Below, piece by piece: positions 1-40,209 of a stretch of DNA of 40,209 bases. This DNA is from Deltaproteobacteria bacterium (GTDB lineage: Bacteria > Desulfobacterota > Binatia > DP-6), in contig VBKG01000344.1 of assembly GCA_005879585.1 (NCBI GenBank), positions 1 to 40,209 of the forward strand, read 5' to 3'. The notes under the pieces are model-generated. The model did not search any database. It worked only from the letters and a program-made list of their open reading frames with translations, and was not told the origin of the DNA. Positions within the stretch are counted from its first letter, which is position 1, and each line of letters opens with the position of its first letter. Both the position numbers and the translations under genes were made by a program.

Positions 1-417
1 GATGACGAGGCGGTGCAGGCGGTGCGCGCAGGCCCAGCGGGCGACGGTGCGCGCCTCGTTCTCGGTGCTGCGCGTGCGGCGGCGCAGGCGGACGATCGCG
101 CGGGCGGGGACGCCGAGCTGCTCGAGCGCGGCGCGCGTGAGCTCGTCGGACTCGGGGAGACGGACGCCGCGGGCGCGGAGCGCGGCGTCGCCGCGTAGCA
201 GTCGCTCGCGGGTGATAACGACGCGCGGGGCGAGGCCGGAGCGGTAGAGGTCGCCCGCCTCGAGGACGCGCGTCGGGATCGAGCCCGCGAGCACGACGAT
301 CGCGTCAGCCGACGCGGGCAGCGGATCCGCGACGACCAGGAGGCGGCCGGCTAATGGCAGCGCGACCATGGCGAGCGCGATCGCGAGCACGAGGACAGCG
401 ACGAGGGGGCGGCGCAT
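1..417 (-). CDS. YdcF/DUF218-family membrane-anchored protein (partial, 3' end beyond the window)
   Basis: This reading frame is open to the left edge, so only the first 139 codons are present. The start at 417 is preceded on the minus strand by GAGGGG seven bases upstream. Residues about 4-28 form a hydrophobic signal anchor. They are followed by DAIVVLAG, a glycine-serine turn, then 'VLEAGDLYRSGLAPRVVIT' and 'STENEARTVARWACAH'. This order is typical of the DUF218 (YdcF/SanA/ElyC) fold. Family members are periplasm-facing and have been linked to envelope and peptidoglycan or lipid-carrier homeostasis; the exact substrate here is unknown. It is transcribed divergently from the phosphotriesterase-family gene, with a gap of about 65 bp. 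The family call is fairly secure. The C-terminal half, including other conserved residues, cannot be seen. Confidence 0.8.
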   Translation of the reverse strand, partial: MRRPLVAVLVLAIALAMVALPLAGRLLVVADPLPASADAIVVLAGSIPTRVLEAGDLYRSGLAPRVVITRERLLRGDAALRARGVRLPESDELTRAALEQLGVPARAIVRLRRRTRSTENEARTVARWACAHRLHRLVI

Positions 418-482
418 CTCAGTTCCCCTCATCGCACAGGGCATCTTGACTGCGGCGGCTCGACCGCGCTCTCGTGGCGCGC

Positions 483-1460
483 ATGAAGCAGATACAGACG
501 GTCACGGGGCCGATCGAGCCGAGCGAGCTGGGCACCACGCTCATGCACGAGCACCTCATGATCGGCTGGCCGGGCTGGGAAGCGGAAGCGCCCGCCGACC
601 GTGCCGCCCGCCGCGAATATACGAAGCGGTGCGTCGACCGCATGCTCGAGCTGCGCGACCTCGGTCTCGCGACGTTCCTCGATCCGTGCCCCATCGACCT
701 CGGGCGCGACGTGGAGCTGATGGCCGAGGTGGCGCAGGCGACGCGGGTTCGCATCGTCTGCGCCACCGGGCTCTACAAGGAGGACCAGGGCGCGCCCGCC
801 TACTTCAAGTTCCGCGCGCAGTTCGGCGACGGCGTCAAGGAGATGACCGACGTCTTCATCCGCGAGCTGACCGAAGGGGTCGGCGAGACCGGCATCCGGG
901 CCGGCGTCATCAAGGTGGCCACCAGCGCCCACAAGATCACGCCGTACGAGGAGATGGTGCTGCGCGCCGCAGCGCACGCCCACCGCGAGACCGGCGTGCC
1001 GATCACCACCCACACCGACGAGGGCACGATGGGGGTCGAGCAGCTCGACATCCTGACCGGCGAGGGCGTCGCGCCCCATGCGATCATCGTGGGCCACTCC
1101 GACGGCTCGAGCGACCTGCACTACCATCTGAGCATGCTCGACCGCGGCGCGTACCTCGGCTTCGACCGCTTCGGCCTCGAGCTGCTCCATCCCGACCGCG
1201 AGCGGCACGCGGCGCTGATGGGCCTCCTCGGGCTCGACTTCGAGCGGCAGATCGTCCTCTCGCACGACACCGTCTGGTGCTGGCGCGGCCGGCCGCCGAT
1301 CCTCCCGCCGGAGATGATGCCCGACTGGCAGCCGACTCACGTCTTCCGCAAGGTCATTCCCCGCCTGCGCGCGGCCGGCGTCTCGCAGGAGAAGATCACG
1401 ACGATGCTGGTCGAGAACCCGCGCCGCTACTTCGCGGAGTCCGGCGTCGTCCGCGCCTGA
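483..1460 (+). CDS. Phosphotriesterase-family metal-dependent hydrolase
   Basis: The 325-residue protein has the full metal-ligand set of the amidohydrolase-superfamily phosphotriesterase/PLL group: HEH near residues 22-24, the presumed carbamylated Lys144 in 'GVIKVATS', His177 in 'ITTHTDEG', His205 in 'VGHSD' and Asp262 in 'LSHD'. The length fits the family (about 320-350). The ending 'ITTMLVENPRRYF' is also characteristic. Family members hydrolyse lactones, phosphotriesters or related esters, and the physiological substrate cannot be read from the sequence. No signal peptide is seen, so it is likely cytoplasmic. ATG 483 was chosen because the protein then begins directly before the first beta strand; an in-frame GTG at 474 would add three residues. 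Confidence 0.88.
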   Translation: MKQIQTVTGPIEPSELGTTLMHEHLMIGWPGWEAEAPADRAARREYTKRCVDRMLELRDLGLATFLDPCPIDLGRDVELMAEVAQATRVRIVCATGLYKEDQGAPAYFKFRAQFGDGVKEMTDVFIRELTEGVGETGIRAGVIKVATSAHKITPYEEMVLRAAAHAHRETGVPITTHTDEGTMGVEQLDILTGEGVAPHAIIVGHSDGSSDLHYHLSMLDRGAYLGFDRFGLELLHPDRERHAALMGLLGLDFERQIVLSHDTVWCWRGRPPILPPEMMPDWQPTHVFRKVIPRLRAAGVSQEKITTMLVENPRRYFAESGVVRA

Positions 1461-1504
1461 GCTGTGGTGGCAGGGGCCGCCCGCCGGTGATACGGGGGCG
1501 AGCC

Positions 1505-2650
1505 GTGGGACCGCGCAGTCGGGGGGCGGCGGCGGTGGCGATGATGCTGGTCGCGGTCGCGTGCGGCCGGCGGCTGCCTCCGGGCTGGGCGTACGTGACG
1601 CGCGTCACCCCGACCAGCGCGACGGTCGTGTGGACGGGCGTGACGGAGGCCCTCGAATGCCGCGGACCCGACGGCCGGCGCCTGCAGCTCTCCTCGACGG
1701 CAGGGCGGCGCGGCATTCGTATCGCCGCCGTCGCGGGCCTCCTGCCGGCGAGCACCTACGTCTGTCGGATCGACGCGGGCGCCCGGCCGCTGCGCGTCCG
1801 CTTCACGACGGCACCGACGGAATCCGCCGCGTTCACCTTCGCGGCCGTCGGTGACACCGGCGACGGCAGCGCCGCGGCCGCGTCGCTCGCGCGCCGCATC
1901 CTCGCGGGCAGGCCCGCCTTCCTCGTGCATCTCGGCGACATCGGGTATCCGGGCGGCACGGCCCCCCAGTATGCGGCCGAGTTCTTCCGGCCCTACAGGC
2001 GGCTCCTCCGGCGGGTGCCGCTCATGCCGACGCCCGGGAACCACGACCTGCGCCCGCGGAGCGTCTACCGCGACCTGTTCTCCCCGGCGGCAGACGGCGA
2101 GAATTCGGCCGGGCCGCACTACTCGTTCGACTGGGGCGCGGCGCACCTGATCTCGGTGTCGTCGCCGGAGTTCGCGCGCGACGCGGCCCCCGGTGCCGAG
2201 TGGCTGGGCACGAATCTCGCGGCGGCGGCCCGGCCATGGCGCATCGTCTTCCTGCACGAGCCGCCGTACAGCGCTGGCACGAAGTTCACGGTCGCCGGGC
2301 TGCGGGGCGTCCTCGAGCCGATCCTGGAGCGCGGGCGGACGGACGTGGTCCTCACGGGGCACGTGCACAACTACGAGCGCTCGGTGCCCGCCTGCGCCTA
2401 TGCCGCCGACGCACGGACGCTGCACGTCATCAGCGGAGGAGGTGGGGCAAACCTCGACCCGGCCGCGCGGCAGGCGAACTTCGCGCGCGTGATCTCGGCC
2501 ACGCACTACGTACGCGTCCGCGTCGCGGCCGACCACCTCGACATCCGCGCCGTCGACGTGTCCGGCCACGTCCTCGACCACGCGCGACGGGAGCGGACGG
2601 GCGACGTCGCCTGCGTCTCGAGCGGCTGGCCGCCGGCGCGCGACCGGTGA
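1505..2650 (+). CDS. Metallophosphoesterase (purple acid phosphatase-like) lipoprotein
   Basis: The protein has a short basic N terminus, a hydrophobic stretch and a lipobox ending AVAC, so it is probably a lipoprotein. A fibronectin-like N-terminal domain follows (residues about 20-100, 'RVTPTSATVVWTG'), as in purple acid phosphatases. The calcineurin-like core carries the expected metal motifs in order: GDTGDG, GDIGYP, GNHD, 'HEPPYSAG' and GHVHNYER. It should hydrolyse phosphate esters outside the cytoplasm. The GTG at 1505 gives the best signal sequence; GTG 1487 and ATG 1541 are alternatives. The same frame stays open far upstream through the neighbouring hydrolase gene, but that stretch is a GC-bias artefact. 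The stop overlaps the next gene's GTG start (GTGA), indicating translational coupling. Confidence 0.85.
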   Translation: MGPRSRGAAAVAMMLVAVACGRRLPPGWAYVTRVTPTSATVVWTGVTEALECRGPDGRRLQLSSTAGRRGIRIAAVAGLLPASTYVCRIDAGARPLRVRFTTAPTESAAFTFAAVGDTGDGSAAAASLARRILAGRPAFLVHLGDIGYPGGTAPQYAAEFFRPYRRLLRRVPLMPTPGNHDLRPRSVYRDLFSPAADGENSAGPHYSFDWGAAHLISVSSPEFARDAAPGAEWLGTNLAAAARPWRIVFLHEPPYSAGTKFTVAGLRGVLEPILERGRTDVVLTGHVHNYERSVPACAYAADARTLHVISGGGGANLDPAARQANFARVISATHYVRVRVAADHLDIRAVDVSGHVLDHARRERTGDVACVSSGWPPARDR

Positions 2651-4287
2651 AGCGCACCGTCGCCTGGCGGGCGGTCGCGCTTGTCGCGCTCACGATCGTC
2701 CTTGCGGCACGCGGGATCGACAGCGACGTCTACGAGGGGGGCGAGGCGCGCGAGGGCCTCGTCGCGCGCGAGATGGTGGAGACGGGCGACTGGATCCTGC
2801 CGCTGTGGAACGGCAGCGTCGTGCCGTCCAAGCCGCCGCTTTTCCACTGGCTCGTGGCGACCGGTACCCGGCTCACGGGCGAGCAGGTGACGGAGCGGAC
2901 GCTGCGCGCCCCCTCGGTGGTCCTTGCGGCGGTCGTCGTGTTGATCGTCTTCCTCGCCGGCCTCGCCTGGGGCGGCCCCGAGGTGGCCACACTCAGCGCG
3001 CTCGTCCTGGCGACGACGCCGCAGTTTCTCACCGAGGCGGGCGACGGCCGGGTCGACATGACGCTCACCGCGGCGGTCACCGCCGCGCAGGTGGCGCTCG
3101 TGCAGGCGCTGCACGACCGGCGTGGCGCGCGGCTGGCGCTCGCGGTATGCCTCGCGCTCGCGATGCTCGCGAAGGGACCCGTCGGCCCGGGTCTCGTCGG
3201 CCTCACGGCGCTCGCATTCGCCACATGCGAGCGGCGGTTCCGGCCGGTGCTCGGTCTCGTGCGGCCGCTGCCCGTTCTCGTCTTCCTCGCGCTCGCCGGC
3301 GGCTGGTACGGCCTCGCCTACGCGCACCGGGGCATGGATTTCGTCGCCAAGCAGGTGCTGTCGGAGAACGGCGAGGCGTTGCTCGGCGCGACGCGGTTCC
3401 CCTACCGCTCGCCGCTCTACTACGTCGGGCCACTTGCGGTGGACGGACTGCCCTGGACGCTGCTCGTGCCGTGGGCAGCGGTCGCGGCATGGCGGGGCAC
3501 GGAGCCGCGGCGCTACGCGCTCGTCTGGGCCACGACGGTGTGGTTGTTCTTCTCGCTCGCGCCCCTCAAGCGCGCGGCCTACCTGCTGCCCGCGCGGCCC
3601 GCCGTCGCGCTCGTCGTCGGCTGGTGGCTGGCCGATGTGGTCCGCGAGGAGACGCGCGCCGGCCGGCTGATCGGCGCGGCCCGGATCCTGTCCCTGGCGC
3701 TCGCCGTCGTGACGGCGCTGGTGGCCGTCGCCGCCATCGCCGTGACGCACGGCTTCGTCTCGGTGGCCGCGCTCCGCGACGCTGCGCTCCGCCACGAGAT
3801 CGACGCCGACGCCTACGTGCGCGTCATTGCCGCCAGGCAAGTGGAGATCGTCGCCCTGGCGCTCGCCGCGACGCTGGCCGCGGTGGCCGCCGCGCGGGCG
3901 CTCGCCGGCGAACGCTGGCGGCGCGCGACGTTTGCTGTCGCAGGCTCCGTCGCCTGCGCCGGGCTCCTCGCGCTCGGCATCTTCGCACCGGCGCGCGCGG
4001 CGCAGAAGTCGATTCGCCCGTTCGCCCGTGCCGTGGCCGCGCGGCTGACGGCGACTGATGACCTGAGTCTCCTCACCGCCGACGAGGAGATCCCGTTCAT
4101 CTTCTACGTCGGCCGTCAGGTGCCGCTCGCGGAGGGCCGACCGCAGGAGCAGCGGGCCGGTTACTACGTGCTCGACCAGCAGCGCTGGGCGGACTGGGGC
4201 CGTCTGGCGGACTGGGAGGAGGTGCTGCGCAGTCCGCACGTGTTCTCGCGGCATCGTCGTGATCTGGTGCTGGTGCGGCGACGGTGA
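2647..4287 (+). CDS. ArnT/PMT-like polytopic glycosyltransferase (GT83-type)
   Basis: The 546-residue protein starts at a GTG overlapping the previous stop (GTGA). It has about ten to twelve hydrophobic segments. Its first periplasmic loop is typical of lipid-linked-sugar glycosyltransferases: 'DVYEGGEAREGLVAREM' followed by 'WILPLWNGSVVPSKPPLFHW'. The acidic residues of that loop (the DxYE..EAR region) are the presumed catalytic and metal site in the ArnT/PMT fold. Members move a sugar from an undecaprenyl or dolichyl phosphate carrier to lipid A, protein or glycan. The acceptor here is unknown. Coupling to a periplasmic phosphatase lipoprotein suggests an envelope-modifying pair. It converges on the DUF4337 gene. 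Confidence 0.85.
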   Translation: MKRTVAWRAVALVALTIVLAARGIDSDVYEGGEAREGLVAREMVETGDWILPLWNGSVVPSKPPLFHWLVATGTRLTGEQVTERTLRAPSVVLAAVVVLIVFLAGLAWGGPEVATLSALVLATTPQFLTEAGDGRVDMTLTAAVTAAQVALVQALHDRRGARLALAVCLALAMLAKGPVGPGLVGLTALAFATCERRFRPVLGLVRPLPVLVFLALAGGWYGLAYAHRGMDFVAKQVLSENGEALLGATRFPYRSPLYYVGPLAVDGLPWTLLVPWAAVAAWRGTEPRRYALVWATTVWLFFSLAPLKRAAYLLPARPAVALVVGWWLADVVREETRAGRLIGAARILSLALAVVTALVAVAAIAVTHGFVSVAALRDAALRHEIDADAYVRVIAARQVEIVALALAATLAAVAAARALAGERWRRATFAVAGSVACAGLLALGIFAPARAAQKSIRPFARAVAARLTATDDLSLLTADEEIPFIFYVGRQVPLAEGRPQEQRAGYYVLDQQRWADWGRLADWEEVLRSPHVFSRHRRDLVLVRRR

Positions 4288-4304
4288 AGGTGCATTCCCC
4301 TTCC

Positions 4305-4850
4305 TCACAACAGCCCGACGAACCCATTCAGCAGCGCCGCTGCCCCGACGACCCCGACCGCCAGGCCGCCCCACCATAACGGCGGGCGGTCGAGGACCGC
4401 TGCCACGGTTTCGAGCACGATCGCGATCTGCAGGAGGCTCGTGGCGACGGCGAAACGGTGGTGCCGCGCGAAGTGTTCCGCCGCTTCGCGGTTGGCGTCG
4501 TCCCGCTGTTCCTCGTCGGTCCGCGCGCGGCTCTCCGACGCGCTGATGTCGGCGCGCTGGGCCTCGGTGTCGGGGACGCCGCCGGGGGCGAGCTCCTGCA
4601 GGTGGAGCTTGATCGACTTCGCCTGACGGTAGGCCCATTCGTCCGACGCGCGGCTCTGCCACAGGATCGCGTCGTTCTTTGCGAGGATGGCCTCGGCGGC
4701 TCCGTGCTCGGCTTCGAGCGCGGAGATCGAGGCGAGGACGGCGAGAAGCGCTGCCGCGACCGCGACGCGAGTGGCCAGGTCGCGGCGCCGCACCCGGTCG
4801 AACTCCTCGGGTGCGACGAGCTCCTGGGGCTCGAGCGTTTCCCGCCCCAT
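4305..4850 (-). CDS. DUF4337-family membrane protein
   Basis: The 181-residue protein has one N-terminal transmembrane segment (about residues 28-46, 'VAVAAALLAVLASISAL') and two at the C terminus (about 132-150 and 157-180). Between them is a charged, helical soluble part, with 'NDAILWQSRASDEWAYRQAKSIK' at its start. This membrane/soluble/membrane layout and the 'W..Y.AKSIK' region are what I associate with DUF4337. No biochemical function is established for that family. It stands alone, convergent with the glycosyltransferase on its left and divergent from the repeat protein on its right. Confidence 0.72.
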   Translation of the reverse strand: MGRETLEPQELVAPEEFDRVRRRDLATRVAVAAALLAVLASISALEAEHGAAEAILAKNDAILWQSRASDEWAYRQAKSIKLHLQELAPGGVPDTEAQRADISASESRARTDEEQRDDANREAAEHFARHHRFAVATSLLQIAIVLETVAAVLDRPPLWWGGLAVGVVGAAALLNGFVGLL

Positions 4851-4975
4851 GCCGCCGGCAGGGTAGCTGACTCGCCCGACGGTGCAAGTGCCCGCATGCG
4901 TGCGAATTCGTGTACTTTTTTTCCACTTTTTATCGCTAGCCCGGGGGCCCTCGGCATGCTACAGGGTCGCGCCGT
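4851..4975. promoter_or_regulatory. Divergent intergenic region with an AT-rich patch
   Basis: This 125-bp gap separates the divergent DUF4337 and repeat-protein genes and must carry promoters for both. It includes a T-rich stretch at about 4911-4935 that stands out in GC-rich surroundings and could act as an UP-like or melting element. On the minus strand, TTGCAC and TACCCT lie 16 bp apart, but the match to sigma-70 consensus is poor. I cannot assign a convincing -35/-10 pair in either direction. Confidence 0.35.
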
Positions 4976-7945
4976 TTGGAGCCGCTCCGCATTCGCGACG
5001 CCCTCCGGATCGGAGCCCTGCTCGTCGTGCTGGGCCATCCGCGGCTCGCCGGAGCCGCCGCGTCGAAGGCGTCGGACCTCTGCCCGGTCACCGCCGATCC
5101 GTGCGTCGTGACCGCGGACGTGACGGTCGATCCCGACACGGTGCTCGACTTCGGCGGCCGCGCCCTCGATCTGCGGCCCGGGTCGAGCCTCTCGTTCGCG
5201 TCGGGGACGCTGACCATCCGCGCCCGCAGCGTCCGCGTCGAACCTGCGGCCTCGATCCTCGGGTCGGCGCCGATCAGCTCCTTCCCGACGCTCTCGATCG
5301 TCACCACTGGCGACATCCGGGTCGAGGCGAGCGGCACCACGAAGGGGAAGATCGACGTCAGCGGCAGCGCGCAGGGCGGCATCATCACGCTGGCCGCCCT
5401 CGGCGCGATGCAGGTCGACGGAAACCTGCTCGCTAAGGGAACGCAGACGACGGCGTACGGCGGCGAGATCGATCTCCTCGGCCTCTGCGTCGGGGGACCG
5501 AGCGACGGCAGCCCGTGCGCGGAGGACGTGCCGGACTGCGGCGATTCCGTGAGCCACGGGATCTGCAGCGGCGGCGATCGCCTCATCCAGGGATTCATCA
5601 ACGTCACCGCGCCGGACGTGGGCGGTGACGTGTCGGTGATCGCGCCGCAGGGATCGATCACGGCCGGCGGCAGCGGCATCAATTCCTCGGGCGGCGAGGA
5701 CGGTGGCGGCACGATCGACCTCGAGGCGGGCGGCGACGCGACGATCAGCGGGCCGCTCAACGTGAACGGCGGCGGGCTCTCGGGTGACGCGGGGAGCGTC
5801 ACCATCACGGCAAACGGCGCCGTCTCGGTCGGCGGCGCCGTCAGCGGCAACGCGGGAGGCAGCACGACGGAGGGTGGGGGCACGGGCGCCGACATCGAGA
5901 TCACCGCGGTGACCGGTAGCCTGAGCGTGACCGCCGCAATCAGCGCGGATTCGGGGTTCCCCGACGGTAGCGCCGGCGAGATCGACCTGAGCGCCGGCAC
6001 GGACCTCCTGCAGACCGCCCCGATCTCCGCCGCGGGGCGCGGCACGGACGCGACCGGCGGCGACGTCACCCCCGACGCCGGACGCAACCTGACCCTCACC
6101 GCGATCGACGTGAGCGGCGGAACGGGCGGCGCGGGCTCGATTTTCGGGAGCGCCGGCGCGCAGGCCCTTCTCCAGGGCCAGCTGAACGGCGACGGCGGCG
6201 GCGAGTTCCAGATCACCGCCGAGACGATCACGGTCACGAACCGGGTTCACGCTGACGTCTACGCCGATGGTCTCGGTGGCGCCGTGATCCTGCGCGCCTG
6301 TCAGGTCACGGTGAACGCGGGCGCCGTCGTGTCGTCGCTGGGTCTCACGGGCGAGAACCTGTTCCAGGCGAGCGGACCGATGACTATCGGCGGCACGCTG
6401 ACGTCGGCCCTCAACCGGCTCGAGTATCTCGATCCCGCGCGGTTGCCGCAGATTGCCTTCGGCGCCGCGCTGACTCCCCCGCCCGTCATCGCGCAGAACG
6501 TGAACCTGCCCCCGTGCGGGACGCCGCCCGCCCAGTGCGGCAACGGGGTGGTCGAGGACGGCGAGGAGTGCGACGACGGGAACAACCACTCGTGCGACGG
6601 GTGCTCGCCCTCGTGCAAGGTCGAGACATGCGGTAACGCCGACATCGAGTGTGACGAGCAGTGCGACGACGGCGCGCGCAACGGCACGCCGGGTGACGGC
6701 TGCGACGCGTCCTGCCGGCTCGTCGGCACCGTCCGCTACGTTCCGGCGTCGCACATCGAATCATCGGACTGCTTTCTCGAGTGGGCAATCGAGAACCCGA
6801 ACGGCCCGATCGTGAACGGGTTCCCTTCCGCCAACCAGACCTGCATCGACGGTGACCCGTCGTGCGACGCGGACGGGGCGAGCGACGGCACGTGCACGTT
6901 CCGCCTCGGCGCGTGCATCAACTTCGACGATCTGCGGCTCCCTACGTGCCATCCGCCGGCGATCAAGGTCGTTGCGCTCCTTCGTCCCGCACCGCTCTCC
7001 CCGGCTGACGCGACCGACGTCACGAACCTGGGCGAGCTCGTCCCGGCTCTCGAATCGCTCGGCATGACGCTCGTCGCCGGTACGAGGACCCTGCAGAGCG
7101 GTACGCCCGTCACCGCGCGCAGCGTCTGCACGGCGCTCCATCCCTTCGTGGTGCCGCATCTGCCGGGCCTGGTCGCGAGCCGTGTCGTGGACGCGACGGC
7201 GACCGACACCGAGGGCCATCGGATGGCCGGGAATCGGATGACCCTCAGGTGCAACCCGAACCCGGCGGTGTGCGGCAACGGCGTCCAGGAGCTCGGCGAA
7301 GAGTGCGACGACGGCAACACGACGCCGTGCGACGGCTGCTCGGCCACCTGCCGCCGCGAGTGTGGCAACGGCGTGACGGACTGCGGCGAGCAGTGCGACG
7401 ACGGCGCGGCGAACGGCACGCCGGGCGCTCGCTGCACGAGCGACTGTCAGCTCCTGCCGCCCGCGTTGCGCATCCCGGGCGGCGGCTCCGCGTCGAGCGA
7501 TTGCGGCCTCGAGTGGTCGCTCGAGATGGGGCCGCCGGCGCTCAGCCGGAACGCGCTGCCGCTGGCCAAGCAGACGTGCGTCGACGGCGACCCCGCGTGC
7601 GACTTCGACCCGACACCGGGCACGTGCCGGTTCCACCTCTGGGCATGCCTCGGCGGCGACGACGCGCGGCTCGGGTGCGCCGCCGGGACTGTGTCGGGGG
7701 TGGACGTGCTGCGGCCGACGGCGCTCGAGCGGCCGCAGAACGTCGCGGCGCGGAGCGCCCTCCTCGCGGCCTTCGGCCGGTTCCAGGCGCCGGTCGGTCC
7801 GGGCGAGCGGTGCACCGGCCGCATGGATGCCGACGTCCCGGCCGGCCGCACGAAGCTCCTCATTCGCACGATCGCGTACGGTCCGGGCGCCGCCAAGGAC
7901 CGCGACGTCCTGCAGCTCCGCTGCGTCCCGCCGCCGACGCCCTGA
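4976..7945 (+). CDS. Secreted beta-repeat protein with duplicated cysteine-rich (Myxococcus-type) modules
   Basis: The 989-residue protein starts at TTG 4976, the only plausible start after an in-frame stop at 4937, with AGGG nine bases upstream. A signal peptide covers residues about 1-27. Residues about 35-510 are Gly/Ser/Asp/Thr-rich short repeats with alternating hydrophobic residues ('GGDVSVIAPQGSITAGGSG'), suggesting a beta-helix stalk like filamentous adhesins. Two cysteine-rich units follow, each with 'CGNGV..E.GEECDDGN' and a 'CGN...CDEQCDDGA.NGTPG' partner, as in Myxococcus cysteine-rich repeats. Each unit is followed by a homologous domain of about 160 residues. No C-terminal anchor or sorting helix is visible. 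Function is unknown; a surface or extracellular structural or adhesive role is inferred. Confidence 0.82.
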   Translation: MEPLRIRDALRIGALLVVLGHPRLAGAAASKASDLCPVTADPCVVTADVTVDPDTVLDFGGRALDLRPGSSLSFASGTLTIRARSVRVEPAASILGSAPISSFPTLSIVTTGDIRVEASGTTKGKIDVSGSAQGGIITLAALGAMQVDGNLLAKGTQTTAYGGEIDLLGLCVGGPSDGSPCAEDVPDCGDSVSHGICSGGDRLIQGFINVTAPDVGGDVSVIAPQGSITAGGSGINSSGGEDGGGTIDLEAGGDATISGPLNVNGGGLSGDAGSVTITANGAVSVGGAVSGNAGGSTTEGGGTGADIEITAVTGSLSVTAAISADSGFPDGSAGEIDLSAGTDLLQTAPISAAGRGTDATGGDVTPDAGRNLTLTAIDVSGGTGGAGSIFGSAGAQALLQGQLNGDGGGEFQITAETITVTNRVHADVYADGLGGAVILRACQVTVNAGAVVSSLGLTGENLFQASGPMTIGGTLTSALNRLEYLDPARLPQIAFGAALTPPPVIAQNVNLPPCGTPPAQCGNGVVEDGEECDDGNNHSCDGCSPSCKVETCGNADIECDEQCDDGARNGTPGDGCDASCRLVGTVRYVPASHIESSDCFLEWAIENPNGPIVNGFPSANQTCIDGDPSCDADGASDGTCTFRLGACINFDDLRLPTCHPPAIKVVALLRPAPLSPADATDVTNLGELVPALESLGMTLVAGTRTLQSGTPVTARSVCTALHPFVVPHLPGLVASRVVDATATDTEGHRMAGNRMTLRCNPNPAVCGNGVQELGEECDDGNTTPCDGCSATCRRECGNGVTDCGEQCDDGAANGTPGARCTSDCQLLPPALRIPGGGSASSDCGLEWSLEMGPPALSRNALPLAKQTCVDGDPACDFDPTPGTCRFHLWACLGGDDARLGCAAGTVSGVDVLRPTALERPQNVAARSALLAAFGRFQAPVGPGERCTGRMDADVPAGRTKLLIRTIAYGPGAAKDRDVLQLRCVPPPTP

Positions 7946-7948
7946 CGA

Positions 7949-9079
7949 TCAGCGCGCGAGGATGACGGCGCACGCGTTGGCGCCGCGTCCGACCGTGTGC
8001 GCGAGGGCGGTGCGCGCGTGCGGCACCTGCCGCGAGCCGGCGGCGCCGCGCAGCTGCCAGGTGAGCTCGACGATCTGCGCGAGGGCCGACGCGCCGAGCG
8101 GCTCGCCACGGGCGAGCAGGCCGCCGCTGGCGTTGACGGGCTGCCGGGAACCGAGCTCGCCGCCGCCGTCGCGGACCCAGCGTCCGCCGCCGCCCGGCGG
8201 GCAGAGGCCGAGCTCCTCGACGGAGAGGATCTCGCGTCCCGAATCAGTGTCCTGCACCTCGACGACGTCGAGGTCGCGCGGTCCGACGCCGGCGTCGTCA
8301 TAGGCGGCGCGCGCCGCCATCTCCGTCGGCGTCGGCACCCGCTCGTCGGTGAGGCCCGAGAGCGGCGTGTGCTCGCCGAGCACCGAGCCGGCGACGTGCG
8401 ACCGCAGCACGGCGGCCGCCACCCGGATCGCGGGCGCCGCGGGTCGCGCCGACAGCACGACCGCCGCGGCCCCCTCGTTCGGCGCGCACAGCATGAGGAG
8501 CCGGAGCGGCTCGCACACCACGGGCGAGGCGAGCACCTCCTCGAGCGACACGGCCCGCCGGTACATGGCGTGGGGATTGGCGACGCCGTGGCGATGGTTC
8601 TTGACCGACACGCGCGCCAGGTCCTCGAGCGTCACGTCGCCGTCGAGCATGAGCCGCTGCGCACGCAGCGCGAAGTACGCCGGCGTCGCCGCGAGGCCGG
8701 CTTCCTCGCGCCAGGACTCGAAGAAGCTCGAGCGGATCATCCCGCGCGGCATCTTCTCGAGGCCGAAGACGAGGACGGCGTCGGCGCCTCCGCTGGCCAC
8801 CGCGCCCGCGCCGAGCGCGAGCGCCGCGCCGCCGCTCGCGCAGCCCGCCTCGACGTTCACGATCGGTACGCCCGAGAGCCCGAGCGCGGTGAGCACCTTG
8901 TGCCCGGCCGCCACACCTCCGTACACGGTGCCGCAGAAGGCCGCCTGAAACCCGCCGCGGCCGAGGCCGGCATCGCGGAGCGCCGCGCGCACGGCCTCGA
9001 CGCCGAGCGCCGTGAGGCCGAGATCAGGAAACCGGCCGAACGGATGGAGGCCGACGCCGGTGATGTAGACGGGCCTCAT
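7949..9079 (-). CDS. Thiolase-like protein (SCP-x/Ltp2-type) partnered with a DUF35 protein
   Basis: The 376-residue protein has a thiolase fold signature. 'VYITGVGLHPFGRF' opens it and the nucleophile-type Cys80 lies in 'VEAGCASGG'. The usual C-terminal 'GHPxGATG' is replaced by 'RGEPLGASA', so the catalytic His is Glu, and the final 'CxGxG' cysteine is not in its normal place ('HTVGRGANACAV'). This pattern resembles the SCP-x/lipid-transfer thiolase-like group, which includes steroid side-chain aldolases such as Ltp2 that need a DUF35 partner. The DUF35 gene sits immediately upstream with an ATGA overlap. A true thiolase, an aldolase, or a non-catalytic role are all possible. The substrate, perhaps an acyl-CoA or sterol side chain, is inferred only from the family. 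Confidence 0.85.
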   Translation of the reverse strand: MRPVYITGVGLHPFGRFPDLGLTALGVEAVRAALRDAGLGRGGFQAAFCGTVYGGVAAGHKVLTALGLSGVPIVNVEAGCASGGAALALGAGAVASGGADAVLVFGLEKMPRGMIRSSFFESWREEAGLAATPAYFALRAQRLMLDGDVTLEDLARVSVKNHRHGVANPHAMYRRAVSLEEVLASPVVCEPLRLLMLCAPNEGAAAVVLSARPAAPAIRVAAAVLRSHVAGSVLGEHTPLSGLTDERVPTPTEMAARAAYDDAGVGPRDLDVVEVQDTDSGREILSVEELGLCPPGGGGRWVRDGGGELGSRQPVNASGGLLARGEPLGASALAQIVELTWQLRGAAGSRQVPHARTALAHTVGRGANACAVILAR

Positions 9080-9483
9080 GCCGCGGCGGCCCGGAAGGCG
9101 TACGAGACGACCCGCTGGCCGGCGTCGTCGGTGAACAGCGGCTCGACGACCAGCTCGACCGGCAAGCCCGGTCGGAGACGCGTCGCGTCCGTCTCCGTGA
9201 GGCGGGCGACCACTGACAGGCCCCCGTCGAGCGCGACGATGCCGAGCGCGTACGGCACCGGACCGCGGTAGCCGGGCGGCGCGCGCAGAACCATCGTGTA
9301 GAGCTCGAGGCGGCCCGCGGGTCCGACGCGGATCTCGCGCGTGCCGTCGGCCGCGCAGTACGGGCAGACGGCGGCGGCCGGAAACTGTCGGCGGCCGCAC
9401 GCGACGCATTCGGCGGCGATCAGCCGGGGCTCGCCGGCGTCGACGTCGAAGAGACCCGGCGCGATCGGTCGGCCGTCGGCCAT
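9076..9483 (-). CDS. DUF35 OB-fold zinc-ribbon protein (acyl-CoA-associated)
   Basis: The 135-residue protein has a rubredoxin-like zinc ribbon near its N terminus ('CVACGRRQFPAAAVCPYC', two CxxC pairs). An OB fold follows ('GRLELYTMVLRAPPGYRG', 'PYALGIVALDGG', 'RLRPGLPVELVVEPL'). This is the standard DUF35 architecture and length. Such proteins form complexes with thiolase-like enzymes and bind CoA or shape the active site. Its stop overlaps the start of the thiolase-like gene (ATGA), so the two should be made in a fixed ratio and probably form one complex. Confidence 0.88.
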   Translation of the reverse strand: MADGRPIAPGLFDVDAGEPRLIAAECVACGRRQFPAAAVCPYCAADGTREIRVGPAGRLELYTMVLRAPPGYRGPVPYALGIVALDGGLSVVARLTETDATRLRPGLPVELVVEPLFTDDAGQRVVSYAFRAAAA

Positions 9484-9539
9484 GCGCGAGGGTCGGTCTA
9501 TGGCATCGGGCGCGGTGGCGGCAAGGCCGGCTCGGTCCT

Positions 9540-10328
9540 TCAGCCCACCAGGCCGGCGGCGCGAGCGCCGCTGTCGAGTGGGGCGGAGAGGGCCCGCTCG
9601 ATCGCGAGGTAGCCGCTGACCGGGACGTCGACGGATTTCAGGTAGTGGCGGCAGGTCGCGCAGACCTCGAGCCCGTAGGGCGGCTCGCCCGTGCGGCGGA
9701 AGGCGAGACGGTCGAGCCGCGATTCGCGGCAGAAGGCGCAGCCGCCGCGCGGTGCGCGCCAGGCCGCGTCGCAGCGCGCGCAGTAGAGGATCCGCGCGTT
9801 CCGACCAACGGTGGCGAAGTCGGGCTCGCCGTTGCAATACGGACACCGCCCCGAGGCGGAACACGGCGGCGCGTCGGGCGGTTCGAGCGAGAGGCTCAGG
9901 TGGCGAAGGAGCGGGCGCATGGCGACGCCGGCGATCCGCAGCGCAAGGGCGTCGCGACCGTCGCGGGCGGGGGCCGCCGCGGTCCAGCGGCGCACGAGCA
10001 CCGCGACGTCGGGGGTGCGCGCGCGCAGCGCGCGGTAGCTCGACGGCGCGAGCAGCCCTTCTTCGGACAACAGGTCGACGACGGCGGCGAAGCGCATCCC
10101 GACGGCGTCGGCATGGACCGGCAGCTCGCCGAGCGCGATGCACGGCGGCTCGCGGCGGACGCGGACCGTCGCGAGTGCCACCACCTCCGCGGAGACCGGC
10201 TCGAGCCGCGCGAGCGCCGTGATCACGCGCAGGAGCGCCGACTCGGCCTCGCCGAGGCGCGACGCCAGGTCGGCCACCGCCGCCAGCGACGGTGCCTCCC
10301 GGCTGAGCACGAGGCCTGCGCGACCCAT
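9540..10328 (-). CDS. fdhE: FdhE-like zinc protein (formate dehydrogenase accessory family)
   Basis: The protein is about 262 residues. It carries the paired CxxC motifs of FdhE: 'CPYCNGEP' and 'YCARC' followed by 'CAFC' and 'CATCRHYLKSVD'. FdhE proteins bind iron or zinc through these cysteines and assist maturation of respiratory formate dehydrogenase. No formate dehydrogenase gene is in the window, so this copy may act elsewhere or on another enzyme. The start is uncertain: ATG 10328 begins with MGRAGLV, while ATGs at 10352 and 10355 would add 8-9 residues and none has a clean ribosome site. It lies upstream of, and parallel to, the DUF35/thiolase pair, 56 bp away. Confidence 0.78.
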   Translation of the reverse strand: MGRAGLVLSREAPSLAAVADLASRLGEAESALLRVITALARLEPVSAEVVALATVRVRREPPCIALGELPVHADAVGMRFAAVVDLLSEEGLLAPSSYRALRARTPDVAVLVRRWTAAAPARDGRDALALRIAGVAMRPLLRHLSLSLEPPDAPPCSASGRCPYCNGEPDFATVGRNARILYCARCDAAWRAPRGGCAFCRESRLDRLAFRRTGEPPYGLEVCATCRHYLKSVDVPVSGYLAIERALSAPLDSGARAAGLVG

Positions 10329-10461
10329 GCCCCATTGCCAAGGGCGTGCCATCATGCAGGGACGCGGATCCGCACCGGTGGCGTGTCGCCCCGCGCGACG
10401 CAACGTGACGACGTCGTTGCGCGTCGCGATGCCATGTGGCATTCGACCGCTCGTCTCCCCG

Positions 10462-12675
10462 ATGAATCGACCCGCTTCTCCCGTGTCGCCGCACGAGGGC
10501 GAGCACCTGCGGGTGGGCGACGAGTACTACGTCCTCGCCTCATCGCTCGCGAGTCGCCGGCGCAAGCACGTCCTGTCGCATCAGGACACGTTCGCCGTCC
10601 TGGATCAGTCCGGCGACATCCCGTTCGCGCTCGAGGAGGAGGTGGGTCTCTTCTTCCGCGGGACCCGCCATCTCTCGCAGCTCGAGCTGCTGGCCGGCGG
10701 CCGTCCGCCGTTCTTCCTCTCGTCCGCCGTGACGGCGGACAACCTGCGGGCGGTCGCGAACCTCACCAACAACGACGTGCAGGAGGACGGCCGGTTCACC
10801 TCGCGCTCGACGCTCTCCATTCGCCGGACGACGCTCCTCTGCGGGCCGCAGCTGCTCCTCCGCCTGGTGCTCCATAGCTTCACGCTCGAGCCGCTGGCGA
10901 TGCGCCTCGAGCTGCGTCTGTCCGCCGATTTCGCCGACGTCTTCCAGGTCCGCGGTCTGGCGCGCAGTCGCCGTGGTGTGTACGAACCCTCGTGCGTCGA
11001 CGGCGGCGCCCTCTGCTTCGGGTACCGCGGCCTCGACGGCGTGCGCCGCCTCACGCGTTGCGAGATCAGCGGCGCCGACGTGCGCTGGGAAGGGCATCAG
11101 GCATCACTCGACCTGGTCTTCGCGCCGGAAGAGGAGCGGGTGGTCGAAGTCGCCATCGCCTGTCTGAACGACGAGGCGCCGCCACCGCCGCGGCTGGGCT
11201 TCACCGGCGCCGAGGCGGTGCGCGAGCGGGAGCATCGTCTGTGGCAGGCCGAGCTCACCACCGTGCACTCGGCCGACGACGGCCTGAACGCGATCATCGC
11301 GCAGGCGCTCGCCGACATCTTCATGCTGACGGTGGCACCGGAGCCGGACACGCCACACGCGACCGACCGCTTCGTGTACGCGGGCATTCCCTGGTTCGCG
11401 ACGATCTTCGGCCGCGATGCGCTGGTCACGGCGCGCGAGATGCTGAGCTTCGCGCCCGGCCTCGCCAGGAGCGTGCTGCGCACCCTTGCCTCACTTCAGG
11501 GCACGGAGGTCAATGCGGCGCGCGACGAGGAGCCCGGCAAGATCATCCACGAGGCACGCTACGGCGAGATGCCGGCGACGGGCGAGGTGCCCTTCGGCCG
11601 CTACTACGGCAGCCTCGATGCGACGCCGCTCTTCTGCATGCTGCTCGGAGCCTATGCACGCGTCACGAATGACCTCGAGCTGGTCCGCGACCTCTGGCCG
11701 AACGCGCGCGCGGCCGTCGACTGGATGGAGCGCTACGGGGACCGCGACGGTGACGGCTACCTCGAGTACGAGCGGCGGACGGAGCACGGCCTGGCGAACC
11801 AGGGCTGGAAAGACTCCGGGGACTCGATCTTCCACGCCGACAGCCGGCTCGCGGAGCCGCCGATCGCGCCGGTGGAGGTGCAGGGGTACCGGTACGCGGC
11901 GCTGGTCGCGATGGCGGAGCTCGCGGAGGCGCTCGAGATGGATGGCGCCGCCGACTGGCTCGCGGCGGCGGCGACCCTTCGCCAGCGCATCAACGACGAC
12001 TTCTGGATCGAGCGCGAGGGGACGTATGCGCTGGCGCTCGACCACCACAAGCGGCCGTGCGAGGTGGTCGCGTCGAACGCGGGCCATCTCCTCTTCTGCG
12101 GCGTACCGTACGCCGGGCGCGCGCGTCTCCTCGGCTCGCGCCTGCTGCGGGCGGATCTCTTCTCGGGCTGGGGGATCCGGACACTCGCCAGCGGGCAGCC
12201 GCGCTACAACCCGATGAGCTACCACAACGGCTCGATCTGGCCGCACGACAACGCGCTGATCGCCGCGGGCCTGCGTCGGTACGAGCGCGTCGACGGTGTG
12301 CTCGATGTCCTCACCGGGCTCGTCGAGGGCTCGCTCCACTTCGAAGACCGCCGGCTGCCCGAGCTGTTCTGCGGCTTCGGTCGCCGGCGCGAAAGCGCCC
12401 CGGTGCCGTATCCGGTCGCGTGTCGACCGCAGGCGTGGGCGGCGGCGAGCGTGTTTCTGCTGCTCGAAGCCTCGCTCGGCATGGAGCTCGATGCGCCGCG
12501 CCGCCGTGCCGTCTTTCGCCAGCCGCAGCTCCCGTCCTGGCTCCCGTGGCTCGAAATCCGCAACCTGCGAATCGGGGATGCCCGCGTGGATCTGAACGTG
12601 TTACGCGGGAAGTACGGCGGCTCGATCGAGATCGCGCGCAAGGAGGGAGACGTCGACATCGTCGAAACGCGATGA
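10462..12675 (+). CDS. Amylo-alpha-1,6-glucosidase / glycogen-debranching-type glycoside hydrolase
   Basis: The 737-residue protein has an N-terminal beta-rich domain of the bacterial debranching type (about residues 15-220, 'LFFRGTRHLSQLELLAGG'). A C-terminal (alpha/alpha)6 barrel follows, with family landmarks 'GIPWFATIFGRDALVTAREM', 'GDGYLEYERR', 'LANQGWKDSGDSI' and 'YHNGSIWPHDNALIA'. The acidic residues in the GWKDSGDS and GSIWPHD regions are the probable catalytic machinery. It should hydrolyse alpha-glucosidic linkages in glycogen-like or oligosaccharide substrates in the cytoplasm. ATG 10462 was chosen because the protein then starts just before the conserved fold; an in-frame ATG at 10432 is an alternative. 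Its stop overlaps the ATG of the next glycosyltransferase gene. Confidence 0.86.
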   Translation: MNRPASPVSPHEGEHLRVGDEYYVLASSLASRRRKHVLSHQDTFAVLDQSGDIPFALEEEVGLFFRGTRHLSQLELLAGGRPPFFLSSAVTADNLRAVANLTNNDVQEDGRFTSRSTLSIRRTTLLCGPQLLLRLVLHSFTLEPLAMRLELRLSADFADVFQVRGLARSRRGVYEPSCVDGGALCFGYRGLDGVRRLTRCEISGADVRWEGHQASLDLVFAPEEERVVEVAIACLNDEAPPPPRLGFTGAEAVREREHRLWQAELTTVHSADDGLNAIIAQALADIFMLTVAPEPDTPHATDRFVYAGIPWFATIFGRDALVTAREMLSFAPGLARSVLRTLASLQGTEVNAARDEEPGKIIHEARYGEMPATGEVPFGRYYGSLDATPLFCMLLGAYARVTNDLELVRDLWPNARAAVDWMERYGDRDGDGYLEYERRTEHGLANQGWKDSGDSIFHADSRLAEPPIAPVEVQGYRYAALVAMAELAEALEMDGAADWLAAAATLRQRINDDFWIEREGTYALALDHHKRPCEVVASNAGHLLFCGVPYAGRARLLGSRLLRADLFSGWGIRTLASGQPRYNPMSYHNGSIWPHDNALIAAGLRRYERVDGVLDVLTGLVEGSLHFEDRRLPELFCGFGRRRESAPVPYPVACRPQAWAAASVFLLLEASLGMELDAPRRRAVFRQPQLPSWLPWLEIRNLRIGDARVDLNVLRGKYGGSIEIARKEGDVDIVETR

Positions 12676-13865
12676 TCATGCGGATTGCCATCATTTCCAC
12701 CGCGGCCGCGGCCGTTCCGCCCGTCGGCTACGGCGGCACGGAGCGCGTGATGCACTACCTGACCGAGGGACTGGTCCGGGCCGGACACGAGGTCACGCTG
12801 TTCGCCACCGGCGATTCACGGACGGCCGCGGACCTTCGCTGGCTCTACCGGGAATCGGTCTGGCCGATCGAGGCGATGGCGGAGCTGAACCACGTCGCCT
12901 GGAGCTGTGCCGAGATCGCCGCCGACGCCTTCGACGTCGTCCACGCGAACCAGGCGGCCGCGCTGGCGCTGTCGCGGTTCGTTCGGGCGCCGCTCGTGTA
13001 CACGCTGCATCACGATCGCGTCGACGAGCTGTCGCGCTTCTACGGCTGCCACCCCGACGTCCAGTACGTCGCGATCAGCGAGCGGCAGCGGGAGCTCGAG
13101 GACCCCTTGCCCCACATCGACGTCGTGCACCACGGCATCGACCCCGCGGAGTTCCCGTTCGTCGCGGAGCCGGGTGACTACGTGGCGTTCATCAGCCGTT
13201 TTGCGCCGACGAAAGCGCCACATCTCGCGATCGACGCCGCCCAGCGCGCCGGGGTGGCGATCCGGCTCGCCGGTCTGCCGCACGCCGGTGAGGGCGAGGC
13301 GTATCACGAGCGCGAGGTCGTGCCGCGTCTCGGGCTGCCGGGCGTGGCGTGGGTCGGGGAGTGCGACGTCGCCGCCAAGAACGAGCACGTCGGCCGCGCC
13401 CGCGCGATGCTCTTTCCGATCTGCTGGGAGGAGCCGTTCGGCCTCGTCATGGTCGAGTCCATGCTCTACGGCACGCCCGTCATCGCCTTTCAGCGCGGGG
13501 CCGCGCCCGAGGTCGTCGACGAAGGAATCACCGGCTTCCTGGTGCGCGACGTCGACGAGATGGCCGCGGCGATCCCGCGCGCGGCGGCGCTCGACCGGCG
13601 ACGGTGCCGTGCCCGCGCGTGCGAGCGGTTCGCAGCCACGCGCATGGTGCGCGACTACGTGCGTGTCTACGAAGCCGCCATCGACCGCCGGCGCGCAGCC
13701 TCGCGCGTCGCGATCCACATCGAGCCTGCTTCCGGGGGCGGCGCACGCGCTCCCCGTCGGCGACACGGCGCGCTGGTGCAGACCTCGACAGCGCCGTCGG
13801 CCGAGCGACACCTCGCGCGCGAGCGCACCGCGTGCGGGCATCCGCACACCACCGACGAAGCGTGA
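12672..13865 (+). CDS. GT4-family glycosyltransferase
   Basis: The 397-residue protein has a GT-B fold. It begins 'MRIAIISTAAAAVPPVGYGG' with a glycine-rich loop ('GYGGTERVMHYLTEGL'). It carries the family's donor-binding E-x7-E motif in 'EEPFGLVMVESMLYGTPVIAF' (about residue 253). It uses an activated nucleotide sugar, but donor and acceptor are not evident. The start overlaps the debranching-type glucosidase stop (ATGA), so the two are probably one operon for metabolism of a glucan or glucoside. The roughly 55 C-terminal residues are Arg/Ser-rich and look non-conserved. A second in-frame ATG follows at 12678. Confidence 0.85.
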   Translation: MIMRIAIISTAAAAVPPVGYGGTERVMHYLTEGLVRAGHEVTLFATGDSRTAADLRWLYRESVWPIEAMAELNHVAWSCAEIAADAFDVVHANQAAALALSRFVRAPLVYTLHHDRVDELSRFYGCHPDVQYVAISERQRELEDPLPHIDVVHHGIDPAEFPFVAEPGDYVAFISRFAPTKAPHLAIDAAQRAGVAIRLAGLPHAGEGEAYHEREVVPRLGLPGVAWVGECDVAAKNEHVGRARAMLFPICWEEPFGLVMVESMLYGTPVIAFQRGAAPEVVDEGITGFLVRDVDEMAAAIPRAAALDRRRCRARACERFAATRMVRDYVRVYEAAIDRRRAASRVAIHIEPASGGGARAPRRRHGALVQTSTAPSAERHLARERTACGHPHTTDEA

Positions 13866-13872
13866 CGCTACG

Positions 13873-13902
13873 CCGCGCGGCATGGGAGCGTGCCACGCGC
13901 GG
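13873..13902. terminator. Bulged GC-rich stem-loop between convergent genes
   Basis: Bases 13873-13878 pair with 13897-13902, and 13879-13882 pair with 13891-13894, leaving a two-base bulge and an eight-base loop. It lies in the 65-bp gap between two convergent stops, where a bidirectional terminator is expected. There is no U-tract on either side, so an intrinsic terminator of the textbook kind is not shown. Confidence 0.35.
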
Positions 13903-13930
13903 TCGGGGGAGGGGGTCTCGGGTCGGTGTG

Positions 13931-14503
13931 CTAACTGGTTGGCTCCAGCGTCGGCGCCACTCGCGGTGTGCCGAGCGCGTGCCAGTTGCTGAAGAAGCCC
14001 GCGTCCTTGCGCCTGAGCTTGAACGAGCTCCCGAGCAGCGCGTCGGGGCTGAAGACCCGCATCCCCCGGCCCCACGCGCGGATGAAGCCCTTCGGGTACT
14101 CGTAGAACGCCGCCTCGGCGAAGCGCACCGGGAGGGGCTTGCCGCGGAGATCGAACGTCGGAAGATCCCCGACCGCCTCGCACGGGCCGCACGCGATCTG
14201 CGCCCACACCCAGTCGTAGCTGGTCGCCACCTGCGCGCTCGCGATCTTGTAGCCGGGCTTCTGCAGCTCGACCCGGTAGCTGTTGTCGCGCCGGAGGTGC
14301 AGGGTGGCCGGGGTGGTCACCGTGTACTTCTTCGTCGGGTCGAGGAAATTCGGTCCGCGCTCCGACATCAACGGCGAGACCGTCGCGGTCGCGCCGGGAG
14401 GCTCGGAGTCGATGCGGACATCCTCGTAGGGCCCGTGCACCAGCGTGGCGCAGCCGGCGGCGAGCAGGGCCAGGACGATCTCGAGTCGGGGCACTATCGT
14501 CAT
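13931..14503 (-). CDS. Lipoprotein with PEGA-like domain, function unknown
   Basis: The 190-residue protein starts at ATG 14503 with a strong GGGAGG ribosome site six bases upstream. The N terminus has a lipobox, 'LALLAAGCATL', so it is a predicted lipoprotein. The stretch 'VRIDSEPPGATATV' followed by 'TPATLHLRRDNSYRVELQKPGYK' is the PEGA-type signature, a small beta domain common in surface proteins. The C-terminal part ('AEAAFYEYPKGFIRAWGRGM') is not recognised. It lies 49 bp downstream of the HU gene on the same strand and may be co-transcribed with it. Role unknown. Confidence 0.75.
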   Translation of the reverse strand: MTIVPRLEIVLALLAAGCATLVHGPYEDVRIDSEPPGATATVSPLMSERGPNFLDPTKKYTVTTPATLHLRRDNSYRVELQKPGYKIASAQVATSYDWVWAQIACGPCEAVGDLPTFDLRGKPLPVRFAEAAFYEYPKGFIRAWGRGMRVFSPDALLGSSFKLRRKDAGFFSNWHALGTPRVAPTLEPTS

Positions 14504-14552
14504 CGCACACCTCCCATGAGGAACGCGCGGCGGGCCGTCGGCGGCAGCGAGC

Positions 14553-14834
14553 TCACCTCTTGCCGAGCACGGCCTCCTTGAACGTCTTGGCGACCGTGAA
14601 GCCGACCTTCTTGCGGGCGGGGATCTTGATGGGCTCACCGGTCTGGGGGTTCCGACCGAGGCGCGCCTTCATCTTTCGCAGCCGGAAGATGCCGAGTCCG
14701 GGGATCTTGAGGGACTCGCCCTTCTTCACGGTCTTCACGACGTTGTCGGTCAATGCGCTCAAGAGATCGTCGGCCTGCTTCCGGCTCACCCCCCCGGCTT
14801 CAGCGAGCTTCGCCACCAGCTCCGCCTTCGTCAT
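14553..14834 (-). CDS. hup: HU-family DNA-binding protein
   Basis: The 93-residue protein begins 'MTKAELVAKLAEAGG', carries the HU/IHF arm region 'RLGRNPQTGEPIKIPARK', and ends 'VGFTVAKTFKEAVLGKR'. All are diagnostic of the histone-like HU family, and the length is standard. It forms dimers that bend DNA. DNA bending is required by many sigma-54 promoters, and two such promoters lie downstream on the other strand, but a direct link is speculative. ATG 14834 is preceded by GGAGGT; the frame is open further upstream without homology. Confidence 0.95.
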   Translation of the reverse strand: MTKAELVAKLAEAGGVSRKQADDLLSALTDNVVKTVKKGESLKIPGLGIFRLRKMKARLGRNPQTGEPIKIPARKKVGFTVAKTFKEAVLGKR

Positions 14835-14884
14835 CGCGGTACCTCCGTCGGGGTCGAGTGGTGTGGAGAGCCTGGAACGGCGGG

Positions 14885-14914
14885 ACCTTACGCAGACGCC
14901 TCGGCAGATGTCAA
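14885..14914 (-). promoter_or_regulatory. Sigma-70-type promoter for the HU gene
   Basis: Reading the minus strand, a perfect -35 hexamer TTGACA (14914-14909) and a weak -10 TAAGGT (14890-14885) are separated by 18 bp. Transcription would begin near 14878, about 44 bases before the HU start codon and its GGAGGT site. The position and the perfect -35 make this the best housekeeping promoter in the window. Confidence 0.6.
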
Positions 14915-14947
14915 GGAAGTCCGCATCTACCAAGGACTAGCGAGCCA

Positions 14948-14964
14948 TCACGCGCGTCGCGTGA
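14948..14964. repeat. Inverted repeat TCACGCG-cgt-CGCGTGA
   Basis: Perfect 7-bp arms with a 3-bp spacer lie in the roughly 400-bp non-coding stretch between the HU gene and the small EPS-locus gene (14835-15234). It could be an operator or a transcript hairpin. Nothing else in the gap upstream of about 15070 is recognisable. Confidence 0.4.
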
Positions 14965-15108
14965 CGACGTTCACCGCCGCGATGCGCGTCGCCGCCGATG
15001 ATCGACGGCCGCAGTCGATGCGCGTGCGCGTCGTGATGCACACGGCGCCGCGCGGTGGGGCGCGGCGAGCGAGTCGTGCAGCGTCGCAGTCACCGCGCGA
15101 CTCTCCCA

Positions 15109-15125
15109 CGAATCGTGCGGATTCG
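15109..15125. promoter_or_regulatory. Candidate activator-binding dyad upstream of the first sigma-54 promoter
   Basis: CGAATC and GATTCG are perfect inverted arms around GTGCG, 17 bp in all. The dyad centre is about 100 bp upstream of the predicted transcription start at 15217, a usual distance for an NtrC-type enhancer site. Related TCGTGC cores occur at 15074, 15113 and 15135. The site is predicted from symmetry and position only. Confidence 0.4.
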
Positions 15126-15190
15126 CCAGGTCCATCGTGCGCCGGAGCCGGGTTTGCAGCGCGGTATTCCTGGAGAATCGGGTACTTCCG

Positions 15191-15206
15191 TGGCACCCGA
15201 ATTGCA
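15191..15206 (+). promoter_or_regulatory. Sigma-54 (-24/-12) promoter
   Basis: TGGCACCCGAATTGCA matches the RpoN consensus (TGGCACG-N4-TTGCW) at every defined position except the seventh. The invariant GG (15192-15193) and GC (15204-15205) have the obligatory spacing. The predicted start is near 15217, and GAGGG (15226-15230) then serves GTG 15235. An NtrC-type activator with GAFTGA is encoded 1.2 kb downstream. Confidence 0.85.
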
Positions 15207-15234
15207 CGCCGCCATCATGCCTCCCGAGGGAATC

Positions 15235-15531
15235 GTGCCTACGGTTGCGACCGGAGCTCACAGCGTCCGCGACATGCTCGACCGCATCCTCGCATCGTAC
15301 GAGGAGATCGACCGGCGCTTTGCCGCAGCCGGCGGCGTCGGAAGTCTGCTCAATCTCTACGAGCAGGTGCGCCGCGAGCTCGAGCGGGTCTCGTTCGACG
15401 AGCTCGACCGGATGACGCTCGAGATCAAGTCCGTCATCGAGGCGCTGCTGAAGATGGACTACGAGCTGCGCAAGGTCCACAACCTGAAGCTGGCGTTCGA
15501 GACTCGTCCCGCGGGCTCCGCCGTGAAATGA
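15235..15531 (+). CDS. Small helical (coiled-coil) protein of unknown function at the head of the EPS locus
   Basis: The protein is about 98 residues, almost entirely helical and charged ('MLDRILASYEEIDRRFAAAG', 'ELERVSFDELDRMTLEIK', 'LLKMDYELRKVHNLK'). It has no signal peptide or membrane segment, and I recognise no family. GTG 15235 was chosen as start because GAGGG lies four bases upstream and because the sigma-54 promoter at 15191-15206 would start RNA near 15217. An ATG at 15217 would be leaderless, and ATG 15274 has no ribosome site. Being first behind a sigma-54 promoter and just upstream of the kinase-like and NtrC-like genes, it may be a regulatory partner of that pair. This is positional inference. 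Confidence 0.6.
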   Translation: MPTVATGAHSVRDMLDRILASYEEIDRRFAAAGGVGSLLNLYEQVRRELERVSFDELDRMTLEIKSVIEALLKMDYELRKVHNLKLAFETRPAGSAVK

Positions 15532-15554
15532 AACAGGCAGCAATGCCAGGGTGC

Positions 15555-15570
15555 GGGCTTTGTGCTTGCA
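15555..15570 (+). promoter_or_regulatory. Weaker sigma-54-like promoter candidate
   Basis: GGGCTTTGTGCTTGCA keeps the GG (15556-15557) and TTGCA (-12) elements at correct spacing but lacks TGGCAC around -24. The predicted start is near 15581, inside a perfect 12-bp palindrome, ACTCTGCAGAGT (15571-15582). It would drive the kinase-like gene beginning at 15629. Confidence 0.4.
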
Positions 15571-15628
15571 ACTCTGCAGAGTCGAAACTTACAATGCCGT
15601 TTCGCCGGACGAACGTTGCGGGAGGCGC

Positions 15629-16444
15629 ATGGCGCGAGGGGTCGTAGTCATCCCTCGGGTCGGCGCCGCGAAGCGGCGTGCCCGGCGGAACGGACACGGC
15701 CTGATGGCAACCAGCAAACACCTCGATCCCGAGCCGCGGCAGGACGTCGCCGGCGACGGCGGGAACGGCCCGCGCGCGCGCGGCACACGAACCGGAGCGG
15801 CCCTGGTGCCGATCCAGGAGAAGGTGCTGGCCGAGATCGGCCACGAGCTCGGGAACTTTTTCCACAAGCTCTACTACTGGTCCGATTTCCTCCAGGAGTC
15901 GCCCGGACGGACGTCGGCCGACGCGACCGCGGTGCAGATGCTCGAGCGCACCATTCGCAACCTCGAGGAGTTCCTCAAGGTTTCGTTCGAGTACTTCCAC
16001 CCGACGCAGCTCGCGTGTATGCGGATGGGCACCGCGGAGCTCGTCGACGCGGTACTCGTGCAGCTGCGCGCGCAGCTGAACGGCACACCGGTCACGGTCG
16101 CCGACGGCGGCGACTGGCGAGACGGCGGCGTCATGGTCGACCCGAGCCGTTTCTCGCAGGCCCTCGGCGTCGCCGTGCGCCATCTCGTCGACCGGCTGGG
16201 TGCGGAGAGTGCGCTCGCGATCGCCTTCCGCCGTGCGTCGCGGGACGGCCATCCCGGTCTCGAGGTCGACTTCCAGCTGAGCCGTCCGAGCGAAGCGCCC
16301 GCGCTCCTGCAGACCGGAGCGGCAGGCATGGCCTGGGCCGTGGCGGAGAAGATCTTCATGCTCCACGGCGGCGAGTTGCTCGAATCCACGATCGGCCCCG
16401 ACGACAAGAGCGTGACGCTCTTCCTGCCGTTGGATCCGTCATGA
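15629..16444 (+). CDS. Histidine-kinase-like protein lacking a sensor domain
   Basis: The 271-residue protein starts at ATG 15629, with GGAGG three bases upstream; ATG 15704 is a second option. A disordered basic N terminus (about 1-55) is followed by a dimerisation/phosphoacceptor-like helix 'EIGHELGNFFHKLYYW', with the candidate phospho-His at 72. The C-terminal half resembles a HATPase fold: a diverged N-box region ('VDPSRFSQALGVAVRHLVD'), then 'GMAWAVAEKIFMLHGGEL' in the G2 position and 'SVTLFLPL' as the last strand. The classical N-box Asn and a clear DxGxG are missing. No transmembrane or PAS/GAF domain is present. It overlaps the NtrC-like gene region and is its likely partner, as kinase, phosphatase or phosphotransfer protein. 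Confidence 0.75.
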   Translation: MARGVVVIPRVGAAKRRARRNGHGLMATSKHLDPEPRQDVAGDGGNGPRARGTRTGAALVPIQEKVLAEIGHELGNFFHKLYYWSDFLQESPGRTSADATAVQMLERTIRNLEEFLKVSFEYFHPTQLACMRMGTAELVDAVLVQLRAQLNGTPVTVADGGDWRDGGVMVDPSRFSQALGVAVRHLVDRLGAESALAIAFRRASRDGHPGLEVDFQLSRPSEAPALLQTGAAGMAWAVAEKIFMLHGGELLESTIGPDDKSVTLFLPLDPS

Positions 16445-16458
16445 CGCGAGGTCTTCCG

Positions 16459-17892
16459 ATGGAAACGCGCATCCTCATCGTCGACGACGACCCTTTCATC
16501 TGTCGCCAGCTCGAGGAGCTGTACACCTCGCAGCAGTACGCCGTGTCGACGGCGCCGAACGCCACCGAGGCGCTCAAGCTGCTCGGCGAGCACGAGTTCT
16601 CGCTCGCCGTCGTGGATCTCAAGATCCCGGGCACGGACGGCATCGGTCTCACCCGCGAGATCCGCGACCGCTGGCCCGACCTCGACGTGATCATGATCAC
16701 CGGCTACGCGAGCATCAAAGGCGCCGTCGAGGCGATCAAGCAGGGCGCCAGCGACTACATCACCAAGCCCTTCCAGAAGGAGGAGATCCTCCTCGCCACC
16801 GAGAAGGTGCTCGAGAAGCGCCGGCTCCTCGACGAGATCAACTACCTGCGCAGCCAGCTCTCGGACCGCTACTCGTTCGCGAACATGGTGAGCCGCAACC
16901 GCGTGATGCACGAGATCTTCGAGACGATCAGCGTGCTCGCCCAGAACGACGCCACCGTACTCATCTACGGCGAGTCCGGCACCGGCAAGGAGCTCGCGGC
17001 GCGCGCGATTCACTTCCAGGGAAAGCGCAAGAGCGGCCGCTTCGTCGCGATCAACTGCGCGGCCTTCCCCGACACGCTGCTCGAGAGCGAGCTCTTCGGC
17101 TACGAGCGGGGCGCGTTCACCGGCGCCGTCCACGACCGCGTCGGCAAGATCGAGCTGTCGAGCGGCGGCACGATGTTCCTGGACGAGATCGAGTCGATCT
17201 CGCTCAACATGCAGTTGAAGCTGCTGCGTGTGCTCGAGGAGCGCGAGCTCGAGAAGCTTGGCTCGAACCGCCGCATCAAAGTGAACATGCGCATCATCTG
17301 CGCCACGAACATGGACCTGGCGCAGGCCGTGGCCGAGGGGCGGATGCGCGAGGACTTCTACTACCGCATCAACGTCGTGCCGATGCGCATCCCGCCGCTG
17401 CGCGAGCGCATCGAGGACATCCCGCTGCTCGTCGGGGAGTTCCTCCGGAACTCCGAGATGTCGCGCGAGAAGGGCATCAACCGCCTCTCGAACAAGGCGC
17501 TGTCGCAGCTCATGAGCTATGGGTGGGCCGGCAACGTCCGCGAGCTCGGCAACGTGATCGAGCGGGCGATCCTCCGCACCAGCGGCCCGGTCATCCGCGA
17601 AGTCGATCTCCCTGGCCACAGTGGTGTCAGCAAGGAAGCGGTGAACGGCAACGGCCGCCACACGAGCTACGACTACGAGGTGCCGCTGAAGGAGTATCTC
17701 CGCCGCGCGGAGAAGGACTACCTGACGCACGTGCTGCGCAAGTATCGCGGCGGCATCAACCTGTCCGCCAAGCACTCGCTGGTCGACGCCGCGACGCTGC
17801 ACCGCAAGATGAAGCTCCACGGGCTGCGCCGCGAGGAGTATCGGCTGCGCGGCAAGATGGACAGCGCGGAGAGCCTCGTCAGCAACGCCTGA
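16459..17892 (+). CDS. NtrC-family sigma-54-dependent response regulator
   Basis: The 477-residue protein has a receiver domain (phosphoacceptor Asp53 in 'VVDLKIPGTDG', Lys103 in 'ITKPF') and an AAA+ domain with Walker A GESGTGKE (171-178), the sigma-54-contacting GAFTGA loop (219-224) and Walker B 'GGTMFLDE'. The arginine-finger region is 'REDFYYRINVVPMRIPPLRER'. A Fis-type HTH ends it ('NLSAKHSLVDAATLHRKMKL'). All key residues are intact, so it should activate sigma-54 promoters when phosphorylated. The receiver and linker resemble PrsR-type regulators of exosortase-linked EPS loci. ATG 16459 has GAGG eight bases upstream; ATG 16441 overlaps the kinase-like stop (ATGA). Its targets probably include the promoters at 15191 and 18194. 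Confidence 0.93.
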   Translation: METRILIVDDDPFICRQLEELYTSQQYAVSTAPNATEALKLLGEHEFSLAVVDLKIPGTDGIGLTREIRDRWPDLDVIMITGYASIKGAVEAIKQGASDYITKPFQKEEILLATEKVLEKRRLLDEINYLRSQLSDRYSFANMVSRNRVMHEIFETISVLAQNDATVLIYGESGTGKELAARAIHFQGKRKSGRFVAINCAAFPDTLLESELFGYERGAFTGAVHDRVGKIELSSGGTMFLDEIESISLNMQLKLLRVLEERELEKLGSNRRIKVNMRIICATNMDLAQAVAEGRMREDFYYRINVVPMRIPPLRERIEDIPLLVGEFLRNSEMSREKGINRLSNKALSQLMSYGWAGNVRELGNVIERAILRTSGPVIREVDLPGHSGVSKEAVNGNGRHTSYDYEVPLKEYLRRAEKDYLTHVLRKYRGGINLSAKHSLVDAATLHRKMKLHGLRREEYRLRGKMDSAESLVSNA

Positions 17893-17964
17893 GCGGGCCG
17901 CCGCTCGGCGGTTCTTCCTCGCCGGCGTGCACGCCTGCGGGCGTCCTCGCGCGTTCGCCAGACG

Positions 17965-18013
17965 TCGTGCAGAACGGCGACACGGTGCCGCGGCACCGCG
18001 TGCGCCTGCACGA
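17965..18013. repeat. Nested inverted repeats downstream of the NtrC-like gene
   Basis: TCGTGCAG (17965-17972) is the exact complement of CTGCACGA (18006-18013). Between them lies a perfect 16-bp palindrome, CGGTGCCGCGGCACCG (17983-17998). The structure could fold as a terminator-like hairpin for the preceding gene or form an activator site about 230 bp upstream of the second sigma-54 start. It sits in a 336-bp gene-free stretch (17893-18228) in which I see no gene. Confidence 0.45.
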
Positions 18014-18086
18014 TCCGACGCCTCTGCAACGGTCGCCCTCCCTTCCGACGGGCACCGGACCCGGCCGCACCGAGCCGGCAGCGAGC

Positions 18087-18103
18087 CTGCACGAGCGGTG
18101 CAG
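18087..18103. promoter_or_regulatory. Candidate activator-binding dyad upstream of the second sigma-54 promoter
   Basis: CTGCAC and GTGCAG are perfect 6-bp arms around a 5-bp spacer, 17 bp in all. This is the same geometry as the dyad at 15109-15125. Its centre is about 125 bp upstream of the predicted start at 18220. It contains the CTGCACGA octamer also present in the nested repeat at 18006. It is predicted from sequence symmetry only. Confidence 0.4.
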
Positions 18104-18193
18104 TGGTGCGAGAGGCGACCCTCGTTCGGGGGGTTCCCGAAGCCCGAAAGGCGAGGGAAATCAACGACCTCTGCCTCGCCACAGCACTCTCCG

Positions 18194-18209
18194 TGGCATT
18201 GAAATTGCA
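18194..18209 (+). promoter_or_regulatory. Sigma-54 (-24/-12) promoter of the main EPS operon
   Basis: TGGCATTGAAATTGCA has the invariant GG (18195-18196) and GC (18207-18208) at correct spacing, with a perfect TTGCA. It differs from consensus only at positions six and seven of the 16-mer. The predicted start is near 18220, about nine bases before the NusG-like ATG. It shares the context CCGTGGCA with the promoter at 15191. Confidence 0.82.
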
Positions 18210-18228
18210 GCCCGCCGCTCCCCACCGT

Positions 18229-18738
18229 ATGGCAGTCGCCAATGCTCCAGACGTCCGCTTGGGGAACCTCCAGTGGTTCGTCGTGCGGACGAAAGCGAAG
18301 AAGGAGGACTACGCGGTGCAGCAGCTCGAGCGCCGCGGCGTCGCTGCCTTCCTGCCACGCGTCATCGAGTACGGGCGCGATCAAATCGCGCCGCTCTTTC
18401 CGGGCTATCTCTTCGTCCACATCGAGCTCCTGGCGCAGTACTACCGCGTCGTGTGGGCGCCCGGGGTCCGCAGCTTCGTCGCCTTCGGCGAGGTGCCGAC
18501 CCCGGTCCAGGACAACGTCGTTCACCTGATCCGCGAGAGCGCGATCGACGGCATCATCCGTCCGCTCTCACCGTTCAAGCCCGGCGACCGCGTGCAGATC
18601 AAGAGCGGGCCGTTCGCCGGGCTCGTGGCCATCATCCAGCGGCCATGCTCGCCACGCGGCCGGGTCAAAATCCTCCTCGACTTTCTCCGGCAGGGCATCA
18701 GCGCCGAGTTGCCGGTGGGACTGGTAGACCGAGTCTGA
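18229..18738 (+). CDS. NusG/RfaH-like specialised transcription elongation factor
   Basis: The 169-residue protein has an NGN domain (about 15-115: 'QWFVVRTKAKKEDYAVQQLE', 'FLPRV', 'APLFPGYLFVHIEL') and a KOW-type C-terminal domain ('FKPGDRVQIKSGPFAGLVAI'). It is a NusG paralogue of the RfaH/LoaP/UpxY kind, which are typically encoded at the head of long polysaccharide operons and suppress premature termination there. It is first gene behind the sigma-54 promoter at 18194 and directly precedes the export genes, which fits that role. ATG 18229 leaves a leader of only about nine bases with no ribosome site, so initiation may be nearly leaderless. The same frame is open upstream but without homology. 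Confidence 0.88.
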   Translation: MAVANAPDVRLGNLQWFVVRTKAKKEDYAVQQLERRGVAAFLPRVIEYGRDQIAPLFPGYLFVHIELLAQYYRVVWAPGVRSFVAFGEVPTPVQDNVVHLIRESAIDGIIRPLSPFKPGDRVQIKSGPFAGLVAIIQRPCSPRGRVKILLDFLRQGISAELPVGLVDRV

Positions 18739-18807
18739 AACTTTGCAGGTGGCGCCGCGTGAGCGGCGGTGCCGGCGGGCAGAGATGATCGGAGCGAACG
18801 AGAGAAC

Positions 18808-18820
18808 CCCGCAAAGCGGG
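18808..18820 (+). other. Small RNA hairpin in the leader after the NusG-like gene
   Basis: CCCGC-AAA-GCGGG forms a compact perfect hairpin within the 109-bp gap between the NusG-like gene and the Wza-like gene. Specialised NusG proteins can be recruited by nascent hairpins or ops-type elements in operon leaders, so this is a candidate site. A nearby GGCGGTGCC resembles ops (GGCGGTAGC) at seven of nine bases, weak evidence in GC-rich DNA. Confidence 0.3.
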
Positions 18821-18847
18821 CAACGGCGGAGCCACGAGCGGCGCACG

Positions 18848-19582
18848 ATGAAGTCCAACTCCCCTCTACGACGGACCGAGCGATTGGTCCCACGATTCTT
18901 GCTGCTGGCGGTCGCGGCCTGCGGGCTCGCCTGCGGCCACCGGCGGTCCGCCGCCTCCCCGGCGGCGGCACTGCTCCCTCCCCCGGCGCGCGAGCCGGGG
19001 CCGGCCTATCGCATCCAGCTCGGGGACGAGATGGACGTCAAGTTCCTCTACCAGCCCGACATGAACGAGCACGTGCCCGTCCGGCCCGACGGACGGATCT
19101 CGCTACCGGCGACGGGCGAGATCGCGGTCGTGGGGATGACGCCGCCCGATCTCGAGCACCTGATCATCGAGCGGAGCTCGGCACACCTCCGCGATCCGCA
19201 GGTATCGGTCATCATCACGAAGCTCGGCGAGCAACGCGTCTACATCGGCGGCGAGGTGAGCCGTCCGGGGTACGTCATCCTCGCCTCCGACATGACGCCG
19301 CTCCAGGCCGTGCTCCAGTGCGGCGGCTTCAGGAAGACCGCGAAGCTCGACAGCGTCCTTCTCCTGACCCCCGGCGCCGACGGGAAGTTCAGCGCGGCCC
19401 GCGTCGACATGGGGCAGGTCGTCGAGCACGGCGTGCCGGAGCGCGTCCGGCTGCACCCGAACGACGTCGTCTTCGTCCCGGCGACGTGGATCTCCGACAT
19501 GGATGACGTCGTCGATGCGTACGTGCGCGGGTTGATTCCGGCGCTGCCGCGCGTCGGCGTGGGGTATTCGCTCTCGCAGTAG
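18848..19582 (+). CDS. Wza-like polysaccharide export lipoprotein
   Basis: The 244-residue protein has a signal with lipobox-like cysteines ('LLLAVAACGLACG'). A polysaccharide-export (Poly_export) domain follows ('YRIQLGDEMDVKFLYQPDMN', 'VRPDGRISLPATGEI', 'LRDPQVSVII'), then an SLBB domain ('RVYIGGEVSRPGYVIL', 'TPLQAVLQCGGF'). This matches short outer-membrane export proteins of Wzx/Wzy and exosortase-associated EPS systems. It should form the periplasmic/outer-membrane exit for the polymer, working with the chain-length protein that follows 10 bp later. ATG 18848 was chosen for the signal peptide; ATG 18785 would add an unlikely charged extension. Confidence 0.9.
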   Translation: MKSNSPLRRTERLVPRFLLLAVAACGLACGHRRSAASPAAALLPPPAREPGPAYRIQLGDEMDVKFLYQPDMNEHVPVRPDGRISLPATGEIAVVGMTPPDLEHLIIERSSAHLRDPQVSVIITKLGEQRVYIGGEVSRPGYVILASDMTPLQAVLQCGGFRKTAKLDSVLLLTPGADGKFSAARVDMGQVVEHGVPERVRLHPNDVVFVPATWISDMDDVVDAYVRGLIPALPRVGVGYSLSQ

Positions 19583-19592
19583 GCGGAACACG

Positions 19593-21086
19593 ATGGCAAC
19601 CCTCCAGACCCTGCCCGAAGCCGCGGCGCTGTTCCCGGCGAACGGAATGTCCGGCTCGCCGGCCCTGGCCGCGCGGAGCTTCTTCTACTCGGTCTTCAAG
19701 CACCGTCGCCTGGTCGTCGGCGTCTTCCTGCTGGTGTTCTTGGCGTCGGCCCTGATGGCGGTGCTGCGGCCGCGGACGTGGCGCGCCGCCACGAAGGTGC
19801 TGGTGAAGGTCGGTGAGGCGGTGCAGCTCGCACCGGCGGAGGCGCCGTCCCGCAGCGTCAACGTGCCCCTCAACCCGGACGTGGTCGCCGGCGAGGCGGA
19901 GATCGTGAAGAGCCGGCAGGTGCTCGAGGAGGCGGTCGTCCGCGTCGGGATCAAGCCCGAGTCCGGCATCAGCATGGCCGAGATGATCAGCAAGATGCAG
20001 TTGGCGCTTGCCGTCGCGCCGGCGCCCGGCTCGAACGTGCTCCAGATCAGCTACCTCGGGCGCAACCCGGAGCGCGCGGCGCACCTGGTCAACACGCTCA
20101 CCGACGTCTACGTCGAGCACCACAACAAGGCGTACGCCAACGAGGGCATTCACTCGTTCTACGCCGATCAGCTCCGCATCCTCGAGTCGGAGATGAAGGC
20201 CGCCCAGCACCGCCTGCGGGGGTACCTCCGGCGGACGAAGGTCGTCGACGTCGACCAGGAGATCCACATCCTCAACCAGGACCTCCAGGACGCCGACAAG
20301 AGCCTGCGCGGCCACCGCGAGAAGATCGGCGGCGCGGAACGGAAGCTCGTCGAGGTGACGGCGCAGCTCGGCCGCACGCCGTCCCACGTGCCGTACTCGG
20401 AGGAGTACCGGGCCAACCCGACGATCCAGACCTTCAAGGATCGGCTCGCGGGGCTCGAGATCGAGCGCTATCAGGCGCTCCAGCGCTACCAGCCCGACGA
20501 TCGCCACATCCGCGACAAGGAAGAGGAGATCGCCAACGTGCGCGCGCGGCTCCGCGAGGAGAAGGACCGCGTGCTGAACGTCGAGACCCTGCAGGAGAAC
20601 TCGATCTACCGCGAGCTCCAGCGCAACCAGCTGACGATCGAGGCCGCCCTCGCCGACCTGCGCGAACGGGCGGCGCCGATGGCCGAGCACGTGACCGAGC
20701 TCAAGAAGCGCGTGCACCAGCTCCGCGATCAGCGCTTCATGATCAACAACCTGAAGCAGGTCGCGGACGAGAAGGCGTATGCGTTCGACCTCTACTGGCG
20801 GAAGCAGGAAGAGGCCCGCATCAGCGAGGCCATGAAGACGCAGAGCATCGTCAACGTGACCGTCGTCGAACGGGCGACGGCGCCACTCGAGCCCGAGAAC
20901 GGGCTCCTGATGCCGTTGCTGATCGGCCTCATGAGCGGGCTCCTCGTCGGCGCTGGCATGGCGATCGCGGTCGAGTACCTGAACCGCCGGCTTCGTTTCG
21001 AGGAAGAGGTCGAACGCTACCTCGAGCTGCCCGTGCTCGCGGTCATTCCCGAGCTGCACACGGCCCCGGACGTCGCGCACGGCTAG
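19593..21086 (+). CDS. Wzz-like polysaccharide chain-length determinant protein
   Basis: The 497-residue protein has a first membrane helix (about 41-58), a long periplasmic region with coiled coil (about 180-400, including 'ESEMKAAQHRLRGYLRR' and 'LRDQRFMINNLKQVADEKAY'), and a second helix (about 440-465). A short cytoplasmic tail follows ('LNRRLRFEEEVERYLELPVL'). It is the polysaccharide co-polymerase type found in exosortase-associated and other EPS loci, without a fused kinase domain. The tail '..ELPVLAVIPEL' is the segment that normally contacts the BY-kinase partner encoded next. It controls chain length and couples polymerisation to export. Confidence 0.9.
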   Translation: MATLQTLPEAAALFPANGMSGSPALAARSFFYSVFKHRRLVVGVFLLVFLASALMAVLRPRTWRAATKVLVKVGEAVQLAPAEAPSRSVNVPLNPDVVAGEAEIVKSRQVLEEAVVRVGIKPESGISMAEMISKMQLALAVAPAPGSNVLQISYLGRNPERAAHLVNTLTDVYVEHHNKAYANEGIHSFYADQLRILESEMKAAQHRLRGYLRRTKVVDVDQEIHILNQDLQDADKSLRGHREKIGGAERKLVEVTAQLGRTPSHVPYSEEYRANPTIQTFKDRLAGLEIERYQALQRYQPDDRHIRDKEEEIANVRARLREEKDRVLNVETLQENSIYRELQRNQLTIEAALADLRERAAPMAEHVTELKKRVHQLRDQRFMINNLKQVADEKAYAFDLYWRKQEEARISEAMKTQSIVNVTVVERATAPLEPENGLLMPLLIGLMSGLLVGAGMAIAVEYLNRRLRFEEEVERYLELPVLAVIPELHTAPDVAHG

Positions 21087-21099
21087 GAGCGGAGGGACC

Positions 21100-21942
21100 A
21101 TGAGCCGCATCTACGACGCCTTGAAGAAGCTCGAGGCAGAGCGCCGCGGCGCCAAGGGCAACGGGCACAACGGCGGGAACGGCGGGAACGGCGGGAGCGG
21201 CAACGGCAAGCGGAACGGCAACGGGCGCTCGCGCTGGCGGTGGCGCTTCGGTCGGACGCAGCGGCGCGAGGCCGAGCCGCGCGTCGCCCTCGATTTCCGC
21301 CTGGGCCCCGAGGTCGAGGAGGCCTACCAGCGGCTCGGCACGAACCTGCTCGTCGCCCCCGGTCCCGACGCGCCGCCGGTCCCGCGGCTGCTCGGCGTGG
21401 CCGCGTCACGCCACGGCGAGGGGACGACGACCACCGTCGCGGTCTTCGCGTCGATCCTGGTGCGCCGGCGCAGCGGCCGGGTGGCGGTCGTCGAGGCAAA
21501 CCTCCGGACGCCGAGCTGCGATGCCGTCTTCGGCGTGGCGCGCAACGGCGGGTTCGCGGAGCTGATCGAGGGCCGCGCCGAGCTGCCCGCGGTCGTGCAG
21601 AACACGGCCATCCCGAACCTCTTCGTGATCACGAGCGGCCAGACGGCGCTCGGCCCGTCGGCCCTGTTCGACTCCGACGGGGTGGCCGTCGCGCTCACGA
21701 AGCTGCGCGAGGCGTTCGACTTCGTCCTCTTCGACCTCGCGCCCGTCAACGTCTACAGCGACGCGTCGATCCTGGCGCCGCGACTCGACGCCGCGCTGAT
21801 CGTGATCGAGGCCGATCGCACCCGCATTCCGGACGTCGAGCGCACGCGGCGGACGCTCGAGCGGGTCGGCGTCCGTCTCGTCGGCTCGGTCCTGAACCGC
21901 CGGCGCGACTACATCCCCGCCTTCATCGAAGAGCTGCTCTAG
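21100..21942 (+). CDS. CpsD/BY-kinase-like ATPase with degraded nucleotide-binding motifs
   Basis: The 280-residue protein begins 'MSRIYDALKKLEAERRG', typical of exosortase/EPS-associated CpsD-type proteins. A Gly/Asn-rich linker follows (residues 20-43), then a MinD/ParA-like domain. The Walker A position reads 'SRHGEGTTTTV' (103-113), with no Lys where PGEGKS/T is expected. The A' motif is 'VVEANLRTP', lacking the usual aspartates, and Walker B is 'FVLFDLAP'. There is no C-terminal tyrosine cluster. It probably folds like its family and may act as a regulatory partner of the chain-length protein, without kinase activity. A GGAG ribosome site precedes ATG 21100. Hairpins follow the stop. Confidence 0.85.
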   Translation: MSRIYDALKKLEAERRGAKGNGHNGGNGGNGGSGNGKRNGNGRSRWRWRFGRTQRREAEPRVALDFRLGPEVEEAYQRLGTNLLVAPGPDAPPVPRLLGVAASRHGEGTTTTVAVFASILVRRRSGRVAVVEANLRTPSCDAVFGVARNGGFAELIEGRAELPAVVQNTAIPNLFVITSGQTALGPSALFDSDGVAVALTKLREAFDFVLFDLAPVNVYSDASILAPRLDAALIVIEADRTRIPDVERTRRTLERVGVRLVGSVLNRRRDYIPAFIEELL

Positions 21943-21945
21943 ATT

Positions 21946-22062
21946 CGCGAGGGGCTCCGCCCCTCGCCCCGCCGGGCGAAGCCCGCCGGGTCCTCACTCC
22001 CCGCTCGCTTCGCTCGGCCGCGCGCGCGGCGCGCGCGGAGATTCGAACTCGAGTCGATTTCC
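21946..22062 (+). repeat. Tandem GC-rich inverted repeats between the CpsD-like and ligase genes
   Basis: The first, GCGAGGGGC-tcc-GCCCCTCGC (21946-21966), has 9-bp perfect arms. A second, around 21972-21990, contains GGGC-GAA-GCCC, and a third is a long GC/CG-alternating palindrome near 22018-22040. This is the only sizeable intercistronic gap inside the EPS operon. Such blocks resemble REP-like or attenuating hairpins, and without a U-tract a true terminator is not demonstrated. Confidence 0.5.
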
Positions 22063-22070
22063 TTTCCCGC

Positions 22071-23555
22071 ATGCCTACGCGTCTTTCTGCGACCAGGCGT
22101 TCGCAGGGCATGCCCGTCGCAATCCGGGCTGCCCTGGCGCTCGCCTTTCCGTTCATCGCCGCCCTCACGGTGGCCGGGACCTACCTCGGGCTCGAGCTCG
22201 TGGTGGGCGCGGCGTGGCTCGCCTTCGCGATGGTGGCCGCGCTCTTCGTGAACCCCATCATGGGGATCGTCGTCATGGTGGCGCTCTACATGCTGAGCGC
22301 CTACCCGACGCTCCTCCAGTCGCTCGGCTTCCTCACGGTCGCGAACCTCCTCGGCGTCGGGTTTCTCGTCTCGCTCGCGGTGCACGTGCTGAACACCCGG
22401 GACCTGTCGTTTCTGAAGCAGCCGCAGGTGCTCGTCTTCGCGGCGATCGGGCTCGCGTTTCTCGTCTCCACGGCGCACGCCCCCCTCGACTTCCCCCTCC
22501 TGCGCGCGAGCCGCGGCAAGGTCTTCATGCTCGACAAGACCGCTGACCTGTCCCACGACCTGGTGACCCGGCTCGCGTTCCTGATCTTCTTTCTCGTGTT
22601 CGTCCGCGGCCGCGCGGACATCCGCGCCGTGTTCATGGGCTTCATGCTCGCGCTCTTCACCGCCGTCCCCTCGGCGCTGCTCAACTGGACGCAGGGCAAC
22701 CTGAAAATGGGCTTTCGTGCCGTCGCGGCGGTCACCGCGGGCGGCAACGCGAACAAGCTCGCCATGATCTGCCTGATGGAGATGGCGTGCTGGTGGTTCT
22801 GGGGGATGTCGCGGCCCGGCCAGCTGCGACGGCTCGGTGCCCTCGCGGCCATTGGCGCCTCGCTCCTCGTGCTGCTCGCGACCGGGTCACGCAGCGGCCT
22901 GCTCGGCGGCGTCGTGTTCGTCGTGTTGATTCAGTCGGGCCCGCGCGGGTACCGGGTCCCGACGAAGTACATCGGGCTCGGGCTCGCGGCGAGCGCACTG
23001 CTCATCGCGACGGTGATCCCCGCCGGCGACTTCGCCCGCATGACGCACCTCGCGCCGAGCCGTGCGGAGGACCGCGGCGCGGCGGCGTCGAACAGGATGC
23101 GCGAGGACACGATCATGTCCGGCTGGCACATGATCAAGGACCACCCGTGGCTCGGGGTCGGTCTCGGCAACTTCCGCGAGGTGTCCCGGCAGGTCTACAA
23201 CGACACGTTCTTCCGCCCGCCTCACAACTCCTATCTGTGGGCCGCGGCGGAGGGCGGCGTCTTCACCCTCGGGCTCTACCTGTTCCTCTTCTGGGTGACG
23301 TGGCGTGACCTGCGCGTCGTCACCCGACTCGCCTACCGCGATCCGGAAGTCGGCTACATCGCCGCCGCGATCCGCATCGTGTACCTGCTCTTCTGCTTCT
23401 TCGCGCTCTTCTCCGACCTCTGGCAGACGCCGTTTGCCTACATCCTGATCGGGCTCATCGTGACGATGCGGCGCTACGTCGAGAGCCTCGGCGAGCCGAC
23501 GGTCGTCGGTGCGGGCCCCCCCTGGGACGAGTACGCCCTCGCGGCGCCGGCATGA
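22071..23555 (+). CDS. O-antigen ligase/polymerase-family membrane protein (Wzy/WaaL type)
   Basis: The 494-residue polytopic protein has about eleven to twelve transmembrane segments and the large periplasmic loop of the Wzy_C family. The conserved motif near the end of that loop is 'RPPHNSYLWAAAEGGVFTLG'. The His and the following small residues match the catalytic region of WaaL-type ligases, and 'DHPWLGVGLGNF' is also conserved in the family. It should polymerise repeat units or transfer polymer from undecaprenyl-PP. Start is ATG 22071 or 22110; neither has a good ribosome site. The stop overlaps the next gene's ATG (ATGA). Confidence 0.88.
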   Translation: MPTRLSATRRSQGMPVAIRAALALAFPFIAALTVAGTYLGLELVVGAAWLAFAMVAALFVNPIMGIVVMVALYMLSAYPTLLQSLGFLTVANLLGVGFLVSLAVHVLNTRDLSFLKQPQVLVFAAIGLAFLVSTAHAPLDFPLLRASRGKVFMLDKTADLSHDLVTRLAFLIFFLVFVRGRADIRAVFMGFMLALFTAVPSALLNWTQGNLKMGFRAVAAVTAGGNANKLAMICLMEMACWWFWGMSRPGQLRRLGALAAIGASLLVLLATGSRSGLLGGVVFVVLIQSGPRGYRVPTKYIGLGLAASALLIATVIPAGDFARMTHLAPSRAEDRGAAASNRMREDTIMSGWHMIKDHPWLGVGLGNFREVSRQVYNDTFFRPPHNSYLWAAAEGGVFTLGLYLFLFWVTWRDLRVVTRLAYRDPEVGYIAAAIRIVYLLFCFFALFSDLWQTPFAYILIGLIVTMRRYVESLGEPTVVGAGPPWDEYALAAPA

Positions 23556-24673
23556 CGCGGGTCGCGTATTTTGCGCCGTTGCTCTTCACGGGCGGCACGC
23601 AGCGGCACCTCCAGCAGGTGCTGCGGCACCTCGACCCGCGACGCTTCGCCGCGCACGTCTACACCCTGCGGAGCGGCGGCGAGCTCACCGACGAGCTGCG
23701 CGCGGCGGGGGTCGCCGTCACGTCGCTCGAGCTCGGGGAGCGCCTCACGCGGCCGCGGGTGCTCGCCGGCGTGATCCGCGCGGCGCGGCTTCTGCGCGCG
23801 GCGCGCGTCGACGTCGTGCACGGCTACCAGTGGCGCCCCGCGCTCATCGGCGCGCTCGCCGGACGGCTCGGCGGCGCCCGGCTTCTCGTCGCCGGCAAGC
23901 GGAGTCTCACCGGCGCGGACCGACCCGCCCGTCTCGCGTGGCGCGTGATCGCGCGTGCGGTCGACACGATCGTCGCCAACGCCGACGCTCTCCGCGTCGA
24001 GGCGGAGGCCGACGGCATCCGGGCCCGCTGGGCGATCATCCCGAGCGGCGTGGACGTCGAGCACCTCCGAAGCAGCCCGGCGCCCGCCGCGGCCAAGGCG
24101 GCGCTCGGGCTCGACGCGAGGCGGCCCGTCGTCGGGACGGTCGGGCGCCTCGAGGAGCGGAAGGGCCACGGCGACTTCCTGCTCGCGGTCCGCGACATGG
24201 TCGGGCTGGCGAACGGCCTCCGGCCGCAGGCGCTGATCGTCGGCGACGGTCCGCTGCGCGGGCGTCTCGAGCGGCAGACGGCCGATCTCGGGCTCGGCGA
24301 GATCGTCCACTTCACCGGCGCCGTGGCCGACGTCCGGACGGCGCTCGCGGCCATGGACGTGTTCGTGCTGCCGTCGCGCGCCGAGGGGATGTCGAACGCG
24401 CTGCTCGAAGCGATGGCGGCGGGGCGGCCCGTCGTGGCGACCGCGGTGGGCGGCACGCGCGAGGCCGTCGAGACCGACCGCACGGGCGTCCTCGTGCCGC
24501 CCGGCGATCCTGCCGCGCTCGCCGGTGCGGCCGTGGCACTGCTGGCCGACCCGCGGCGCGCCGCGGCGCTCGCCGGCGCGGCCGGGCGCGCCGTCGAGGA
24601 ACGCTTCAGCGCGCGGCAGATGGTCGCGCGCCTCGAGCGGCTGTACACGGAGCGCCTCGAGGCCGCGGCGTGA
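23552..24673 (+). CDS. GT4-family glycosyltransferase
   Basis: The 373-residue GT-B protein opens 'TRVAYFAPLLFTGGTQRHLQ' and carries the donor site 'GTVGRLEERKGHGDFLLAV', 'VGDGPLR' and the E-x7-E motif in 'SRAEGMSNALLEAMAAGRPV'. It adds one sugar to the lipid-linked repeat unit on the cytoplasmic face. Sugar specificity is not evident. It overlaps both neighbours by four bases, and the coupled block of translation begins here. Confidence 0.9.
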   Translation: MTRVAYFAPLLFTGGTQRHLQQVLRHLDPRRFAAHVYTLRSGGELTDELRAAGVAVTSLELGERLTRPRVLAGVIRAARLLRAARVDVVHGYQWRPALIGALAGRLGGARLLVAGKRSLTGADRPARLAWRVIARAVDTIVANADALRVEAEADGIRARWAIIPSGVDVEHLRSSPAPAAAKAALGLDARRPVVGTVGRLEERKGHGDFLLAVRDMVGLANGLRPQALIVGDGPLRGRLERQTADLGLGEIVHFTGAVADVRTALAAMDVFVLPSRAEGMSNALLEAMAAGRPVVATAVGGTREAVETDRTGVLVPPGDPAALAGAAVALLADPRRAAALAGAAGRAVEERFSARQMVARLERLYTERLEAAA

Positions 24674-25470
24674 GACCGCGCGCCGCGGTCTTCGCGTTCC
24701 ACGACGTCGTGCCGGCCGACCGGCTGGCCGAGGTGCCGGCCACGCACCGCCCGTACGCGATCGACCCGCGCGACTTCCGCGCTCTCCTCCTGGCGGCCGC
24801 CGATTCGCCGCGCCGGTCGCTGCCCGTCGGCCGCGTGCCGGGCGAGCTCGGCGGCGGCTTCTTCGGCCTCACGTTCGACGACGGATCGGCGAGCGACTAC
24901 GAGCACGCGTTCCCCGCGCTCGTCGAGCTCGGGCTCCGCGCGACGTTCTTCGTCGTCCCGACGCGCGTCGACACGGCCGGCCACGTCACGTGGGCGCAGC
25001 TTCGCGAGATGACCGCCGCCGGCATGGAGATCGGCAGCCACTCGATGACCCACCCGTTCCTCGACGCGCTCGACGAAGCGGGTCTCCGCCGGGAGTTCGG
25101 CGACTCCAAGGCGATGCTCGAGGACCGTCTCGGCGCGCCGGTCGCAGTTGCGTCCCTGCCGCGCGGCTGGGAGCCGCCGGCGCTCACCCCGGTGCTCACC
25201 GAGCTCGGCTACCGGGTGTTCTGCACGAGCCGGCTCGGCTGGTGGCACCCCGGGGACCCGCCGCTGTCGATGCCGCGGATCGGCGTCCGGCGCGCGATGC
25301 CCGTCGAGGAGTTCGCGGCCATCGTCGAGGCGCAGCGCGGCGCGCTCTGGCGGATGCAGACGATCGAGGCCGCCAAGAATGCCGCCAAGGCCTGCCTCGG
25401 ACGGCGCGGCTGGAACCGCGTGCGGGCCCCGCTCCTCGAGCTCTTCTACCGCGACGGGGACCCGCGATGA
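24670..25470 (+). CDS. Polysaccharide deacetylase-family protein (NodB fold)
   Basis: The 266-residue protein starts at GTG 24670, overlapping the previous stop (GTGA). The NodB motifs are intact: 'GLTFDDGSASDYEHAFP' (metal-binding Asp pair), 'EIGSHSMTHPFL' (metal His pair) and 'SLPRGWEPP' in the next position. No signal peptide or membrane anchor is visible, so it may act in the cytoplasm on a sugar intermediate, or in another compartment by an unseen route. In exosortase-type EPS loci such proteins remove N-acetyl groups from precursors or polymer. Deacetylation would free an amino group that the downstream acyl module could use. Confidence 0.85.
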   Translation: MRPRAAVFAFHDVVPADRLAEVPATHRPYAIDPRDFRALLLAAADSPRRSLPVGRVPGELGGGFFGLTFDDGSASDYEHAFPALVELGLRATFFVVPTRVDTAGHVTWAQLREMTAAGMEIGSHSMTHPFLDALDEAGLRREFGDSKAMLEDRLGAPVAVASLPRGWEPPALTPVLTELGYRVFCTSRLGWWHPGDPPLSMPRIGVRRAMPVEEFAAIVEAQRGALWRMQTIEAAKNAAKACLGRRGWNRVRAPLLELFYRDGDPR

Positions 25471-25492
25471 TCGCACGCCACGCGGGCGGGGC

Positions 25493-27217
25493 ATGACGGT
25501 CTCCGAGGCGCTCGCGGTGATGCATGCCGCGCGCGCCGCGAGCGGCCGGGTCGCGCGCTACGCGCTCGTGTGCGGCGCCACCCCCGTCCATCTCGGCACG
25601 TTCGTCGCCGCCGAGCTCCAGCGCCGTCTCGCCGACACGCGGGTCGAGATCGTGAACGGCCCGTACGGCGACGTCCTCGGTGGCCTCGAGCAGGCGGCGC
25701 GGATCGATGGCGATGGCGCGGTCGTGGTCGTCGAGTGGTCGGACCTCGACCGCCGTCTCGGGCTGCGCGACGCCGCTGGCTGGCGTCCGGGCGACCTGCC
25801 CGACGTCGTGACGAACGCGGCGTGGGCGTGCGACGCGATCGTCGCCGGCGTCGGACGTCTCGCCGACCGCATGCCCGTGGCGATCTCGGGGCCGACGCTG
25901 CCGCTCCCGCCCGTCGCGTTCACGCCGGGCTGGATGGCGAGCACGGTCGCAGTGGATCTCCGCCGTCTCGCGGCCGACCTGGCGGCGCGGCACGCCCACC
26001 TGGCGGGCGTCCGGGTCGTGGAATCGCAGCGGCTCGACACCCTGTCGGCGCCCGGCACGCGGCTCGACGTGCGGTCCTGGCTGACCATCGGGTTCCCCTA
26101 TCGCCGCCCTCATGCCGCGATCCTCGGCGAGCTGCTCGCGCAGCTGCTCGTGCCGACGGCGCCGAAGAAGGGCCTCATCACCGACCTCGACGACACCGTC
26201 TGGCGCGGTGTGCTCGGGGAGGCGAGCGTCTCCTGGGACCTCGACCATCGAAGCCACGCCCATGCGCTCTACCAGCAGCTCCTCGCCGCGCTCGCCGACG
26301 CCGGGGTGCTGATCGGCGTCGTGTGCAAGGCCGACGCGACGACGGTCGAAGCCGGCCTCGCGGCGCGTGACCTGCTCCTGCCGCGCGAGCGGCTCTTCCC
26401 CGTCGAGGCGCACTGGGAGCCCAAGTCCGTGTCCGTCGAACGCATCCTCCGCGCCTGGAACATCGACGCCGCGAGCGTCGTGTTCGTCGACGACAGCCCC
26501 GCGGAGCTGGCCGAAGTCCAGAGCGTGTATCCCGACCTCACCGCCCTCCGTTTTCCGACCGGCGACGACGCCGGCGTCTACGCGCTCCTCGAGGAGCTGC
26601 GCGACCTCTTCGGGAAGCCGCGGCTCGTGCCCGAAGACGGCCTGCGCGCGCCGACCACCGCCACGGGTGCGCTACCGCCGGTCGCATCCGGCGCCGATCG
26701 CCTCGACGCGTTCCTCGCCCGCGCCGAGCAGGAACTGACGGTCCTGCCGGTGGCCACTCCCGGCGACGGGCGAGCGCTCGAGCTCGTGAACAAGACGAAC
26801 CAGTTCAACTTGAACGGCCGGCGTTACACGGACGGCGAGTGGCGGGCACTCGTCGAGCGCGACGGCTCGGTCGCGCTCGTGCTCGCATACCGCGAGCGGT
26901 ACGGTCCGCTCGGCAGGATATCGGTGCTGGCAGGCCGGCGCGCCGGCGCGCACCTGACCGTCGACACGTGGGTCCTCAGCTGCCGGGCGTTCAGCCGCCG
27001 GATCGAGTGGGCGACGCTCGCGTGGCTGTTCGACCGCTGGCACCTCTCCGACATCACCTTCGCGTACGCGCCGACGCCGAAGAACCACCTCGCCACCGGC
27101 TTCCTGCAGGAGCTGGTCGACGGCGCGCTGCCCGCCGCACCGCGCGTCTCCGCGGCCGCCTTCGCGGCGCGGAAGCCGGCGCTGTCTATCCGCTGGTCGG
27201 CGGCGGAATGCCCGTGA
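25493..27217 (+). CDS. FkbH-like HAD-IIIC protein (glyceryl-ACP-type synthase/transferase)
   Basis: The 574-residue protein has an N-terminal region of about 215 residues of the type found in long FkbH-like proteins ('HLGTFVAAELQRRL'). A HAD core follows ('GLITDLDDTVWRGVLGE', DxDDT 231-235; 'HWEPKS' near 308; 'VFVDDSPAEL' 330-339). It ends in a GNAT-like region with the typical 'NKTNQFNLNGRRYT'. Classical FkbH proteins take a three-carbon phosphoglycerate unit and load it on an acyl carrier protein. Standalone copies in glycan loci probably supply small acyl groups. The ACP gene follows with a 10-bp overlap, strongly suggesting that pairing. The substrate is inferred, not seen. Confidence 0.85.
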   Translation: MTVSEALAVMHAARAASGRVARYALVCGATPVHLGTFVAAELQRRLADTRVEIVNGPYGDVLGGLEQAARIDGDGAVVVVEWSDLDRRLGLRDAAGWRPGDLPDVVTNAAWACDAIVAGVGRLADRMPVAISGPTLPLPPVAFTPGWMASTVAVDLRRLAADLAARHAHLAGVRVVESQRLDTLSAPGTRLDVRSWLTIGFPYRRPHAAILGELLAQLLVPTAPKKGLITDLDDTVWRGVLGEASVSWDLDHRSHAHALYQQLLAALADAGVLIGVVCKADATTVEAGLAARDLLLPRERLFPVEAHWEPKSVSVERILRAWNIDAASVVFVDDSPAELAEVQSVYPDLTALRFPTGDDAGVYALLEELRDLFGKPRLVPEDGLRAPTTATGALPPVASGADRLDAFLARAEQELTVLPVATPGDGRALELVNKTNQFNLNGRRYTDGEWRALVERDGSVALVLAYRERYGPLGRISVLAGRRAGAHLTVDTWVLSCRAFSRRIEWATLAWLFDRWHLSDITFAYAPTPKNHLATGFLQELVDGALPAAPRVSAAAFAARKPALSIRWSAAECP

Positions 27218-27462
27218 TCGCGTTGGACGGCGTCGAGCGCCGGCTCGTGCGCTGCTTCGGGCTCGTGTTCCCGGAGCTCGGCACCGACGAGATTCCCGTC
27301 GCGAGCCCGTCCTCGGTCGGTACGTGGGATTCGCTCGCGTCGATCAACCTCGTGGCCGTCATCGAGGAGGAGTTCGGCATCCAGGTGGAGCTCGAGGAGC
27401 TGGGCGACATGATGTCCTTTGCGACGGTCCTCGACCTGCTCGAGCGAAGGCGCGGCCGATGA
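27208..27462 (+). CDS. Acyl carrier protein
   Basis: The 84-residue protein has the phosphopantetheine attachment site Ser42 in 'TWDSLASINLVAVIEEEFG', and helices II-III ('QVELEELGDMMSFATVLDLL') match a standalone ACP. It is not the primary fatty-acid ACP because it sits between FkbH-like and MaoC-SDR genes and is translationally linked to both. It should carry the acyl intermediate of a small dedicated pathway. The preceding stop overlaps by 10 bp, and the ATG of the next gene overlaps its stop (ATGA). Confidence 0.92.
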   Translation: MPVIALDGVERRLVRCFGLVFPELGTDEIPVASPSSVGTWDSLASINLVAVIEEEFGIQVELEELGDMMSFATVLDLLERRRGR

Positions 27463-28652
27463 CGCCGGCCATGCGAGCCCTCGAGGGGACTGACATCGCG
27501 ATCGGCGCGAAGGCCGAGTTCGAGCGCGAAATCCGCGAGGAGGACGTCCTCCGGTTCGCCGAGAGCTCGGGCGACTGGAATCCGCTCCACGTCGACCCGG
27601 TGTATGCCGCCGCCTCGAAGCTCGAGGGGCGCCTCGTGCACGGCGCGTTCCAGGTGGGACTCGCCTCCGCGCTCGTCGGCATGTCCCTGCCCGGGCCGCC
27701 GGTCCTGCTGGCGTCGGTGCAGGCGCGCTTCCCCGCGCCACTCTACTTCCCGTGCCGGGTGCACGTCCGCGGCGAGATCGTCTCGTGGGACGCCGCGCTC
27801 CGCAGCGGCAGCGTGAAGGTCGGCATCCTCGACGCCGGCCGCCGCCTGCCGACCGCGGAAATCTTCATGGGGTTCACGAGCCACGAGGCGCGCCGGCCCG
27901 CCGCGGCGCTGCCCGTTCCGCCGGTGTCGGCGGCGGCCGTCACGGACGCACCGTTGGTGATCGTGACCGGCGCCACGGGCGGGCTCGGCGCGGCCATCGC
28001 GGCGCGGCTCGCCGGTGACCATACGGTCCTGGCACTCGGCCATACCCGCCCTCTGCCGGAGCCGCTCGCGGCGCACCCGCGCGTCACCGGGCTCCACGTC
28101 GACCTCGCGGCGGCGGATTGGCGCACGTCGCTCGAGGCGGTGCTCGGCGACCGGCCGGTCTTCGCGATCGTCCATGCAGCCTGGCCCGGCGCGCCGCGCG
28201 GCGGCCTGCTCGCCGCGCCCGACGAGACGATCGAGGAGCAGGTCCGCTTCGGCACCGTCTACACCGTGCGGCTCGCGCGCTTTTTGTTCGGCCGCGTCGG
28301 CCCCGCCGGCGGCCGCCTGATCGTGGTCAGCTCGATCTGGGGGAGCCACCGGCCGAACCTCTCGCTCGCGGCGTACTCCCTCGGCAAAGCGACGCTCGAG
28401 AGCGCCGTGAAGCTCCTCGCGCCGGAGATGGCGCGGCGGGGCGTGACGGTGAACGCGGTGTGTCCCGCCCTGGTCCCCGTCGGCATGCACAAGAACCAGA
28501 GCGAGCGATGGATCCGCATGAAGGCCTCGCTGGTGCCGCTCGGGCGGCTCTGCCGGCCCGAGGACGTGGGCGACGTCGTCCGCTTCCTGCTCTCGCCCGG
28601 CGCCTCGTTCGTGTCCGGCGAGCTGATCGAGCTCAGCGGGGGCCAGCTCTGA
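27459..28652 (+). CDS. Fused MaoC-like hydratase and SDR oxidoreductase
   Basis: The 397-residue protein joins two enzymes. Residues about 10-140 are a MaoC/R-hydratase hot-dog domain with the active-site signature 'SGDWNPLHVDPVYA' (Asp39, His44). Residues about 163-397 are a short-chain dehydrogenase with NAD(P) motif TGATGGLG (169-176), Ser290/291 and the catalytic Tyr305-x3-Lys309. The final 'ELIELSGGQL' is typical of FabG-like proteins. Hydration of an enoyl-thioester and ketone/hydroxyl interconversion are reactions on carrier-bound acyl chains, and the neighbour is an ACP. It may make a (R)-3-hydroxyacyl or 3-oxoacyl-ACP for glycan modification. Both active sites look intact. Confidence 0.88.
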   Translation: MTPAMRALEGTDIAIGAKAEFEREIREEDVLRFAESSGDWNPLHVDPVYAAASKLEGRLVHGAFQVGLASALVGMSLPGPPVLLASVQARFPAPLYFPCRVHVRGEIVSWDAALRSGSVKVGILDAGRRLPTAEIFMGFTSHEARRPAAALPVPPVSAAAVTDAPLVIVTGATGGLGAAIAARLAGDHTVLALGHTRPLPEPLAAHPRVTGLHVDLAAADWRTSLEAVLGDRPVFAIVHAAWPGAPRGGLLAAPDETIEEQVRFGTVYTVRLARFLFGRVGPAGGRLIVVSSIWGSHRPNLSLAAYSLGKATLESAVKLLAPEMARRGVTVNAVCPALVPVGMHKNQSERWIRMKASLVPLGRLCRPEDVGDVVRFLLSPGASFVSGELIELSGGQL

Positions 28653-29743
28653 TGCAGATCGTCGCGTACGAACCGTCGCTGTTCTCGGCGCTCGCCGCCG
28701 CGGCGCGTGGCGCTGCGGCCGGTCACAGCCTCGGGCACCGCTCGTTCGTCGACCACTATTACGCGACCGTGCCGTGGTGCCGGCTCTACCTGGCGCTCGG
28801 CGACGACGGGGCCGTTGCCGGCGCGATCGGCGTCGAGCAGCTCCGCTTCGAGTACGAGGGCCGTCCGCTGACGATCGGCTGCGCGTCGAACTTCGTCGCG
28901 TTCCAGCCGGGCGCCGGCGGCGTGCTCTTCCTCCGTTGGATCCGCTCGAGCGAGATGGCGTGCATCTACGGCGGCAGCCGCGACACGCATCGGATCCTCG
29001 CTCATCAGGGCTGGACGTACTTCCCGGGCGTGCACGTGTACAGCCTGAACGGGCGCTACACGGATCGGCCGGCCGAGCCGCGGTGGCGCGGGGTGGCGAA
29101 GTCCCTCCTCCGCGCGGTCACGCCGCGGGTCGACGTCGGCGAGCGCCTGCGAGGTGCCGTCGCACGCGGCGTCGTGCCTGCCGTCAACGTCGCCGAGGTG
29201 GGCGGCTTCGACGCGGACATGCTCCCGCGGGCGGGCGGCTTCACGTTCCGTCTGGCCCCCGGGACCGAGTACCTCGGGTGGCGCTACAGCCCCGCGCTGC
29301 CGTTCGTGCGCTACCGACTCTTCCGGCTGCCGCGCGGCTACGTGGTGCTGAACGAGCGGCCGGGCCGCATCGTCGTGGCGCAGGCGGACGCGACGGACCC
29401 GGACAGCCTCGTCGGCGGCGTGCTCGCGGCGGTCGCGCAAGTGGCGGGGGAGGGCAGCCGCCCGGAGGTGCTGCTCACCTCGTGCCATGCGCGCATGCGG
29501 CGGCTGTACGAGCAGTTCGGCTTCCGGCCGGCGCACGTCGAGCGGCCGTTCGCGCTCGGCTCGGCCCGCGGCCCCGTGCCGCTCGCCCCCGACACCTCGA
29601 GCTGGCTCGTCAATTTCGACTGGACCGACAACGGGCTCCGACCGCCGTTTCTCGACGAGACGGTGGCGTGCCCGACGGCCGAGCCGCGGCGGCTCATCAC
29701 ACGCCGGCGCCGCCCCGAGCCCGCATCGGCGAGTCCCGTATGA
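28652..29743 (+). CDS. GNAT-like acyltransferase (probable acyl transfer to the glycan precursor)
   Basis: The 363-residue protein has a GNAT-type C-terminal part ('VLLTSCHARMRRLYEQFGF' resembles the last helices of the fold). Its N-terminal half ('AIGVEQLRFEYEGRPLTIGC', 'WIRSSEMACIYGGSRDTHR') also resembles an acyltransferase-like domain. I cannot name a characterised subfamily. It begins one base after the preceding stop region (TGATG) and follows FkbH, ACP and MaoC-SDR, so transfer of the ACP-borne acyl unit onto a sugar amine or hydroxyl is the simplest role. FemAB-like function is an alternative. Confidence 0.6.
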   Translation: MQIVAYEPSLFSALAAAARGAAAGHSLGHRSFVDHYYATVPWCRLYLALGDDGAVAGAIGVEQLRFEYEGRPLTIGCASNFVAFQPGAGGVLFLRWIRSSEMACIYGGSRDTHRILAHQGWTYFPGVHVYSLNGRYTDRPAEPRWRGVAKSLLRAVTPRVDVGERLRGAVARGVVPAVNVAEVGGFDADMLPRAGGFTFRLAPGTEYLGWRYSPALPFVRYRLFRLPRGYVVLNERPGRIVVAQADATDPDSLVGGVLAAVAQVAGEGSRPEVLLTSCHARMRRLYEQFGFRPAHVERPFALGSARGPVPLAPDTSSWLVNFDWTDNGLRPPFLDETVACPTAEPRRLITRRRRPEPASASPV

Positions 29744-30765
29744 ACGCCCGCCTTCCCCGTCTCGGTGCGTGGGCCGCCAAGCGCATGCTCCACCACTCGG
29801 GCCTCCTGGCGCTGGCACGCCTGCGGCGCAGCCGGGAGCGGGCGCTCGTCCTTCGCTACCACGCGATCACGGACGGACCTGCCCACGTCCCGTACGCCGG
29901 GCCGAGCATCTGCCTCCCCGTCGACGCCTTCCGGCTGCAGATGGCCTTCGTCCGCCGCGCCTACCGCGTCGTGCCGCTCGACGAGCTCGTCACCGCGGTC
30001 GGACGGGGCGGGAAGCTCCCGCCACGCGCGCTCGCCGTCACGTTCGACGACGGTTATGCCGACAACCATCGCCTCGCGTTTCCCGTGCTCCAGCGCTTCG
30101 GCTTGCCGGCGACGCTCTACGTGACGACGGGCGCCCTCGACGGCGGACCGCCGCTCTGGATGTCGGCGGCACGTGCGCTCGTACTGGCCGCCCCGGCGCC
30201 GGAGCTCGCCGTCGCCGGGCTGCCGCCGATGGCGCTCGGCCAGAACGGCCAGCGCGACGTTGCGGTGCGCGCCCTCACACGCGCGCTCGTGCCGCTCACC
30301 GCTGCCGATCGCGCCGACCGTCTGGCGAGCGCGGCGACGGCGACAGGCGTCGACCTCGCGCGATCGCTCGCCGGGGTCATGCTCACCTGGGCACAGGTCC
30401 GGGAGCTCGCGTGCGCGGGCTGGACGATCGGTGCCCACACGGTGACGCATCTGAACGTCGCGCTCGCGTCGCCCGCCGACGCGGAGGCGGAGCTCGCCGC
30501 CTCCCGCGACGCGATTGCCGCGGCGGTCGGTGTCCGTGCGCTTCACTTCGCCTATCCCAATGCCGGCGGCGCACATCGCTACTTCGATCCCGACACGGCC
30601 GCGATCCTCCGCCGGCTCGGTTTTCGCTCGGCGGTCCTGTCGGTCGCGGGTGCGCTGTGTCCCGGTGCGGACCTGTTCACGCTGCCGCGCATCGGCATCG
30701 GTCCGCGGCTCGCCTCCGTCGGCGACCTGGCGGCGGCGCTCGAGCGGCAACGGCTGGCGGCCTGA
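29740..30765 (+). CDS. Second polysaccharide deacetylase-family protein
   Basis: The 341-residue protein has NodB motifs 'AVTFDDGYADNH', 'TIGAHTVTHLNV' and 'FAYPNAGG', all with the expected metal and catalytic residues. It is longer than the first deacetylase (266 residues) and has an insert of about 80 residues ('VAVRALTRALVPLTAADRAD') between the first two motifs, as in exosortase-A-system polysaccharide deacetylases. It has a hydrophobic patch near residues 15-26 but no convincing signal peptide. Its ATG overlaps the previous stop by four bases. Two different deacetylases in one operon suggest two N-acetyl positions, or one on precursors and one on polymer. Confidence 0.85.
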   Translation: MNARLPRLGAWAAKRMLHHSGLLALARLRRSRERALVLRYHAITDGPAHVPYAGPSICLPVDAFRLQMAFVRRAYRVVPLDELVTAVGRGGKLPPRALAVTFDDGYADNHRLAFPVLQRFGLPATLYVTTGALDGGPPLWMSAARALVLAAPAPELAVAGLPPMALGQNGQRDVAVRALTRALVPLTAADRADRLASAATATGVDLARSLAGVMLTWAQVRELACAGWTIGAHTVTHLNVALASPADAEAELAASRDAIAAAVGVRALHFAYPNAGGAHRYFDPDTAAILRRLGFRSAVLSVAGALCPGADLFTLPRIGIGPRLASVGDLAAALERQRLAA

Positions 30766-30772
30766 GTCCACT

Positions 30773-32722
30773 ATGTGTGGCATCGCGGGAGAGCTGAGCC
30801 TTCGCAGGGGAACGCACGCGCGTCCGGAACGCGTGCGCGCCATGTGCGACGTCATCGTGCACCGCGGTCCCGACGACTTCGGCGAGTTCGCCGAAGCCGA
30901 GGTCGCGCTCGGCATGCGGCGCCTGTCGATCGTCGACGTGGCCGGCGGCCATCAGCCGCTCGCGAACGAGGACGGCTCGGTCCAGGTGGTCTGCAACGGC
31001 GAGGTTTATAACAGCCCTCTGCTGCGCTCCGGGCTCCTCGCTCGGGGGCACCGCTTCCGAACCTCCAGTGACGTCGAGGTGATCGCGCACCTCTACGAGG
31101 ATGGCGGCACGGATGCGCTCGCCGACCTCGACGGCATGTTCGCCTTCGCCCTGTGGGACCGCCGCCGCCGGCGTCTCGTGCTCGGCCGCGATCGCGTCGG
31201 GATCAAGCCGCTCTACGTCGCCGAGCGCGGCGACCGCATCCTGTTCGGGTCGGAGGTGAAGTGCCTGCTCGCCGCGGGCGTCGACGCCGAGATCGACCTC
31301 CAGGCGCTGCACGACTACCTGACGCTCGGGTACGTCCCGGGCCCCGCGTCGATCCTGCGCGGCGTGCGGCAGGTGCCGCCCGGCCACCTGCTGATCGCCG
31401 AACCCGGCCGGCCGGTGCGCACCGAGCGCTACTGGACGCTCGAGGGACATGCCCGCGCGAGCGCGCCGCGCTCCGAGAGTGCGTGGACCGAGGAGCTCGT
31501 CGCGACGCTCCGTGGCGCCGTCGAGCGCCACCTGATGAGCGACGTGCCCCTCGGCGTCTTTCTCTCGGGCGGGCTCGACTCGAGCACGATCGTCGCGCTC
31601 ATGCACGAGCTCGGCGTCCACCCGATCCGCACCTTCACCATCGGCTTCGAGGAGCGGACGTTCAGCGAGACGGCGGTCGCGCGGCAGGTCGCGACGCGCT
31701 TCGGGACGGAGCACCACGAGCTCGTCGTGCGGCCCGACGCCGCGACACTCCTGCCGCGGCTCGTGCATCACTTCGACGAGCCGTTCGCCGACTCCTCCGC
31801 GATCCCCGTCTGGCATCTTTCCGAGCTCGCCCGCCGGCACGTGAAGGTCGTCCTGTCCGGCGAGGGAGGCGACGAGATGCTCGCCGGCTACGAGACCTAC
31901 CGCGCCCGGCGGCTCGCCTCGCTGTATGCACGGCTGCCCGGCCTGATCGGCCGCCGCGCGCTTCCCGAGCTCGTGCGGCGGCTGCCCGTCTCCCATGCGC
32001 GCGTCAGCTTCGACTACAAGGCCAAGCGCTTCGTCGCCGGCGCGTACCTCCCGCCGGCCGCCGGCCACCTCTGGTGGAAGACCGTCCTCTCCGAGGACGC
32101 GAAGGCGGCGCTCTACGCGAACGGGACGCTGGCCGAGGTCGAGCCCACCGTGCGGCTCTTCGAGCGTCTCTACGCGGAATCGGACGGCGAGGAGCTCGAC
32201 CGCCTGCAGTACGTGGACGCGACGCTGTTCCTGCCCGCGGACATCCTCGTGAAGGTCGACCGCATGAGCATGGCCCACTCGCTCGAAGCGCGGGTGCCGT
32301 TCCTCGACCGCGGCGTGATGGAGCTCGCGCGACGGCTGCCCGCACGGCTCCGCCTGCGCGGTCTCACCACGAAGTACCTCCTGCGGCGGGCGATGGCGGG
32401 GCGGCTGCCCGCTGCGGTCGTCGACGGCCGCAAACGCGGCTTCAACGTGCCCATCCCGGGCTGGCTCGTGGGCGAGCTCCGCGACTTCACGCACGACGTG
32501 CTGGCGCCGGCCCGGCTCCGCCGGCTGGGGCTGCTCGATCCCGCCGCCGTCGGCCGCCTCGTGACCGAGCACATGACGCGCCGGGCGGACCACAGCCGGG
32601 CCATCTGGGCGCTGCTCGTGCTCGTCCTCTGGTACGAGGCGGTGCAGGCCGTGCGCCCGGCAGTGGGCGGGGAGGCGCCGCGGCGTGCGCACGCCGCCGA
32701 CGGCCGGATGGGGGCCTCGTGA
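30773..32722 (+). CDS. asnB: Asparagine synthase-type amidotransferase (EPS-associated)
   Basis: The 649-residue protein is a class-II glutamine amidotransferase: the nucleophilic Cys2 in MCGIAGE, 'IVHRGPDDFGEF' and 'NGEVYN'. A C-terminal asparagine-synthetase domain follows, with PP-loop SGGLDSS (about residue 266), 'LSGEGGDEMLAGYETY' and 'MAHSLEARVPFLDR'. It matches the architecture of amidotransferases linked to exosortase-A EPS clusters, which probably transfer ammonia from glutamine to a sugar carboxyl group, giving an amide on a uronic acid. Plain asparagine synthesis is the conservative alternative. Seven bases separate it from the preceding stop, and its stop overlaps the next gene's GTG. 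Confidence 0.9.
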   Translation: MCGIAGELSLRRGTHARPERVRAMCDVIVHRGPDDFGEFAEAEVALGMRRLSIVDVAGGHQPLANEDGSVQVVCNGEVYNSPLLRSGLLARGHRFRTSSDVEVIAHLYEDGGTDALADLDGMFAFALWDRRRRRLVLGRDRVGIKPLYVAERGDRILFGSEVKCLLAAGVDAEIDLQALHDYLTLGYVPGPASILRGVRQVPPGHLLIAEPGRPVRTERYWTLEGHARASAPRSESAWTEELVATLRGAVERHLMSDVPLGVFLSGGLDSSTIVALMHELGVHPIRTFTIGFEERTFSETAVARQVATRFGTEHHELVVRPDAATLLPRLVHHFDEPFADSSAIPVWHLSELARRHVKVVLSGEGGDEMLAGYETYRARRLASLYARLPGLIGRRALPELVRRLPVSHARVSFDYKAKRFVAGAYLPPAAGHLWWKTVLSEDAKAALYANGTLAEVEPTVRLFERLYAESDGEELDRLQYVDATLFLPADILVKVDRMSMAHSLEARVPFLDRGVMELARRLPARLRLRGLTTKYLLRRAMAGRLPAAVVDGRKRGFNVPIPGWLVGELRDFTHDVLAPARLRRLGLLDPAAVGRLVTEHMTRRADHSRAIWALLVLVLWYEAVQAVRPAVGGEAPRRAHAADGRMGAS

Positions 32723-34596
32723 TCAGCCTCCGTATCCAGCGCGCGGATTTCGAGGCGCCGTGGCGCGAGCTCGGCCTCCGGCCGGACGGCCGATGGGGCC
32801 GCTGGTGGCAGGTGACGATCGCCGTCGCGGGGCTGCTCATCCTGCTCCCCGTCTCGCTGCTCGTCGCCCTCGCGATCAAGCTCACGAGCCGCGGACCGAT
32901 CCTCTACCGCGGCAGCCGCATCGGCCGCGACCTCCGGCCGTTCACGATCTACAAGTTCCGGACACTGCTCGTGGATGCGGAAGGGCGGATCGGCGCGCGG
33001 CTCCTGTCGCCGGACGAGCCGCTCTACACGCCGGTCGGTCGCTTCCTCAAGCGCAGCAAGCTCGACGAGATCCCCCAGCTCCTGAACGTGCTCCGCGGCG
33101 ACATGAACCTGGTCGGCCCCCGGCCGATCCGCCCGATCTTTCTCGCCACCTCGACGCGCGACATCGCGAACTACACGGCGCGGTTCGTCGTGCGGCCGGG
33201 GATGACCGGCCTCGCGCAGCTCCGCGGGGGCTACTTCACGCACCCGCGAGACAAGCTGCGCTACGACATCCTCTACATCCGCAACCGGAGCTTCTGGCTC
33301 GACTTCCGGCTCGTCGCCGCCACGTTCGTGAAGCTCCTGAACCGCTGGCTCACGCTCGGCGTCGTCCTCGGGCTCATGTTCCTCTGCGCGTCGTTCGCGC
33401 CCGCGCTCTTCAAAGAGCCGTTCGAGGTCGCGGTCGGCGGCTTCAACCTGTCGCCCTTCGAGGCGCTCGGCCTTCTGCTCGCCGTCACGACCCTCGTGCG
33501 GCAGATCCCGGCGCACCGGCTGTACCTCTACCGGACGCCGACCAACCGGCCGATGGTCGGCTTCCTGCTGTTCTCGGTGCTGGCCGGCGTCTTCGGCGGC
33601 GACCTCGTGCCACGGCTGCGCGACGTCGCGTACTTCAGCGCCTCGGGCTTCCTCCTCGTCTTCCTGCTCGTCAGCGGCGAGGTGAACGACCGCTTCGTCG
33701 TCCGTGCCACCCGCGTCGTCGCGCTGGCGGCCGTGGCGGTGTCGCTGCTCGGCATCCTCGAGATCGCCGTGCAGACGCACCCGAGCGCGGGCGGCGCGCT
33801 GCGCATCACGTCCACGCTCGGGAGCCCGATCGTCCTCGCGGCCTACCTCGTCCTCGGCGTGCCGCTCGTGCTCGTCGAGCTGACCGCCGCGGAGCGGCGC
33901 GAGGAGCGCGATTTCTGGCTCATCTGCGCGACCCTCGTCATCGTGGCCGTGGTCCTGACCCAGAGCCGGACCGGGCTCTTCGCGTTGTGGATCACGGGGT
34001 CGGTGTTCACGTGGCGCGCGTCGCGGCGCACGTTCCGTGTGTTCGCCGGCGGCTGCCTCGTCCTGGTGAGTCTCCTCGTGGTCACCGGGTCGCTGCGGCT
34101 CTCGCCGGGCGCGATCGGCGCCGAGTGGGCGCGGCGCGTCTCGCTCACCGGGGCGACGCTCTCCTCCGAAGTGCGGAGCCACCACGCACTCGTCGGGCCG
34201 GAGCCGGGAAAGGGCGCGCTCAGCATCGTCATGGTGGAGGGGCCGGGCGAGCGGGCGCCGCACCGCGCGCAGAACGCCAACATGCACCTGACACTCATGC
34301 TGCGCGCCGGGCTGGTCGGCTGGGCGCTCATGATGTGGGTGATCGGCGCCGCGCTGGCGGCCATCTACCAGGGCAGCCGCCGGGTGCAGGACGAGCGGCT
34401 GGCGCTCGTGCTCTGGGCGATCTTCTCCTCCGGTCTCGGGTTCCTCGTGTCGATGGCGAACTTCAACGCGTTCTACAACCCGCCCGTGCAGATCCTGTTC
34501 TGGGGGTTGCTCGGTATCGGCATGGCGATCGTGACGCACCTGAACGGGCGGCGTCCGACGTTCAACGTCATCTATCGGTTCGGGCCGGGCGAGTGA
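32719..34596 (+). CDS. Fused phosphoglycosyl transferase and O-antigen ligase-type membrane protein
   Basis: The 625-residue protein starts at GTG 32719 (GTGA overlap). Residues about 27-205 form a small monotopic phosphoglycosyl transferase: a re-entrant hydrophobic helix (31-55), then 'KFRTLLVDAE' with the catalytic acidic pair in 'SKLDEIPQLLNVLRGDMN' and 'LVGPRPIRP'. The frame continues without interruption into about ten transmembrane segments (about 210-610) resembling Wzy_C/O-antigen ligase ('LTQSRTGLFALWITGS', 'NANMHLTLMLRAGLVGW'). The first half would start repeat-unit synthesis on undecaprenyl phosphate. The second would polymerise or ligate on the opposite membrane face. This arrangement is unusual; see findings. 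Confidence 0.85.
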   Translation: MISLRIQRADFEAPWRELGLRPDGRWGRWWQVTIAVAGLLILLPVSLLVALAIKLTSRGPILYRGSRIGRDLRPFTIYKFRTLLVDAEGRIGARLLSPDEPLYTPVGRFLKRSKLDEIPQLLNVLRGDMNLVGPRPIRPIFLATSTRDIANYTARFVVRPGMTGLAQLRGGYFTHPRDKLRYDILYIRNRSFWLDFRLVAATFVKLLNRWLTLGVVLGLMFLCASFAPALFKEPFEVAVGGFNLSPFEALGLLLAVTTLVRQIPAHRLYLYRTPTNRPMVGFLLFSVLAGVFGGDLVPRLRDVAYFSASGFLLVFLLVSGEVNDRFVVRATRVVALAAVAVSLLGILEIAVQTHPSAGGALRITSTLGSPIVLAAYLVLGVPLVLVELTAAERREERDFWLICATLVIVAVVLTQSRTGLFALWITGSVFTWRASRRTFRVFAGGCLVLVSLLVVTGSLRLSPGAIGAEWARRVSLTGATLSSEVRSHHALVGPEPGKGALSIVMVEGPGERAPHRAQNANMHLTLMLRAGLVGWALMMWVIGAALAAIYQGSRRVQDERLALVLWAIFSSGLGFLVSMANFNAFYNPPVQILFWGLLGIGMAIVTHLNGRRPTFNVIYRFGPGE

Positions 34597-36557
34597 GTGG
34601 GCACCGCATGCTGCGGGGGTGCGTCGCCGGCCTCGCGACCGGCGCCGTCTGGTGGGCGGTCGAAGCGACGCTCAACTGGACGGCTGGTGGCCTCGTGCCC
34701 GCGCGGGTCGCGGCGCAGGTCGCGGGACTCGACCTGGCGATCGGCGGCGTCGCAGGCGCGGGGCTCGGCCTCGTGCTCGGCGGCGGGGTGCCGCTCGGCC
34801 TGGCGCTCGCCGTCGTGTACGGCTTCCTCCGGGTCTTCCAGCCGCCAGGCCTGGGAGGCGAGGCGCTCTTTCTCGTCCTCGCCGCCGCCGCGGTGGCGGT
34901 CGGCGCGCGTCTCGCCGCCGCCGGGGTGGGCGAGCGGCCGAGCCTGGTTACCGGCCACGTAGTATTGCTCGCGACGGCCGCCGTCGCGCTCGGGGAGGTC
35001 GCCCTCGACGATCGGCACCTGGCGCTGCTCACCGAACGCAGCCTGCCGGCCGTGCTCGCGGCAATGCCGCTCGTCGGTCTCGCCGCCGACCGGGTGCTCG
35101 GCCTCCTCGTCGCACGACGCGGCCTGCGGCTCGGTCTCGAGGTCGCGGCGGGGGCGCTCGCGGCCGCGCTCGTCGCGCATCCGCTCGCAAGCGCGCCGCT
35201 CGAGGATCCGATCACCACCGCCGTGCCGCCGCCCGCCGGGACGCCGGACGTCGTGCTCGTGTCGTTCGACACCACGCGCGCCGACCACCTCTCGACGTAC
35301 GGCTACGCGCGCGACACGTCGCCGAACCTGACCGCGTTCGCGGCCGATGCCTTGCTGTTCACGCAGGCCCGCTCGCCGGCCGCGTGGACCTTGCCCGCGC
35401 ACGCGTCGCTCTTCACCGGCATGTACCCGAGCCGCCACGGTGCGCACCTGGCGGGCGGCTTCCTGCCGGGTCGCTCGATCGACGGGCACCGTCGCGTCGC
35501 CTTCCCGCTCCCCGAGGAGCGGACGACGCTCGCCGAGGCGCTGCGCGACCGCGGCTACCGCACGGCCGCCTTCGCGGCGAACTTCTCCTACCTCTATCGC
35601 AGCTTCGGCGTGGCGCAGGGCTTCAGCCACTACGACGATGCCCCCGGCCTCCTGTTCCACGTCCGCCCGCACGTCGTGCACTTCGTGCAGCGGTTCGCGC
35701 CGGGCTTCTGCCTGAAGCCGTTCCGGAGCGCGCGCGAGATCAACGCCGCCGCGCTCGCCTGGCTCGACGGCGCGCCCGCGGGCCGCCCCGCCTTCCTCTT
35801 CGTGAACTACATGGAGCCGCACGAGCCGTGGCTCGCCGAGCCGCCGTACGACCGCTGGAGCCGCGGCCTCGCCGGTGCCGCGCGGCTCGCGCGCACCAAC
35901 CTCTACACGCACGCCGTGCACGACTTCACCGACGCGGAACGCGACTTCATCGCCGCCAACTACGACGGGGAGCTGCTGAAGGCGGACGCGGCGCTCGGCG
36001 AGCTCCTCGCGGCGCTCCGCGCGCGCGGCCGCTACGAGAACGCCCTCGTCGTCGTCACCGCCGACCACGGCGAGTTCCTCGGCGAGCACGGGCAGGTGGG
36101 TCACATCGGCCGGATGCTCTACGAGCCCCTCTTGCACGTGCCGCTGGTCGTCAAGTTCCCCGGTGCGAACCGGCCCCGGGGCCGCCGCGACGACCGGGTG
36201 CAGCTGATCGACGTGCTGCCGACGGTGCTCGGCGCGGCAGGCGCGCCGATCCCGGCCGGCGTGCAGGGCGAACCGCTCCTCGAGGTGACGCACGCCACCG
36301 TGGCCGAGGAGGACATCAATCCGTGGCTCGTCGCGCAGTACGGGCCGACCTACGATCGGGCCATACGCGTCCTCTACGACGGCCCCTACAAGCTGATCAC
36401 CACGTCACGCGGCGAGCGTCTCCTGTTCGACCTCGAGCGCGATCCCGAAGAGACCGACGATCTGGCCGCCCGAGACCCCGCGCGCACGGAGGCGCTCGCC
36501 CGAAGGCTCGACAGTGCGATGAGCGGGATGCTACTCGCCGCAGCCGGGAAGAACTGA
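34593..36557 (+). CDS. Sulfatase-fold membrane hydrolase/transferase (EPS-modifying)
   Basis: The 654-residue protein has about five to six hydrophobic N-terminal segments (residues 1-200). A soluble sulfatase/alkaline-phosphatase superfamily domain follows: 'VLVSFDTTRADHLSTYGY', then the nucleophile region 'WTLPAHASLFTG', and 'TADHGEFLGEHGQVGH' with the second set of metal ligands. The residue at the nucleophile position is Thr266, not the Cys or Ser that is converted to formylglycine, so a phospho-transferase of the phosphoethanolamine or phosphoglycerol kind is more likely than a sulfatase. It probably decorates glycan in the periplasm. GTG 34593 overlaps the previous stop; ATG 34608 is the alternative. 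Confidence 0.82.
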   Translation: MSGHRMLRGCVAGLATGAVWWAVEATLNWTAGGLVPARVAAQVAGLDLAIGGVAGAGLGLVLGGGVPLGLALAVVYGFLRVFQPPGLGGEALFLVLAAAAVAVGARLAAAGVGERPSLVTGHVVLLATAAVALGEVALDDRHLALLTERSLPAVLAAMPLVGLAADRVLGLLVARRGLRLGLEVAAGALAAALVAHPLASAPLEDPITTAVPPPAGTPDVVLVSFDTTRADHLSTYGYARDTSPNLTAFAADALLFTQARSPAAWTLPAHASLFTGMYPSRHGAHLAGGFLPGRSIDGHRRVAFPLPEERTTLAEALRDRGYRTAAFAANFSYLYRSFGVAQGFSHYDDAPGLLFHVRPHVVHFVQRFAPGFCLKPFRSAREINAAALAWLDGAPAGRPAFLFVNYMEPHEPWLAEPPYDRWSRGLAGAARLARTNLYTHAVHDFTDAERDFIAANYDGELLKADAALGELLAALRARGRYENALVVVTADHGEFLGEHGQVGHIGRMLYEPLLHVPLVVKFPGANRPRGRRDDRVQLIDVLPTVLGAAGAPIPAGVQGEPLLEVTHATVAEEDINPWLVAQYGPTYDRAIRVLYDGPYKLITTSRGERLLFDLERDPEETDDLAARDPARTEALARRLDSAMSGMLLAAAGKN

Positions 36558-36559
36558 CC

Positions 36560-37651
36560 ATGCGTCCGAATGGGACCGATCCAGGCGGCGACGCCGAGCA
36601 CGGCTGGAGCCGCGTGACCTCGATGGCGCGCTGGCTCGCGCGGCGGCGGCCGCCGGCCGTGGCGACGCCCGCGGTGTCCGTGGTGATCCCGGTCTACAAC
36701 GCGGCCGCGACGCTGGCGGAGTGTCTGACCCGGCTCTTCCAGTCCACCTACGTCGACTTCGAGGTGGTGCTCGTGGACGACGGGTCAACCGACCAGTCGC
36801 CGGCGATCGCGGCGAATTTCCCGGTCCGCATCGTGCCGACGTCGGGGCGCGTCGGCCCGGCAGCCGCGCGCAACGTGGGCGCGCGCGCCGCGTGCGGCCC
36901 GCTCCTGTTCTTCATCGACTCCGATGTCATGGTCGCCCCGGACACGCTCGCGCGTCTCGCGGACCGCTACGCGCGGGGCGACGTGGACGGTCTCATCGGC
37001 GTCCAGGCGGCCGCGATGCGCCACCGCGACCTCGTGAGCCAGTACAAGAACCTGTGGATGCGCTGGACGTACGTCCGACAAACGGGCGAGGTCCCGCTCT
37101 TCTACACCACCGCCGCCGCCATCCGGCGCGATGCCTTCCTGTCGACGGGCGGGTTCGACGAAGGCTACGGCAACCCGAACGTCGAGGACACGGCCTTCGG
37201 GCAGAAGCTTGCGCGCCTCGGTATCCGTGTCCGCGTGCAGCCCGAGCTCGAGGTGGAGCACGTCAAGCGGTACTCGCTCGGTGGTCTGCTGCGCACCGAC
37301 TTCCTGCGCGCCGTCGCGCTGACCCGCTTGAAGCTCCGCCACCGCACCGAGCTCGCGCACAACAACACTTCGGTGCCCGCCACGTACATGGCGAGCGTGC
37401 CGCTGGCGGTCGCCGGGGCCGCGGCGCTCGGCGCAGCGCTGCTCCTCGGCACGCACGCGCTGGCAGCCGCGGGGGCGGTCCTGCTGGCGGCCGCGATCGC
37501 GCTCAACGCGAACTTCCTTGGCGCGATCCGCACGAGCGAGGGGTGGGGGAGGGCGGTCGCCGCGACGCCGCTCCTCGGGCTCGAGCTCGTCGTCGTGGGG
37601 ACCGGGACCGGCGTCGGGCTGTTGACGTACGTGCTCGGCCGGCGGTACTGA
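36560..37651 (+). CDS. GT2-family glycosyltransferase with C-terminal membrane helices
   Basis: The 363-residue GT-A protein has 'VSVVIPVYNAAATLAECLTR', the DxD-type 'FIDSDVMVAPDT' and 'GGFDEGYGNPNVEDTAFGQK' (ED motif). Two to three hydrophobic helices end the protein (about 275-360). It matches membrane-attached GT2 enzymes that act on lipid-linked acceptors. Its substrate is unknown. It starts two bases after the stop of the sulfatase-fold gene and is followed after 26 bp by a radical SAM gene with its own ribosome site. Confidence 0.88.
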   Translation: MRPNGTDPGGDAEHGWSRVTSMARWLARRRPPAVATPAVSVVIPVYNAAATLAECLTRLFQSTYVDFEVVLVDDGSTDQSPAIAANFPVRIVPTSGRVGPAAARNVGARAACGPLLFFIDSDVMVAPDTLARLADRYARGDVDGLIGVQAAAMRHRDLVSQYKNLWMRWTYVRQTGEVPLFYTTAAAIRRDAFLSTGGFDEGYGNPNVEDTAFGQKLARLGIRVRVQPELEVEHVKRYSLGGLLRTDFLRAVALTRLKLRHRTELAHNNTSVPATYMASVPLAVAGAAALGAALLLGTHALAAAGAVLLAAAIALNANFLGAIRTSEGWGRAVAATPLLGLELVVVGTGTGVGLLTYVLGRRY

Positions 37652-37677
37652 GCCCGCCCGAAAGGGAAGGAGCAACG

Positions 37678-38907
37678 ATGGGTTACTTCGATTATCTCAA
37701 GCATGGCCGCAAGATGCTCGTGAAGCGCGGGCAGCTGCCGGTGTACCTCGTCTACTTCATCACCGACGCCTGCAACGCGAAGTGCAAGCACTGCCTGCTG
37801 GCCGACGGCGCGCATCCCGGCTGGGAAGAGCCGTCGATGGCCTACCGTAAGCAGGAGCTGTCGCTCGAGGAGATCGACAAGGTGGCGGCGAGCATGGGGA
37901 AGGGGAGCCTCATGTTCCTCCTTCCCACCGGCGGGGAGCCGTTCCTCCGGAAGGACATCGGCGAGATCGTCAAGATCTTCCACAAGAACACCGGCGTCCG
38001 GAACGTCGGCATTCCCACCAACGGCAGCACGACGGCGCGCACCGTGTCGATCGTGAAGGATCTCTGCGAGTCGTGTCCCGAGCTCGACCTGCACATCGAC
38101 ATCTCGCTCGACGGCGTCGGCCCGCTGCACGACGAGATCCGCGTGTTCCCCGGCCTCTTCAAGCGTTCGGTCGAGACCTACAAGGCGCTCCGGGACATCG
38201 AGAAGCACCACAAGAACTTCAGCGTGCAGGTGGAGACGACCGTCTCCAAGCACAACGAGGACGTGCTGATCGAGAACTACGAGTGGTTCCGGCAGAACCT
38301 CGACGTCGACACGGTCTTCACCCTGCTCACGCGCGGCAGCCCGAAGGAGCCCGTGGCCAAGTTCTTCAACGTCGAGAAGTACGAGCAGTACGCCGACCAC
38401 ATGGAGCGGGAGTACAAGTCCGGATCCCTTTCCGGGTACGACCACTTCCCCTTCGCCGACTTCATCAACGCCAAGCGCATCGTGCGCCACCAGCTGATTG
38501 CCAAGATCGTGCGGACGAACGAGTACCAGATTCCCTGCTACGCCGGGAACCTGGGCGGGGCGATGTTCGCCAACGGTGACGTCTATCCCTGCGAGCTGCT
38601 CATCGACCGGAAGCTCGGCAACGTGCGCGACGCGGGCTACGACTTCCGGAAGATCTGGTTCAGCCGCGAGGCGGAGGCCTCGCGCCGCTTCATCCGCGAG
38701 TCGAAGTGCTTCTGCACCTACGAGTGCTTCCTCACGATCAACATCCTGTTCAATCCGCGCATGATGCCGGCGGTGCTGAAGGAGTGGTCGAGCCTGAAGC
38801 TCCGCAAGGCCTGGCGGCGGGTCACCGGCAAGCAGCCCCGGCCCGCGATCGCGGCCTGCACGAGCGCGAAGCCCGTCGAGCCCACGCGCGCGGCCGTCGC
38901 CCGCTGA
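37678..38907 (+). CDS. Radical SAM protein with C-terminal auxiliary cysteines
   Basis: The 409-residue protein has the 4Fe-4S-SAM motif C32-x3-C36-x2-C39 ('DACNAKCKHCL'), the GGEP motif ('PTGGEPFLRKDIGE') and an 'IDISLDGVGPLHDE' strand. Near the C terminus, 'CYAGNLGGAMFANGDVYPC' and 'KCFCTYEC' supply further cysteines, as in SPASM-type enzymes with extra clusters. The ribosome site AAGGGAAGGAG is strong. It sits between two GT2 genes in the EPS operon, so a radical modification of a sugar, lipid carrier or glycan-linked peptide is inferred. No peptide substrate gene is visible. Confidence 0.85.
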   Translation: MGYFDYLKHGRKMLVKRGQLPVYLVYFITDACNAKCKHCLLADGAHPGWEEPSMAYRKQELSLEEIDKVAASMGKGSLMFLLPTGGEPFLRKDIGEIVKIFHKNTGVRNVGIPTNGSTTARTVSIVKDLCESCPELDLHIDISLDGVGPLHDEIRVFPGLFKRSVETYKALRDIEKHHKNFSVQVETTVSKHNEDVLIENYEWFRQNLDVDTVFTLLTRGSPKEPVAKFFNVEKYEQYADHMEREYKSGSLSGYDHFPFADFINAKRIVRHQLIAKIVRTNEYQIPCYAGNLGGAMFANGDVYPCELLIDRKLGNVRDAGYDFRKIWFSREAEASRRFIRESKCFCTYECFLTINILFNPRMMPAVLKEWSSLKLRKAWRRVTGKQPRPAIAACTSAKPVEPTRAAVAR

Positions 38908-38932
38908 CGCGCCCCGTCCGCAAGGAGGAACC

Positions 38933-39703
38933 ATGTATCGCAGCAATCGCATCTCGGTCGTCATCCCGTGTCACAACGAAGAGGAGGGCATCCGCGCGGT
39001 GCTCGCCCAGATGCCCGCCATGGTCGACGAGGTCGTGGTCGTCGACAACGCCTCGACCGACCGGACCGCGGCCGTCGCGCGCGAGCTCGGCGCGCGGGTC
39101 GTGTACGAGGGCCGGAAGGGCTATGGGCGCGCGTACAAGACGGGCTTCGCGTCGGCGCGCGGTGACATCATCGTCACCATGGACGGCGACGGCACCTACC
39201 CGCCCGACTCGATCCCGCTGCTCCTCTACGTGCTGGTGGAGGAGAAGCTCGACTTCATCACCGCGCGGCGCTGGTACTCGCGAAGCGGGCAGGCGAAGAG
39301 CCCGATCCGGCTCCTCGGCAACGCCATCCTGTCCGGGGCGATGATGTGTCTCTTCTTCAAGTTCATCATCGACTCGCAGTCGGGGATGTGGGTCTTCCGG
39401 CGCGACGTGCTGCGCAAGATCGGGCCGCGCAGCGACAGCATGGCCCTCTCCGAGGAGCTCAAGATCCTCGCGTTCACCCACCGGGGGCTTCGCTGTCTCG
39501 AGATGCCGATCTACTACGGCGAGCGGATCGGGACGAGCAAGCTGAACATCTGGCGCGACGGGTTCGGCAACCTCTTCTTCCTCGTCCGCATGCGCCTCGT
39601 TCTCGGCCGGCGCCGCCGTGCGGCGGTCGTCATGCCGCTGCCGCGGCCGGACGAGGCGGCCGGGGACGCGACGGTGAGGGCCTCCGCACAGCACACCTCG
39701 TGA
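38933..39703 (+). CDS. GT2-family glycosyltransferase, dolichyl/polyprenyl-phosphate mannosyltransferase-like
   Basis: The 256-residue GT-A protein is DPM1-like: 'ISVVIPCHNEEEGIRAVLAQ', 'VVVVDNASTDRTAA', 'KGYGRAYKTGFASARGDIIV' and the metal-binding 'DGDGTYPPDS'. It lacks the long C-terminal membrane domain. Such enzymes make polyprenyl-phosphate sugars, which are donors for periplasmic GT-C enzymes; the GT83-type enzyme at 2647-4287 is one possible user. A strong AAGGAGG ribosome site precedes ATG 38933. Confidence 0.9.
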   Translation: MYRSNRISVVIPCHNEEEGIRAVLAQMPAMVDEVVVVDNASTDRTAAVARELGARVVYEGRKGYGRAYKTGFASARGDIIVTMDGDGTYPPDSIPLLLYVLVEEKLDFITARRWYSRSGQAKSPIRLLGNAILSGAMMCLFFKFIIDSQSGMWVFRRDVLRKIGPRSDSMALSEELKILAFTHRGLRCLEMPIYYGERIGTSKLNIWRDGFGNLFFLVRMRLVLGRRRRAAVVMPLPRPDEAAGDATVRASAQHTS

Positions 39704-39707
39704 GGGG

Positions 39708-40209
39708 ATGGCGCTCCCGTTCGGGCACATCAGCGCCGGCTACCTCGGGTACGAGGCGGTGCGGCCGGCAGGCCCGCATCGGCCGGCGCTGTTGCTCGGC
39801 GCCATCGCGCTCGCGAACGCGGCGGACTTCGATTTCCTTCCCGGGCTCGTCATCGGGCACGCCGACGCCTATCATCGTGGCGTGACGCACACGCTCGCCG
39901 CCGTGGTAGTCATCGCCTTGGCGGTGGCGGCCGCGGGCGGCATCGCGGGTGCGCGCCGGGCCACGGTCCTGCGTGCGGCGGGGTGGGCCGCCACGGTGTA
40001 CGCCTCGCACCTGGTTCTCGACTACGTCACCGTCTGCGCCGTGCCGCCCTCGGGTGGCCGCTTCCTCTGGCCGCTCTCGGACGCCCATTACATCGCGCCG
40101 CGGCCGCTGCTCGACGAGATCATCATCGACTCCTCGGGCCGTAGCGCGTTCGTCGCGAGCCTGCTGACGCCGCATGCGCTCGGGGTCTGGGCCCGCGAAC
40201 TCGCGTTCC
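39708..40209 (+). CDS. DUF457/YdjM-like membrane-bound metal-dependent hydrolase family (partial)
   Basis: The frame is open from ATG 39708 to the right edge (167 codons). It has the family pattern of clustered His and Asp residues in membrane helices: 'FGHISAGYLGYEAV', 'ADFDFLPGLVIGHAD', 'HRGVTHTLAAVVV' and 'ASHLVLDYVT'. Members are polytopic proteins of poorly known function. The start is four bases after the GT2 stop, with GGGG close upstream. Whether it belongs functionally to the EPS operon cannot be told from the window. Confidence 0.85.
   Translation, partial: MALPFGHISAGYLGYEAVRPAGPHRPALLLGAIALANAADFDFLPGLVIGHADAYHRGVTHTLAAVVVIALAVAAAGGIAGARRATVLRAAGWAATVYASHLVLDYVTVCAVPPSGGRFLWPLSDAHYIAPRPLLDEIIIDSSGRSAFVASLLTPHALGVWARELAF

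Follow-up and report, generated by a model that had tools for sequence, protein, structure and literature searches.

A four-gene module predicted to supply a carrier-bound hydroxyacyl group for acylation of a bacterial exopolysaccharide

What is the function of an FkbH protein, an acyl carrier protein (ACP), a dehydratase-reductase fusion and an acyltransferase that are encoded together in the middle of an exopolysaccharide (EPS) operon? The question is raised by a stretch of 40,209 nucleotides (contig VBKG01000344.1) of a deltaproteobacterial genome, here called the window. A sequence-only reading of the window had predicted that a dedicated carrier protein is used to build a small acyl group of hydroxy or glyceryl type, which is then placed on an amine exposed by deacetylases. 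With a confidence a little better than even, we propose that the module makes a C3 hydroxyacyl group on its dedicated carrier and N-acylates an exopolysaccharide amine with lactyl, or with glyceryl if the MaoC-SDR fusion is bypassed. Three independent lines, all inferential, support the earlier prediction: the module recurs in unrelated genomes, bifunctional dehydratase-ketoreductases converting glyceryl-S-ACP into lactyl-S-ACP are on record (PMC4765723), and the fold of the acyltransferase is that of tandem-GNAT N-acyltransferases.

Gene content and conservation of the locus

Four complete open reading frames on the + strand (25493-29743) encode the FkbH protein, the ACP, the MaoC-SDR fusion and the acyltransferase (Table 1). 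Their families, their overlapping junctions and their position in an EPS operon are all as the sequence-only reading had described them. The successive junctions from FkbH via ACP, MaoC-SDR and acyltransferase to the second deacetylase overlap by 10, 4, 1 and 4 nt, respectively. The module is part of a run (22110-34596) in which every gap is 22 nt or less and the gene order is Wzy, GT4, deacetylase, the four module genes, deacetylase, AsnB-like and PGT-Wzy. This packed run looks like one transcription unit. Genes located 5' of the run were named Wza-, Wzc- and kinase-like from their translated sequences. Both flanking deacetylases, predicted earlier to expose an amine, are true PF01522 members, scoring 79 and 74 bits against a cut-off of 23.1. 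A ketosynthase was not found among the operon genes, either in the translated reading frames or in Pfam and NCBIfam family searches. Assignment to the XrtA/PEP-CTERM type of EPS locus was rejected: exosortase (PF09721) was not found in the bacterium's own genome and the AsnB-like protein scores 580 bits with the XrtA amidotransferase model TIGR03108, below its cut-off of 816.9.

The entire locus is syntenic in a congeneric genome (G256). Comparison of the two gave dN/dS values of 0.34, 0.14, 0.18 and 0.20 for FkbH, ACP, MaoC-SDR and acyltransferase, respectively. The locus is kept under purifying selection in G256, and the four module reading frames are functional genes and not chance ORFs.

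Table 1 Genes of the packed run, with coordinates in the window and supporting evidence
Feature	Length (aa)	Position	Strand	Evidence
Wzy/O-antigen ligase-type membrane protein		22110..23555	+	PF04932 74.5 bits; first gene of the run; 4-nt overlap with next gene
GT4 glycosyltransferase		23552..24673	+	NCBIfam glycosyltransferase matches
NodB-type polysaccharide deacetylase 1	266	24670..25470	+	PF01522 79.4 bits; TFDDG and HSMTH motifs; GTG start; 82% identity in G256
FkbH-type HAD-IIIC glyceryl transferase/phosphatase	574	25493..27217	+	TIGR01686 181.5 bits (cut-off 146.65)
Dedicated acyl carrier protein	84	27208..27462	+	PF00550 23.6 bits (cut-off 20.8); phosphopantetheine Ser in WDSL
MaoC (hot-dog dehydratase)-SDR (ketoreductase) fusion	397	27459..28652	+	PF01575 residues 16-110, 61 bits; PF13561 residues 172-395, 82 bits
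Tandem-GNAT acyltransferase	363	28652..29743	+	Structure model of orthologue; Foldseek; VIA-align
NodB-type polysaccharide deacetylase 2	341	29740..30765	+	PF01522 73.6 bits; TFDDG and HTVTH motifs; PgaB-like matches
AsnB-like amidotransferase, candidate for glycan amidation		30773..32722	+	PF00733, PF13537; TIGR03108 below cut-off
Phosphoglycosyl transferase with C-terminal polytopic Wzy/ligase-like region		32719..34596	+	PF02397 residues 28-207; weak TIGR03097

Predicted acyl synthesis on the carrier protein

FkbH proteins transfer a glyceryl unit from 1,3-bisphosphoglycerate to a carrier protein (PMC7489565; PMC8949500). In an alignment of 11 FkbH proteins, one of them a Streptomyces protein from a KAS/FabH/FkbH/ACP cluster, the HAD DxD pair (D231/D233), K311, D333/D334 and the cysteine of the SCR motif (C497) are invariant. 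A point on the other side is that motif II of the HAD domain reads CKAD in the window protein but SKN in most of these relatives. Similarly, residues W40, D41 and S42 of the ACP, forming its WDSL-type serine motif, are invariant among 11 aligned relatives. By analogy, the window FkbH would take D-1,3-bisphosphoglycerate, remove the phosphate and load D-glyceryl onto the ACP.

The third gene encodes what would be needed to process this unit. Among solved structures its MaoC half is nearest to 3-hydroxyacyl-thioester dehydratase 2 (HTD2) and the (R)-specific hydratase PhaJ, and its GDxNPLH motif is intact, as GDWNPLH. The SDR half has retained the Ser-Tyr-Lys residues of FabG-type reductases. 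The biosynthesis of FR901464 and of lankacidin involves characterised DH-KR bifunctional proteins that convert glyceryl-S-ACP into lactyl-S-ACP (He et al. 2014, via PMC4765723). The window protein combines both domains and their catalytic residues in one polypeptide, as proteins of this type do, and FkbH and ACP partners are encoded alongside by adjacent overlapping genes; the likeness is one of enzyme types and partner genes. Bryostatin, another candidate precedent, was set aside in favour of this evidence from FR901464 and lankacidin. Following the precedent, the MaoC half may eliminate the 3-hydroxyl group as water, giving a 2-hydroxyacryloyl (pyruvyl) thioester, of which the SDR half would reduce the α-ketone to yield lactyl-S-ACP. 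Three activities of the glyceryl-to-lactyl route are encoded side by side, so that lactyl-ACP is the most likely product.

A survey of gene order elsewhere, proposed in the sequence-only reading as a check, sampled hundreds of genomes from two phyla and revealed FkbH-ACP, accompanied by an acyltransferase, MaoC/SDR or both and often by a polysaccharide deacetylase, in unrelated genomes. Outside the genus, the full-length FkbH proteins nearest to that of the window (42-46% identity) are found in Paludibaculum fermentans and in the genomes or loci G560, G628 and L079. In L079 the order is deacetylase-like gene, LbH acyltransferase, FkbH, ACP and MaoC-SDR fusion; the fusion is a full-length orthologue, 49% identical to that of the window, and the deacetylase-like protein matches DUF2334, below the cut-off only. 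Several loci carry a canonical FkbH, with the orders FkbH-ACP-GNAT-deacetylase-MaoC/SDR (L072), NeuB-NeuC-ACP-MaoC-GNAT-FkbH-deacetylase (L075), DegT-SDR-MaoC-ACP-FkbH (L057) and MaoC-SDR-FkbH-ACP-MBOAT (L058); both deacetylases in these loci belong to PF01522. MaoC-SDR adjoins FkbH-ACP in L048, L038 and L072 too; as evidence to the contrary, L053 and L075 have a MaoC gene with no SDR gene next to it. A Niveispirillum plasmid harbours FkbH-ACP-WcbI-MaoC/SDR and an IMG/VR contig FkbH-ACP-MaoC/SDR-WcbI. Related modules are present in the cultured strains Paludibaculum fermentans P105 and Niveispirillum cyanobacteriorum TH16, in the latter with MaoC-SDR. On a Subdoligranulum plasmid FkbH, ACP, MaoC, SDR and GNAT are five separate genes in the order of the window. 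The order FkbH-ACP-MaoC-SDR, fused or separate, is thus common to L079, L057 and this plasmid, and a trans-AT polyketide synthase of Streptomyces anulatus has MaoC, SDR and FkbH in a single polypeptide at its start (the loading region). MaoC was encoded near FkbH in 7 of 33 sampled loci, against 0.68 expected from the MaoC density of the bacterium's own genome, an enrichment that is fragile (at a five-fold density p is ~0.04). Because other genomes may be richer in MaoC, more weight is given to gene order and fusions. The shared gene order, together with the fused and the separate copies, ties the function of MaoC-SDR to FkbH-ACP.

It could be argued that glyceryl itself is transferred, yielding an N-glyceroyl amino sugar, and that MaoC-SDR acts on another substrate or sets stereochemistry. 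Operons without MaoC-SDR do exist. G560, with genes called by a window-trained model, has FkbH-ACP-acyltransferase, all three orthologous to the window proteins, and an adjoining deacetylase-like gene just below the Pfam cut-off; G628 has FkbH-ACP-acyltransferase-deacetylase. This GNAT lineage can therefore use the FkbH product alone. However, in several lineages the fused MaoC and SDR have been inherited together with FkbH-ACP, and a route of this kind from glyceryl to lactyl is established (PMC4765723). Transfer of glyceryl in the window is thus considered unlikely, but it is the best of the alternatives. Under the lactyl proposal, glyceryl-ACP is a probable intermediate, and in loci lacking MaoC-SDR it probably serves as the final donor itself.

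The acyltransferase and its predicted acceptor

None of the Pfam (E <= 0.001) or NCBIfam models matched the window acyltransferase, and its own structure model is weak (pLDDT 55.5). An orthologue from L040, 46% identical and modelled from an eight-sequence alignment, gave a confident model (pLDDT 85, pTM 0.84). Foldseek matched this model to Eis, a clavulanic-acid tandem GNAT and N-myristoyltransferases, with an E value of 3e-10 to 3n7z, and VIA-align superposed it on an N-myristoyltransferase with a Z score of 18.8 over 293 residues (rmsd 3.9). Via the orthologue the chain thus has two GNAT domains, as in the solved tandem GNATs, and the earlier designation of the fourth gene as a GNAT is upheld. 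A distant relative in L089 is above the PF13527 cut-off. A shared tandem-GNAT fold is no proof of substrate; judged from the model, the enzyme most likely acts on an amine. The family seems rare among the sampled genomes of the two phyla, with 2 of 198 genomes in the bacterium's own phylum and 5 of 396, three of them distant, in the second. One scan of genome contigs returned a single relative, and a single-sequence search of plasmids and viral contigs none.

The fold, together with the recurrent deacetylases, suggests that an amino sugar is deacetylated and then N-acylated. At least one of the two NodB-type deacetylases would strip N-acetyl groups from an amino sugar, either in the polymer or in its lipid-linked repeat unit, after which the tandem GNAT may acylate the freed amine with lactyl, or with glyceryl if MaoC-SDR is bypassed. 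Each enzymatic step is modelled on characterised relatives; likewise predicted are an amide linkage, deacetylation ahead of acylation, ACP instead of CoA as donor, the identities of sugar and acyl group, and the polymer. The GNAT could draw on CoA instead, and the deacetylases could have a PgaB-like role in export instead of in acylation. In Paludibaculum, FkbH is encoded two genes away from a PF01522 deacetylase in a glycosyltransferase locus. The FkbH-ACP-acyltransferase loci with an adjoining deacetylase are found on the side of the Acidobacteriota.

Acylation of a sugar hydroxyl or of another acceptor, with deacetylases acting separately, would fit the FkbH-ACP pairs located elsewhere beside MBOAT, WcbI and LbH acyltransferases, families that are often O-acylating. 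The tandem-GNAT N-acyltransferase fold of the window enzyme argues against O-acylation, as do the several loci in which a deacetylase gene adjoins that of FkbH or of an acyltransferase, making it distinctly unlikely here. Somewhat less probable still is that 3-hydroxybutyryl or a similar short 3-hydroxyacyl group is made by fatty-acid-type chemistry. The flagellin viosamine island of Pseudomonas syringae (vioS, vioR, acp, vioB) combines an ACP, a ketoreductase and a sugar N-acyltransferase in this way, and its reductase gene, vioR, is needed for the N-hydroxyacyl sugar (PMC3927599); the proximity of the MaoC half to HTD2 and PhaJ is also in agreement with such a product. Yet the window operon lacks a ketosynthase gene, which the island has in VioS, and it has FkbH, which in other genomes is linked to MaoC/SDR. 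It is very improbable that the four genes belong to lipid or secondary metabolism and owe their place in the EPS operon to chance. Polyketide clusters do contain similar FkbH-ACP sets, and in G092 and L017 the ACP-GNAT pair lies away from any EPS locus (in G092 and Blastocatellia it also lacks an adjacent FkbH). However, the reading frames overlap and are embedded between Wzy/GT4/deacetylase and deacetylase/AsnB/PGT, an arrangement retained in G256, and relatives have genes for nucleotide sugars, NeuB/NeuC, DegT and glycosyltransferases as neighbours.

Use in glycan loci and comparison with known systems

The sequence-only reading had named no characterised EPS locus as an exact match to this gene set. 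In the open-access literature a locus combining FkbH with O-antigen or exopolysaccharide was indeed not found described; the set itself is not unique, since it recurs in several genomes, sometimes outside EPS loci. Glyceryl and lactyl chemistry is already known from polyketides; its deployment alongside deacetylases in polysaccharide loci looks undescribed. As a tentative generalisation, rated slightly below an even chance, FkbH-ACP may form a general donor system through which bacterial glycans acquire glyceryl or lactyl groups that derive from glycolysis. Tailoring enzymes (MaoC-SDR to lactyl; VOC perhaps epimerising C2) and transferases (tandem GNAT, WcbI, LbH, MBOAT) would be swappable, and deacetylase-exposed amines would be the target in the GNAT branch. 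If so, polyketide starter-unit chemistry, from glycerate to lactate on a carrier, has been reused to diversify capsules and exopolysaccharides, and many orphan FkbH/"HAD-IIIC phosphatase" and "acyl carrier protein" genes of glycan loci acquire a testable function. Acidobacteriota, Proteobacteria and gut Clostridia would then be predicted to bear lactyl or glyceryl substituents on their surface polymers, where such groups could change phage and host recognition.

In its enzyme types for conversion of glyceryl- to lactyl-ACP (FkbH, ACP and dehydratase-ketoreductase) the module resembles the starter pathway of FR901464 and lankacidin. Lactyl starts a polyketide there (PMC4765723), whereas the window operon has no polyketide synthase or ketosynthase and instead has a tandem GNAT and deacetylases in an EPS setting. 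The genes for tetronate glycerate utilisation and methoxymalonyl-ACP also pair FkbH with a stand-alone ACP to form glyceryl-ACP, but in later enzymatic steps this product undergoes oxidation or condensation with a polyketide (PMC7489565). The viosamine island shares a carrier protein, an SDR reductase and an N-acyltransferase, with which the amine of a sugar receives a hydroxyacyl group. It differs in having a KAS III and an amine made by an aminotransferase, and in lacking FkbH, MaoC and deacetylase; the operon, having no ketosynthase and thus no VioS-type KAS III, was not assigned to this type of island. In Nod factor synthesis NodB frees a sugar amine by deacetylation, which NodA then N-acylates with a carrier-bound acyl group (PMC5080398). 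A similar division of labour between deacetylase and N-acyltransferase, as in NodB/NodF/NodE/NodA, is predicted for the window, which encodes two NodB-type (PF01522) proteins. Unlike the Nod system it has no ketosynthase, the predicted acyl group is short and glycerate-derived instead of a fatty acid, the acceptor is a putative EPS, and the transferase is a tandem GNAT without a Pfam match. Identity with NodA is not supported (no Pfam family at E <= 0.001), so the module would work like the Nod system but is not one.

Polymerase-type and amidotransferase genes

No exosortase was detectable in the genome, despite the likeness of the AsnB-like amidotransferase to the XrtA/PEP-CTERM type. A single 625-aa ORF, kept in the syntenic locus of a congeneric genome, combines a phosphoglycosyl transferase domain (PF02397) with a C-terminal polytopic Wzy/ligase-like half; a second Wzy-like gene of the window is separate.

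Neighbours of FkbH and ACP genes

ACP-acyltransferase pairs occur in two loci, L013 and L017, without FkbH or EPS genes nearby, which suggests that the ACP-GNAT couple is able to move as a single unit. In L013 a VOC protein gene is also present, and such genes repeatedly adjoin FkbH/ACP or ACP/GNAT (8 loci). Those scanned by Pfam belong to Glyoxalase_4, a family that includes methylmalonyl-CoA epimerase; their candidate role is possibly C2 epimerisation of glyceryl-ACP. In each of three unrelated FkbH loci, the GNAT protein ends in the same motif, GDQDRPN. An FkbH-ACP-MaoC/SDR-WcbI-like set on an IMG/VR contig (L038) adjoins small phage-type genes; it could be host DNA flanking a prophage, or cargo that a phage carries to modify the surface.

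Coordinates of features in the window and in loci of other genomes or contigs (L-numbers)
Locus	Feature	Position
Window	AsnB-like amidotransferase	30773-32722
Window	Phosphoglycosyl transferase-Wzy/ligase-like ORF	32719-34596
Window	Separate Wzy-like gene	22110-23555
L013	ACP-acyltransferase pair	11162-12857
L017	ACP-acyltransferase pair	10001-11356
L038	FkbH-ACP-MaoC/SDR-WcbI-like	1-3837
L013	VOC protein	11398-11829
L046	VOC protein	11909
L047	VOC protein	12112
L064	VOC protein	9620
L066	VOC protein	6683
L067	VOC protein	12228
L073	VOC protein	3830
L078	VOC protein	6775
L072	GNAT protein ending GDQDRPN	9750-10877
L075	GNAT protein ending GDQDRPN	4100-5146
L095	GNAT protein ending GDQDRPN	6887-8278

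FkbH-ACP-MBOAT cassettes

FkbH-ACP-MBOAT cassettes were found in L046, L049, L050, L051, L052, L053, L054 and L058, some with an extra membrane or SGNH-like gene. Their layout is similar to that of Dlt D-alanylation, with FkbH taking the position of DltA.
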